Shown: positions 1 to 64,000 of the stretch, piece after piece
How the letters are laid out: each line of letters starts with the position of its first letter
Position numbering within the stretch: the stretch's first letter is position 1
Assembly (NCBI RefSeq): GCF_003324165.1
Contig: NW_025407878.1
Coordinates: 87,513 to 151,512, forward strand
From: Naegleria lovaniensis
Lineage: Eukaryota > Heterolobosea > Eutetramitea > Acrasida > Naegleriidae
Length of the DNA stretch: 64,000 nucleotides
Reading direction: 5' to 3'
Notes under the pieces: model-generated
Database searches by the model: none
Told to the model about the DNA's origin: nothing
What the model saw: the letters and a program-made list of their open reading frames with translations, nothing else
Translations under genes and position numbers: made by a program

Positions 1-477
1 ACACCACAACAAGTTAAAGGTGTCAATCTATTACCAATTGGGGATAACCCACTTTTAGCGAGAAAGAATAGCGTTTCAAGTACGGCCTCCTCTTCCACAA
101 CCACCATTGAAACCATGAGACTTAGCAAATCGACACATGCACTCCATACCGATTCTTCACAAGTGAAGCGAGCATTTCCAACAGGAACTTCCTTCTCTGC
201 AAATATTAATGCAGTTGTTGCTGCCTCGTCCTCCAATTTGTTACATTCAGAGAGCATGATTTCACACCATAGACCAGCGACTCCACACGCACACTGTTCT
301 GATAATGAAGAAGATGATGAATTGGTAAACACGGAAGAAGACCCAACCAGTGGTGATGTTTCTGAAGGTGAGGAAGAAGGAGATCAACCCTCACCTCCAC
401 CTGCAGCTAATTCTGTCACCAACCCAACCACCACGATTGTCAATCCAATTCCCCTTAGAACCCATATCAAGGAATGA
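1..477 (+). CDS. C-terminal part of an acidic, low-complexity protein (5' end outside window)
   Basis: The frame is open from base 1 to the TGA at 475-477, so this is the last 158 residues of a gene that begins before the window; the ATG at 115 is internal. The visible part is Ser/Thr-rich, then has an acidic stretch (residues SDNEEDDELVNTEED and GEEEGD), then a Pro-rich tail ending HIKE. Such tails are common in regulatory or cytoskeletal proteins and give no specific function. No domain is recognisable. The coding assignment rests on frame length and amoeba-like codon choice. It could also be one long last exon. Confidence 0.6.
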   Translation, partial: TPQQVKGVNLLPIGDNPLLARKNSVSSTASSSTTTIETMRLSKSTHALHTDSSQVKRAFPTGTSFSANINAVVAASSSNLLHSESMISHHRPATPHAHCSDNEEDDELVNTEEDPTSGDVSEGEEEGDQPSPPPAANSVTNPTTTIVNPIPLRTHIKE

Positions 478-799
478 GAATAATTAAAATTCTCCTTAGC
501 CCTCAAATTCTTGATTTCTTTAATTTTCCTGGAGACAATTACAACAATCATTTAAAGATTATTGAAGGAAATTAATATTGGTCATTGTTCCAAGATAATT
601 GTCGCCATGACGACTCCGCAAGACGCTCCGCCAATGACTATTCCGATCCAAGGCCAAGCAAAATTCAATTTATGAACACTAAAAAAAAAATTGTTGTAGT
701 GAATTGAGAACGAATTGGGCCACACGACTTCTTGAAAGTAGTACAACAGAAACAACAACCTCAGCACACTTCAATCCCGATCAACTAGTATTCTTCTTC
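478..799. other. Intergenic or 5' leader with a short open frame
   Basis: There is no convincing complete gene here. An ATG at 607 opens a 22-codon frame ending at 675, just before an A10 run; its composition looks protein-like. It may be the true N-terminus of the downstream hydroxylase if an indel or unrecognised intron lies between, or a short upstream ORF. The reverse-strand frame over 582-767 shows no coding signs. Confidence 0.4.
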
Positions 800-1704
800 A
801 TGGTCTCATCATTATTTGAAAAGTTTTGGAAATCTCATATTAAAACGAGTCCCGTTTGGTCTTTGGAGTTTATCCGTTTCTTGTTCAATGGACTTCGTAT
901 TGGTTGATCAATTTACCGTTCATTGTTTATCAATATGGAAAAGTAGAACAACGAAAAGTACAACAAAAACAACGATCATCATCCAACAACACAAATGCAA
1001 CAACAACAACAAATTCTTTATTTGGTAGTAGGCTGATCCAGCGTTATGTTTCCATTTTAGATCAATATCTCATTAACCCTGATCATGCACCTATTGATTC
1101 CGAGTTTTATTCTAGAATTTTATGGCATGTAACGAAATTACATTTTCTAGTAGCTCTTCCATTGAGTGTGGTCGTGTCATTGGTGGCTGAACCAGTGTTT
1201 GACAAGAGTTATGAGTCGTTAATAGGGTCGGCTTCCATTTACTCAATTTTCCAAGTGATGTTGCATTTCGTGGTTTTTATCTTGTGTGATGAAGTATTGT
1301 TCTATGTTTTGCATTATGCCTTTCACAAAGTCTCCTTCCTGTACAAACATATTCATTATTTTCATCATGAATTGAGATATACAGTGAGTGTGGGTTGTGA
1401 ATATGCTCATCCATTGGAATTTCTGTTTGGAAATGTGGTTCCCGTGTTGTTGGGACCTGTCTTGATGAGAACGCATTTGTTTTGGTATTGGGTGTGGATT
1501 GCATACAAGTTGTTGGAAACAAGTTATGTACATAGTGGATTTGATTTCAAATTATTTGGACGATTGCAGTTTGGAACCAATGAACATGCCTATCATCACA
1601 GTCACTATCAAGATGCCTATGGTGCTTGGTATGGATTGATGGATACAATGTTTAGAACTACGAATCACTTTAAGGAATACATGAAAAAGAAGAAGGTGAA
1701 TTAA
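800..1704 (+). CDS. Sterol desaturase / fatty acid hydroxylase family membrane protein, frame break near its start
   Basis: This is an integral membrane di-iron oxygenase of the fatty acid hydroxylase (sterol desaturase/C4-methylsterol oxidase) superfamily, expected in the endoplasmic reticulum. The three histidine boxes are clear: HYAFH (around 1315), HIHYFHH (around 1348) and HAYHHSHY (around 1583), with hydrophobic segments between. The conserved frame runs from the TAA at 841-843 to 1704 but has no ATG in its first part. The best ATG (800) lies in another frame, opening MVSSLFEKFW. One extra base near the CCC at 851-853 would join the two frames, so I suspect a one-base assembly deletion, although an undetected intron or a decaying gene is possible. 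Family confidence is high; the exact substrate and start are unknown. Confidence 0.75.
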
Positions 1705-1891
1705 TCAACAAGCGACATTTTTTGAAGTGTGTCCATTCTTCTCTGCTCATGCTGCACCATTGTTGTTGACAGCAGATGCCACACCATGATCACAATTGGT
1801 ATTCATAAAGAACGCCATTGGTTTTTGAAAATCTAATGAATTCATATTATTATTTTAATTATATTTTATGTTATTACACGAGATGTGGATA

Positions 1892-2929
1892 TTAGAACGA
1901 GTCAGACTCTCCCGTCATGGAAGAATCATTGAAAGATTTAAATGGAGGTGGAAGACCACTCATGATGACCTTATTCTTTGGAGGAGGTCCAATTTCAAAT
2001 TCCGAGTTGTCACACGATGAAAATGAGTTTTCCTCAGATCGTGCAACATCAAAATCAGAATGAGGAGCCTTTTCCCCAGATCGATGATTCTGAGGTTTAA
2101 ATATTCGAGAACTTTTCTGAGGTTCTTGTGTTTGCCGATTTTCCATTCCATTGGCAACAGCTTTTCGTGGTTGCAGTTTTGACAGCTTGTTTGAATTTTG
2201 TAAAATGTCGCTCACTCTTTTAGCTGCAAAAGGATCCATTCCTCCTCCAGCAATCGTTGAGGAATCATCAGTGTTCGTTGTTATCGAACTGGAATCAAGA
2301 TCATCGTTTAAAGGTATTGGTTTTGGTTTTGGCTTTTGAGGAACATTTCCAAATGTTGCTGGTTGATTCTTTTGATTGTTGCTGACGGTAGAATTAACTC
2401 GTTCTGTTGGTGGTGGATGTATTTGCAAAATTGGTTTTGTTGGATCGAGTTTGTTTTTTTGAACTTGTTTAACGGTTGTATTGGCTGATTTGCTATTCAT
2501 TCTCTTTTCATTTAAATTTTCATTTCTCAATTTGTGAATAATTTTAAACAACAAGGGTATGGTCTCTTGATTTTCCTCTTCTTCCTCAATTTCTTCATAG
2601 GTTTTCCTTAAATTTAATTCATGAGCTAAAAAACGATGTTCTAACCGTTCCTCAGGTTGATTACATTCTTTTTTAAACACCGATGCACTGTAATCAAAAT
2701 GATTGTATTCCAAATATTCAATGATTAATTCATTGATCAGAAATTGCATTTCGGAGGGCCTAGGCCTGTTTTGCTCTTTCCGAATAAAAAATTCTTCGGA
2801 GGATTGAGAGCATTCGGATTGTTCAAATGATTTGAAAATTTCAGCTCTCAAATTGGCTCGTATCTTGTTTAATACACCTCTCTTTTCCAAATTCTCTTTC
2901 AAAACATCTTTGATTTCTTCTAACGACAT
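1892..2929 (-). CDS. CEP20: CEP20/FOR20-like LisH centriolar protein with long C-terminal extension
   Basis: The N-terminal ~130 residues match the FOR20/FOPNL (CEP20) pattern: a first helix with LKENLEKRGVLNKIRANLRAE, then the LisH dimerisation motif (LINELIIEYLEYNHFDYSASV), a FLAHELNL segment and IPLLFKIIHKL. Known members sit at centriolar satellites and basal bodies and are needed for ciliary assembly in animals and ciliates. The remaining ~210 residues are low-complexity (Pro/Ser/Asn) and not found in the ~174-residue human protein. The start was placed at 2929 (MSLEEIKDVL), because the frame further upstream has only non-ATG codons. It is a single exon of 345 residues. A basal-body role is inferred from family. 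Confidence 0.8.
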   Translation of the reverse strand: MSLEEIKDVLKENLEKRGVLNKIRANLRAEIFKSFEQSECSQSSEEFFIRKEQNRPRPSEMQFLINELIIEYLEYNHFDYSASVFKKECNQPEERLEHRFLAHELNLRKTYEEIEEEEENQETIPLLFKIIHKLRNENLNEKRMNSKSANTTVKQVQKNKLDPTKPILQIHPPPTERVNSTVSNNQKNQPATFGNVPQKPKPKPIPLNDDLDSSSITTNTDDSSTIAGGGMDPFAAKRVSDILQNSNKLSKLQPRKAVANGMENRQTQEPQKSSRIFKPQNHRSGEKAPHSDFDVARSEENSFSSCDNSEFEIGPPPKNKVIMSGLPPPFKSFNDSSMTGESDSF

Positions 2930-3057
2930 TTTTTTAAAAGAGTTGTAATTTTTTGGCGGGTTCTTAAGCAATTCACCATACAATTAATGTAACGCCAGCA
3001 ATAATTATTCTATTTTAACATGCATCATTATTGCGTGCTTATCATTGTTATGATAAC

Positions 3058-5419
3058 TTAGGTTTTATTAATAAAGAAAGAACATGGCTTTGTTGAACCA
3101 AACCATGAATCACCCGATTTGCACGTTCCATCCACGTGATTAGCAGCTGTTTTGTAAAAGGTATCTTCATACGATTCTGAGAATGGAGCCTCTTTATCGA
3201 CCGCACAAGAACTGTAGGGTACTAGACCATCATTCAATTCTCCATAGTTGACAAGCTTGCTCAGCAATTCAAGTGGAGCACTATACATCGAGTTTAAGCC
3301 GTAGCTGCTAGTGCCACAGAGCTGGCCAGTGACATATTCTTTGGCGATTTTTTGAAGCTCAGACAATCCAGAGTAGTTGGTGTGAAGAGTTTCATAGGTA
3401 GGATACATTTTCATGGAGTCTGACATGCAATAACCACCCTTGGATGCTAAAATACGTTTCACATTCCAATCGTCTTGGGCTGTGTTGAGATGTGTTTTCA
3501 ACCATTACGTAGGAATATAGTTATATAAGCAAGAGAATAATTGTTACACTTACCACACACAGTGTCCAACATGTTGGCAGCTGGACTACCACGCAAAGGA
3601 CCCATCAAGTCGTACCACGAAACAGTCGTCTTGTCCAAGCTACAAACTCCATTCTTAATAGCTGCTGCTAATATTAAATTGCCCATCGAGTGTGCATATA
3701 TAATGACATTCTTAACAACCTTGTTACTCGACCAGGTCATGTCGCCTTGCTTTAGTTTTTGTTTCATGAGTAATATGTCACAATAACTTTGTTGCAGTTC
3801 CTTATTGTCCCACCCACGATATTTGGTTTCCTCTCGAATGAACCATCGTTCTGAGCATTGAGGAGTGTAATGAGAAACTGGACCCCAATAATTTTCAAAG
3901 TCATAATCTATTGGTTCTCCCTCTGTTGTTTGGTATTATTAGGTTGAATTTTAATCAAGTGTCAGATTTTGCAAGTTGTTAGTATTATAGTGTTGGAAGT
4001 CTTCATATACTTACTGTCAGTAGGCCATTGACCTGCACCATGTAAAAATACACAAATCCTTCTCTCATGGAGCTCTCGCATGTTATGTTGTTGAGAACAC
4101 TTCTTGGAGTCCTTCAACCATGGTAATAAACAAGCAATAGAATCGAGATGGAAAAAGTATGATTTTGCAGGAGAGGTATATTGTTCCGATTGTAATAATC
4201 TCTTCTCTGAAGTGGATTTTTCAATTAGTTGGACTGGTTTTTTTGGGAACAAGTCTTCAAGTGGAGGTCCACTTGTCAACTCGGATCTAATGTGACTTTT
4301 GTTAATCAGGCTGATCTTAATGGATTGTGACGATCTCCGTTGCTGTTTCGTCATGATTTCCTTGAGCTCTTCCTGAATGAGAGGAGACTCTGAAAAGAGA
4401 GACATCAAGTTCTCACGTGTAGGTGAAATCTTAATGTCAATATTGTTTGACTGACCTCTCGTTTTTACAGTTGTCTTTTCGTCATTCACTTCTCCTCGAT
4501 GCAAAGACATTGCAGAAATGTCAACAGTAAACTCTTGCCCAATAATATATCTCAAGTTCATGAGAGAGTTATCCATGGCTCTCATTGCATTAATCGTGCT
4601 CAAATGACTGCCAACTGTCGATGAGGGAGGAGCAGAAGCGCTTGTTGATCCCTTCTTCATGCATAACAAATAATGAGAATGTTCGAAAAATACCACATGG
4701 CGATCGAAATATTGCATGGGACACAATCTGTCAGCAGCTTCATCATAAATTGGCACATGTTCAGGTATGTAATGATTCGAATCGAGAATGGTTTTGAGAA
4801 GAGAGTTGAAATCCACTGGAGAAGGAAGAGTGGAAATGTGGGGTTGTCGTTGTTGTTGTGGCTTCTCATGGACCAGCTCATTGGAAGGCTGCATTGCAGT
4901 TTCATTGGTGGCTACCCAACGCACTCTCGCATAAGAATTCATATGCGAATCAAAGTATAGAGCCTCTGAGAGTAAGCTTGAAACAGAAACGAGTCGGATT
5001 CGTTCCGAAGTGGAGGAGGAAGGGCTGGTCATGGATACAATGGCACGACCCTTATATAAGGGAATTGCCTTATGATTCTTTTGGAAGGAAATGTGAGGGC
5101 TGCGCGAATGGACTTTAAAATCCACTTGAAGATAGTAGTGGTCATTGGGAGTTGCAGTTGTGGTATGATCCAATGGATGTTTCAGCCAGCCTCGGGTTTT
5201 TCTTAATAATTCATGTAATTCATGATGATGGGATTCAAATCGGAGAGCTGATGAAGTAGAGGATACTCTGGCATGTATGGAGAAGGGAGAATGAAGAAAG
5301 AAGACAAGTAGTAGTGAGAGGGCAACAAGGAGTAGATTCCGTTGTTTGGAGAGGAGGAGCAGTTGAGAACGGATGGATAAGGTTGCCTTGCGGCAGGTGG
5401 AGCTCTTTAATAGGTTCAT
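3058..5419 (-). CDS. Membrane-anchored alpha/beta hydrolase (lipase-like), three exons
   Basis: Exons are 5419-4015, 3922-3554 and 3479-3058, giving 731 residues; introns are 92 and 74 nt with GTAAGT donors and CAG acceptors, and phases agree. The N-terminus has a positively charged stretch and one strong hydrophobic segment (around residues 30-50), suggesting a signal anchor. A lipase-like oxyanion strand VFLHGAGQWP lies near residue 458. The nucleophile motif is AHSMGN (Ser about 547), then DLMGPLRGSP, a candidate acid in NDGLVPYSS and a candidate His in ANHVDGTC, forming a plausible Ser-Asp-His triad. The middle ~350 residues are unrecognised. PGAP1-like or other secretory-pathway esterase activity is possible; the substrate is unknown. 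The ATG at 5419 is the first methionine in the frame. Confidence 0.7.
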
Positions 5420-5987
5420 GAGCAGAACACAACAAAATGATAGGAGGATTATATATAATCGGAATGCACAGGCGTTTGGAATGCTATGGTTGAGATGGAT
5501 TCTGTTGTTCTTTTCGTTGCTGATATATATAACAACACCATACAACCCAAAGAAACAAACACGTGGAGGTAGGGACCAGACGTAAACGGTTATTCGTCTT
5601 TTTTTTTTCTGAGGAGAAAATGTCCTCCAGTTGAACCCTCAGAAGAAGTTTCAAATTTTTAGCTTTAGTTGGAAATTGCTGAAGATACAACACTTTCCAA
5701 ATTCATGTAGTGATTTTAATATGTAGGCCCAGAGTATAGTATGATGTAGGCCAAGAAGATTTTTTGACTCGCAATTCCAAGGACACGTCACACAGAATGC
5801 TTTCTCTTTTCATGATGTTACAATTAGAGAGTTGAGGAAATTGAACATTGATCCTTGAATTCAATACGTTTCAAAACATTCTCAAAGCAAGATTCAAATA
5901 TCATTCATCTCCAACAACATTTAAGAAATTTATCTATTTACATGTCAAACCTGTTACAATTACAACTGAGTTCTCCAAAATACATTC
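5420..5987. other. Intergenic region
   Basis: This is the upstream flank of the hydrolase gene and the 3' flank of the small gene beyond it. Short overlapping frames exist but look like chance. It contains T- and A-rich runs (for example 5600-5609) and no RNA gene I can support. Confidence 0.4.
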
Positions 5988-6335
5988 TTATTCATTCATA
6001 TACACCACTTCGACACATTTCGCCGCTTTCGATCCCCAATACACCACCACCAAATCACTCTTCAAATAATCCTTCTCTCCAATTTTAATCTTTTCTTGTC
6101 CGAAACGTTGAACCAAGCGTTGAGTACCTTCCTGGGTGAGACCATGACGATTCCATGGATCGGGTGCATAAAACACACCTCTCAGGCATGCTAATAAACG
6201 TTCTTGATTGATCTCATGAGTGTATTCATCTACATCTCCTTCTTTGATCAATTCTCTCAAAATTCGATGAAAATTCACTTCGGCAGCAAAGTTTTGATCA
6301 ACGACGACTTCGGTTGGTTCGTTTGGGAAGACCAT
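5988..6335 (-). CDS. Small uncharacterised protein, 115 residues
   Basis: A single-exon frame opens at the ATG 6335-6333 (MVFPNEPTEVVVDQNF) and ends at 5988. It is mixed alpha/beta in character, soluble, with motifs FYAPDPWNRHGLTQEG and VVVYWGSKAAKCVEVVY. I do not recognise a family. The balanced composition, absence of low complexity and clean ATG support a real gene. There is no membrane segment or signal peptide. It is transcribed away from the P450 gene, so 6336-6940 may hold a shared promoter. Confidence 0.6.
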   Translation of the reverse strand: MVFPNEPTEVVVDQNFAAEVNFHRILRELIKEGDVDEYTHEINQERLLACLRGVFYAPDPWNRHGLTQEGTQRLVQRFGQEKIKIGEKDYLKSDLVVVYWGSKAAKCVEVVYMNE

Positions 6336-6940
6336 TCTAGATGATGCAGGGTGTTGTTGTTATTGAACTGGTGCGTTTGGTTGTTGTTACAGATCGTTTC
6401 GAAATTTGTGAAAGATCTAAAGGATAATTATTTGTAAAAAGTTTTAAGTTTTTTTTAAAGAGAGATTATTGTAAAGGTTTGTCTTTTGATTTTCATTAAA
6501 AAATCAAGAAAGGTTCACGACTCTGGAAAAGGACTCCAGTCGAGATGTTCTGTAGTCCTATTTGAGAAAAAAAGAATGTCAAAAAGAACCATGACGTGTT
6601 ATTCGATTGCATGCTAACAAAACGGTTGCTAGGAATCAACCTCAAGATCTAGAAACAGTAAAAGATGGATGTAATTAAGGAATTTTTACAACACCCTTAC
6701 TTACTTTCCAACTTTTTCCCTCTTCGACTTCCAAAATGCTGTCTCATCTTGGTTGAACACTTTGGAAAATTCTCAAATTTCACATCATTCGATTGGTCCA
6801 GGAGAGGAGGAATACCGCTTCGAAACCCGATTTTTGAAGGCGCTCTAGTTGTTGTCAAAACATCAAAATGGTTGTCCTACACCGACAACTATGGTGTTCG
6901 GCATCACAAAAAAAACACACAACACCGTACATTCGGCACC
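6336..6940. other. Divergent intergenic region / possible P450 leader
   Basis: This lies between a minus-strand small gene and the plus-strand P450. From 6665 the P450 frame is already open with an ATG, so the protein may be 92 residues longer. I prefer the start at 6941 because it matches the targeting-like start of the paralogue at 53899-56064. No other gene is seen. Confidence 0.45.
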
Positions 6941-9060
6941 ATGAAGAGAATCTCTCAACACATTACACAACACCAACGATGGATGGTGCGTTCAAAGACA
7001 TTACATGGGATTCAAAACAACACAAAGAATGAACCAAGTCGAGTGTTGTTGATCAATAATAACCAAATACCAACGACGACTTGGAATGATCAAAGTCATT
7101 CGTTTCACACTCAATTGATTTCACTCCATCCATCGACATCATCCAATACTTCGCAATGTCCATTCCATGCGACGAAATCTGCATCGACCATGGTGTCTTC
7201 AACTAATTCAGTTTCTCTCCAAATGGATACATTGAAACCATCGGTCGATGAGAATTTGACCTCCGAAACTCTCAAACACGATCACTCTCCACAACCTCGT
7301 GTGAAATCTTTTGAAGAAATTCCTGGACCTAAAGCATGGCCTTTCATTGGTCATTTACTTGATCTTCTCAAACATAAGGGAATTCCAAATATTTATTTTT
7401 ATGAATTGTGTGAACAATATGGAGATATGGTTCGTCTTAAAATTCCAGGCGAGAATATGTTGATTGTGTCTCATCCTGTCATCATTGAAGAATTGGTGAA
7501 AAAGGAAGAACGACGTGAATATTTAAAGTCGAATCGATATTATAAGCAACAACATGATATAACGTTGGCTCCTATTGGTAAGTGAAGAAATGTGATCCTG
7601 ATCTAAGGTTTCATTGGTGCTTGTTTTAAACAATAATCATGACTATTAATATTGAACTTTATGACCATTGCTATTAATATTGACAATAATATTTTGAACG
7701 TTATGACATTTCCACATCATGAATGTCTTTTTGAAATTTCATAGAAATGACCTTCTTTGAGGATTGGCAAGAAATTAGAAATCTCTACAATGTGGCCATG
7801 AAACCTGAAAATTTAGAAAAAGTCAGTTTACCACAAATTACTGAACTCAATGGAGACTTTTTACGGACTCTTGTGAAAAAATTGAAACGAACTGACAATG
7901 ATGATGGACTCAAATATCGACTTCCGAATGCCTTTGACGTGACATCTTTATATACTTTCAAAGCAGTGGCTAAAACCTTTTTAGGTGTCAAAGTCACTGA
8001 AGAATTGGAACAACAAATGCCATGGACCATTTACGAATTTGTCGAACAAGCTGTTCGTGCCACCGATATTGCACTCCAACTAGACAACAAACCACCTCTC
8101 TATCAATACATTAAAACCAGTGAATATAAGGAAATGGAATTTTTAATGGACAAGATTTACGATGGATGTAAACTCTTAATCAAAATGTTCGAACAAAATC
8201 CAAATCCTAAAATTCCTCGATTGAAAGAATTGGTCGATCAACGAGCTGTTGGAATGGAACAAGCACATAAAAAGAGTGAAGGAGTGTTGAGTGCCTTCTT
8301 GAATGGTGGAGTAGATATTACATCACGAATTATGGTCAATCAAATGTATCGATTGGCACATCATGTGGAATATCAAGATAAATTATTTGAGGAATTGAAG
8401 GGATTGTTTGGAGAACCTACAACTGAGGAGTTTGAATCAGAAAATGGTTTGGAAATTACTTGGGAAAAGTATAAAAAGATGAAACTTGTGAAGAATTTCT
8501 TGGAAGAAACCATGCGTTTGAATTCATTCTCGTATATGACAAGTGGCAGATGGGCCGTACAGGACTTTGAATTGAATGGATATTTAATTCCAAAAGACAC
8601 TCGTATCTTTATTATGAACTATCATCCAAGTTTGAAGGATGAGTTTGTTCCACGTGCTAAAGAATTCATTGCAGAGAGACATGAAAAGGGTCATCCGTTA
8701 GCTCCAAAATCCATGTACAGCAGGTAAGTGCTGACAATTGACATTTTTGTTACAAGGAATGGATGAAATTTTCTCAATTTTTCAAATCATGATGATGAAA
8801 TGGAATACTTTAAATATATTAACAGTCTTCCATTTGGAATTGGTGCTCGTAAATGTCCAGGTAGTCGTATCGCAAGTACTGAATTACACATGTCACTCAT
8901 CAATTTGGTCAGACATTTCAGATTGACTCATGAAAATCCAGAGAAATTCCCAGAAAGCAGCCATGATCAATCCATGCTGTACATTAATTCAAAGAATCAT
9001 CCCTTGTATCTCATTCCAAGAGATCATATGAAACCAATTTTAGAAAAACATGTGAAATAA
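6941..9060 (+). CDS. Cytochrome P450, mitochondrial-clan type (copy 1)
   Basis: Exons are 6941-7577, 7745-8723 and 8826-9060 (introns 167 and 102 nt, matching phases), giving 616 residues. P450 features, in order: the proline-rich hinge EIPGPKAWPFIGHLL; an I-helix-like segment with LNGGVDITSR, resembling the GGVDTTS of animal mitochondrial P450s; the ExxR motif EETMR; the PERF-like region PRAKEFIAERH; and the haem loop FGIGARKCPG with its ligand Cys. The N-terminus is basic and rich in His/Gln/Ser, consistent with mitochondrial import and the lack of a microsomal anchor. Such enzymes hydroxylate lipophilic substrates with ferredoxin-supplied electrons. A close paralogue lies at 53899-56064. 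The substrate is unknown, and an upstream ATG at 6665 is in frame. Confidence 0.85.
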
Positions 9061-9176
9061 TTTGAAAATTATTGAACTCGAACAATCCTTAATGTCATGA
9101 AAATTTTACAAGAATTTTACAATAAATTTAACTTTTGTAAGTCCGTTTAACAGTGAAATTCCAAACTTGAAAAAAA

Positions 9177-9659
9177 ATGGAATCACGAACTTCACAGCAT
9201 AATTTCAGCGCGCAGATGATCCGTCCTCGTGATGATCAAGATTCTGATTCCAACCGAACCGGACAAGACTTGATCCGAAAAACATTACAAGATGCTGTAG
9301 AACGCCATGCACCATTCGGATTCATTGGACTGGAAGTGTTTCATGATCCCAATGATTCCGTTCCGAACGGTTCAGTTGAAGCCTCTGAACTTGTAACAAG
9401 CCTTCCACAATATCCAATGAATGAATTTTTGAAACACAAATTACAGTATTCCATTGGATTGTTAAAGATGCTCGCAAATTGTAATCATCAGTCGTCCAGT
9501 GTGCCCGTGAGAATCTTGAACAACCATCATGTTGGCCAGGAGCAGCAGCTGACGAAGGTTTGGAAATACTTTTCGGATATTGTGATTTTCGAAAAAGTGC
9601 GAATAAAAAATCGACGATTTTTTCGCGATTTTTTTCGAGATCGAAATGAGCGACATTGA
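9177..9659 (+). CDS. Unknown gene with its 3' end replaced by transposon sequence
   Basis: The frame from the ATG at 9177 codes 160 residues, but only codons to 9578 are host sequence. From 9580 the frame reads into the transposon, giving a basic tail (KVRIKNRRFFRDFF). Bridging the insertion at its TA target restores the end ...YFSDKI followed by TAA (bases 12671-12679), so the original protein was about 136 residues. No domain is recognised; it contains GLEVFHDPNDS and a helix-prone KHKLQYSIGLLKML. The restored stop lies only 5 nt before the ATG of the next gene (12685). It may still be functional, since the insertion changes only the last two codons. Confidence 0.55.
   Translation: MESRTSQHNFSAQMIRPRDDQDSDSNRTGQDLIRKTLQDAVERHAPFGFIGLEVFHDPNDSVPNGSVEASELVTSLPQYPMNEFLKHKLQYSIGLLKMLANCNHQSSSVPVRILNNHHVGQEQQLTKVWKYFSDIVIFEKVRIKNRRFFRDFFRDRNERH
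9580..9614 (+). repeat. Left terminal inverted repeat (outer copy)
   Basis: Begins TTGTGATTTTCGAAAAAGTG and pairs with the reverse complement of 12636-12669, apart from one substitution and one single-base indel in about 34 positions. Confidence 0.88.
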
Positions 9660-9793
9660 TGCGTTGTCGTTTTGACTTGATGTTGATTAACATCGAAATC
9701 CTTCAAAATCGATTTCGATCAAACTCGAAATTTATTAAGTTTTTGTCTCATCATGCCAGATTTCCTTGCAATGATGAACAAACGATTTGATTA

Positions 9794-9828
9794 TTGTGAT
9801 TTTCGAAAAAGTGCGAATAAAAAATCGA
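9794..9828 (+). repeat. Left terminal inverted repeat (inner copy)
   Basis: Same sequence as 9580-9614 and again preceded by TA. This inner copy, with the right end, is probably the functional pair of ends for the full element. Confidence 0.85.
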
Positions 9829-9948
9829 CGATTTTTTCGCGATTTTTTTCGAGATCGAAATGAGCGACATTGATGCGTTGTCGTTTTGACTTGATGTTGA
9901 TTAACATCGAAATCCTTCAAAATCGATTTCGATCAAACTCGAAATTTA

Positions 9949-11019
9949 TTAAGTTTTTGTCTCATCATGCCAGATTTCCTTGCAATGATGAACAAACGAT
10001 TTGATTAACTTGGGTGTAACTTGATCAAACACCTGCTCCATTATCTCTTCGAGAGAGTCAACCGAATGTTCATAGTTTTTCAACTGTGTTTTCATCCATC
10101 CGAAAAGCAATTCAATGGGATTGAAGTCAGGAGAGTATGGGCTTTGCCAAAACACACTAATACCTTGGCCATTCATTATACTATGAACTTCTTTTTCCTT
10201 ATGAATGGATGCGTTGTCAAGAACTAAAATACAATCTTTTGGGATCAATTTGCTCAATGTTGTCAGAAATATATTAAATCGATCAGCATCAATTGCTTTG
10301 TTAGTTGTATCGACAAGTTCCCAGTAAACCAAACCTCCTCTCTCGTTAATGCATGCCAATAATGAAAAACGTTTTCCACTCACTCTGTGCGCACTGTTTT
10401 GACAAGTGTTGCCAATTTTGATGTGAGCCCTTGTTCTAATCAAATGGTCATAACAGAAATGCGATTCGTCAATAAAAAACATGATTCTTGTTTTGTAGGT
10501 TCGAATAGTTCGCCTGTACACAGTTCTTTGAGATTGTACTCTTGGGCTTTTTCGATATACTGATACTTTTTCACATTTCTTATATGTCCTGAACAAATAT
10601 TTTGTCGTTATTTTGGAGAGCTGAGATACGGAAATTGAAACATCAAGATAATCTTTAACTATTTGACGTACTTCTGCATAATTAACAGTATTATATTCAC
10701 TGAATATGATATCAATAAATCTTAACACAGAGAGGTGGGTTGATTTACCTGAATGTGGAGGCCTTCCGAGAGCTTTTTCTTTTTGTATTTCATTGCAATA
10801 TTTGTAAATCGTTGAAGGTGCGAAAGGTAAAATTTGTTGCAAGACCTTTGGTTTATCTCCATACTTTCCACACACCAATTTAATGAACTCAATTTGTTCT
10901 GGGGCTAATTTTTGACCTTGGATATATGGTCTTAGTTTTTGAGATATTTGGACACCTGTTTTTTGTTTGAAAACTCGTCTTTCATCGTTTGTGAATCGAT
11001 GTTGCGTTGCTTTTACCAT
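9949..11019 (-). CDS. DD34E transposase (IS630-Tc1-mariner)
   Basis: It catalyses cut-and-paste movement of the surrounding element at TA targets. The N-terminal half has helix-turn-helix-like segments (FIKLVCGKYGDKPKVLQQIL; APSTIYKYCNEIQKE) and a GRPP linker, as in Tc1-type paired-domain proteins. The catalytic triad is visible: FFIDESHF, LVLDNASIHK and SPDFNPIELLFGWMK, with 34 residues between the second Asp and the Glu. The start at 11019 (MVKATQHRF) is the first ATG, giving 356 residues. The frame is intact, so it may be active. The gene ends close to the left terminal repeat and is divergent from the element's second gene. Confidence 0.93.
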   Translation of the reverse strand: MVKATQHRFTNDERRVFKQKTGVQISQKLRPYIQGQKLAPEQIEFIKLVCGKYGDKPKVLQQILPFAPSTIYKYCNEIQKEKALGRPPHSGKSTHLSVLRFIDIIFSEYNTVNYAEVRQIVKDYLDVSISVSQLSKITTKYLFRTYKKCEKVSVYRKSPRVQSQRTVYRRTIRTYKTRIMFFIDESHFCYDHLIRTRAHIKIGNTCQNSAHRVSGKRFSLLACINERGGLVYWELVDTTNKAIDADRFNIFLTTLSKLIPKDCILVLDNASIHKEKEVHSIMNGQGISVFWQSPYSPDFNPIELLFGWMKTQLKNYEHSVDSLEEIMEQVFDQVTPKLIKSFVHHCKEIWHDETKT

Positions 11020-11235
11020 GTGGAAATCGATTTTTTCGAGCAAAATTGATAAGAAATTGTTGAGAAAATCAATTCTGCTCGATTATGTTGAATTGTTTAA
11101 TGTTCTCATATCGAAAATGTTGAATTGAACGACATTGATTTGTTTCGGAATAAAAAAAACTCAACGGCGTCTTGTTTTTTGTGCGATTGTGTCAACGTCA
11201 AAAAACAATAACAACGGTTTTCTCACTGAAAAAAA
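11020..11235. promoter_or_regulatory. Divergent promoter region inside the transposon
   Basis: This 216-bp AT-rich stretch separates the two outward-facing genes of the element and is presumed to drive both. It contains a short segment (GAACGACATTGAT, around 11128-11140) similar to the subterminal sequence near the left end (GAGCGACATTGAT), possibly a transposase-binding site. This is inferred from position. Confidence 0.45.
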
Positions 11236-12360
11236 ATGGGCAAAGACAAAACAAAGTGGAACACGTTTGATCGTTTTTGCGAAATACTCGCAACCACATT
11301 ACCTATTTGTTCAAATGAGCTCTATTCTCATGGAATGACAAATTCAAAAGCAGCAAGCAAAGTTTTCAAGAAGCTCCAATTAGAAACAAAAAAAAATACA
11401 AATTTCACATTTCCTACTGCTAAAGGTTCAAGAAAATACAAAGATGGTTTACCAGCAACATGCAACGCCCCAAAAGATGACAAACGTGTGAAAGATTTTT
11501 TTGATACTTTCATTCAAGAAAACAAGAAATGGATTGTTAACGAGATTGAAAAAGAGATTTCTGCTCACTCCAACAAAAAACAATCATTGGCTTCACAAAT
11601 TCAAGGTGACAGTAGTGACAGCGAATCAGAACATTCAGATCAGGATGATGAGAAAGATGATTTGGATTGGATTGATGATAATGGCAACGATTTGCAGGAA
11701 GTTATGTATAAAGAAGCGCAAGATAAATTGAGAGACAATGCGAAAAAGCGTACAAGAAAAGGTGATACAGACAAAAGCGTCTCTCCTGTATTCAAAAAAG
11801 CTCTTGCTTCTATTCAAGAAAAATCATTGGTCATTAAGAAAGAATTGGACGAGTCAAAGACCAAGGAAACACCTTCAATGGCTCCTGAGCTTGATATATG
11901 TGGCATGGATTTGCATGATATGTTTGATCTTGATCCAAAACCTGAGTCAACACCACAAGTTACTACGTTCAAATCACCTGTTTTAGAATTCCAGATTTTC
12001 AAATTGGATCAGTTAAAGAAGCAAATTTTTATTAACGCTAAACAAGACTGTGATACTAATGATAAGGATATGCAAAATTCGACAAAGTTTTTAAAAACTA
12101 TGAAAGACATGGAAGAAAATAATTCAAAAGTTATTGCAGATCAATTATTGAAAATTCAGAAAGAAAAGGAGGAGTTACTTGAGAGATTTAAAAAACAAGA
12201 AGAAGATATTGCTAAACAAGAGGAACAGTATGTAAAACCTTTGACCAAATTGGTGAATGAAGTTGCAAAATTGATTGAGGTAAAGAAAGAGAAGATTAGA
12301 CAAAAAGAGGAAGAGGAGAAAAATCAAATAGAAGCAAATTATCAGAGTTTATTTGATTAA
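11236..12360 (+). CDS. Transposon second gene: acidic coiled-coil protein of unknown function
   Basis: The frame is a clean 374 codons from ATG 11236. The N-terminal ~110 residues are mixed and basic (MGKDKTKWNTFDRFCEILAT; AASKVFKKLQLETKK), then an acidic segment (SDSESEHSDQDDEKDDLDW), a basic KKRTRKGD patch, and a C-terminal Lys/Glu/Gln coiled coil from about residue 285. It is inside the inverted repeats, so it travels with the element, and is divergent from the transposase. It resembles neither a transposase nor a known resistance or recombinase gene. A DNA-binding or transposition-assisting role is a guess from charge and context; a captured host gene is the alternative. Confidence 0.75.
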   Translation: MGKDKTKWNTFDRFCEILATTLPICSNELYSHGMTNSKAASKVFKKLQLETKKNTNFTFPTAKGSRKYKDGLPATCNAPKDDKRVKDFFDTFIQENKKWIVNEIEKEISAHSNKKQSLASQIQGDSSDSESEHSDQDDEKDDLDWIDDNGNDLQEVMYKEAQDKLRDNAKKRTRKGDTDKSVSPVFKKALASIQEKSLVIKKELDESKTKETPSMAPELDICGMDLHDMFDLDPKPESTPQVTTFKSPVLEFQIFKLDQLKKQIFINAKQDCDTNDKDMQNSTKFLKTMKDMEENNSKVIADQLLKIQKEKEELLERFKKQEEDIAKQEEQYVKPLTKLVNEVAKLIEVKKEKIRQKEEEEKNQIEANYQSLFD

Positions 12361-12635
12361 AGGTTCTTCATGATCGATTTTTTCAACTCTGACGATCAAG
12401 AAAATCGATTCAGGTCGATCATAATTGATTTTTTCGATTTTGGACGAAAAACATCGACGTTGAGAAATGAATCGTGTTGAGGTAATCGATTCAGGTCGAT
12501 CGTAATCGATTTTTTCGACTTTGCACGAATAGCATCAACATCGTATCTCGTCAACATCAAGCAAAATCGTTTTCGGGAAGAAACGTCCAAAAAATGAGGG
12601 TTGACCGAATTTGAGCAAGTCGTTTTCGATTTTAC
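12361..12635 (+). repeat. Right subterminal repeats of the transposon
   Basis: Two near-identical blocks beginning AATCGATTCAGGTCGATC start at 12403 and 12484 (81 bp apart), each followed by TAAT(C/T)GATTTTTTCGA and a GACGAA/CACGAA segment. The stretch is rich in TCGA and ATCGAT. Such subterminal repeats in DNA transposons often bind transposase. Confidence 0.7.
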
Positions 12636-12669
12636 TCGATTTTTTTTCGCACTTTTTGGAAAATCACAA
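12636..12669 (-). repeat. Right terminal inverted repeat
   Basis: The reverse complement begins TTGTGATTTTCCAAAAAGTG, matching the left end with one substitution and a one-base indel. It is followed by TA at 12670-12671. Confidence 0.88.
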
Positions 12670-12684
12670 TAAAATTTAAAAAAA

Positions 12685-13803
12685 ATGAAGCCAAAGCCCA
12701 CAAACTTCTCGCGAGTAGAGACAACTCTTGCAATAATTTCCTTTTATCTATTACTTGTCTTTCCTTTTATTTACGCCGGCAACACACTCACTACTTCGAA
12801 AGATCATTTCATTAATGAATTATACCAATCATCATCAACAAAAACGTGTTCGGAAGCCAAGAATAATACATCATCCCTTCCATCTCCCCTCCAAATAGCA
12901 ATCATCCTCTCGGGATCGATTCGAATTTTTCCAGAAATTTTCGAACGATACGATGAAGAAATTTTAAAATATCAACTAATGGAATGGTGTGAACACGTCG
13001 ATTTAAATCGGGAACGAAATTCGAATATTGATTTTTTTGTTTCTGTCGTGTATGAGAGAGAGGAGGAATTGGAACGATTTAGGGCCATGAAGGATGAGAT
13101 ACCTCATGTGAAATATGTGTCGATTGGTAAGTGTGAAAATTATTGTTGTGAATTGTTATTGACCGAAATAATTTTTTGTTATTTTATTAACAATAATAAT
13201 AATAATTTTGTTCATAAATGATGATGATCATAATAATCCAATTGAATTTTGTAAACAGATCGATCTGTGGATGAACAAGTCAAGAAACGTTTTGGAGGAA
13301 GAGATTTGTGTGAAAATCATCCTACCAAACAATATTGCAACAATTGGCTTTCGTCATTGTATCTCATGAACCATGCCAACAACAAACGGAGGGAATTTGT
13401 GAAACAACATCGAAAAAACAAAGATTATGACGTCATTATGAGATTGAGAACAGATTTATTATTCGATCGATTTATTAATCCAAGATATTTCTATACTACC
13501 AATTCCAGCAACAACAATTCGAATCCTTATTGGAAAGGTTTTCAAATTGAACCTCGCACTCTTTATTTACCATTTGATATGCACTGGATGGGTTTGAATG
13601 ATTTATTTGCATTTGGAGACGCAAGTGTCATGAATGTTTATTTTTCACAAATTGATCATATTGAAAGTATCAAAAAAGAACGAAACGTAGAGTATCATCC
13701 AGAGACGTATTTGAGATTTCTTATGGAGAGAGAAAATATCAAGTATAAGAAATTACCTCAAGTCGATATTAAGGTTGTGAGAGTATCAAGTTGTAACAAG
13801 TGA
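12685..13803 (+). CDS. Secreted or type II membrane protein, glycosyltransferase-like
   Basis: Exons 12685-13126 and 13259-13803 (intron 132 nt, GTAAGT...ACAG, phase 1) give 328 residues. An N-terminal hydrophobic segment (ISFYLLLVFPFIYAG) suggests a signal peptide or anchor. Features recalling eukaryotic glycosyltransferase-like proteins are AIILSGSIRIFPEIF near the start, IDFFVSVVYE, and DVIMRLRTDLLFD followed by GLNDLFAFGD. This combination is seen in DUF7796-like putative glycosyltransferases; the assignment is from memory of the pattern and moderate at best. The start lies 15 nt after the transposon's right end. Golgi localisation is inferred. Confidence 0.55.
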
Positions 13804-14328
13804 TTAGTGACATGTGAGATTATTCAAAATTTAGCGTGGAGAGATTTATCATTTCACCTCTGCAGAAAGAACCAATGCTCCAAAATTGAGTTCAAAAATA
13901 TGCGAAATATTCTACTGTTACTATTATATGGCCTGCTAATTAGGATACTGGTAACGAATGAGAATTTATTGTTGGATTTTACAATCGCAATGTTATTCAA
14001 CGATCGATTTTTCTTTAGAGAAATTTCATCATTTTGGCAACTAGTTCAATAAACCCACGAGAAACCGACATAATGTGGAATTTTCTGTTCAACAAATCTG
14101 GAGAACAACACTGTTCCCACATGATAATTATTGGTAGAATCAATTCAAAGCTGTTCTGTAAAAAAGAAGACAGCATGCTCGGTGTTAAAGAGAGGCATGG
14201 TAGACAAGTTGTTAATTTTTGGAAGATCACAACTTGGTATCCGGAGCCCAAGTTTTCAAATGGGATGAATGATTTCAATTAATTTCAATGTCTAGTTTCA
14301 TTCAACGCATGTTGTGTTTTCACTTTTC
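13804..14328. other. Intergenic region, convergent genes
   Basis: This lies between the 3' ends of the glycosyltransferase-like gene and the DUF4116 gene. Frames such as 14034-14282 begin with non-ATG codons and lack recognisable features. No RNA gene or repeat is seen. Confidence 0.4.
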
Positions 14329-15963
14329 TCATGGAAGCATGGAAATTCCCAAATACGCATCGTGATAGTAATGAGTCATTCTCGCTTGATATAATTCATC
14401 GCTGTACTTCAATACATATCCATTGCATTTAAGTGCCTCCATCACAATTTCTGAATCTTGTTGTAATTCTTCACTTGCGTATTTCAATGAGTAACCATTG
14501 TTTTTCACTGCCTCTAACATTATTTCTCGGGAAGAACAATTATAATTGCGTCCAATAACTCCAAGACTGTTAAGTTTGACTGCTTGCAGAATAAATTCTT
14601 TGTCATTTGTAAATTCTGCTGGTACAAGTGACATAATATCCTCACATCCCATCTTGATCACATCTAATAAGAATTGTTTGTCATTTAAAAGTCCACTCTC
14701 TGAAGCGTAGAAAAAAGCCTCCTTGTTTTCATTGATTGCTTCAAAAACTATTTCTCGATCATTTTGAAAAATCTTATCAGCATAATCAAGTGCAAAGCCA
14801 TCTCGTTGAACTGCTTCCAAAACAATCTCTCGATCGCTTGTCAACTTATTTGACGCATATGCAAGAGCATAACCATCTTTTCTAACAGCTGCTAATACAA
14901 TATCTTTGTTATTTTTCAAATCATTGAGGGCGTAAACAAAGGCATGGCAATTTTGACAAGTAGCAGCTAGCACCACATCATAATCACTTTTCAACTCTGT
15001 TGAGACAAATTCCAAAGCGTTGCCATCTTTCTGAACGGCAACAAGTACAATGTCCTTGTCACGCTTTAAATCATCAGAGGCAAATTCAATAGAACAAGCA
15101 TTATTCTGAACTGCATTTCTCACAACATCACGATCATTCTTAAGCTCTTCACTTGCAAACTGAAGTAAAAATCCAAATTCTTGTACAAGTTTCAACATGA
15201 CTTCTTTGTTGGAATAATTAAACACCTTCAATCCTTCGAATTCAGGAAAAATTAATGTAACAACTTTCAACATGAAAGAAAGATCTGTGAGTAACTCAAT
15301 TGGAACCCATTGAAGTGCCTTCTTATTTTGTTTGATCGCTTCTAAAATTACGTCCTTATTTGATCTCAAACCATATGCTGGGTCTACATAAGTATAACTC
15401 AATGCCTCACCATTTTGTCTCACAGCAGCTAATACAATGTCAAGATCATTCTTGAGAGGTGGTGCTGCATAGGACAGCGCTTTTCCATTCAACTGAACTA
15501 CTTTCAACATAAACTCCTTATCATTTCGTAGCACAGTTGAAACGGAATTCATTACCTCTCCGTCATTCTTTACGGCAGTCAATATTAATTCTTTATCATT
15601 TCCAATTCTGTAATTTGGAAATCTTAATTCCATTGATCCATTGTATTGAACCACTGTCAACAGAAACTCTCGGTCTTGTTTTAACTTGGGGGATGCATAT
15701 TTCCAACCATAGCCAAACTTTTTAACGTGATTCAAAATAAATTCTTTGTCGTTCATAAACTCAACAGGAATGAAATTCTCATATTTCAATTCTCTATTCT
15801 CGAGCCATTTCTTCTTTCCTAATTGTTGCAATGAGAATTTCTTTTTCAATAATAATTCCAATCTCCGAATAATATGAATAGAATTTTGATCGTCATCATC
15901 ATGCTCGTTAAGAGTTAAAAAATCAAGTACAACCACCTTTACATTTCCATCATTAATTCTCAT
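14329..15963 (-). CDS. DUF4116 repeat protein (copy 1)
   Basis: This single-exon, 544-residue protein is built of about ten copies of a ~50-residue repeat of the form (L)xxDKEIVLxAVxxNGxALxYASxELKxD, typical of DUF4116. Examples are RDVVRNAVQNN and DREIVLEAVQRDGFALDYA. The repeats are helical and probably stack as a solenoid. DUF4116 proteins are numerous in Naegleria and some other protists; the function is unknown and protein binding is a guess. The ATG at 15963 (MRINDGNVK) is clear. A longer, diverged relative lies at 28640-30607. Confidence 0.85.
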   Translation of the reverse strand: MRINDGNVKVVVLDFLTLNEHDDDDQNSIHIIRRLELLLKKKFSLQQLGKKKWLENRELKYENFIPVEFMNDKEFILNHVKKFGYGWKYASPKLKQDREFLLTVVQYNGSMELRFPNYRIGNDKELILTAVKNDGEVMNSVSTVLRNDKEFMLKVVQLNGKALSYAAPPLKNDLDIVLAAVRQNGEALSYTYVDPAYGLRSNKDVILEAIKQNKKALQWVPIELLTDLSFMLKVVTLIFPEFEGLKVFNYSNKEVMLKLVQEFGFLLQFASEELKNDRDVVRNAVQNNACSIEFASDDLKRDKDIVLVAVQKDGNALEFVSTELKSDYDVVLAATCQNCHAFVYALNDLKNNKDIVLAAVRKDGYALAYASNKLTSDREIVLEAVQRDGFALDYADKIFQNDREIVFEAINENKEAFFYASESGLLNDKQFLLDVIKMGCEDIMSLVPAEFTNDKEFILQAVKLNSLGVIGRNYNCSSREIMLEAVKNNGYSLKYASEELQQDSEIVMEALKCNGYVLKYSDELYQARMTHYYHDAYLGISMLP

Positions 15964-16051
15964 CTGTATCAGTATTCCTCTTTGCTGCGTTATACTCTTC
16001 GGGATGGAGTAGCTCTTGATGTCGTTAATATTTTTTTTTAATTACAAAAAA

Positions 16052-17287
16052 ATGAAATCATCAGTTGAGTGTGGAAATGATGAATTATTTTCAATTTTTC
16101 AATTTTTGGATCCCCAAAGTATTTTAAATTCATGTGTGAGAGTGAGTCAGAGGTGGAAACAAGTGGCTTGTTGCAATGCATTGTGGAAGTATTTTTGTAA
16201 TTCTATTTTGATGAATGATGTTTTTGAATGGGATTTAGATTTGGAACGGTGCAATCGGATGAAGGCTCTTCATAATTCCGATCATGATGAAGAATGGAAT
16301 CATCATCTTGATGAAAAGAATCAATTATACATTAATTCCGATCCCATTGGTAGAAGAAATGATGAATATTATTGGTATAATGTATTTCAAGCCTTATTCA
16401 GAATACCAATTATTAAATCGTTTTCATTTATGGACAGGGAAAGACAAATGCGATATGCATGGGCAGAATTACTGGAACGTTTTGATTTCCATGTCCCTCG
16501 ATTATCTGAGCCATTCGACCTAGAGTACCCAGAAGTAGATGAACGAGTAGATTGTCCAACAGATAACGAACACAATCCAAGAAAATTTCCATCAATTTAT
16601 GAACATGGCCAAGAAGAGAGAATTTTTCAACATGGTTGGAAATATGTTTATGCAAAAATTGCAACTCTGTTAGCCATTTTAAGTAGTGGCTCTCACTGCA
16701 CACCGAATCCATGGAATGACAAGATCATTCTTACTTGTTTTGAATATCAGGACCAAAACAGCAATTGGCAAGTGAAAAAGACAACATCTATATCTGTGGC
16801 TGCATTTTGTGTTGCTCAAATGTTTCCCAAGTCAGGACCAACGAAATTAAGAGAGCTTGTTTCTGCTCACAACAATAACTGTCGAATGTCAATTTCTCCA
16901 AATATTGAAGATGCCAATCATGTCAAGCCATTTTGTTTTTTCGAATACATGGATAAATTTTTTGTAAAAGTACCAGCTGAAGATCATAACACTGATGCAA
17001 AGGATAATGAAAGAATACCAGCTGAAGACAACATCACTGATGAAGAAGACAATGAAAGATCAGAAGATGTGGAAAATGCTATTCATGGTGGTGGTCGAGA
17101 GGATGATCTTGGAGCAAGACCAATGTATCGTTGGTATGACTATGTGGACGACAGCTGTGAACGTTTTTTGTGGCTTCCCATGGTATTTAACGCTGGAGGT
17201 TGTGTGAGGACTTATAAATATGATGCCCTCTATTTGGGAGAGCAGAATTTACTAAGAGTTGAAAAGCACTATGAGTTGGATTATTAG
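16052..17287 (+). CDS. F-box protein, 411 residues
   Basis: An F-box-like segment lies at the N-terminus (NDELFSIFQFLDPQSILN, followed by CVRVSQRWKQVACCNALWK), implying a role as substrate adaptor of an SCF ubiquitin ligase. The rest has no domain I recognise. Near residue 310 an acidic stretch holds a short imperfect duplication (VPAEDHNTDAKDNER then IPAEDNITDEEDNER). The ATG at 16052 was chosen; an ATG at 16019 in frame would add 11 residues. It is divergent from the DUF4116 gene across a very short gap (about 90 nt), so the two may share a promoter. Confidence 0.75.
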   Translation: MKSSVECGNDELFSIFQFLDPQSILNSCVRVSQRWKQVACCNALWKYFCNSILMNDVFEWDLDLERCNRMKALHNSDHDEEWNHHLDEKNQLYINSDPIGRRNDEYYWYNVFQALFRIPIIKSFSFMDRERQMRYAWAELLERFDFHVPRLSEPFDLEYPEVDERVDCPTDNEHNPRKFPSIYEHGQEERIFQHGWKYVYAKIATLLAILSSGSHCTPNPWNDKIILTCFEYQDQNSNWQVKKTTSISVAAFCVAQMFPKSGPTKLRELVSAHNNNCRMSISPNIEDANHVKPFCFFEYMDKFFVKVPAEDHNTDAKDNERIPAEDNITDEEDNERSEDVENAIHGGGREDDLGARPMYRWYDYVDDSCERFLWLPMVFNAGGCVRTYKYDALYLGEQNLLRVEKHYELDY

Positions 17288-17563
17288 TGCTTTTTTACGA
17301 CGATCATGCTCTGATGAAAGGTTGCCTCAAATGATCACGAAATTGTGCTGAAAGTCATTGAGCTTGTTGAAATAATGTTGATAGCCTTAATTGAAATCAA
17401 CAATTTGAACAAAACAAATCGAACAAAGGGCTGATCTTGCACTCAATGAGCTCTTTGTTACAACAAACCTTTTGATGATTACAAAAAAGAATTTAAAAAA
17501 AATTGTGTTGACAAGTTCTTCTTCTTCCGCCAACAACAACAACAATAAACTTGTACCATTGAA

Positions 17564-18412
17564 ATGAGAAAACAACTCCCGGCATCTGTTGAAACTGGTA
17601 TTGTTGAAGATGCAGCAAATTTATCATCAACAAGGATCAATGATCAATCTGAAAACGATGATTTCTCTCCGACAAGTTTTGACGATAACAATGGACCATT
17701 GGCTGATGATATTATTTTTGAAATTCTTCAATTCCTTGATTCCATGTTGATCATTCAAATTTGTATGAAAATTTCAAAACAATGGAGACGGGTATCATTT
17801 CAAATTCCTCTCTCATTAGCATTCATACCAAATCACTTCAAACAACCAAAGCATGAGTCCATCAAACTTTTAGCTGATTGTGAATATGTGAAGAATTTGA
17901 CTTGTTTGAGTCTGGATACCAATCAAATTGGCAATGAAGGTGTTAAATATATTGCTGCAAGTGAATACTTGAATAATTTGACTTATGTGAATCTGGAATG
18001 GAATAGAATTAGCAAAGAAGGTGCTAAATATTTTGTCGCAAGTGAATGTTTGAAGAATTTGACGTCTTTGAATTTGTATTACAATGAAATTGGCAATGAA
18101 GGTGCTAAATATATTTCTGAAAGTGAGTGCTTGAAGAATTTGACTTATTTGAATCTAGATAGAAATCAAATTGGCAATGAAGGTGCTAAATATATTTCTG
18201 AAAGTGAATACTTGAAGATTTTGACTTCTTTGAGTCTGGACGACAATGAAATTGGCAATGAAGGTGCTAAATTTCTTGCTGCAAGTGAATGCTTGAAGAA
18301 TTTGACCTTTTTGAATCTGGATAGAAATCAAATTGACAATGAAGGTGTCAAATATATTGTTGAAAGTCAATGGTTGAAGAATTTGAGTTTGTTGTCTTTG
18401 GAAGATGATTAG
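17564..18412 (+). CDS. F-box/leucine-rich repeat protein
   Basis: This is 282 residues. An F-box-like motif (LADDIIFEILQFLDSMLIIQ, then ICMKISKQWRRVSF) is followed by about six to seven 27-residue LRRs of the ribonuclease-inhibitor style (KNLTxLxLDxNxIGNEGAKYIxxSExL). It is likely an SCF adaptor with an LRR substrate platform. The repeats are so alike in DNA that recent tandem duplication is evident. It is small for the family and ends abruptly after the last repeat (LSLEDD), so loss of further repeats is possible. Confidence 0.8.
   Translation: MRKQLPASVETGIVEDAANLSSTRINDQSENDDFSPTSFDDNNGPLADDIIFEILQFLDSMLIIQICMKISKQWRRVSFQIPLSLAFIPNHFKQPKHESIKLLADCEYVKNLTCLSLDTNQIGNEGVKYIAASEYLNNLTYVNLEWNRISKEGAKYFVASECLKNLTSLNLYYNEIGNEGAKYISESECLKNLTYLNLDRNQIGNEGAKYISESEYLKILTSLSLDDNEIGNEGAKFLAASECLKNLTFLNLDRNQIDNEGVKYIVESQWLKNLSLLSLEDD
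17884..18409 (+). repeat. 81-nt tandem LRR-coding repeats
   Basis: Six to seven in-frame copies of an 81-bp unit (27 residues) within the F-box/LRR gene share long identical stretches such as GGCAATGAAGGTGCTAAATA. The similarity suggests recent expansion and possible copy-number variation. Confidence 0.8.
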
Positions 18413-18774
18413 TAGCACAACAATGCGTACTCTTACTCTCTCCAAATATCTATCCGTGCAACATGACCAGACGAAACAACAGCCAATGCCATCCAGCAAT
18501 CAAATGTTATTTCATCTGGAGGGAGATATGGATGCTCAATGAACACGGAACGGAATTTGAGATCGGTCCTCCTTAATGAATGGAATGAGGCTATTGGGAA
18601 TATGGAGCAGTTACCTTGGAATTTATTGATTTTTTCTAACGGAATTAATCGAAAAGATATATCAGTCTTGTAAATGATTTACAGTGCAGCGAGCAAAATA
18701 AAAACGATGTCACGCCCCTAGTTCTCAAGTATGCAAAGTTGTGATGCATTATTATCTCACTACTACAACTTGGA
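18413..18774. other. Intergenic region, convergent genes
   Basis: This is the 3' flank of the F-box/LRR and VPS9 genes. The sequence just after 18412 still resembles coding DNA in places but carries no frame with recognised features. Confidence 0.4.
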
Positions 18775-21700
18775 TTAAATTCTATACTGACGAGAATCAG
18801 AGTTTTCAAGCTCAAACTTGATAAACTTGGCAATTTCAAGAGAAAGTTCAGAATAGACATAACTTGGGAATGGTTCCTTGTCAAATTCAATGGAAATGTA
18901 TTCGGACTTGGTTGAGTGATTTGTAGAATCCTGTGCTGAGGAGTCATTGTTGTTACTAGTACCATTGTGGTGGTGTTTCAGCGTAATATTAAATCCTAGT
19001 TTGGCATTATCGAGAACATTCTTCACTAAATTTCTATATTTGAGCAATGCTTGTGCAAGATTTAACATGTTGCCACTGCCGTCCACCATGGGTACTACCA
19101 TGTTTTGTTCTGAACTCGTAGTGATATCTGAAAGATCAATTGTGAATAATTTTGTTGTTGTGTTGCCACTCAATGAAGACTTGAGATCGGTTTTTCGACT
19201 AATTTGCAATTGGAAATGTCCTACTTGAAGTGACACGAATAGTAACAGAGGAGATACCCATGAAAAACTAATGAGCTGAACCTCACGTTGTTGTTGGTTC
19301 AAATCTTGAAGCTCCTCCGACGTTAGGTTTGGTTTTTGCAATTGTCGTTCAATCTTTTCCTTTTTGCTTTGATTTCTGAAAATTTCCAATTCAATACCAC
19401 GCTCCAACTGTTTGGTAAGTCCATATTTTGAAATAAATACATAGGTGTCATCGGAATTTTCACCTATATTTTCTCCAAGTTCGCTTTGTTTCACAGTTAA
19501 ATTTGGATCCAAATCGACAATATAATTTAAAAATCCTTCAAAGAATGAAATTACGTGAGAAACTGGTCTTAAACTTGTATGTGGAGGCTTCCAATCGTTA
19601 ATGTAATTGAAAAGTGCCGTATAATTTCCAATATTGGTCTTGATAAATGTATAAGTGTACAGAGATGTCACATCATCAGCACCAGGTTGCCAATCATCGC
19701 TTTCCACATTCTCGAAATCGTCTATAAAGGAGCATGATTGAAATTCAGTGTTCATTTAACAGTAATATCATCACCAAAGAAATAATACGGGAACATATAG
19801 TAAAATGGGTCAAAGAAAATGTTACATTGAAAGTCAATGATTGTAGGTTTGTACCATGTACACAACTAGTTACACATACCTTGACCTGCTTTTTGTTTCT
19901 TCAATTTCTTATTTTCAATTTTAACTTTTTTCATGGACTGCATTACTTGAGTTCGCAGTTTGGAAAGAACTCGTATCTTGGACTCAACCGAGTTGGAGAA
20001 TTTGATTTCTTTCATGAGTTGCATGCACTCACTATATGGAGTGGTGTATTGGTAGAAATAAAGTCACTGTGCACTCCAAAGTTTTGCAAGTTACATGTGG
20101 AAATAATCGAATTAATTTTCTGGTTAATGAGCAAGTCTTGATCTCTAAAATGATATTCATAGAGTTCAAATGTGGTAGAATAGAGTTTTTTGTGAAGATG
20201 ATCTGCAATGATTGTCTTGCAGAAATTGTAGGCTTGCGACATGGATGAAAATTTCAATTTAGACGATTCGAAATTGGTACCAACAGATTGAGAATTTCCA
20301 AAAATAATTTCGTCGTCACACTCATCAAATTGTTCATCTTGCTCCACAAATTGCATTTCCGAAGGATCGCCCGAATGATTTGCTGCTCCTCCTCCATTCG
20401 AAAGTAATTTCGAGCTTAAAATTTCATTGCCAAAATAGTCCCAAACTACCTGATCACACAAATAAATAATGTAACTCTTCAAGTCATCAATGGCGTTATA
20501 TAGAAGGACGCCATCTTTTTTAGAGGTGATTTTTCTGGCGCCTGACTGACCTCTATTATTTCCAGCATAGTAACTTCCATGATAGAGACTGTCAAAGAAC
20601 TCGATAAAGCTCTTCACAAATGACACAACCGGAGGTGCTGGACCATCTGTTTTGATACTTTCTCCTAGGAGTCTCAACACCTCATTTTTGAAGGTGACCT
20701 TGTCGGTGAGGTCATACTTTTCATACTTGCCATAAAAATCAGTTAATTTTTCTCTCTCCTTTCTCCATGTTTCCTTACTCATGAGTGAGTAATATTTCCA
20801 TTTCATTTCTAATTCTGGACGTTCAATGTTCTCCTTCTTGGTCATTTTCAAAAATTGTAAATAATTGTTGTCATCCATGTGACCCACATTTTGGAATAAC
20901 TTGATTGCCTCGTTAATTTGTGTTCGAAGTTGAAAGAGGTGAGTACTGTTCGAATACCAAGTTCCATCCAACAATGAAATAGAAAGGTTTGTTAAAACAA
21001 GGTGTGTGTCAATTAATATATGGCTGAACATTGTGGTACTTACAGTTCCACGTTTTTAGCCGTTCCTTTCTTAAAGACGGCACTCTCCACCTTGTCTCCG
21101 TTCCATGTACCTTCAATGACGTCACCAGTGGCAAGATAGAGCTTTCCTTTACCTTTTCGTGAACCTCGTTTGAACTCTCCTTGATAGTAAGTTCCGTCAA
21201 TGTATTGATAGGTACCAGTGTAGTGATAAAGTCCATTTTTCCAGCCTCCATAATATCGCTCACCATTGGCCATCACTTCAACTCCAAAGCCATCTTTTAA
21301 ATCCTCTTTAAAACCTCCAAAATATTTCTTATTTTCAATGACATGATATAATTCTCCCTCCTTGTGCTTTTCGAGGTCATTGATACCAATCGTATAGGCA
21401 GAAGATAGTTTTGCTTTAGCACGAAAAGTTCCCCAATATTCCAACTCATTCGAATAGGTGACTTTAAATGGTATGGCCTCAGACGGATTGTTACAAACCC
21501 ATTGGCCTATAGCAATGGCAGTAGGAGGAGCTTGCTCCGTTTGGGCCGAAGACTTTTTAGACGTGGTAGGTATTGTGCTCTTGTAAGGAAAAATCATTTT
21601 ACCAAATCCGTGACGTTTTCCTCGAATAATGTCACCCTCGTAGACACTTCCATTTGGATATCGTAACTCTCCTCTTCCGCATAGTCGACTCAAAACTGGA

Positions 21701-23548
21701 CAAACACATGAATCTCCATAGATTCCTCCTGAGAAATCTTTTACATCTTTCTCTTTTTTTGCTGACGCTCCTCCATCTTCACCAGCTCCCACGCCCATTA
21801 GTGCATACATCATGTAAATTTCATCATCAGTCATTGAAGAATCATATTTTTGAATATATCCAATGTATTGCCATTCTGTTTGTCGAGTGAATGTAGAAAT
21901 TTTGTAAATTGTGCCAATTTAAAAAAATAAGTGTCGTATTTCCAATAACATTAGTGAGTCAAAATGTGATCGTAAACAATTCAACAATGTATGAATATGG
22001 ACAAAAAATGGTGCATGACACTTTCAACATACCTTGATCATTTTCATCGAAAAATGAAAGATGGGCAAATGACTCGCCATTCTTATTGATCTTCTCAAGA
22101 ATATTGTCCATCATTTCTTTTTGATTGTTCTCTCTTTCCAATAATTTTAGCCGTCTCATTTCTTTTTCAGAGAGCTTCTTTGGAGCTTTTTGGCTTACTG
22201 AGATACTATCATCGTTTACAGGAGTTGTAGATAAAGTTGAACTTCCTGTATTACTTTCATTGACAGATTCTTGCTCACTGAATGGAACTGGACTCGAAAT
22301 TTTTGTTGTGAAAATACTTTTTCCTCGCATTTTGTCCAAAAACGTCTTTAAACCAGAGGTTGTTGTTTCTCTGTTTGTGGAAATATCGGTTTTGTCCATT
22401 TCACTTGCTGATGATGGTCTTCCAAGAGAGTTATCATCCAATGAAGCGGTTTTTAAAAATCCAAGTAAATCAATTTCATTAGTATTTCGTTGAGAGGGTT
22501 GCTCGTCCGAAATGAAATTATTGAGAGGGGTTGCCATGTGAACTCCTTGTCGCTTTTTCATGGTCTCCTCGTCGAGTTGTACAACTTTTTTGACCTCATT
22601 GCTGTTTGACTCAGAAGTGGGAGTATTGTCACTGCATGATGATGTGACAGAGGAAGTAATTTGTAGCGTATCGGAGCATGTACTTGTTGAAGAAGTAATA
22701 GGAGAGGTAGCCAATGTTGGTGTACTTGAGCTTGACACGTTCGGTGCCAACGAATGCAAGCTTGAACCACCCTTATTGTGACCACTACTCGAAGAAGAGG
22801 AACCAAATGTAAATCCAAAAAGTGTAAATTTCTTTCGAGAACTTTCCGAATTTGTCTTTTCTTGTGATCCTCCAGTTGTAGAGGTTGTGGCTGTCGATGA
22901 GGATGGCAAAAGTTGTGGTGTCGATGGAGTAGTGCTGATAATACTCGATGCCGATGGTGGAGTAGTGAAGGAATAAGCCTCAGAGGCTGACCGTTTGTGG
23001 CTCCATCGTCTCTGATTGACTTTTACAGGAGGTGTCATTTGATGTTGTTGTTGTTGACTTGTTAAATTTTCCTCCGTGCTACTTGTTGTTGTTGCATCAT
23101 TGGATGAAGAATCGCCATGATCCATTAGAAATTCAGCTCCCTTCTTCTTTCCAAGACTTTCTTCATGAAGTTCTGGATCAAAGGTAAAAACGTCGGATGG
23201 AACACGATTGGGTCTTGGAAGTGCTTTTCGTGGTCTCTCCGCAGAAGTAGGCCTCTTTTTAGAGGGATCCTCTGCATTGTTGATGTTTGAAGAAGTATTG
23301 GAAGTGGAGCTATCATGAGAAGAGTCCAACGTAACACTGTCGTGTGATTGACCATTTTGGGCAATTTGATGAGGTTGTTCTTCAGGGACTGATGTTTCTG
23401 CTTTTTGGAACGGAAGGCTCACGGTGGAATCGGTGATTGTACTGGTACTATTACTACTACTGCTGGTTGTAGCTGTAGTTGAAGATTCCGTGTTCATGTC
23501 ATTCGGACTTGTACTTGGTTCGACAAGATCTTCGTTATTTGTATTCAT
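18775..23548 (-). CDS. Large Ser-rich/MORN/VPS9 protein, ALS2-like Rab5-family GEF candidate
   Basis: I join four exons into one gene: 23548-22033, 21875-21044, 20945-19880 and 19721-18775. Introns are 157, 98 and 158 nt with GTATGT/GTAAGT donors, and phases fit. The first ~490 residues are Ser/Thr-rich. A short conserved-looking stretch (FFDENDQ then EWQYIGYIQKY) crosses the first intron. MORN repeats follow (GRGELRYPNGSVYEGD; GTYQYIDGTYYQGEFKRG), then a helical region and a VPS9-like core (DQDLLINQKINSIIS ... GADDVTSLYTYTFIKTNIGN). VPS9 domains activate Rab5-type GTPases on endosomes, and MORN plus VPS9 recalls alsin. The frame breaks near 20017: one added base gives continuous VPS9 homology, whereas a 50-nt intron 20032-19983 would need an atypical GAG acceptor. 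The intron model gives 1,436 residues. Confidence 0.7.
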
Positions 23549-24048
23549 ATTGATGATGATATGATGATTTGATGATTCTATTTTGATGGAGAGAGCAAAT
23601 GAATCTCTTGTATGAATTATAATAAATTAAAAAAGGAAGGAAATGATGATGTAGATAATTTCCGAATATGAAACACGATGATGATCGTTATTGGATTAAT
23701 AAATTAATTATATGATTTGGGGATTGGGAATAATTACAATAGGGAAGTTTGTTGGTATGTTTGGCTCTCGCACACTCTCTCTGTTCTCTCCGAGTGTGTG
23801 TTTTTCAACTGAACAGACGATCGTGCCAGAGGTTTTTTAATGTTGTTAATTTTTTTGTTTGTTGTTGACATTTTCCAACGACGAGAGATGGACAATTACG
23901 TCATGATGACTCGTTTCTTCCGCTGGTCATGCCATTTTTGCTTAAAATCTTTTCACCAAGAAGAGCTCTTTTAGAATACATTAAGGAATTTAAAATTATT
24001 ACCTTTCCAAAGAGCTTGTGTAATCGGTTTATTATATCTTAAAGTGCA
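23549..24048. other. Upstream region of the MORN/VPS9 gene
   Basis: It contains AT-rich runs and pyrimidine-rich tracts (CTCTCTCTGTTCTCTCC around 23776) but no gene or RNA I can support. It is presumed promoter plus the 3' flank of MIC60. Confidence 0.4.
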
Positions 24049-25881
24049 TTATTGAACGGATTGTGAGAGAACGACAAGATGAGATTGTAACATCCTCAAT
24101 GCTTGATCCAACAAGACTCTATCGTTGGCATCTTTCATCCAATCACTCAAAACAAATCTTAAATTTGCATTATCCTTATGTTGACAAATGTTGACAATTT
24201 CTGACAAGGCATTTTCCAATTTTCGATGTTTTAAATAAAATTCAGCACGGGCAAGTGCTGCATTGACAGATTCGCCTTGTACCAAACCATGCTCCTCGAC
24301 AACAAAGACTGAAGCAAGTTTTGAAGTCACATATCCAAATAATCCAGCATGAGAAGGTGTCAATGAGGAGGCTAACGCCTGCTTCTTAACAGTTAAAAAT
24401 CTATCCCGTAACTCCTCGAATGAGGTGGCTCCTTCAAGAATGACCTGTTCAGGAATGAGATCGATAGCAGTGGTCACAAGATCATCACCTGCAGCGAGTG
24501 CTTTCAACTTTTCAATTTCTTTTTTACATGATTGCTTCTTATTGAGAGTAGCGTCTTGGAATGAAATGATAGCTGTTGTATACTGTTGTAATTTAAGGCT
24601 ATCATTGAAATAATCAATAGATTCAGCGAAATGTTTTTCCAATTGTTTCAATTTGGCCTCTGTCTCTCTGACTTGTAAATCTTTCTTTTGTGCGTGAGCC
24701 GAATAGAGAGAGGAAATATCGTGAGCTTGTTCCTTGAGGGATTGTTCCATCTCAGATGCAAGTCTTAACTTCTCAGCATTCAACTCTTGGGAAAGTCTCT
24801 CTCTCAGCAATTGTAATTCTGTTTGCTTTTCTGAGAGTCTGGCTGAGAGTTTTTCCATTTCGAGCTTGGTTTGCTCCTCACCAATTGCTCGTACTCGATT
24901 CAATTTAGTTTCATATTCATGCTCCAAAGTACGTAAGAGTTGATCTTTGGTGGCAAGCTGCTTTTCAATTTGTTGAATACGAACAATCAATAAATCTCGA
25001 TCTTCAACCGAGAGGGGGCCTTCTTTTGAGGCCAATTTAGAGCTATCCACCTGCACTGATGAATGAGTCATTGCATTCTCAATGGCTGCTGTGAGCGCAA
25101 GCTTTTCCGAGTTGAGCTGCTCGACGTCCTTCTTGATGACTCGTTGTGAGTTTTCGAGAGTGCTCATTCGCTCGGAAATGGATGATTTCTCACGATGAAG
25201 AGCCTCTAGTTGTGAAGAAATGGTTTGAAGTCTCTGTTGAGTCTTGTGTAACTCGGTTTGTAGAGCATTCTCGAGTGCTGATCTCTCCTCATTGGCCTTG
25301 CTATTAAACTCTTGAATCTTTTCTTCGTTGCCCGAGTTGTTCTCGTTGTTGTCAGTGTTGTCCATGTTGGCACTCTGTAAATCGCTCATGGCTTGTTTTT
25401 GATAGGCCTTCAACTCTGAAATTTCCTTCTCAAGCTTACGGGCCTTCTCAATATCATCCCTCAAGTACATGACGACTGCAAGAGAACCTGCTGAAATGAC
25501 AGAAACCGAAAGCAACAAGTTGAAGATGAAGGAAGATGATTTCTTTGTGTTGCTACCGACTCCAGAAGGAGGTTTTAATTGATTTTCCTTGTTGTATTTG
25601 ATGGATTCCATGTTGCTTGTGCTCGACTGTGTTGTTGTTGCCTTTGTTGTTGTTGAATTGGATGATGGTGAAGTGCCCGATGAAGAGGTGGTCGTATTAT
25701 TGTTGGGAGTAGCAGCAGTATGGGTGAAACAGGAAGTAGAGAACATCATTCCTTGTTGTGGTTGTTGCTGGAAAGAAGGATTTTTGGCCGATGATGATGC
25801 TTTGGTTGTGAGAAGGTTTCTTCCTGATGTTGTGGCCACCAGCGAGGAAAAAACCTTGCGAGAGGCGATGGCTCTTTTCAT
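24049..25881 (-). CDS. MIC60: Mitofilin / MIC60, MICOS core subunit
   Basis: MIC60 anchors cristae junctions in the mitochondrial inner membrane. The 610-residue protein has a basic, Ser/Thr-rich presequence (MKRAIASRKVFSSLV), a low-complexity stretch, one transmembrane helix near residues 115-138 (FIFNLLLSVSVISAGSLAVV), a long coiled coil (about 145-430), and the conserved C-terminal mitofilin domain with LASSLTPSHAGLFGYVTSKL, GESVNAALARAEFYLKHRKL and a final HLVVLSQSVQ. Length and order match the family. It is a single exon. It is divergent from the ankyrin gene with only 177 bp between start codons, so the two probably share a promoter. Confidence 0.92.
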   Translation of the reverse strand: MKRAIASRKVFSSLVATTSGRNLLTTKASSSAKNPSFQQQPQQGMMFSTSCFTHTAATPNNNTTTSSSGTSPSSNSTTTKATTTQSSTSNMESIKYNKENQLKPPSGVGSNTKKSSSFIFNLLLSVSVISAGSLAVVMYLRDDIEKARKLEKEISELKAYQKQAMSDLQSANMDNTDNNENNSGNEEKIQEFNSKANEERSALENALQTELHKTQQRLQTISSQLEALHREKSSISERMSTLENSQRVIKKDVEQLNSEKLALTAAIENAMTHSSVQVDSSKLASKEGPLSVEDRDLLIVRIQQIEKQLATKDQLLRTLEHEYETKLNRVRAIGEEQTKLEMEKLSARLSEKQTELQLLRERLSQELNAEKLRLASEMEQSLKEQAHDISSLYSAHAQKKDLQVRETEAKLKQLEKHFAESIDYFNDSLKLQQYTTAIISFQDATLNKKQSCKKEIEKLKALAAGDDLVTTAIDLIPEQVILEGATSFEELRDRFLTVKKQALASSLTPSHAGLFGYVTSKLASVFVVEEHGLVQGESVNAALARAEFYLKHRKLENALSEIVNICQHKDNANLRFVLSDWMKDANDRVLLDQALRMLQSHLVVLSQSVQ

Positions 25882-26058
25882 TTTTATTTGGATGAATTCT
25901 TGATTCGTTTTCTTTTTGAGAAATTCTTGTTAGCTTGAGGAGACTTTCAAGGTGATGATATGGTGAAGGTTAGGACAAAGATCTAGAAGATGAATGGGAA
26001 CGCCTGATTGGGAAATATTCAAATTGATTTCAAACTCGAATAATTTTTTAATAAAAAA
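25882..26058. promoter_or_regulatory. Short divergent promoter between MIC60 and the microexon ankyrin gene
   Basis: The 177-bp region separates two outward-facing ATGs and ends in an A7 run directly before the ankyrin ATG (26059). It must hold both promoters and leaders. No defined motif is claimed. Confidence 0.5.
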
Positions 26059-28474
26059 ATGTTTAGTTTGGTAAAGGCAATTCAAGAAGGAAATGTGGAA
26101 GAAGCAAAGAAACAGCTTTCAAAAGATTCTTTGAATTTGGAGGAAACAGTAGTAGGTATTGGATGGTTGGTAGATTGAGGAAAAATTATTTTCATCTCTC
26201 TATTCTATTCCGATATCGGAATCAACAGTATGTAAGTACTGATCTCGGTTTTGTATGATGCATTTGAATGGATTTAATGATTTTAATGGATCCAAAAGAA
26301 TGTACGTTAATGGATTTAAGGAATGAGTTGTAACATGATTAACGTGCAACACTAGCCAGTACGTTTTGAATATTCGTCAGCGTTTGTCATTCGAATCGCC
26401 TTATTAGAAAGTAAGTGATTTGGATTCTTTACAACCTTTGATTGATTTAAATTTGGAATATTTAGTGTGTAAGTTTGGGACTGGGTGGAGTTAATGTTCT
26501 CAAAAATGATGTAATATTAGGTTGTAAGTTCATGATATTGATTGAACATTGACATCAATTGAAACTTGTTTAAGGGAGTATGTATTTATGTTGTCCAGAC
26601 AATTTTGCTTGAAATCAAACTACAGAGTGTAAGTGAAACGGACTTGAGGTTTGGAGAACTCTAAATTTCGATTGGAAATAGAGTGTAAGTTTAGACTATG
26701 AGGGCATATTGGAGCTCACTTTGAGAAAGTGGGTAGGTGACATGTTCATATTGTCATTTTCAGCTGCAACGTTCATTTAGGAGGTTTGTGTTATCGTATG
26801 ATGTTCTCAGTTCGCTGAACGTGCACAATCCTGCAGGGAGTAAGTTTTTACATGAGAAATTTTAAGAAAAATTAACACAGATGTTTAGTTTGTAAGTAGG
26901 TCACTATTTATTTCTGTTCACCCTCTCCAGAGTGTGAGTATTTGATATTTTGCAAGACTCAATTCATTTAACTTGGTACAGGATGTATGTATATTGGTTC
27001 GCTAGCATTGATTTTAGTAACTAGTTTTGAGACAACAGGAGGTTAGTTTTATTTGATGATCATCATCCCTTGAACTGTCACAATTAGCCTGTAAGTGAAA
27101 TTTTCATTATTACACGAGATTTCATCACAGAGTTATGCATAGAATGTATGTACAATCTCTGACACTTAGTATTACAAATTACTAATTCGTATTTTAACAG
27201 GTGGTATGTATGGCCAGATTTCAAAATGTATCACTTTCATCAGATTGTAAGTATGTTGTAGAGCAAAAATTTCATACAATCTACGTTCTGTCATAAGGGA
27301 GTAAGTGATCCTGATGGATGTAGTTTATTCATTGAATGCAATGGATAGGGAGTACGTATCTATAGTTTTCTTATGAAAAAGAACAATCACCACGTTCAGT
27401 GGGTATGTTCATTGAAAACATTCGAGGTGAAATCATCATTTTCAAAACCAGCATGTAGGTTTTTTGATTATTATTTAGAAAAAGTACAATCGTGTGAGCA
27501 GCCTGTAAGTGGATTTTCAATGATTCATGAGCGTCATCTAAGGATCTTAAAAGGGAGTACGTAATTTCTAATTGTGAAGGTCACCACCCTCACAACACGC
27601 TTGTCAGAACGATTATGTGAGTATGATTAAGCGATAGAATTTGTTAAAAACTCGAACAAACGCATTTATAAGGATGTAAGTCTTGGAAGAGACCTTTGTT
27701 GAACTCTATTATATTTTAGTATGGAGTAAGTAAGGGTTATATTTCTTAGACTCACCACTGTCAACCAGGTCGTAAGTACCAAGATGTAAAGAATCAAGCA
27801 CTCTACAGTATGCTCTAAGAATGTAAGTTCCCATCTCAATCATGATGACAGTTGAATTCTGCTTCAAAGACTGTAAGTGGATACAATATTCAACTCCCAT
27901 TGTTCCATTTTCGATACGTAGATTGTAAGTACCATCTCATTATTGTATACTTGTGATACAAACAATATTTCAAGGTGGTAGGTGTTGTGTGATATTTTGT
28001 CATTGTTCTTGACATGGCGGTACAGGTAGTAGGTTTTCTGAGCGTTGTGCTATAATTTTATGAACTTTGGTGGAATTCTGTAGTATGTAAGTGTTCTTCA
28101 ATAATCTGACATGTAAATGACATTTTCCACTGTTGAAGACTCCATTGTATGCAGCATGTAATTTTGGATTGTACGAAGTGGTAAAGCTTTTAATTGAGAA
28201 AGGAGCGCATGTCAACCACATCAACCACGGTTATGGTGAAGATTGGGGTCCTCTTCATGTTGCTATTTACCACAAACACAAGGACGTGATTGCTTTGTTG
28301 GTGCAAAATAATGCTGATCTTAATTACAAGGAAAAGGTAAGAGTTGGAAATGAGAGAGATTGAACATGTTCTTTTATTCACATACTGCAGTACGGAAGAA
28401 CACCATTGGATCTTGCCAAGCAAGTGAATGCTTCAGAAGAAATCATTCAGTGGCTTAACGGATCAACTCAGTAA
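26059..28474 (+). CDS. Ankyrin-repeat protein assembled from 36 codon-sized microexons
   Basis: Exon 1 is 26059-26151 (31 codons, first ankyrin helix pair: LVKAIQEGNVEEAKKQL). Thirty-six microexons follow (26229-28086), then 28139-28336 (66 codons) and 28391-28474 (27 codons plus TAA), for 163 residues. The downstream exons hold clear ankyrin repeats: TPLYAACNFGLYEVVKLLI, then GPLHVAIYHKHKDVIALLV, then TPLDLAKQ. The microexons encode 39 residues beginning YNPKCVGSSW and ending GVNTIVVY, which would form a long loop between repeats 1 and 2. All microexons are phase 0 and none is a stop. Ankyrin proteins bind partner proteins; the target is unknown. The last intron (28337-28390, 54 nt) is ordinary. 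The gene is divergent from MIC60. The splice model is read from sequence only. Confidence 0.85.
26152..28138 (+). other. Array of 37 mini-introns and 36 codon-sized microexons
   Basis: Microexon start positions: 26229, 26299, 26356, 26408, 26466, 26521, 26575, 26626, 26682, 26730, 26781, 26837, 26889, 26931, 26982, 27039, 27088, 27143, 27201, 27244, 27298, 27349, 27400, 27452, 27502, 27554, 27608 (9 nt), 27673, 27720 (6 nt), 27769, 27820, 27870, 27922, 27975, 28026, 28084; all others are 3 nt. Each is preceded by CAG (14), TAG (13) or AAG (9), never GAG; the last intron ends AAG. Each is followed by GTNNGT (19 of 36 GTAAGT). Introns total 1,870 nt, 39 to 77 nt each, and share no sequence beyond the splice sites. 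All six glycine codons are GGA and all three serines AGT. The exact 3-nt spacing repeated 34 times cannot be chance. Confidence 0.88.
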
Positions 28475-28639
28475 AAAATTTTCCACATTTGAGGTTTTCA
28501 AAGTAAATTCTTGTTATCCAATGATTGTCACTTCTTTGTGTTTGAATTTCACGAATTGATGACTTGAAATCAATATTGCACAAAGAGTGCGTGAGTGGTA
28601 GAAATGTGCTGACAAAGTGACACTTTTAGAATTGTGTTA

Positions 28640-30607
28640 TTACAGCCACCTGTCAAACTCATCCAAAGTACTACTCTTTTTGTTAAAAATCCACTTATGA
28701 ACCGTGTTCAACATTGGAAGTGGTTTAGAAATTGTGAAATGAGAGGGAATGTCACATCCAAAATACTCTGCCTCTAAGCGCGCTTGTTTCCACTGTTCAA
28801 AACGTGAGAGAGCATTATCAATATGACTCTGTAAAAAATTAGTGCAAAACACTCCATGCTTGACACATTCATTGATAAAATTTTCATCTTGTAATAAAAT
28901 TGTATCTATGTAATCAACATTTTCTCTATTTGAAATGAGGGCAGTCAACGCAACGTCCTTATCGTTTCTGTACAGAGCACGAGGAAAATGCTTATTTTTG
29001 AAAATATCCCCTCTCACTTTTAACCATTCCATTATAAATTCCTTGTCTCGAAAGATCGATTTAAATTCATGATTCAACATTAAAGTGTCCAACGCACGGT
29101 TTTTGACATCTTGTTTCAAAATATTCAACAGGAAATGCTTGTTTTCCATCAAAAACTCGATAGAAGCAAATTCAATACTTTGTGGCTCTTGTAGAAATGC
29201 CTTTTCAATAATTTGTTCATCTGCTTTCAAATTGTCAGAAGCATATTCCAAAAGAAAACCATTTTCCGATATCACATCCATCATGTAACTCTTACACGAA
29301 AGAACATTCTGTGAAGCAAATCGAATACACTCCAAATCATAATCCAAAGCTAAATCCACAATTTTAGTATCATCTCTCAACTCCTCAGATGCAAATTTAA
29401 GAGCATTTCCATTTTGAGAAATAGCATCCATGACCACCTCTCGATTCGATTTCAATTCATTTGACATGAATTCCAAACAAAGTCCATTTTTTCTCACGAT
29501 TTCTAAAGCCAACGAAGGATCTTGTCGAAATCGTGCATTGGCAAATACAAGTCCTCGTGGAAGGGATTGCAACACGTGAGGAAGTGAATCTTTCAATCGA
29601 TCAGAAGCAAATTGTAAACATGAACCACATCCACGTTTGAGTGCTTCCATCACCCAATGAGTGTCATCTTTCAAATTGGAAGAGGCAAATTCGAGAGCCA
29701 GCGATTCACCATTTGAAATTAATTTTTTAACCATTCCATCCCTCATGTCTGGATCTGATTTGAGTTTGGATGGAACAATTTTCCAAATTGAAACTCCTTG
29801 ATTCAAGTCAATGGCTTTCAAGAAAAAATTCTTATCATGTTGTAACTCGTGTGGAATAAAATGTGGATCAATGGGTCGACAAATCCAATGAGGAAATTTC
29901 ATTTCTTGAAGTGAAATATTGGCTCGAGAAGCAATCTCAATAAAATTCTCTACCACCGCACGATCATTGAGAAATTCAATTGGAATCATGGCACTGCTTG
30001 ATGGTGTGGATGTTGGTAATTTTCGAATGTGTTCCTCTCGTCGTGAAAACCATTTTACAAATCCACGAATTTGATTTTGAAATTTGAGATTGAGTTTTTT
30101 GTCTAGTTGTGAAAGAGGATGGAGTGAAGGATTAATTTTGTCAAAATCGTGTAAAATTAATTGAACTGGAATTCGATGACTCGTGTCTATGGTCGTGTTG
30201 TTTGGTGTCATGTTGGATGGATAACACAAGTTGGTGCGATTTGAAAAGTTGGTTAGAGAGCTTGCTTGATTATGAATGACATGTGTATTCGTTAGCGTTG
30301 GATTTGTATATGAAATGCCACTTGTCATTTGGGGTCTATCAAATAAATTCATACGAAGAATGGGATTTATAATCTTTTCTCCCTCTCTCAATAATTCTTC
30401 CAATGACTCCACTCGGAATTCATAATTCAAAGATTGAAACGGAATGACTTGTCCGGATCGGAACGGATGAATTTGTTCCTGTTCTTGATGTCTCAAACGT
30501 TGCTCAATTTCAAAAGCAAAATCACTGATAGGAGGGTTAACATAGGTGCCACTGGTGTTGTGGTTGTGGTTGTGAGAAGAAAGTGGCGTCGAATGAAATC
30601 GATGCAT
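28640..30607 (-). CDS. DUF4116 repeat protein (copy 2)
   Basis: This is a single exon of 655 residues from the ATG at 30607. The first ~210 residues are low-complexity and unrecognised. From about residue 215 to 570 there are tandem DUF4116-type helical repeats (SNREVVMDAISQNGNALKFA; DDTKIVDLALDYDLECIRFA), more diverged than those of 14329-15963. The function is unknown. It is convergent with the ankyrin gene across 165 bp. Cys-rich variants (GCGSCLQFASDRLKD) occur within the repeats. Confidence 0.8.
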   Translation of the reverse strand: MHRFHSTPLSSHNHNHNTSGTYVNPPISDFAFEIEQRLRHQEQEQIHPFRSGQVIPFQSLNYEFRVESLEELLREGEKIINPILRMNLFDRPQMTSGISYTNPTLTNTHVIHNQASSLTNFSNRTNLCYPSNMTPNNTTIDTSHRIPVQLILHDFDKINPSLHPLSQLDKKLNLKFQNQIRGFVKWFSRREEHIRKLPTSTPSSSAMIPIEFLNDRAVVENFIEIASRANISLQEMKFPHWICRPIDPHFIPHELQHDKNFFLKAIDLNQGVSIWKIVPSKLKSDPDMRDGMVKKLISNGESLALEFASSNLKDDTHWVMEALKRGCGSCLQFASDRLKDSLPHVLQSLPRGLVFANARFRQDPSLALEIVRKNGLCLEFMSNELKSNREVVMDAISQNGNALKFASEELRDDTKIVDLALDYDLECIRFASQNVLSCKSYMMDVISENGFLLEYASDNLKADEQIIEKAFLQEPQSIEFASIEFLMENKHFLLNILKQDVKNRALDTLMLNHEFKSIFRDKEFIMEWLKVRGDIFKNKHFPRALYRNDKDVALTALISNRENVDYIDTILLQDENFINECVKHGVFCTNFLQSHIDNALSRFEQWKQARLEAEYFGCDIPSHFTISKPLPMLNTVHKWIFNKKSSTLDEFDRWL

Positions 30608-32630
<2,023 letters not shown>

Positions 32631-34285
32631 GCTGTTTCTTGGACTGCATTGTTGTGCTTGATAAATTAAATTTCTTCTGAAAGACTAAGTTATTACCTGC
32701 ACGATAATAATTTGCAAAAACATTTCAATCTTGCTCAATGAAATCACGCTAGATCCAATGGCCATTCGTTCCCTAAATCTGTGAAAAGGCATTCTCTTCC
32801 TTTCGAGAGGAGACTACAGATATATCGTCGTCAGTGAAATGAAGTTGAGAATCAAAGTGGAACAAAGTTCAAACGTTTCGTCTCTTAAAAGAAAACGTCT
32901 TCCGATTTGAAACCTGGCTCCCTGTCACTTGTCTTGATGCTTACTGACCTTTTTGCGCCTGTTTTTTCCATCTGATATCTCCACTATCTTCGCAGGATCC
33001 CTATCAAACAAGTTGTCAAATCGTTCATGGTTCTCTTTACAAAAGAAAAGCATACACGTGTGCACATCTTCGTCACCGTTACACGCTAGCTGTTTCATTC
33101 AACACGAGATCTCTGGGCGTGACATTTGGCAGCTTTAATTTCCTTCATCTTTCACAATTGCATTCAATCTTGTAACAATTGATCAGACCTTTTTTCTCAC
33201 ACACAACAGTTTCCTTTTCCGACTTGCAAGTCCACATCAAAACGCGAAAGCCCATTCAATTCTCTTGCCCACGAAAAAAACCATCACACGAAAACCCATT
33301 CAAAATCAGTTCAACCATCACATCAACTTTAAGATTCTGTTGACCTTTCCCTCTAGTGTCATCATCTCTCGACTTTGTTTTTACTCCGACCTCACGTGGA
33401 TTGAAAATTTTTCATCTTTTCAAACAACAACAAGGAGCTTCGAAGTGAAATTTGAGATAGATCTACCACGTGCGTTTCTTGTTATCTATTCAAAATCCAA
33501 ATTCAACATTTGGTTTGAACGCCTTGAAAGGAAACCTCTTCCAACGGTTCAAAAACAACACATCACCATCTGCACGCTCTATTACTAGTTGTAGAGTGTG
33601 CTGCTTGGTCATCAACAGCGAGAATTGTGGTGTGGCCATCATCCTTGAATCAATATACCAAAACGATTCAATCTTTCCAAATAGAACCAACGATCCTTCT
33701 GTTGTGATTGTTGTTGCTGCAATTAATCATTGGATAGAAATTGTCGTTAACTCTTCACTAATAATTGATCCAAATTTTCCAAATTCACATCTGTGGCATT
33801 CTGTTGCATTCGATTGAATTGGAAATCCAACAAATTTGGAAACAACAACAAGACACTTTAAAAAATTGGCATAGTTGTGAGATTTCAGAAGAATCAACAA
33901 CAACAATAATAACGCCGGCATCATTCCTCCACTCATTGGTGTTTGCACGACGAACGTTCAACAACCAATTGATTTCATAAGGCGCAAACAACACGATCGT
34001 TTGGTGTGAAATTCACAAAAAGAGTGACTCTCGAGTGGTTGAGTGGAATTAATATTTTAGAACAACAACAACAACAACAACAAGGAAGAAACCATTCTTC
34101 TTCTTGCTGCCGCTCCGCACGACAATTGTGCCATTTTCTGATTCTTGTTCTTTGACTTTACACACATGTGACTCGCCGCGTTGGTTTTGCTAAATTCAAA
34201 ATTTAAACATTCACTTTTACATTCACACACAGACGTGGCTAATTAACAAAATCATTCAACAACAACAATAATAACAACAACAAGT
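32631..34285. other. Long region without a recognised gene
   Basis: This 1.65-kb stretch holds only short frames in several phases (for example 33265-33588 and 33470-33817), none with a recognisable domain. Toward its end it becomes rich in CAA/AAC triplets. It is probably the extended leader or promoter of the Ser/Thr-rich gene at 34286. A non-coding RNA or 5' introns cannot be excluded. Confidence 0.4.
34061..34083 (+). repeat. Short ACA/CAA triplet repeat
   Basis: About seven to eight ACA triplets in the leader of the gene at 34286; a second, shorter run lies just before its ATG. Such runs are common in 5' leaders here. Confidence 0.7.
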
Positions 34286-36292
34286 ATGAATCCTTCGAGT
34301 CCTTGGAATCAAAACTTGGAAGGATTGATAAAACAAGAACAAGTTTCATCTTCGATAGGTAAACAACATCATCGAGGGAGTAGTGGAATGGAAGGAAAAT
34401 CTGTTTCGTGTTCTCCTTCGACGACTTCGACCTTGCTCTCTGAAATGATGACGTCGTCGACGAGCTCGGCTTCGAAATTTTCACACTTTACAACAACTCA
34501 ATTGAGCAATGAAATGTTAAATTCAATTCGGAATGATATTCACATGACGAAGCCATCATCTTCGATCGGAGGAGCAACGATGAATCCTAGTAGTAATACT
34601 TTATTGCCGAATATGAATTTGGCAGGAATTGCAACCACTTCGAGTGCTCTTTCATCACAATCTCCACAGCAACTGTCAGTAATCATTCCATCAGCCTCTC
34701 CCCTTTCTACCTATGCCAGCACTTCCATTCATCATCCACTAGAGAATTTAAACCAAACCAACACTCCCTCTCCTCTCACTCCTTCCTCAACGACCAGTGC
34801 AACCACAACCACTTGCACACCATCCACAACTTTTCTCAAATTAAATGTCGAAGAACTACTTGTTGATTTACATCAAGAACAACAACAACAACAACACCAC
34901 CACCACCATAATACTCATTCAATATTGAATCCTTCTCCTCCTCAACAAACACCATTTACGAAATTAGTGCAATTTCAAGTGTCTCAGCAACAACAAATCT
35001 TGAATAATCCTTCTCGTTCAGCTTCAACTCTGCTGTCCAATACTTCTTCTTCTACTACTGCAACTACCACTGGTCCAACATCAACGCAGATCATTCCATC
35101 CTCTTCCGCCACTTCCACCACTCCATTGATGTCTTCATCGAGTCGAAGTTTCGATTCCGTGATGCAGCAACAACATTTGGAAAGTCAAAATTCAGCTTCC
35201 GTCTTGTTGCAACAACGGAATTCTTCATTGACGAATACGAATTTGATGAATCAAGTGATGAATGCTTCTTCGAATGTGGTCAATAGTTCTTCATCGACCA
35301 TGGCGGCGACGAGCACGACAACGACAGGTTCACAAGTATTGTTGCCCAAGCAATTTACTATATTTGGGAATCAGAATTCTGATGCATCATCGCTCATGAT
35401 GTCAAATATCCTTTCGAGTCATTTACCAAATACTATGGATGACCAAAGTAGGAAATCATCCACTGCTACAACATCATTCTTACCATCTTTGACAAGTGGC
35501 AGCAATCGGATGCCTTCCTTAACCACATCATCAACAACAACAACTTCGAGTAATACTCCAAATGCATTTACAACGTTTCAAGTCGCAACAAACCATGACA
35601 CAAGCAATATTGTTCAATTATCAAGTACGTTGGGAGAACCCGTTACAGAATTGACCATGACGTTTCAAGATTCTCAACCATTGACTACAAGTTCGAATGC
35701 TCCCATGACGACAACAAGCATGCGAAAGAAAAAAAGTGGAATGACAAGTGACACCTCTTCGATAGGAGAAGCATCGCCGACCTTGTCACAACAAACATCG
35801 AAAAAGAGAAATATTCATCCAACCTCAATGAAAATGGAAGGAGTAGGAACAGCACCTTCAAGAAAGAAGAATAAGGGAGGCCCCATGCAAACATGTCCTC
35901 CCTTAAAAATAATTCCATCCTCGTTGACAAGTGTCACTTTTCATAACACCTCTCAATCGAGCTCTTCTTCGATGACTCCTACAGTCACGACTCCTACCAA
36001 CTATTCCATCATGAGCTCTGCTGGCAGTCATTCTAGTAGTAGTGGTGGAAATATTCAATTCGTCACGAATGAATTTCAAGAATTCAAGTCAGGACAACAC
36101 GAAACGCAAAAACGACAACGAAAAGAACGAATTTACAAATTCTATTCGACTGTGCCTTCTAATTTTTCCACACAGCCATCGTCCTCTTCGACAGGAACGA
36201 ATTTGAATGAAAATTCCTCAACAACAACTTCTCAACAAATGTATCATGAAGAACGATCTCCGAGTTTTTCATCGTCCTCTCCAAGAATGTAA
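34286..36292 (+). CDS. Ser/Thr/Gln-rich low-complexity protein, possibly nuclear
   Basis: A single exon of 668 residues, more than a third Ser plus Thr, with Gln/His runs around residues 197-208 (QQQQQHHHHHH). Basic clusters that could act as nuclear localisation signals include MRKKKSG, SKKRNIH, SRKKNKGG and KRQRKER. The short segment before the C-terminus (HETQKRQRKERIYKFYSTVP) is the least repetitive and may be functional. The composition suggests a transcription regulator with disordered activation segments, but no DNA-binding domain is recognisable. The ATG at 34286 follows a CAA-rich leader. The functional call is inference. Confidence 0.6.
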   Translation: MNPSSPWNQNLEGLIKQEQVSSSIGKQHHRGSSGMEGKSVSCSPSTTSTLLSEMMTSSTSSASKFSHFTTTQLSNEMLNSIRNDIHMTKPSSSIGGATMNPSSNTLLPNMNLAGIATTSSALSSQSPQQLSVIIPSASPLSTYASTSIHHPLENLNQTNTPSPLTPSSTTSATTTTCTPSTTFLKLNVEELLVDLHQEQQQQQHHHHHNTHSILNPSPPQQTPFTKLVQFQVSQQQQILNNPSRSASTLLSNTSSSTTATTTGPTSTQIIPSSSATSTTPLMSSSSRSFDSVMQQQHLESQNSASVLLQQRNSSLTNTNLMNQVMNASSNVVNSSSSTMAATSTTTTGSQVLLPKQFTIFGNQNSDASSLMMSNILSSHLPNTMDDQSRKSSTATTSFLPSLTSGSNRMPSLTTSSTTTTSSNTPNAFTTFQVATNHDTSNIVQLSSTLGEPVTELTMTFQDSQPLTTSSNAPMTTTSMRKKKSGMTSDTSSIGEASPTLSQQTSKKRNIHPTSMKMEGVGTAPSRKKNKGGPMQTCPPLKIIPSSLTSVTFHNTSQSSSSSMTPTVTTPTNYSIMSSAGSHSSSSGGNIQFVTNEFQEFKSGQHETQKRQRKERIYKFYSTVPSNFSTQPSSSSTGTNLNENSSTTTSQQMYHEERSPSFSSSSPRM

Positions 36293-36434
36293 ATAAAATA
36301 TTTACAACAACTAAGGGTGTGTGAATTTGGATTTTTTTTTGTACGTTCCTTACGAAACAACAATTTGAACCATCAAATTCAATTCCACCAACTCTTCAAA
36401 CTTAGTCTCATGAGAATTTATAGTTTACAAAAAA

Positions 36435-38249
36435 ATGAGTCAACAACAACAACTTTTTGAAAATCAAATTGTGATCATTACGGGAGCAGCAAGAGGATTG
36501 GGACGTTCTCATGCATTGGCTTTTGCGGGTTGCGGAGCGTATGTGGTAGTTCAGGATATTGATGAAAAGGCATCCCGAGAAACGGTTGAATATTTGAACA
36601 AACAATTTCCGAGTAGGTGTTTTGTACAACTCGATCATGGATAGTTAATACAAGTAATTATTATTGTTGGATGTCATGACTGTATGGATGCTTTTGAAAT
36701 TTATTTTAATTTTCATCAATGATTGCAAAATGAATATTTTAAATAATATTGGTTTAATCATCACGGCTTTGATCAATGTACAATTTGGTCATTTTCATGG
36801 ATAATCAATGAACGAAAAATTTTGGTTGACTACGTACAACACGGTAAAGTTAAAACTGGTGTTAGAGCAATCGCCTCGAATCATTCCATTACCAATCCTG
36901 AAGGTCCATCCCAAATTATTGAACAAGCTTTGAAATCCTTTCCTCCTCAAGCTAAAATCACAGTTCTTGTGAATAATGCAGGAATTTTGAGAGATAAATC
37001 CTTCTCGAACATGACCGAAGAGCAATGGTCACAAGTCTATTCCGTTCACTTGTATGGAGTTTTCTTAATGACACGTCAGGTTTGGAACATTTTCAAGAAA
37101 CAACAATATGGTCGAGTGATTTTCACAACTTCAGCTGCTGGTTTGTATGGAAATTTTGGACAAGCCAATTACAGTGCCTGTAAAGAAGCTTTGTGTGGAT
37201 TGGCAAGAACGTTGGCATTAGAAAGTGAGAGAATGGGAAATGTTTGTGTGAATTGTGTGAGTCCATTGGCTGGTACACAAATTTTGCAACAATCGAATAT
37301 GGAGAAGGAAATGTTAGACTCATTGAAAGTGGAGATGGTTTCTCCTTTAGTTGTTTTCCTATCTTCTTCGAAATGTAAGGAAAATGGACAAATCTATGAA
37401 GCAGGAGGAGGAGTCATTACCAAAGTGAGATATGAACGTGGAGTTCCATTCTATTGTGACACAATTCAAAATGCACTTAGTGTGGAGGTGATTGAAAAAA
37501 ATTGGGAAAAGATTAATCAATTTTTCACCATCTCTCCTGACGCAAATGTAGATCCAGAAAATAATGGATTTGAAAGAAATCCAAAGAGTGCTGCTGAGAG
37601 TTTCCAAAACATTATCAAACATGCAACCAAGTTGCATCAAAAGAGTGCTACTTCTACCAGCAGCGATTCTAGAGAGAGTGTTACACGAGATGTCACTACT
37701 ACCTCTACTCAACAATCATCATCTACAACAACAGCAGAACCCAAAATTGTTGCTGGACTTAAACGAGCAGTTTCTCCCAATGAGGTTCATGTGGATGGAT
37801 ACAAGTGCTCTGAATTATTCGGAAGAATGGTCATACTTTTCAAGGAACATACTGACCTAGTTGGAAAATTCAAAGTAACCTATGTATTTGATTTAATTAA
37901 TGACCAAAACAAGAATATTAAGAAACAATGGACTCTCAATATCAAAAATAAGGACGATTGTGGAGTTTATTTGGGAGCTCCAGTCACCACAGAAGGAGAC
38001 AAAGTTGTCGATTGTGTCATGACCATGACCGATTCGAATTGTTACAAGGTCATGACAGGTCAAATTTCACCACAAAGGTAAGTGTTAAAGTGCATGTCTT
38101 TAATGGAAATACGTTGAACTCGATGATTTTTAAACAAAATATTTAACAGTGCGTACATGAGAGGAATGGTCAAAGTTAAAGGAAGTATTGGACTAGCTCT
38201 CAAATTAACAGGATTGCAAAAATTATTGACTCCTCAACCTTCATTGTAA
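36435..38249 (+). CDS. SDR-SCP2 fusion, peroxisomal multifunctional enzyme-like (Dictyostelium mfeA type)
   Basis: Exons 36435-36612, 36850-38077 and 38150-38249 (introns 237 and 72 nt, phases fit) give 501 residues. The N-terminal half is a short-chain dehydrogenase: cofactor motif TGAARGLGR, NNAGI, and catalytic Ser/Tyr/Lys in TTSAAGLYGNFGQANYSACK, all typical of MFE-2 3-hydroxyacyl-CoA dehydrogenases. A Ser/Thr-rich linker leads to a C-terminal SCP2 sterol-carrier domain (from about residue 375, ending LKLTGLQKLL). The hydratase domain of full MFE-2 is missing, as in Dictyostelium MfeA. It would act in peroxisomal beta-oxidation, but the C-terminus is PSL rather than a standard SKL-type signal, so peroxisomal import is uncertain. 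Confidence 0.85.
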
Positions 38250-38396
38250 ATTTTTCACACTACAATAATTTCAAGATTAGTTTTCAAATAATTGCAAACA
38301 AAGACCACAATGTTGTTCGCGTATCACGTTTCTTGTGATGCACTCGTATTTGGAAACTAACTGCGCGTCCCAAAAAGTAAAAATATCTCCCAGTAC

Positions 38397-40150
38397 ATGT
38401 TCGAAAACAACAGTTTTGCCTTTCCATTCCAACAAGGAGATAGAAAACAGATGCGTCCAACGTCAACTTCCAACACACAAAAAATGTCGCTCACTTCAAC
38501 AACACGTGATATTTCATCAACAACAACCACCACAACCTCCAATTCTCAACATTCTCTGTTACTCCAATTCATCTCTTCTTCTCTTCCTAGCATTGTAACC
38601 ACAGCGGTCAATGACAACAACAAACTCAATGTCAACGGTTATGCCAACATTACTCTCAAAGATGTTCAACCGTTATGGGTCAGTTATTCAACACTCGCCA
38701 ACAGTTCCTTCTTTCTCGTGTGTTACATGATTTACTTTTTCATTGTCGGCATTTTTCTAAAACGAGTTTCAATGAAAAAGAAATTGAAAAGAAATCATAA
38801 AATCTTGTTAACATTGACTGTCATTTTTGTGGGTATTCAAGCATGGACGCAATTGTTGAGAATTGTCAATGATTCGTTGGGGATTATTGGGAGGAATGTG
38901 TTGGAACAGGGACAATTGGTGGAATGGCCGTTATTTGTGGCAATGAATGCGGTGGGAGGAATTACAACGATTTTTACATTTTCGAATTTAATTTCGTTGT
39001 TTGTGATTTTGTTTGTGGTTCAGAATATTTTGTAAGTGAAATATTTTTCGATGTTTTGTAATTTTTACAATTTTTTTTTAACATTTGTTATTTTCTTTTA
39101 TTTACATTGTCAATTTATTGAACTAGTTGGGAAACTGCAAAATTAGTGCGGGCCATTTCGGAAAAATCATTCAACGTGATTCGAGTGGTCATGCTTGTGG
39201 TGAATGTAATTTTTATTTTACTGACTTTTTCCTTAGTTCTACTCGTTGGAGTGTGTTTTTCCCTTTTTGGATTAGGAATACTCTCGAAGAATGTAGCCAC
39301 CGCGGTTTTCGTGTGTGTTTTTATCTTGGTTGTGCTGATGCTCTTTTTCGATTCCTTTATGGTTTTGACATCTGGCATTTTAGTCATCAAAACCATCAAA
39401 GACACTACTGCAAACACTGTGAAAGCCATCACTCTTCGACCTCTCGAAAAACAGAGCTCTCGATCCTCCTTCGATTTACAATCTTTTGAACGTCGAGTTC
39501 AAAGTCCTTTCAAAATCACATTCGGTCTTCTCATAGGCATGTTGACCTGCATGTTCATGGAAGTCATTGCTGGAGGCATTGCTAGTGCCGTTGCAGAAAT
39601 TGAAACTCTTCGATTAGTGTGGTACATTTTCAATTGCTTGGGAGTTTTATTATTTGCAGTCATTGTTTTGTTTTTATTCTTTCCATTATTCTTTGGAAAT
39701 GAAAATGCATTTGCAGAAATTGAGAAACGATCCAGAATGAATTCAACTCAAAGACAGCAACCACAAAATTCTCAGAATGGCGCGAATGATGGTGTAAATT
39801 CTTCGAAAAATTTATCATGTGAAATTTACATTGAGAATGGCATACAAGTTCCAAGTTCCTTTTCACATGTGAAAATTCCTTCTTCCTCGAACGAGAGTAC
39901 TCCAACACAACGATATGAAAAAGCCTTACTCTCTCCTCAGAATCCTCAATCGTTAACAGTCACAGCAAGATTAATGACTGATCCTCCAGTGAGTCCATTA
40001 TACAGTCCAAGTACTGCTTCGATCATCACAGAGGAGAATGAAAAAAAAGCACAACATGAGAACCATGTCATGGATGAGGAAATTAAGGATGGATATGAAG
40101 AAGAACATTCGAATTCTACTTCGAACTCAAGTCAAACCAATGAGCCATAA
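38397..40150 (+). CDS. Seven-helix membrane protein A
   Basis: Exons 38397-39031 and 39127-40150 (intron 95 nt, phase 2) give 552 residues. After a ~100-residue Ser/Thr/Asn-rich N-terminus come seven hydrophobic segments. The first is FFLVCYMIYFFIVGIFL and the last LGVLLFAVIVLFLFFPLFF. A soluble polar tail of ~140 residues follows, ending NSSQTNEP. The topology recalls a G-protein-coupled receptor, but I see no family signature, so this is a topology-based description. A paralogue sharing layout and the first intron position lies at 42665-44389. It is probably a surface or endomembrane receptor-like protein. Confidence 0.7.
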
Positions 40151-40243
40151 GAAGTGCTGAAAAGACGACTATTTACAAACTTTATCACTCACCAGCTCTG
40201 AAAATCACAACCTTTGAGTTCCATAATAAGAGAAACCAACTCA

Positions 40244-41548
40244 TTAATTTTGGAAGTTTTTCTTTTCTAAAGCGTTCATGGTGCTTTGATGTCGAGAGCA
40301 AGTTTCATTCCATTTGGTCAACAGTTTCGATTTCTTCTTTTCATGCTTTTTGACAAGTTTTTTCAATTCCTGGTTATGTTGGATGGTCAACAATTGCTGA
40401 TTCAATTCCGCAATGGTTTGTACTCGCGTAGTGAATGATTTTGTGACCTCAACGAACTTATTATTGAGTTTAACATACGCGTCCTCAATACGTTTCAATC
40501 GGTTTTGGGTATCAGATTTGTAAAATGGAACACCTAACTGTTCACCGATACTATTCAGTTTCTGCTTTGCGCTTTCATAACATTGTTGGTATGATTGAGA
40601 TATCTCTTTCTCTAGCAAGGTTAACATGGTCATTAACATCTCACAACTTGGTTCGTTCGTGTTTGTTGTTTGCACTAAACCACGGAACTGATCAAGACTT
40701 TGCTCAAAGCTTTTCAACAATGAATGTTCTTCTGGAAATAACCATCCAGCCATCTCAGTCTTAAACTTGGACAACGATGCCAATATTTGTGCGCATTCCT
40801 TCAATTTCAATTGATTGCCTTCTTGACCCATACGCTCTCGAACTTGTTCAGCGGAGGTGCTTTGCTCAATGTCAACACCTGAAGAAGAATGACCGATCGA
40901 TTCAATCTCCAGATTTTTGATTTTTTCCAAAGGTTCAATTTTGATAAATTGTCCAATACTAATCCAATTCGTGCGAATGTCTTGTCCTATTTGGTATTCG
41001 ATGCGCAATCGACATCGCTCTGGTTGTACAATCTTACCATGAAATGTACGTCCTTGAATATCTTGAAAAGTATAGTTCGCAAGTTTCCATTCTGAGCTCT
41101 TTGACTTTTTCAAAATACTTTTGAGGGGAATGAATTCTCTGATTTCGGGGGTCACTTTCATTGTTTGTACTTGGCCACAATCATCTAGAACCTCGATAGT
41201 TGAATTATCTTTTGCCGTGTTCAACAACAATCCATAACTATTGGAATAAAAATGAGATCTTATTCTGTGTCCTTTTTTGAACTGGTCAACTTCGGAATTA
41301 ATAGAGTAGACAGAAAAAATCTGGGTTAGGGTACAAGAAGAGACTTTTCCAATTGCTTTTCTTCGGCTCAGTTTGAACTCCATATCATTCCCTTCCCTTT
41401 CCACCCAGAAATATGTTTCATAAATAGTGCCATTATCAACCCAATCCACAGCAAATGCTCTTCCATCGTTAGTATCAAGTGTGGTTTGGTGTTTAAAAAG
41501 GTGTTCATACTTTGCCAGGCTTTCAAGCAACTTGTCGTCACTGGACAT
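40244..41548 (-). CDS. Uncharacterised coiled-coil protein, 434 residues
   Basis: A single exon from the ATG at 41548. The first ~200 residues look like a beta-rich globular region (FAVDWVDNGTIYETYFWVER; GRTFHGKIVQPERCRLRIEY). The rest is largely helical with coiled-coil character, ending in Lys-rich sequence (KKLVKKHEKKKSKLLTKW). No family is recognised and there is no membrane segment. It lies inverted between two paralogous seven-helix genes and is convergent with the first, 93 bp away. Confidence 0.65.
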   Translation of the reverse strand: MSSDDKLLESLAKYEHLFKHQTTLDTNDGRAFAVDWVDNGTIYETYFWVEREGNDMEFKLSRRKAIGKVSSCTLTQIFSVYSINSEVDQFKKGHRIRSHFYSNSYGLLLNTAKDNSTIEVLDDCGQVQTMKVTPEIREFIPLKSILKKSKSSEWKLANYTFQDIQGRTFHGKIVQPERCRLRIEYQIGQDIRTNWISIGQFIKIEPLEKIKNLEIESIGHSSSGVDIEQSTSAEQVRERMGQEGNQLKLKECAQILASLSKFKTEMAGWLFPEEHSLLKSFEQSLDQFRGLVQTTNTNEPSCEMLMTMLTLLEKEISQSYQQCYESAKQKLNSIGEQLGVPFYKSDTQNRLKRIEDAYVKLNNKFVEVTKSFTTRVQTIAELNQQLLTIQHNQELKKLVKKHEKKKSKLLTKWNETCSRHQSTMNALEKKNFQN

Positions 41549-42664
41549 GGTTTTGTGATTTTTTGTGTCTTTGCGTTTGTGTCGTTCAGGAGTGTCCAGT
41601 TTTATGATACCGAAGAACAGACCATTTTTGGACTTTGTGATTTCAAATCTGCCGTCTCTCTACCGTAGGTATTTGGACTTGTTTAAGATATCAAGATTAA
41701 AGTTTGGTATTTCACTTGCATGAGAATTTTTCTATAAATGAAGATTATTGCAGTTCAATGTCTTTCCTTAATGTGTACTGTGAAAACATGTCGTTTCACT
41801 CCAGTTTTTCAAAGGATTCGAACCTTGATTTTACAGTTGATGATTGCAAGAGTAACCTCCAAGAACCAAACGGAGAACGACCAGCGAATTTGTTCATTCA
41901 ATTCGAATTTTGTCACTCAATGACAGTTCCTTGACAAGTGGTTCTTCAATGAATGAACAACAACAATAAACAAGAAGAAGCTTCCAACGTTGGTCTGTTG
42001 CAAATTTACATGAATTTCATTCTCCGAATGTACTGGAAGCTCGAGATTTTTCATGCTTTCATTTCGACAGCTTTCACATTATTCTCATTTGACTGCAAAC
42101 GATGGCCACAGTTTGCATCTCTCGCTCAGTTGAGTTCAGTTACTTTGATATCGTTTGAAATGGAGGCAATTCTCTCTTGATGGAAGTCCAACCCAATTGT
42201 GTGTCGTTGCTGTCACGAGAACAGTGTTCTCCCATATTTTGACATTTGGCATGATGGTCGGTTACTATTTGGGGCAAGAGCCGCAGTTCATGGCACTAAT
42301 ACTTTAATGCACTACTTTCCATTCCGCAACGCAATTGCCAAACAGCTTCGAAAGGTTCAAGTTGCTGGCAACATCATCTCTCGTGCTGGCTTGTCTCTCT
42401 CGCTCAAATGATTCCACAAATCTCTCTGATTACTGACAGCTCCACAAAAAAACACCTCACTTCTTCCACCTGTACACTAGAACACATTGCAACCCAACAA
42501 CAACAGCCCCAACAACCAATTGAACTGTTGTTGCCATCTCTCTCGCTCACAACTTCCAATCATAATTTCTCTCTCTCTCTCAAAACTCAACACAAATTGG
42601 AAGAAGAATATAAAAACAATTATATATTTCAATAGTAATAACAACACTAATAACAACAAGACTC
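41549..42664. other. Region without a recognised gene
   Basis: This 1.1-kb stretch is upstream of two divergent genes. Short frames (such as 41704-41934 and 42199-42411) overlap in several phases without domains. A CT-rich run (42571-42580) and CAA-rich segments lie close to the downstream ATG. It is probably promoter and leader. Confidence 0.4.
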
Positions 42665-44389
42665 ATGTCCAACTATCAATCCATTCCCGCTCTATGGGAC
42701 ATTGCAACCTTCTCCTCCGACATTTATTCCATCGAACATTTTTTCGCCAATTCCACCAACAACAATTCAACTTTTAAAAATTCCACCAACACTCCAACAT
42801 CCACTGCATTTTCTGCCTATAAAATCAATGTTCTCGCCTTCAATTCTGCCTTTTTACTTTGTTATCTCATTTTGGCATTTATTTCAATTGCGAGTTATGT
42901 CATGCAATTCAAACACATGAAACGAAATCAACATGTCTTGTTTTGGATTTTGTTTACGTTGGAGGGATTGGTACTGCCTGGAATGTTGACGAGATTGGGA
43001 TCAGAGTTTGGATTTTTGCATCCCGTGTTGAATGAGGGAAGGACCATTACGATTTTAATCAAGACATTTGATCGAGGATTTAATGTGTTGATCTTGTATG
43101 TGGAAGTCGTGTGTATGACTTTTATTACCTTTGTATTGTAAGTTTTTTGAGTTTATTGTGAATGCATGTGTGAGTACATGTATGACTCAAAATAATGATT
43201 CAATCATGATTTACTGTGGTTCCTCAATGATGACATTTGACACTTGAAATGACACTTTCAGTTTACAAACCACTAGGGCTATCAATGCAATTACTGCAGA
43301 AACATTTTCAAAGGCTAGAATTGCCATCATTGCTTTCATCATCCTTCTAGGCGCTGCTTTTGTCATCATGTATTTACTGACCATGATTTTGGGCGGAGTT
43401 ACTGTTGCGGCTTTAAATCCTGCGAGCGGAATTAGTGCCGATGCAGCCAATTATTTCCTGCTTGCCATGTATTTGGTGGCTACATTGTTATTTATGATTG
43501 CTTCGATTTTGACCAGTGTGTTCATTAATGTAAGTCTACAAATGAATGTGTGAACAAAATTTCTATATTTATGGATATTATTGAAATGATGAAATAGATT
43601 ATTGGAACTAAACTCATTCAATCTCTAAGACAAGGCCGAGAACGAGTCAAATCCATGATGGCCAAAGGAAACGGTTCCAACAATGGCACTTTGAACTCGA
43701 AAAGTCAAGAACAAATTCGAACGTTTGAACAGAAACGTATCGCTCTCAAGAAAACTATGGCCATCCAAATCGGCATGACCGTGTGTCTGTTTTTCCAAGT
43801 CTTTGGAGCTATCTTTATTGCCATTAATATTGCATGGTCGATGGCCATTTTAATCTTTCAATGTTTCTTTAGCATTTCTAGTATTGCATTCATTTCATTA
43901 ATTTTAGCCATTTATAGTCCATTAAGGGAAGTTCAGAAATTGTTTAGAGCGGATTCGAATAGTAGTTTGAATTCGGCAACGACTACTGGAAAGCAACAAC
44001 CTCATCATCGAAAAGACAATCATGCAGACCGAACGGATGAAGATTTGGCCAATAGTAGTAGTGTCGTGATTCATGATGAAAGTGAAATTGCAATTGTCGA
44101 CGACGAGTTGAAAGATCCGCAAGTGAAACATGTCAAGATTGTTGATCAATTTGAGGAGGGTACAATGGTTGGGGCAACAACAACAACCACTCCTCATGGC
44201 GCCATGAGCACCTCTAGTAACACTGCCATGATGATGATGACCATTCCAAGAGAACTTTTGGAGGCTGATAAGATTTCAACTCCAACACTTGTGGAGATGG
44301 AACTTGTGCAACATCAACAAGAAGCTCATGAAAGAGAAACTTCATCCTCTTCAGATACGGATACTCCACCAGGAGTGACTATGGTGTGA
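42665..44389 (+). CDS. Seven-helix membrane protein B (paralogue of A)
   Basis: Exons 42665-43137, 43262-43529 and 43598-44389 (introns 124 and 68 nt, phases fit) give 510 residues. It has an Asn/Ser/Thr-rich N-terminus with several N-glycosylation motifs, seven hydrophobic segments (first FLLCYLILAFISIASYV), then a ~165-residue polar tail. The first intron sits at the equivalent point to that of protein A (phase 2, Phe codon, before an ITAETFSKARIAII-type segment, compare ISEKSFNVIRVVML). The second intron is only in this copy. The function is unknown; a receptor-like role is inferred from topology. Confidence 0.7.
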
Positions 44390-44526
44390 GAATATATTCG
44401 GGTTTGTTATATCTATAAACAAGTCAATGCATTGAGAATTCCCAAAACTCTTCCTTTTCTGTTCCATTGAGAATTATCGCCTCAATCTTCTGTTCCAAGA
44501 ACTACTTGAATCTTGTTGTTTATCGC

Positions 44527-45891
44527 TTATTTATGAACGGGAGGAGTGTAGGAAGAGAGATTTTTGCAACCAAACATTCGAATATTGGTTTTGAACAAGT
44601 ATTTGCTATGCTTCAATGAATCTTCTCCTCGATCTGTAAAATCATTATAGGACATTTCCAGGTTAGTGAGATTGGATAGGTATGGACTTGAGGCAATAGA
44701 AAAAGCTCCGTCGTCAGCAATCTTATTGAGACCGAGATCTAACGAGGTGAGATTTTTCATATTTTCACATTTGACAATGCTCATTGCACCATGATCACCT
44801 AACTTGTTACAATATAAATTCAATTCTTTCAATTTTGATAAATATGGGTTCGAGGCCAATTTTGAAGCAAATTCTGATCCGAGAGAATTATTTCTCATGG
44901 ACAGAAAAGTCAAATGACTCATGTTTGGACTTGTGACAATGGAAATGGCTCCTTCATCTTCAATTTTTGTATCTCCCAAACTTAAATACGTTAAATTCTG
45001 CATTTTTGATACAAGTAACAAGGCATTTGACTTTCCAACATGATTTCCTGAAAGATTTAAACTTGTCAAGTTTGTTAAATGATCACTTCCAACCAATGCC
45101 ATCACTCCTGACTGTTCAATTGAATTGGATTCCAAATTCAGAATTGTTAAATTACACATTTGAGGACTCTCTGCAAGGGAAATTGCACCATCGTTTCGAA
45201 TATCGCTAAGTAATAAACGTAGCTCTGTGAGTTTGGCATTTCCTTTCGCGAGGTGTTGCATTCCTTGAGGCCCAATTCTTGAATAATCAAGATCAAGCAC
45301 TTGTAAATTGCTCATAAATGAGCTCGTTGACAGAGCCTGAACTCCACATTCACTGATATCATTTCCCGACAGGCGTAATTCTCTCAATTTTGACATGATC
45401 GGGCTTTGAGCCAATTTTTCGACTCCAACGTTTGTGATGTTACAACTGTTGGCACTTAAAATTTCTAAATTCTGCAATTTCGTACATGTTGCTATCGCTG
45501 TAAAAGCACCATCTCTCATCTCATAATTATGATTCAAAATTAATTCTTTTAAACATGATGCATATTCGCTCTGTACAATTTTCTCAACCGCCCTTGTTTT
45601 TTGCATGATTTGTGTCAAATCCAACGAGGTAATATTTACGTGTTTACATTTGGACATTAATTTCAACCGATTTTCCAAATTATTAGCAGAAAAGTGACTC
45701 AATACTCTCATATCCACGGACACAGGAATCTTTCTGGCAAGCCAACTCCATTGTTTACAAACCAAAAAACACTTTTTAATGGTATCAAAATGAAGAAAGG
45801 ACATGATCAACAGACAAACTTCATCTGGAAAACAACTCGGAGTGTAGGATGCGAGCGATGATTCATTACTTGCTGATGATTTTTGTCCCAT
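44527..45891 (-). CDS. F-box/LRR protein, 454 residues
   Basis: It begins at the first ATG (45891, MGQKSSASNE). An F-box-like segment (FPDEVCLLIMSFLHFDTIKK, then CFLVCKQWSWLARKI) is followed by about twelve RI-type LRRs (NLTSLDLGLNKIADDGAFSI), covering nearly all the rest. It is a likely SCF ubiquitin-ligase adaptor. It is more diverged in its repeats than the gene at 17564, so the two did not arise by recent copying. It is convergent with the seven-helix gene B and ends GCKNLSSYTPPVHK. Confidence 0.8.
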   Translation of the reverse strand: MGQKSSASNESSLASYTPSCFPDEVCLLIMSFLHFDTIKKCFLVCKQWSWLARKIPVSVDMRVLSHFSANNLENRLKLMSKCKHVNITSLDLTQIMQKTRAVEKIVQSEYASCLKELILNHNYEMRDGAFTAIATCTKLQNLEILSANSCNITNVGVEKLAQSPIMSKLRELRLSGNDISECGVQALSTSSFMSNLQVLDLDYSRIGPQGMQHLAKGNAKLTELRLLLSDIRNDGAISLAESPQMCNLTILNLESNSIEQSGVMALVGSDHLTNLTSLNLSGNHVGKSNALLLVSKMQNLTYLSLGDTKIEDEGAISIVTSPNMSHLTFLSMRNNSLGSEFASKLASNPYLSKLKELNLYCNKLGDHGAMSIVKCENMKNLTSLDLGLNKIADDGAFSIASSPYLSNLTNLEMSYNDFTDRGEDSLKHSKYLFKTNIRMFGCKNLSSYTPPVHK

Positions 45892-46096
45892 TTTTTTTTG
45901 TAATTTCGTTCCTTGATTGGAACTATGAACTTGTTGTAATCTCTTTGTTGTTTCAATAAAGTCTTCCCTCAATGTAACATGGTGTGAACGTAATCGTGTG
46001 GAAAGATGAATAGGATCAATCAAATACGAACATTAAGGAACATGGGAATCATCGATTTCATAACAATCTTCTAACCATCCTAAATCATTGAAAAAA

Positions 46097-47743
46097 ATGT
46101 TATTACAACAATCAAAGATTACAATGATGGAGTCTTTCTTTCAAAAGGCTACTTGGTCCTTTGGTGGTCGGAGTAGAAGAAAATTGATGAAAAAGAAGAG
46201 GCTCCGTTTCGGTTATAATTCATCATCATCATTGGAATTGAATTCCTTTGTGAATCACGAGTTTGGAAAAGCCAATTTTCATTCATTGTCTATTTATTGT
46301 TCCGAATCATTACCAACATCAGCATCATCATTGAATCAAAAGTCTAATGAAAAGGAGCAAAGGTCGGATGAAAAAGAACAAAATTCTGGACAAAGTAGTC
46401 AATCCAATGAACAGCATGAAGAAGATTGGCGTGATTTTGGATTATTCAGTGCCAGACGGTGTCTCAACATGTTTGGTTTGTCAGGATTTATTTATCTTAG
46501 TATGGCTGCCTTTTTCCATTTCAAGAGAAAATCGGTAAAAAACAATGAAATGATGAAAGTGTTGGTGGATCAAGACTCGAATATGGATCAGTTACTTGCT
46601 ATCGAGAATGAGGCAAAGTTATTGAACTTGTTAAAACAGGTCTTGTTCTTGATCAAATCATATCAGTATATTGAGGAATTTTTTCATCCAGTAAGTCAAT
46701 TGTGTGAAAATGAACGTCTTGATGAATAATGCTGAATTTCGAAACAGTTTTTTATTCAACGCATTTTTGATATCGCCATATCCAAAAACCAACCTCTGAA
46801 TCAAGTGGCATTGGATATTTTGGCGAATGTGTTGAGAGAACAAACATCGCCTCGTCTTTCAGAGGAATTTTTCAATATTTCAACACAACAACCACAATAT
46901 AACATGATTCAATTAATGTTGAATTCTGTTTTGAGAGATAATGATTCTGCAACAATTGAAGCCGTCAATGCATATTTCAATAATGTCAAATCAGAACACA
47001 CACTCTCAGACCAACAAAAGAAATCATTGGACGTACTCATAAATCTATTTTCAAACAAACATTTGCTGTGGAGAATGAATGCTGAAACGAACGATGAAAA
47101 AAGCGTCTATCGTGAAAAATTACTGGACATGGTGAAGAATGGAACGGCGCAAGAATTTGAGATTGCCTTGAAATGCATTCTTCAAATATTTAAAAGAATC
47201 AATAGAGAAGACTTGTCTGGTAAAATAGCAGTGGATCATGTTTTAGGAGTGTACAGATTTCTGTCCCAGCTTTATGACACAGATGTTGTAAAAGTACACG
47301 AATTTTGGGATCAAACTGATATCTTTAACAAAGCCTACGACACCAAGCCAAAGACCAAAGATGAAAATCAGAAATTACTAGACAAGATTGAAGATTCACA
47401 TTCTGTCATGACCTCTCTGTTACTGAGCTCTGCCTTTACGTATGCCATGCTTGAGAGAAGTCCACAAGTGGTTCTTAACAGAATCATGCTTGCAAAAACA
47501 GTATTCAGAAGTGTTGTTCTTTTTGGATTTACCATGTATCTTGAAAAGTACAGAGAATCTTACCAAGAGCAATTAGAAAAGAATCATAACGGAATGCAAA
47601 CAATGAATCTTTCTGATTATCTTGAAATATGGAACAGCGCACAAATCAGATACATTTACAAAGACATGTTGGTGCTCAGTGTTGTCTATGGATTTTTGGG
47701 ATTCTGGTCATTATTGCCCATGTTGACATCATTTGAAAAGTGA
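46097..47743 (+). CDS. Helical protein with two membrane segments, unknown
   Basis: Exons 46097-46690 and 46748-47743 (intron 57 nt, phase 0) give 529 residues. The N-terminus is basic (RSRRKLMKKKRLRF), followed by a Glu/Gln/Ser-rich stretch and a hydrophobic segment (LSGFIYLSMAAFFHF). The central ~300 residues are helical and armadillo-like in character. A second hydrophobic segment lies at the C-terminus (LVLSVVYGFLGFWSLLPML). The basic start and paired anchors could fit a mitochondrial membrane protein, but this is inference and no family is recognised. The frame before 46097 has no ATG. Confidence 0.6.
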
Positions 47744-47819
47744 GAGCTCGTATAATATATTGGGTGTTTAGTTTACTGGGTGTATTTACAAATAATTTAC
47801 AAAACTAGGGAATAGAGAG

Positions 47820-50565
47820 CTACTTTTCGTTAAGAGTCAGTGTGAAATCCATGAAGGATTTTTCAACAGAAGAATGAACGACCAAGCTATTCAATTCTTG
47901 TCCTCTCGTTCTCAAATCCTTAATAAACTTCAAATTAGAGAAACAGATTCCCTCATGGCCATACCAATTGGGGTTTCTTGGTTTCAGTTCATTGACTTCT
48001 TCTTGACATTTGGCATCCTCATCTTCGATCCATGCATCAATAGATTCTATGAGCTGATCCAATGTTGAAACCATTTCAGAATAGTTTCTCTCAGTCATGT
48101 GTTCCTTTGTTTGTTGCAAGTAATCATGAACAATGACCTGTTTTTTTGTGGCTTCTGAAAGTTCTGACTCCAAAGTATAGACTTCAATCGGTTTTGCTTT
48201 TCCTTTCAATTTGACAATATCTACGAACAAGCACAAGAATTTCTTAGAGACGAGATCATATGTGTTTTGACCAATTAGAATACTCGTGTCATAACGTTTG
48301 TTAAGAGTTTCTAATCGACCTGCTGTGTTGACACTATCACCAATGGCCTATGGTAAATATATTTTGAAAAATTTTTGTGTGTTTTGTCAAAATAGTAATT
48401 GAAATAAGTCAGTAAAAATTCGTATATTACATAAACACTTACTGTATAATTGAAACGGTCTTTGGAACCAACATTTCCAATCATTGCATTTCCCGTGTTG
48501 ACTCCTGCTCTTATTTTAATTTGTGGCCATCCTTCTCGTTTGCATACTATTCTTAATTTTTCCATTCCTGCCATCGCTTGAAGTGCAGCATGACAGCATC
48601 GTTCAGCATGATCATCCACAATTTTCAATGGGTGTGAAAACAAACTCATGGTTCCATCTCCAATGAACTTGTCAATGACACCATTGTTGGTTTCCACAGC
48701 CTCTGTAATTATTCTAAAATATTCAGAAAGAACTTTCAACAAGACGGATACGTGAGCGGTTTCAGAAAAAGTTGTAAAATCAGCAATATCAGTGAACATG
48801 ATTGAAGTGCTGCAACTAGTGACACCAACTTTGGCTGCAATACCATTTCTCACAATATCTTTGACAATTTCTCGTGGAATATATTTCATGAAAGAATGAA
48901 GTGCACTCTTGACTAGTTTGGTTGAAGTCTGAAGTAAATGCAGTTCATGAACGGTTTTGAGTAATTTTGAGCTTTTCACTTGATCCACTTCAAGTCTTGA
49001 AATTTTTGACATGTCACGTGCCACCTTCATGATTGAGTATGACAATAATTGAGTAATAAGAATGGCTAAAACAGTTCCCAATACGACCAATATAATTGAA
49101 AGTGACAACAATTCTGGTGAGCTTGTGAATACAGTTTTCACAAAGCCATAATTTTCAGTCACCAAAACCACGACCCAATCCAATCCATTGCCTTCATTAA
49201 GAAACTGCAAAGACACTCGATATTGGTCAACAAAAAATACTTGTGTCGTGTTATCAGTTGAAAGAGCTGATAAATTACCAGTTTTTGGATCTCTCAAAAT
49301 CACCTTCTTATCCATGAGAATTGTAGCAATTTTTGCAAATATTTCATTCGTTTGAGTAATATGCACTCGACTCATATCCGTGACATTAACGGACGAGACT
49401 CCAATAGATGTGGTGAGAATATATCCACTTCGTTCAAGAATGACAATTTGCATGGATTTCGTTTGCATGTCTTGATATTGCTTGATGGTGTCATTTAGGA
49501 CGTAATCGAGTTGATACAAGTCGAAATGTGCAACGAGGACTTGAGTGATTGGAGTTTTGGTCACGACATTGTTGGAAATGGAAATGTTAAAAGTATTGAA
49601 ATTGACAGCAGTAGCTGCACCAATGGAAATGCAACCGAGTGCAAAATTATTGTAAATGGAACTCCATGCAAAGTCTGGAAAAGTTTTTTTAGAGCCGGCC
49701 AAGTACCTATTCGGAATTTTTTGAGATTCAACAGTTGAATGGAATTTTGAATTTGAAAAACTTACCAAGGACGTTTGGTTGGATCGAATCCTGTGGATGT
49801 TAGCATTAAGGTTTCTGCTTGATAATATTTATCATAGGAATACAGTCTAAGGGTTCCGTCTCCATTGGAAAATCCAACACGGTTTCTGACAGCTGACATT
49901 TCAATGTTCGCCAATACTTTGAAACTATTTGCATAGTGGAAGATTGTTGCCATTGGATAACCAAGTTTCGTTGGTGCAAATACATTAATAATCTTTTTTG
50001 AATAGACAGGCCAGTCATAGGTCTCATTTTGTAAATGATTGACCACTGACAGTTGCTCATGCAATTGTTCGAGAATTGTTTTGGCGTTGGCCATATGACC
50101 TTGAATTTCCCTGTGAATGGAGTCTGCTTGAATGGTGGCGATGTTGTCAATGGACTTCTCTCCACTTCATGATTCATCAAATTTTTGAAATATACAGTTG
50201 ATGACCAGTGACAGTTCGTCATTGGAAATTTATGCCACATGATATTGATACATTTCCTTTAATTATTCGACTCTAGTTAAGACTTACCTCGAGTAAATGA
50301 GAAGAATCATGGAACCAATACAAATCAATGTTTGCAACAAGAAAATTGCTGGTAAAATGTTTTGTAAAGAATGAGGAGCTGGACATATCGATTTTAGAAA
50401 ACGTTTCGTTCCACTTCTATTATTCTCTTCCAAGTTGAGATTGGCATGGAAGGCCTGAGCAAAACTCGTGCTCGATGAGTCATGAGAACCAGTCAGAGAC
50501 CCAAAAGATGATGCGCTGTCAGTTGTTGTAAAACTGGGAATAATGGGATGTACTTTGGGTTTCAT
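47820..50565 (-). CDS. Cache-domain class III adenylyl cyclase
   Basis: Exons 50565-50288, 50164-49766, 49706-48443 and 48347-47820 (introns 123, 59 and 95 nt, phases fit) give 822 residues. A short cytoplasmic N-terminus leads to a membrane helix (around 73-91), then an extracellular Cache sensor with the diagnostic PWY motif across the second intron (KRPWYLAGSKK), a second helix (around 425-447: LSLSIILVVLGTVLAILI), and a cyclase catalytic domain. The metal aspartates are in FTDIADF and IGDGTMS. Lys in IDKFIGDG and AIGDSVNTAGRLE point to ATP rather than GTP. The enzyme would turn an external signal into cAMP. The C-terminal ~130 residues are helical and unassigned. Confidence 0.88.
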
Positions 50566-51019
50566 TGTTTTTTTTGGAGTTGATTCTTCTATGGACTACT
50601 ACTAGTAGAGATAACAGAATGATACTGTGTGATCGATACTAGAATACAACAATGGCAGTTTTTGTGGGCAAGAGAGATGTTCCCTACTTTCAAACATGGT
50701 ATTTTGATATTCTTCTTTGAGACGCAAATCTCTCTCGATAGCGTTGTTGTAATCGTACAAACAGGACTCGATCACAATTTAGGATTAAATGTGAATGTAG
50801 AGAGATTGTCGTAATTGCGGATTCTTGTCAATGCTAAAACTTAAATGTCAGTCGAAATGTCCATGAATTGTACAATCAGAGATCTACGACTTGAATCAAA
50901 GACTTGTATAAGTGTTCATTCTTTCACTGTCGATCATACAAGTCATCATTAAAAGATGATTGGAATCCAATGCACATACACAAGAGAAATATTACAATTT
51001 TGCAATGTACAACTTCTCT
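50566..51019. other. Upstream region of the adenylyl cyclase
   Basis: Between the cyclase ATG and the end of the UBL-E2 gene. No gene, RNA or repeat is evident. Confidence 0.4.
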
Positions 51020-51711
51020 CTACACCAAATTGTAGGTATCTTCAATTTCCTTCAAAGTTTTGAATCCATACTGATTACACCACTCCAAGCACAGGCGATG
51101 ATATTCATTCGGATCGCTCTTATAGAGTGATGCTTTCAAGCTGTCTAGAGCATCGTCAAAATTTGGACTAATCATCATGTCACAAATTTCTTTTAAAATT
51201 GAGGACATGGAAACCATTTGCGAATAAGTGTCATTTAAGAGTTGATGACAAATCTTTCCATCGTCATTAATGTTGCAGTGATAAATTTTGGTTTCAAACC
51301 GAACAGAAGGAGGTACATTTGGATAATCTTGTGGAAATTCGACGTAAAGGAGGAAATATTTGTTGGCATAATTAGATCCAACAGGTCCCTTAAAAACAAT
51401 TTTCCAAAACGAGAAGTTTTGTTAAACCAAAATTGAAGCATTGGAACTTCAGGAATGTCGCAAGGAGGACTACTGGAGGTAGAAGATGCAACAGTAGGTT
51501 CAACTTGGCGTAAAGTCAGAACATCATCCGTTGAGATGCCTAATTCTTGTATTGTGTCATTTTCACACAATTCTGCGTCACTGATAAATAACTTGAATTT
51601 GGTGTTCGAAAAGTCTTTCAGTTCCAATCTCGTAGCGATCAACTGCTTGCACTGAGAGACTGTGATCGTTGGGTCTTTGATAGGTATTACAATTTTCTTG
51701 TCACCAAACAA
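51020..51711 (-). CDS. Ubiquitin-like/E2-like fusion with a frame break
   Basis: The first ~70 residues resemble a ubiquitin-like domain (KKIVIPIKDPTITVSQCKQL; FKLFISDAELCENDTIQELG). After a Ser/Pro linker comes an E2-like fold: FWKIVFKGPVGSNYANKYF, FPQDYPNVPPSVRFETKIYH, then NINDDGKICHQLL with the candidate active-site Cys; the usual HPN is HCN. The E2 part lies in a different frame from the first part; one extra T in the TTTT near 51420 joins them (RFWKIVF). There is also no in-frame ATG: the frame runs upstream to 51711 and beyond, while the nearest ATG (51727) is in another frame. It could be an E2 with small assembly errors, or a pseudogene. The order UBL-E2 is unusual. Confidence 0.6.
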
Positions 51712-51945
51712 CGGCTCGTGTAGCCATCTTGTTTTTTTTTGTTTTTATCGTTAATCAACTCGTCACTTTCTGATTCTTTCACAATTCCGCTGTTCGAATA
51801 GAAATTGTGAAAGCGGAACCTTGAAGTCTAAAAATGTGCTTTGTATAAAAACTCGGAGGTTTACAACGCTGAGCGTGAATCGTTGCTGTCGTGATTGTGA
51901 CCGACCACTAAGACGACCAAGTCTCGATTTTGTGATGATCAAGAT

Positions 51946-53811
51946 TCACTCTCCACTAAAGATCAAGCCTATTTCCTTATAATAATTATGAACAACGTCC
52001 ATGTTAGTTTGAAGGTTTACATATCCAATAAGCTTTGAGTTAATGCTAGTTGTGTACGACATGCGCCATCCTGTCTTTTTTGTAATTTCTCGCATCAATG
52101 AAACGTATCCCATAGCATGACCATGCCGTATTCGAATCTTATTTAGTAAATCTGGAATGAGGTTACTTTCATGAGGTGCAAATTGAGCTCCATGATCGAG
52201 AAGGAATATTATCTTGGAATAATCATAGAAGTGAAGATAACGAGAAAAATAATGTTGTTCACAACATTCACCATGAATCACTTTGAAAAGTAATGAGCGT
52301 GAAGAGTTAAAGTCATGATTGAGTAAATTTGGATCTATTCCACAATCTTCAATAAGAAGTTTGACCAGTGATATGGTGTGATGGTGATAATTGGTTGCAC
52401 AGTGTCTCAACAACTCAAAATGATCTAATTGTTGATTTTTCACAAGTTTGATGAGAGTTTTTCGTACTAGCGTATTATTATCAAGAATATAGCCATATTG
52501 TCCTGATAGTGGGACAAGTGTGTTCAGTAAAATATGTGGCACTTGTTTTGCAAAAATTCCAAAAATCAAATCAGACCAATCTTCATAATTCAAGCCAATC
52601 ATGAATTTGAACAATACATGTTCCGGGTTCCAGAAATTTCGTGATATATCAAAAGAGAATTGTTGTATGATTTTGTTCAAAAGTGAAATATTGTCACTGT
52701 TCAGTTGTGTGTTGTCGGCATTCTCAGATGTGTTACCAGGCAGGGTTGATGCTACAATTCTTGTTTCGTCAGCTTCGGTGAACAATTCTTCATGGGTCAT
52801 TAATTGATGGCTATTAGAAGCTACACTCATCATACTTGTACGAATACAGGCATTGAAAATGTCGGGAGGAATGTTGCTGTGACAAATAATGTCTGCTATA
52901 CATGCCAAGACATGAGATTGTCCTTCTTGAATTAAAAACTGTAAAATTCCATTTGAAAATACGCTCATCTTCTTTTCTGGAAAATACAATACAGTTTGTT
53001 TCACAAAATGGTAGATTAACGTATAGTTCTTTTTCAATATTGACAGCTGGCAAATATCTTTCACACTCATTCCGTATGGCTTTCCTTTCACAACGGACAC
53101 AATCTCTTCCCAAAATTTGAAATGATTTTCCATGCATTCTTTCGGATCCAATGTCATGTTGAACATGGAAAGAAAATTATTTTGAATTTTGAAAAACATG
53201 GCTATGAAATAATTTGAAAATTTTCTTTGAAATCTTTGTTTGACAACTGCTTTCAGTAACTTCTTACAGGTTTCTCCTGATAAATTAGGATACGCGTTAA
53301 CCTTGTCTCGTACGCACTCGAGAAATTCTTGATACCGTTTCAGTGACAGTTCCATTCGTGCCTCCGTATAGAGAAGAAGATTATAATAATGCCATCTTCG
53401 AAGTCTTCTTCGAGTATGTTTTACGGGTTGAATTGGCTCATAAATGCAATACTCGTCGTTTCCTTTTGACAAGAAAACTGTTGTGCCATCAGTGGTAGGT
53501 ACTGGGTGTTGTTGTTTTGACATCTCCATTCGTCGTAATTCACGTTGCAAATACTTCTCAAGGACTAATTTCCAAAATTGACCTCCGTGATGATTGGTTG
53601 TTTGGTTCCAATGAGAGGAGACTAATAGAAGTCCGTCCAGAAAAACATCGGGAGAGCAATAGTTCGTGAAGAGATGAAAAAGAACATCATGTGGAATAGA
53701 AGGTGCAATTATACGAGTCGTTGGTAGTGGTGGTTGAGAACGAACTGTGGTGGTCGTTGTGGCACTTGATGATGATGGCTCCGAATGGACAGCTAAGCCT
53801 TGTGGTATCAT
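51946..53811 (-). CDS. F-box-like protein, 621 residues
   Basis: A single exon from the ATG at 53811. A Ser/Thr-rich start is followed by an F-box-like segment (IPHDVLFHLFTNYCSPDVFL, then GLLLVSSHWNQ). The remaining ~530 residues are helical with degenerate ankyrin-like stretches (for example HTISLVKLLIEDCGIDPNLL and KIIFLLDHGAQFAPH), so this may be an F-box/ankyrin adaptor of an SCF ligase. It is tail-to-tail with no neighbour, lying downstream of the P450 copy 2 on the same strand. Confidence 0.65.
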   Translation of the reverse strand: MIPQGLAVHSEPSSSSATTTTTVRSQPPLPTTRIIAPSIPHDVLFHLFTNYCSPDVFLDGLLLVSSHWNQTTNHHGGQFWKLVLEKYLQRELRRMEMSKQQHPVPTTDGTTVFLSKGNDEYCIYEPIQPVKHTRRRLRRWHYYNLLLYTEARMELSLKRYQEFLECVRDKVNAYPNLSGETCKKLLKAVVKQRFQRKFSNYFIAMFFKIQNNFLSMFNMTLDPKECMENHFKFWEEIVSVVKGKPYGMSVKDICQLSILKKNYTLIYHFVKQTVLYFPEKKMSVFSNGILQFLIQEGQSHVLACIADIICHSNIPPDIFNACIRTSMMSVASNSHQLMTHEELFTEADETRIVASTLPGNTSENADNTQLNSDNISLLNKIIQQFSFDISRNFWNPEHVLFKFMIGLNYEDWSDLIFGIFAKQVPHILLNTLVPLSGQYGYILDNNTLVRKTLIKLVKNQQLDHFELLRHCATNYHHHTISLVKLLIEDCGIDPNLLNHDFNSSRSLLFKVIHGECCEQHYFSRYLHFYDYSKIIFLLDHGAQFAPHESNLIPDLLNKIRIRHGHAMGYVSLMREITKKTGWRMSYTTSINSKLIGYVNLQTNMDVVHNYYKEIGLIFSGE

Positions 53812-53898
53812 TTTTTAAATATGAATTTGTCTTTCTAACTTTTCAATAATGAACCTCACCGGATCAAAGAACGAACAATTTACTGATCACGAATTGAA

Positions 53899-56064
53899 TT
53901 ACTTGACATATTTTTCAAGAATTGGTTTCATGTGATCTCTTGGAATGAGATACAATGGATGACTCTTTGCATCAATGTACAACATGGACTGATCGTGTTT
54001 GCTTTCTGGGAATTTCTCTGGATTTTCATGAGTCAATCTGAAATGTCTTGCTAAATTGACGAGGGAGAGATGCAACTCTGTGCTTGCAATACGACTACCA
54101 GGGCATTTGCGGGCACCAATTCCAAATGGAAGGCTGTCAAAATATATTTTGAGATTATTAAGATTTTGATTTTCATAAATATAAAGAGTTGGCAAGAGGT
54201 GTCAAAGGTCAAAACTTACCTGCTGTACATGGATTTTGGAGCCAATGGATGACCCTTTTCATGTCTTTCAGGAATGAATTCTTTGGCACGAGGAACATAT
54301 TCCTCCTTCATGCTTGGATGATAATTCATAATTAAGATACGAGTGTCTTTTGGAATAATGTATCCATTCACCTCGAGATCGGTCGAAGTCCATCGACCAC
54401 TCGTCATGTACGAGAATGAGTTGACACGGAATGTCTCATCCAAAAAGTTTCTCACAAGTTTCATCTTCTTGTATTGTTCCCACGAGATATGAAGGCCATT
54501 TTCAGATTCGAATTCTTCTGCAGTGGGTTCACCAAACAATTCCTTCAATTCGTCGAACAATTTATCTTGATATTCAACATGATGAGCAAGTCTGTACATT
54601 TGATTCACCATTATACGAGAAGTGACATCAACACCACCATTCAAGAACGAACTCAATACTCCCTCACTCTTCTTTTCTGCATTTTCCATACCTTCAGCAC
54701 GTTCATCGACATAATCTTTCAATCTTGGGAGTTCTGGATTTGGATTCTTCTCATACATTTTAATCAAGTTTCTGCATCCGTAATAAATCTTATCCATGAC
54801 AGCTTCCATTTCCTTGTATTGCTTCGTTTTGAAATATTGATAGAGTGGTGGCTTGCTGTCCAATTGAAGAGTAAGATCTGTGCCACGAACAGCAAGTGCT
54901 ACAAATTCATAAATGGTCCATGGCATTAATTTTTCAATTTCTTCAGTAACTTTGACACCCAAGAAGGTTTTAGCAACAGATCTGAAAGTATACAATGAAG
55001 TGACATCAAAAGCATTGGGAAGAAGGTACTTGTTGTCTTCTCCCTCTACTCTTTTCAATTTACTCGCAAGAGTTCTCAAAAAGTCTCCGTTCAATTCTGT
55101 AATTTGTGGCAAGCTGACCTTTTCAATATTCTCCGGTTTCATGGCCACATTGAAGAGGTTTCTAATTTCTTGCCAATTTTCATGGATTGGCATTTCTGTG
55201 AAATTTCGATCGACATTAAAAGATTTGTTGGCGCATACACAATGAGATTTTCGAGTTGGGGAGGGTCGGTACGAGTATGATGTGAAATGTTGTTTTGTGT
55301 GTGCACACGGAAAATGATTGTTTTCAAATGAATATAGTATCAAATTGAATGATTCACAACAACTTACCCATAGGAGCCAATGCAATATCACGTTGTTGCT
55401 TGTAAAAACGGTAAGACTTTAAGTGTTCTCTCTGTTCTTCCTTTTTCACTACGTCTTCAATGACTGCAGGATTTGAAATTAAAACCATTCTTTTACCTGG
55501 CATGCTGAGACGAACAATATCTCCATACTTTTCACACAACTCATAAAAGTAAAGACTTGGAATACCTTTACGTACGACAATAACCCGTGATATAATCATC
55601 ATTTGGAATGTTGTTGTTGTTGTTGAATTGAAATTAGAATATAGACTTGTCCAACACTTACCTTTATGTTTGAGTAGATCCAGTAAATTACCGAGAATTG
55701 GCAAAGGCTTTGGACCAGGGATCTCTTCATAGGGTTTCGGAGGTGTCTTATTGGTTGACCCTAACGAGGAATGATAGGGACATTTTTGAGCAGCAGATTC
55801 ACCACTAACTGTTGGCTCACCACCTGCAGAAGTGTTATTGAGTGAGATCAAGTGATGATGGAAACTTCTCAAGCCATGATTCATGGTACTGTTGGCACCA
55901 CTTGAGAAGGAACTGGACAAGATGGTTGTTTTCTCTGGTTGGTGATGCAAAGTTTTCAAGAGAGGGACTTGATGGTGCACGATCGTCATCATGGCAGAGG
56001 AATGACGACGACTTTGCAATGGCCGAGACGATGATGAGATAATGGTACTTCTCAGTGTTTGCAT
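53899..56064 (-). CDS. Cytochrome P450, mitochondrial-clan type (copy 2)
   Basis: Exons 56064-55662, 55565-55368, 55195-54220 and 54133-53899 (introns 96, 172 and 86 nt, phases fit) give 603 residues. The motifs are those of copy 1: EIPGPKPLPILGNLL, LNGGVDVTSR, the ExxR motif DETFR, PRAKEFIPERH and the haem loop FGIGARKCPG. The start MQTLRSTIISSSSRPLQSRR is Ser/Arg-rich, like a mitochondrial presequence; an in-frame ATG at 56142 would add 26 residues. It has one more intron than copy 1: the 96-nt intron in the codon after LLKHK. That intron is a multiple of three and has no in-frame stop, so its retention would add 32 residues. Confidence 0.87.
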
Positions 56065-56914
56065 TTTGTTGGTGGTGTGAAGGAATTGTTGGATTTCGAA
56101 AAAGCATGTGATGACACTGAAATTGTGGAGAATTAATTTCATCAGAAAAAGAAAAGGGCATACAAGAAAATAAAATTTTGAATCGGATTTGGTTTAAATT
56201 GTAATGAACAGGCTCAAAAAGGTTTAATTGTAAACGTGTTTCCTGCTTTGTCAGAGCTGCTGAATGTGCCAATGATTCTCGGGCCAGTGATGAACCTTTG
56301 GTTTATTCAACAAATTCTCAAAGGCTTGTGAACTCTGGTTTGTGTGTGACAGTCACCATCATAAATTTGGCTCCCAAAAAAGACGTTAAATTTTTTTAAA
56401 TTTAAATGAAATTCAAAAAACATTCAAAAAAATAGCATATTGCTACACACGAATTGCACACCATGAAAACTACACTTCATTCCGTCCACTTCATTGCAAT
56501 TCAATCATGATGAAATTAATTTCACCAACATTCAAAAGCCTAATCATCAATTGTACATCCACAAATTTCTCATCATCATGACAGCAACAACATTCATCAT
56601 CGAGCCTCTATCACTTTACTCTGATTTGAATGAATTCACCAACAGCAACAAGGCTCACAATTTGCTCCTTCCTCATGAATTCAATTCAGACTCAAGAATC
56701 TGCCATTGCTCCATTTTACAACTGAAATTTACGGCACCACCAAATTCAACGTTGAAATTCCCTGTGCAACGGTCACTTTCGTTTTTTCAGTTTAGCCGGC
56801 GTCATGGACATATTTGTCTTGACTCTTGAGCCTTATCACCGCGTTTATTTCTTAAAAAATAATCAACCTTAATCACTCCGTTTTATCCCTCTGTAATTTT
56901 AGCGCACGGTCATC
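56065..56914. other. Divergent region between P450 copy 2 and the surface protein
   Basis: No convincing gene is present. A plus-strand frame over 56494-56829 has some protein-like character but begins with a non-ATG codon and shows no domain. It contains A/T runs near 56390-56430. It probably holds the two promoters. Confidence 0.4.
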
Positions 56915-59900
56915 ATGATGAGATTTGAAACTCATTCCATGGCTGTGGTTGTGGCCATCGTGATCATCATCCTGACCACACATGTCCAAGCTTGTACGAA
57001 TTCTACTGAATGCTCAGCTCAATACGTTTGCCGACAGAATCAATGTGTTCCCGTTTGTTTTGATATTCCTGCCGTGATGACCTCTGTGGTCTGTGGTGGC
57101 ACTGGACACGGGCGGTGCATGGGTCCTAATAACTGTACTTGCGACGCTAATCGTTATGGCCCTCAATGCCAATGTGTACGAGTAGGAGATGGTAGTGGCA
57201 ACACTGGCACAGGATCTGTTGGAGGAGTCGACGCTTGCCTCAATACCACGATCGAATTAAGGTGCAGTGGACATGGAGCACTTCGTATGGATGGTTTAAC
57301 TTGCGAATGCCAGAGTGGTTTCTTTGGTGAACGGTGTACTAGCCAAAGCAACACGATTCCATGTAGTGGTCCAAATTATGTGATGAGTACGGATGGCCGT
57401 TGTATTTGTGCCATGGGATATTCGGGCATTAATTGCTCTCAATCTGCACCTCCGATCATAACGACACCTCATTGTATGAAATATCGATCTGAACTCATCT
57501 TGCCCGAATGTGCATCGATTGTAAATTATGAATTCATGAACACTGCATTAATTGGGAATAATGAAGTGCATTATAATGAAACACAGTACGAGGCCCTGCT
57601 GAATGAAAAGATGCAAGCTCTTGCTGAAAAAGCTCGTCAACAAATTCAACACGACATGCGAACATTTGAAACTTGTGCAACCACATCTGAAAATTGTAAA
57701 CGTGCTTTACTTACCTTTTCGTGCATGAGCGTATATCCATCGTGTCGATATATCGGTAATGGAACGCCTGTGCCTGTCAAACTTTGCAAAGAATCTTGCA
57801 TGTCATTATTTGGTCTCATGCCCTCTAATAATGGTACTGCTGGTTCGGCTACAAGTGTTGCTGGCAGCAACAATGATCCCAATGACATGGTTGGAAGAAT
57901 ATGTCAAAATTTAACAAGCTCGAATGCTAATGAGTCTTGTTTTATGATTAATCCCAACAACAATAACAACTCAAACCCCATCTTCTGCGGACCAAATTCG
58001 ATCATCATGCATAATGGAAGCTGTATGTGCGAAGAGGGCTACACTGGCACCAATTGCTCACTCTATAACCCAAGACCTCAATGTATTCAATACAAGTTCG
58101 ACTATTTGAATACCAAATGTACCTCACATGCCAGATATTTGTATTTGAATACGTTATTCGGTAGCACTGCCACGAATAGACAACAATTTGAGGAACGAAT
58201 TCGAGAGGGATTTTCTAGTTTGTCACGCTCTGTGGACATGATGTTCGAAAATGCTAAACAAATGAGCAGTGATTGCAAAACCGATGCATGTCACTTCGAA
58301 ATGTTGAAATTTATCTGCGCCTACATTTATCCTGCTTGTCTTCATACCACCAACGACACCTCCACCGTTGTTTCTGCACGTATGTGTAAGGGCTCATGCC
58401 TTCAAACATTAACCCCTCGCTTAAATGAGACTCAGTACCGGCCCCTATGCGATCCGCTATCAAATTCTGATTGTATTATGTATCCTGATCCTGTGCCTCA
58501 AAATGGTTGTGGGCTCCATGGTCAACTTCAACAGAATGGAATATGCCAATGTCAAGACCAATACTTTGGAAATGACTGCTCCATTTATATCCCAAGACCT
58601 CAATGTATCCGCTATCCAACCGAGCGCCTCCATCCAAAATGTTATCCTTATGTGACCTATGATTATTTGAATACCATGTTCCTTACAAACGCTACATCCA
58701 ATCCACAAAGCTTTGATCAAAATTTGATGATTGCCTTTTCCAACATGTCACTGTATGTTGAACACATGAGTTCCAAGTTATTGCCTTTGTGTGAAGCTCT
58801 TGAGGAATCATGTAAGAGAAGATTGGAGAGATTTATATGTTTGTTTGTCTATCCTGCATGCAAAAGAACGAGTGCAACCTCTTCAACAACTGATCAGACA
58901 CTTGTTCCTGCACGCATGTGCAAATCTTCATGTATGAATACCCTTTTACCATTTGCCAAACCAGACCTATTGCCTCTGTGCAACGATTTGAGAGAAGATA
59001 TTTGCATTGCCATTCCTCAAGACAATGTCAACTCGTATCGATGCGGAGGTTTACTACCCACAGATGAAAAAGTTTGCAATCGAAATGGTATTTGTTTGGC
59101 CGGTTTTTGCAATTGCAGCTCTGGATATTCAGGTGCTTTGTGTGATCGTTATGTTTGCACGAACAATTGTAATGGAAAAGGTCAATGCGTTGGACCCAAT
59201 CGATGCGAATGCACATCAGGCTTTAGTGGTTCTGACTGCTCTCAATTTGCTTTACCACAAGCATGCGTCTCCATTCCAAGCACTGCGATTCCGTTCTGTA
59301 AAAACTATGGAGTGAATTACAACGTGTTAAATTTGGACTTCTCTGTGGGAGCAAAAAACAATTCTCATGCTATTCAAGTTTTCATGGATGCTGTGAGTGA
59401 AGCAGATCGACAAGCTCAAACGAACTACAATGAATTTGTTGCTGCCAAGAATTTATGTAACTCGTCAGTACCATCCTGTGATATTGCTCCCCTAAAGAAA
59501 TATTTCTGTTTACAGCAATTCAAGTTGTGTACAAACAGCAATCCTAGGATGTCACTATGTCGATCAGTTTGCCAACAAATTTCTGCCTCGAGCAATATTA
59601 CCTTAAATTGCGATCTGCTGCCCACTGAAGGTTGTAACTTTGGTAGTTATTTGCCAACTAGTGTCACTTGTTTTGGCTTGAGAAGAGACAATCCTCAAGT
59701 ATGCTTTGGAAAAGGCCAATGCATTGCTCAAGACCAATGCCAATGCTTTACAGGTTTTGGTGGTGATAGGTGTGACAAATATATTTGTCACTCCAAATTA
59801 TCGAACGATCCATCTGTATGCTCAGGAAATGGTACTTGTCTATTCAGTGATTATTGTCAATGTCGAAGAGGTTACACTGGTAGATTGTGTGATATTCCAA

Positions 59901-62900
59901 CTTGTAATGGCCTCACAGATGTGATGGGCGGCTGTTCATGGAGGGGCAAGTGTGAAACAATAGATCGATGTGTTTGTGATTCTCCTTCATTGGAGCCATC
60001 ATCTTTTTGCTCAAGATGTAAAAAAGGGTATGAGGGACCTAACTGTGAATATCCTATATGCTTCAAAGTTCAGTCCAATTATGGAAGTGTTTGTTCGGGA
60101 CATGGTCGATGCACAAGCCCAAACAATTGCGTTTGTGACAACGGTTACACGGGAAATGCATGCCAATCCTTCACTTGTTATGGAACAGATGCCAGAAATT
60201 CAACTGTTTGTGGAGGTCATGGTCGGTGTGTAGCTCCAGACACCTGTGTCTGTGAACCAAGGTGGAACGATGGAAGAAATTGTACATCCTGTAGTCCTGC
60301 TTTCAATGGACCTCAATGCGAGAATCAATTTTGTTCCAAGGCTATCACTTGTAACAATCGAGGAGAGTGCATAAATAACGAGTGCACATGCTCTGGTAAT
60401 TTTGGTGGCAGGTTTTGTGAGAAATGTGCTCCTGGTTTTGTAGGAGAAAATTGTGACATTTTGTGTACTTCTGCATTGAATTGTTCTTCGAATGGCGTCT
60501 GCTCTAGGAATGGGTCTTGTGAATGTTATCAACGATTTACTGGTGCCAAGTGTGATACATGCTCAGGTGCATGGTCTGGTTCTGGCTGCATGTTTAATTT
60601 ACCTTCTGTGTTGACTTTCAGTGCGAATGGAGATAGACTTGTTGGAACCTACTACTCCTCAATCAGAAAACGAATAGAGTGTAAGAGTTTAATCACCGAT
60701 GATAGTCTTGATAAGATTGGTGGTGACGATGCTGACTGCAATTTACTTTCAGATGGTACCTTTGAAATTGTACTTGGTGCCTTTGCAACAGTGACCACTG
60801 GAGATGTTATTTCGTTTTATCAGGATCCATCTAAAGGTGACTCTTCTCCAACTGTGGACGTTCCTGTTGCTTCAGGTTCATTTATTCCAGCACAACCTAC
60901 AGCCATTCTCTTTGTTGAAAAGAATGTTGTGTCGTCATGTGATCGAGTAGTATTGGATGCTTCAGCCTCGGCCACATTGGACGGTAGAAAATTGCAATAT
61001 TCTTGGTCTGCGTCAACAGCTCCCTCGAGCGATATGCTTTATTTCCTCAATGAACGTTTCTCTCAATGGAAATACTCGATTATGACCTTTGATGCTTCAC
61101 TTCTTGAAACAGGCACCTATACAGTAGAAGTAACAGTTCAAAGTTCATTCAATACATTCTCCAAACAATCTATTTCGTTTGATGTCATTGGAAATGCTGT
61201 GCCAACAATTTCTCTGAAAGAAGGATTGAGTCCAACAGTCAATATTGGTTCTCTCGCGTTAATCAACGCTCACATTCGATTCCCACTGTGCTACAATGGC
61301 AATCCAAGATTAACCAGATGGAATTACACCATGGATGAGACCAAATCTTCAGCTGCCAATGTTGACATTAAATTCAGAGATGGAATTTTAGTATTTGGAC
61401 CAAGTTATACCGTACTTCCCATTGAGGGAGATTATTATTTTTCTGTGACAGCTCAAGCAGATAGAGCTCAACCTGTTTCATTACAATTTAAGGTAACAGC
61501 TGTTGCAAAACCATTGCTTGTGAAATTTGACATCTTTGACGTCACTCAATCCACTGACGAAGTGTTATCGTTCAATGTTTTGACACTAGATCCAAGTGCC
61601 ACCAGTGATACCTCCACACTCAACATTTCATGCTTTGATTTAGTCAACGCAGTAGATTGTGCGAACCTTCCCTCACCTATACAGACGCCATTCTCGAGCA
61701 AGCTTTTGGAAGGCAAGTACAAATTCACAGCTACCTACAGTAAAGGTGTAAGAAGTAATAGCGCCTCCTTAACTGTTACTGTGGTGAATATGGCCAGAGA
61801 CGCAATGATCCGAGTGTCCATAGTGGCCATGTCCGTTGGCATGTCGAATCAAGTGGCTGACATGACTGCTGTTGATCCTTCGAAAGATTTGGTTCTTCTA
61901 TCCAGGTTCATTGATCGTGTCTCACGGCCTACTTATTTGTGGGAAAGTGATGATTTGTCATTGGATGATATCGAGTGCACTCTGAGCTATTTGAAACTTC
62001 CAAAAACTCTCTTAACAGGTACTTTCACCATTCGATTGACTGTGACCGATGGTACAACACGAACAGGTAGTACTTCCCTAACCTTCACTATGAATCAACC
62101 ACCCTCAAAGGGAGTGTTTGAAATTAGTCCCAACAGTGGTGTAGCTCTCAAAACCCTTTTCAACATTGGTTGTTCGAATGGCTTTAGTGACCCTCACTTA
62201 CCTCTCACCTATCAATTCTTTTATTATGATCAGTGGATTGGAGATTGGAAACAACTCAATGATCGCTCGGAGAGAAAATCCATTACATCCCCATTACCTG
62301 TGGGTAGTGGAAGTGGAAATACGTTGAGGATTAAGGCCGTTGTTTATGATTCGAAATTAGCATCAACATCGGTAGAAACGAGTGTTGTGGTAACAGCTCC
62401 CTCAGCCGAAGAAGCTCGATCCATTCTTCTCAATACCACCACCCAAGGAACCATCTCGCAATCAACTGCTACTGCTGCTTTGGATCTTCTCAAGACGATT
62501 CAAACCAATGATTCGAACATTATTCGACAAATGAAAGATGTTGGATCTCAATATATCAATGCTTATTTTGAAAATGTAGAAGAACAGGTGGCTATTTCTG
62601 GAGAAACGAGTGACAGTGCCTCAGCTAAAATAGATGTTATTAACACAGCAAGTGGTAGTTCAGCTTACCTTCACGACTCGACTTCCTCGACTTTGATTTC
62701 CAAACTTTTGAACACTACATCACTAATTTCATCCTCTGGAACCATCAATACTGAATCAAGCACTTTGGATATTGCCAAACAAGCCGCAGATTCACTCTTT
62801 ACTCGTGTAAATCAAGCTGGAATGACCTCAAGAAAAGCAAACGCTTTCAGCAAAACCGACATTGACAATTTGAAACAAATCTACCACTCATTGTTAATAT

Positions 62901-63568
62901 CATATACCAAAAACTTAGCTCCTGATATGCCTGCAACTAGATTAGCTGCTCAGGGAATACTCGGCTATAATCGCAAGCTCAATGCAGCAACACTGAATGG
63001 TTTGGCTGAAATTGTTGATGGAAAGCACAAGTATGCCCTTTCTCAAAACTTTTCCAAGATTCCAGAAATTGCCTTACATTCTTCTGTTAATATCATGATG
63101 AGAATCTACAACATGTCAACAGCGTTATCCGAATTCCCCATTCATACCTTAAACATCACTTCAAAAGTCATTGACTTTTCCGTGATACCAGAACAGTCCA
63201 TGAAAATTGAAATCAAACGCCAACCACACTCAATAGCCAACCTTACTTTTGAATCTGTAAAAAAGAGTAGCAATGCCAGAGCGTTGTTACAAGCCACCGA
63301 TACCATGGCTTGTAGAGTTTGGAATGAAGCAACCAAGACCTTTGAGGTTTCATCCGATTGTACGATTATTGAGAAGAACGTTGATACCACTGTGGCCTCT
63401 GTGAAAAGTACGGGAATATTCATCTTGACCACTGAGAATGTGAGTCCTTCAATTATTACACCAACTCATTCCTCAAGAAATACCAGTGTCAATGGTGCTG
63501 TAACATGTTTCATGATGCCAATAATTACCTCTCTCTTGATTTCATTGGTGGTGTTGGTGTTGTTGTAG
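56915..63568 (+). CDS. Giant secreted EGF/Frizzled-CRD/REJ-like surface protein
   Basis: One uninterrupted exon encodes 2,217 residues. A signal peptide (AVVVAIVIIILTTHVQA) is followed by EGF-like modules. Four Cys-rich domains with Frizzled-CRD spacing start near residues 187, 389, 560 and 781 (for example FSCMSVYPSCR then KLCKESCMSLF), alternating with EGF modules. A dense EGF cluster spans about 910-1225 (CSGHGRCTSPNNCVCDNGYT). Then come PKD/REJ-like beta-sandwich segments (VVLDASASATLDGRKLQYSW; KGVFEISPNSGVALKT near 1728) and a helical region. The protein ends in a hydrophobic tail (MMPIITSLLISLVVLVLL) with no cytoplasmic part, suggesting a GPI anchor or tail anchor. It is a likely adhesion or mating/recognition protein; the function is inferred. 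Confidence 0.85.
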   Translation: MMRFETHSMAVVVAIVIIILTTHVQACTNSTECSAQYVCRQNQCVPVCFDIPAVMTSVVCGGTGHGRCMGPNNCTCDANRYGPQCQCVRVGDGSGNTGTGSVGGVDACLNTTIELRCSGHGALRMDGLTCECQSGFFGERCTSQSNTIPCSGPNYVMSTDGRCICAMGYSGINCSQSAPPIITTPHCMKYRSELILPECASIVNYEFMNTALIGNNEVHYNETQYEALLNEKMQALAEKARQQIQHDMRTFETCATTSENCKRALLTFSCMSVYPSCRYIGNGTPVPVKLCKESCMSLFGLMPSNNGTAGSATSVAGSNNDPNDMVGRICQNLTSSNANESCFMINPNNNNNSNPIFCGPNSIIMHNGSCMCEEGYTGTNCSLYNPRPQCIQYKFDYLNTKCTSHARYLYLNTLFGSTATNRQQFEERIREGFSSLSRSVDMMFENAKQMSSDCKTDACHFEMLKFICAYIYPACLHTTNDTSTVVSARMCKGSCLQTLTPRLNETQYRPLCDPLSNSDCIMYPDPVPQNGCGLHGQLQQNGICQCQDQYFGNDCSIYIPRPQCIRYPTERLHPKCYPYVTYDYLNTMFLTNATSNPQSFDQNLMIAFSNMSLYVEHMSSKLLPLCEALEESCKRRLERFICLFVYPACKRTSATSSTTDQTLVPARMCKSSCMNTLLPFAKPDLLPLCNDLREDICIAIPQDNVNSYRCGGLLPTDEKVCNRNGICLAGFCNCSSGYSGALCDRYVCTNNCNGKGQCVGPNRCECTSGFSGSDCSQFALPQACVSIPSTAIPFCKNYGVNYNVLNLDFSVGAKNNSHAIQVFMDAVSEADRQAQTNYNEFVAAKNLCNSSVPSCDIAPLKKYFCLQQFKLCTNSNPRMSLCRSVCQQISASSNITLNCDLLPTEGCNFGSYLPTSVTCFGLRRDNPQVCFGKGQCIAQDQCQCFTGFGGDRCDKYICHSKLSNDPSVCSGNGTCLFSDYCQCRRGYTGRLCDIPTCNGLTDVMGGCSWRGKCETIDRCVCDSPSLEPSSFCSRCKKGYEGPNCEYPICFKVQSNYGSVCSGHGRCTSPNNCVCDNGYTGNACQSFTCYGTDARNSTVCGGHGRCVAPDTCVCEPRWNDGRNCTSCSPAFNGPQCENQFCSKAITCNNRGECINNECTCSGNFGGRFCEKCAPGFVGENCDILCTSALNCSSNGVCSRNGSCECYQRFTGAKCDTCSGAWSGSGCMFNLPSVLTFSANGDRLVGTYYSSIRKRIECKSLITDDSLDKIGGDDADCNLLSDGTFEIVLGAFATVTTGDVISFYQDPSKGDSSPTVDVPVASGSFIPAQPTAILFVEKNVVSSCDRVVLDASASATLDGRKLQYSWSASTAPSSDMLYFLNERFSQWKYSIMTFDASLLETGTYTVEVTVQSSFNTFSKQSISFDVIGNAVPTISLKEGLSPTVNIGSLALINAHIRFPLCYNGNPRLTRWNYTMDETKSSAANVDIKFRDGILVFGPSYTVLPIEGDYYFSVTAQADRAQPVSLQFKVTAVAKPLLVKFDIFDVTQSTDEVLSFNVLTLDPSATSDTSTLNISCFDLVNAVDCANLPSPIQTPFSSKLLEGKYKFTATYSKGVRSNSASLTVTVVNMARDAMIRVSIVAMSVGMSNQVADMTAVDPSKDLVLLSRFIDRVSRPTYLWESDDLSLDDIECTLSYLKLPKTLLTGTFTIRLTVTDGTTRTGSTSLTFTMNQPPSKGVFEISPNSGVALKTLFNIGCSNGFSDPHLPLTYQFFYYDQWIGDWKQLNDRSERKSITSPLPVGSGSGNTLRIKAVVYDSKLASTSVETSVVVTAPSAEEARSILLNTTTQGTISQSTATAALDLLKTIQTNDSNIIRQMKDVGSQYINAYFENVEEQVAISGETSDSASAKIDVINTASGSSAYLHDSTSSTLISKLLNTTSLISSSGTINTESSTLDIAKQAADSLFTRVNQAGMTSRKANAFSKTDIDNLKQIYHSLLISYTKNLAPDMPATRLAAQGILGYNRKLNAATLNGLAEIVDGKHKYALSQNFSKIPEIALHSSVNIMMRIYNMSTALSEFPIHTLNITSKVIDFSVIPEQSMKIEIKRQPHSIANLTFESVKKSSNARALLQATDTMACRVWNEATKTFEVSSDCTIIEKNVDTTVASVKSTGIFILTTENVSPSIITPTHSSRNTSVNGAVTCFMMPIITSLLISLVVLVLL

Positions 63569-64000
63569 TGAACTGAACTGTTCGCTCTTAAAAAATGTCA
63601 TCATAATTAAAAAGCTTTTTCATCACAGCACCAGCAGCGTACCTTGCCTTTCGGTAATGATGGAAATTAATGATGGATTTGTCATGGTGGAAACTCATTC
63701 ATAATTGGACTGGTAATAACAACAACAAAATGATTTCTCAAACAAGAACATTCAATGTTCTTGCTCATACGTTATGTGCGATGATGCTAGTTACCAATCA
63801 TCTGGCAGAAAAATAATAATGAAATTTCATCATCATCAGCGGACCATGATCACAACATGAATTTATTACACCAGCCAAGCAGTGATGAACACGAACAGCA
63901 AGAAATGAAACTTCCTTTACCAACGTTCTTTACACCTCCCCAATGATTCATTATGATATTGACAGTTCCATGATTATTACCTGCACATATACGCCACAAA
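63569..64000. other. 3' flank of the surface protein to window end
   Basis: Only very short frames are present (for example 63857-63946, 29 codons). No gene, RNA or repeat is supported. A GTAATA donor-like site on the minus strand near 63980 could mark a gene entering from the right, but this is too weak to call. Confidence 0.35.

Follow-up and report, generated by a model that had tools for sequence, protein, structure and literature searches.

Among the closest described counterparts of the locus considered here are the micro-exon genes (MEGs) of schistosomes, which, in the part of the account available, have 10-20 short exons, mostly of 15 bp and with a range given as 6-81 or 3-81 bp, separated by introns of 0.1-5 kb (PMC10526429). 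Shorter exons still are found in plants, where the accessible text lists 1-nt exons in APC11 and VPS55 and a rice gene with a pair of microexons of 5 and 12 nt (PMC8831610), and in the mouse, where Ncam has a 3-nt exon (PMC8042270); and predicted gene models with many three-nucleotide exons have been described from the fungus Phlebia radiata (PMC6540522). In the recursive (ratchet) splicing of Drosophila and mammals, paired acceptor and donor sites are used stepwise, and recursive splicing of Ubx also passes through two microexons (PMC6110457).

A window of 64,000 nt of Naegleria lovaniensis DNA, the whole stretch that was analysed, contains at 26059-28474 what we read from the sequence as a spliceosomal ankyrin gene in which 36 microexons are usually included, the introns being removed one after another to give a protein of 163 residues (probability about 0.78). 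The array resembles the schistosome MEGs, whose short exons for the most part have lengths divisible by three, in its long succession of very small exons and in the scope for in-frame skipping; unlike the MEGs with their 10-20 exons, at least as the consulted part of the source describes them (PMC10526429), it has 36 exons, 34 of them of one codon, with introns of 39-77 nt, and would lie in a loop of an ankyrin protein. Judged by a preponderance of 15-bp exons and by introns of 0.1-5 kb, it falls outside the MEGs, and kinship with them was neither found nor expected. Its exons of 3, 6 or 9 nt are within microexon size (≤15-30 nt), and the plant and animal microexons of 1-15 nt show that inclusion of exons as small as 1-3 nt is within the capacity of the spliceosome, but in the excerpts at hand those are isolated or paired, unlike the run of 36 here. 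The gene models predicted for Phlebia radiata have one-codon exons as in the array, but the available text reports no consecutive run (PMC6540522). The array likewise recalls recursive splicing in its paired sites, but ratchet points are described, in the portion of the source available, as zero-nucleotide AG|GT sites in very long introns that leave no residue in the mRNA (PMC13149111), whereas the array has a 3-nt spacer and a total length of 2 kb; a HAG placed directly before a GTNNGT donor occurs nowhere in it.

The kind of feature, spliceosomal microexons, is known; what appears to be new is the form, in which introns interrupt the sequence after almost every codon. No run of one-codon exons was known to the original prediction, and none was found in the literature searched, which took in a minority of subscription journals, isolated one-codon exons being known, as in mouse Ncam; a search for Naegleria together with microexon found no paper. 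To our knowledge, if spliced as predicted, the array would have the densest intron packing known, with 37 introns per 117 coding bases. It would then be a natural test bed for how a spliceosome copes with exons that leave no room for simultaneous binding at both ends, for the order of intron removal and for a possible processivity of splicing. The occupation of 37 of 40 successive codon boundaries, all in phase 0, is of relevance to intron gain. The array also exemplifies a class of exon missed by usual annotation, because read aligners and gene finders, including the one trained here, disallow 3-nt exons. Lastly, as skipping is harmless to the frame, measurement of isoforms could separate neutral growth from useful diversity in the loop.

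Predicted structure of the microexon gene

Spliced on the forward strand as set out in Table 1, 26059-28474 gives a coding sequence of 492 nt and 163 residues, the length originally predicted, with the terminal stop as its sole stop. The array section comprises 39 codons (117 coding bases), and the joined microexons specify the peptide YNPKCVGSSWEGFSDEPNVIGGWHPGNDYDYGVNTIVVY. At microexon 10 an overlapping GAG-AAA-GTGGGT at 26726 matches a looser pattern but lacks the HAG acceptor.

A simple gene finder, for which the remainder of the window served as training set, was run at six intron penalties and made no call of the array gene at any of them, because an extra intron costs more than one codon repays. 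As candidates for an antisense gene, several open reading frames (ORFs) of 40-74 aa lie on the reverse strand within the array; all are short.

Table 1. Coordinates of the predicted microexon gene in the window
Feature	Position	Strand	Remarks
Exon 1	26059..26151	+	93 nt, 31 codons (MFSLVKAIQEGNVEEAKKQLSKDSLNLEETV), phase 0 end, then GTAGGT
Array	26152..28138	+	37 introns (39-77 nt) and 36 microexons between them
Microexon 1	26229..26231	+	TAT (Y)
Microexon 2	26299..26301	+	AAT (N)
Microexon 3	26356..26358	+	CCA (P)
Microexon 4	26408..26410	+	AAA (K)
Microexon 5	26466..26468	+	TGT (C)
Microexon 6	26521..26523	+	GTT (V)
Microexon 7	26575..26577	+	GGA (G)
Microexon 8	26626..26628	+	AGT (S)
Microexon 9	26682..26684	+	AGT (S)
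Microexon 10	26730..26732	+	TGG (W)
Microexon 11	26781..26783	+	GAG (E)
Microexon 12	26837..26839	+	GGA (G)
Microexon 13	26889..26891	+	TTT (F)
Microexon 14	26931..26933	+	AGT (S)
Microexon 15	26982..26984	+	GAT (D)
Microexon 16	27039..27041	+	GAG (E)
Microexon 17	27088..27090	+	CCT (P)
Microexon 18	27143..27145	+	AAT (N)
Microexon 19	27201..27203	+	GTG (V)
Microexon 20	27244..27246	+	ATT (I)
Microexon 21	27298..27300	+	GGA (G)
Microexon 22	27349..27351	+	GGA (G)
Microexon 23	27400..27402	+	TGG (W)
Microexon 24	27452..27454	+	CAT (H)
Microexon 25	27502..27504	+	CCT (P)
Microexon 26	27554..27556	+	GGA (G)
Microexon 27	27608..27616	+	9 nt, AACGATTAT (NDY)
Microexon 28	27673..27675	+	GAT (D)
Microexon 29	27720..27725	+	6 nt, TATGGA (YG)
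Microexon 30	27769..27771	+	GTC (V)
Microexon 31	27820..27822	+	AAT (N)
Microexon 32	27870..27872	+	ACT (T)
Microexon 33	27922..27924	+	ATT (I)
Microexon 34	27975..27977	+	GTG (V)
Microexon 35	28026..28028	+	GTA (V)
Microexon 36	28084..28086	+	TAT (Y); profile position 3 of the Ank repeat continued in the next exon
Exon 38 (post-array)	28139..28336	+	198 nt, ankyrin repeats (TPLYAACNFGLYEVVKLLIEKGA...)
Last intron	28337..28390	+	54 nt, GTAAGA...CAG, ordinary kind
Last exon	28391..28474	+	ankyrin C-terminal part and stop codon

The paired splice sites of the array

Between 26152 and 28138 the pattern HAG-NNN-GTNNGT occurs 34 times, where its frequency in the remainder of the window predicts 0.11; dinucleotide shuffling of the same segment, repeated 2,000 times, gave a mean of 0.73 and a maximum of 5. 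Over the whole window the forward strand has 36 matches, of which 34 fall within 26226-28081, and the reverse strand has 5. When the spacer of HAG-N{n}-GTNNGT was varied from 0 to 24 within the array, only n=3 gave 34 matches, every other value giving 0-3. The series of 3-nt sites has two gaps, and these are filled by the 9-nt and the 6-nt microexon. An unguided chain search of both strands of the window, with exon length limited to 1-12 nt and intron length to 35-90 nt, recovered a chain of 37 introns at the array and chains of at most 2 on the reverse strand or on the forward strand with the array masked; for the first intron it chose a donor at 26166, an out-of-frame alternative to the in-frame donor at 26152. 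One of the two isolated forward-strand matches outside the array, at 8718-8729, stands at the end of an ordinary exon, next to one of the confident introns, and seems to be due to chance.

The 37 introns have a mean length of 50.5 nt and a median of 49 nt. The original prediction had given 34 sites with a 3-nt exon plus one exon each of 6 and 9 nt, introns averaging about 50 nt, a pattern far in excess of chance and no GAG acceptor, and all of this was borne out on recounting.

The step of the array is regular, mostly 49-58 nt, as would be expected of a decayed tandem repeat, a minisatellite of about 52 nt, or of an assembly artefact, that retained AG-NNN-GTNNGT by chance. Such an account is scarcely credible, since neutral decay would not spare splice signals alone. 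The intron bodies are no more alike than shuffled ones: the mean pair score was 11.86 against 11.90 in shuffles, adjacent pairs scored 12.36 against 12.03 (sd 0.38), and the best pair 24 against 24.1. From this lack of similarity it follows both that only the signals are kept and that there is no recognisable repeat array. Tandem Repeats Finder reported nothing at the array, and on these two grounds a tandem-repeat origin that is still visible was rejected.

Evidence for selection on the splice signals

All 37 introns have the end signals of U2-type spliceosomal introns (GTNNGT and HAG). At the donors +5 G and +6 T are invariant and +3 is A in 33; the acceptors are CAG in 14 cases, TAG in 13 and AAG in 10. 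For comparison, the gene finder at stricter settings predicted 21 models outside the array with 38 introns in all, of which 22 with usual donors, HAG acceptors and models of more than 200 aa were kept and 16 doubtful ones dropped; a slightly wider donor list gave 23 introns. Looser settings over-called introns. The array introns are shorter than these 22 (median 49 versus 96.5, P 1e-8). GTAAGT donors account for 19 of the 37 array introns and 17 of the 22 others (P 0.058), a comparison that is unfair because the filter by which the 22 were chosen favours GTAAGT. In the array the exon ends in T before 20 of 37 donors, whereas 12 of the 22 other introns have G there, and this preponderance of T argues against the view that the triplets merely extend the donor consensus.

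In the 10 nt before the acceptors AG occurs 5 times, against about 15 in shuffles (P 0.003; 0 of 1,000 in a second run), and in the 20 nt before them 15 times against 34, while GA, taken as a control for composition, is undepleted at 16 and 38, respectively. The 22 other introns likewise have 1 AG in these 10 nt where 7.8 are expected. Per site, AG stands at 0.135 before array acceptors and at 0.27-0.48 before arbitrary HAG sites taken from the antisense strand within the array or from other parts of the window; GA too is lower at the array (0.43 versus 0.47-0.78), so that the difference in AG between array and window is partly one of composition, yet the AG:GA ratio, 0.31 in the 10 nt before array acceptors, is about half the 0.58-0.62 found at three sets of arbitrary HAG sites. 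Such avoidance of AG is that of acceptors kept clear of decoys. For the branch point, k-mer counts gave no clear motif, and the last 26 nt of the introns showed no peak at any position. The end signals and AG avoidance together support the view that the array consists of U2-type spliceosomal introns whose signals behave as selected splice sites.

The sites might instead be used unevenly, so that subsets of microexons, whether through regulation or noise, differ between molecules or life stages and the loop varies in length and sequence. The weaker AAG acceptors are indeed frequent in the array (10/37 versus 2/22 in the other introns), phase 0 at every site keeps all subsets in frame, and the full and skipped forms are both ankyrin-like. 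In-frame skipping is, however, automatic with one-codon exons and is no proof of regulation, and AG avoidance together with the invariant donors suggests selection for accurate use of each site. We consider such partial inclusion quite unlikely.

Probable coding content of the microexons

All exon lengths in the array are multiples of three, and both flanks are in phase 0. When the microexons are joined, frame 0 is free of stops over its 39 codons while the other frames have 1 and 7, in agreement with the prediction of sense codons in frame with the flanking exons; absence of stops on its own is weak evidence (P 0.06-0.16). Retention of an intron with an open frame would be possible for 4 of the 37, the other 33 breaking or shifting the frame.

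Codon usage had also been predicted to be host-like, and this stands in moderated form. The host-codon log-odds of the microexons, 8.6 bits, exceed those of intronic triplets (P 0.0003; 0.002 for stop-free draws) and are in line with the 10.4 plus or minus 4.4 of real codons. Smoothed nulls built from intron-derived and from AG-NNN-GT-derived triplets gave P 7.5e-5 and 0.001, respectively (stop-free, 0.001 and 0.009), and a null with the array's own base use at each position gave the weaker P 0.045, or 0.22 with stops excluded. A version of the test with 311 control triplets was set aside as biased, unseen triplets inflating the score. Glycine is encoded by GGA in all six microexon cases, as had been noted, whereas 17 long ORFs of the window use GGA for 46% of their 419 glycines; as a point against the coding reading, Leu, Ala, Arg, Gln and Met are absent from the 39 codons. 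Taken together, codon content moderately supports translation of the triplets. That the gene is transcribed, spliced and translated is our inference.

The ankyrin domain and the probable position of the insert

By Pfam the spliced protein is an ankyrin-repeat protein (Ank 63.4 bits, cut-off 21.1; Ank_2 64.8, cut-off 27.3), with the Ank matches falling downstream of the insert, and the PDB matches of the downstream exons are to many ankyrin and designed-ankyrin chains. The prediction of two flanking ankyrin-coding exons is firm for the downstream one only, because exon 1 alone has no Pfam match up to E 10. In the form from which the array is skipped, ankyrin matches reach into exon 1 (Ank_KRIT1 over residues 4-110; Ankyrin-1 from residue 8), which may accordingly be called weakly ankyrin-like. 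The 39-residue insert matched no Pfam family. Several ankyrin models fit the protein slightly better when the insert is left out, which counts against its inclusion: scores without and with it are 61.9 and 57.1 bits for Ank_4 and 28.2 and 22.4 for Ank_KRIT1, with the opposite trend for Ank_2 (62.1 and 64.8). The Tyr encoded by the last microexon is the residue that precedes TPL in the Ank repeat profile. Because the matches of the skipped form extend into exon 1, the insert most likely occupies the loop that joins a degenerate initial repeat to repeat 2.

Skipping of the array keeps the frame and leaves an uninterrupted ankyrin protein, and the insert has no known homologue; these points would also suit a single long intron at 26152-28138 (1,987 nt) from which the triplets are lost, the paired sites being regulatory, decoys or a recursive device absent from the mRNA. 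This explanation seems to us improbable. The intron would be 8.5 times as long as the longest of the 22 confident introns (234 nt), and its outer sites score below the array average (donor 26152, 4.86 versus a mean of 6.24; acceptor 28138, 1.67 versus 2.44). Ordinary recursive sites, to judge from the available portion of the source, have nothing between AG and GT (PMC13149111), and resplicing that removes the triplets needs GT at the start of each, which is present in only 5 of 36. Finally, the exons of 3, 6 and 9 nt, the absence of stops and the host-like codons would all be left unexplained.

Proposed splicing mechanism and possible origins of the array

If, as we prefer, the usual transcript includes all the microexons, the resulting 163 residues would carry the 39-residue insert in the loop between repeats 1 and 2. 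A 3-nt exon covers the same bases as the exonic part of the U1 site, and simultaneous occupation of its acceptor and donor would hardly be possible; recognition would then take place across each intron (about 50 nt), and the introns would be excised singly, in succession. Steric exclusion is likewise assumed for zero-nucleotide recursive sites, in the part of the source available (PMC6110457). Were removal to run, for example, 5' to 3', each step would add a codon to the growing upstream exon and expose the next donor, in a ratchet resembling recursive splicing but with a codon left behind at each step.

The array could persist since any donor may be joined to any later acceptor in frame and a skipped exon would cost one residue; it would be tolerated because every donor-acceptor combination keeps the frame. 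With all donors and acceptors in phase 0, 2^36 isoforms are formally possible. The array might even be a splicing-driven generator of loops, a splicing counterpart to variable binding loops, in which any subset of microexons is joined, regulated or at random, so that one ankyrin scaffold could carry as many as 2^36 different loops, all in frame, and even full inclusion would mean codon-by-codon reading by a ratcheting spliceosome; this we regard as unlikely.

Phase 0 at all 37 introns has a probability of 1.7e-27 under independent random placement in 118 positions, and random insertion is thereby excluded. One possible origin is a unit of codon plus intron, copied repeatedly and since diverged beyond recognition; another is the successive birth, inside an intron, of microexons of the smallest length that keeps the frame. 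The 6-nt and 9-nt exons would then mark spots of intron loss or of introns never formed. Two pattern searches of viral_contigs for relatives gave 17 and 8 matches, and one of genome_contigs gave 57; no match was confirmed as a relative, in searches whose reach was limited to close relatives and to non-eukaryote genomes.

Genomic context

The window has a GC content of 37.4%, and about 79% of it outside the locus lies in predicted exons, doubtful ones included; for N. lovaniensis, the consulted part of the genome report gives a GC content of 37%, a coding fraction of 77% and introns with a median of 80 bp (PMC6125883). No RNA families or tRNAs were found in the window. A Mitofilin-like gene (24049-25881, reverse strand, E 2.5e-31) is divergent from the microexon gene and 177 bp from it, and a gene with DUF4116 repeats (28640-30607, reverse strand, E 7.8e-50) is placed tail to tail with it. 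A second gene with DUF4116 repeats is located at 14329-15963 (reverse strand, E 5.7e-127); a literature search for Naegleria and DUF4116 found no paper.

Repeats occur elsewhere in the window. At 9578-10007 there is a perfect tandem duplication (2 x 214 bp, 100% identity) across the ends of two facing ORFs, and at 17880-18386, inside the ORF 17564-18412, 81-bp tandem repeats encode leucine-rich repeats. A single intronless ORF of 2,217 aa at 56915-63568 (forward strand) has EGF-like and REJ matches, with weaker ones to Fz and PKD, and its predicted product has a large surface-protein-like architecture.
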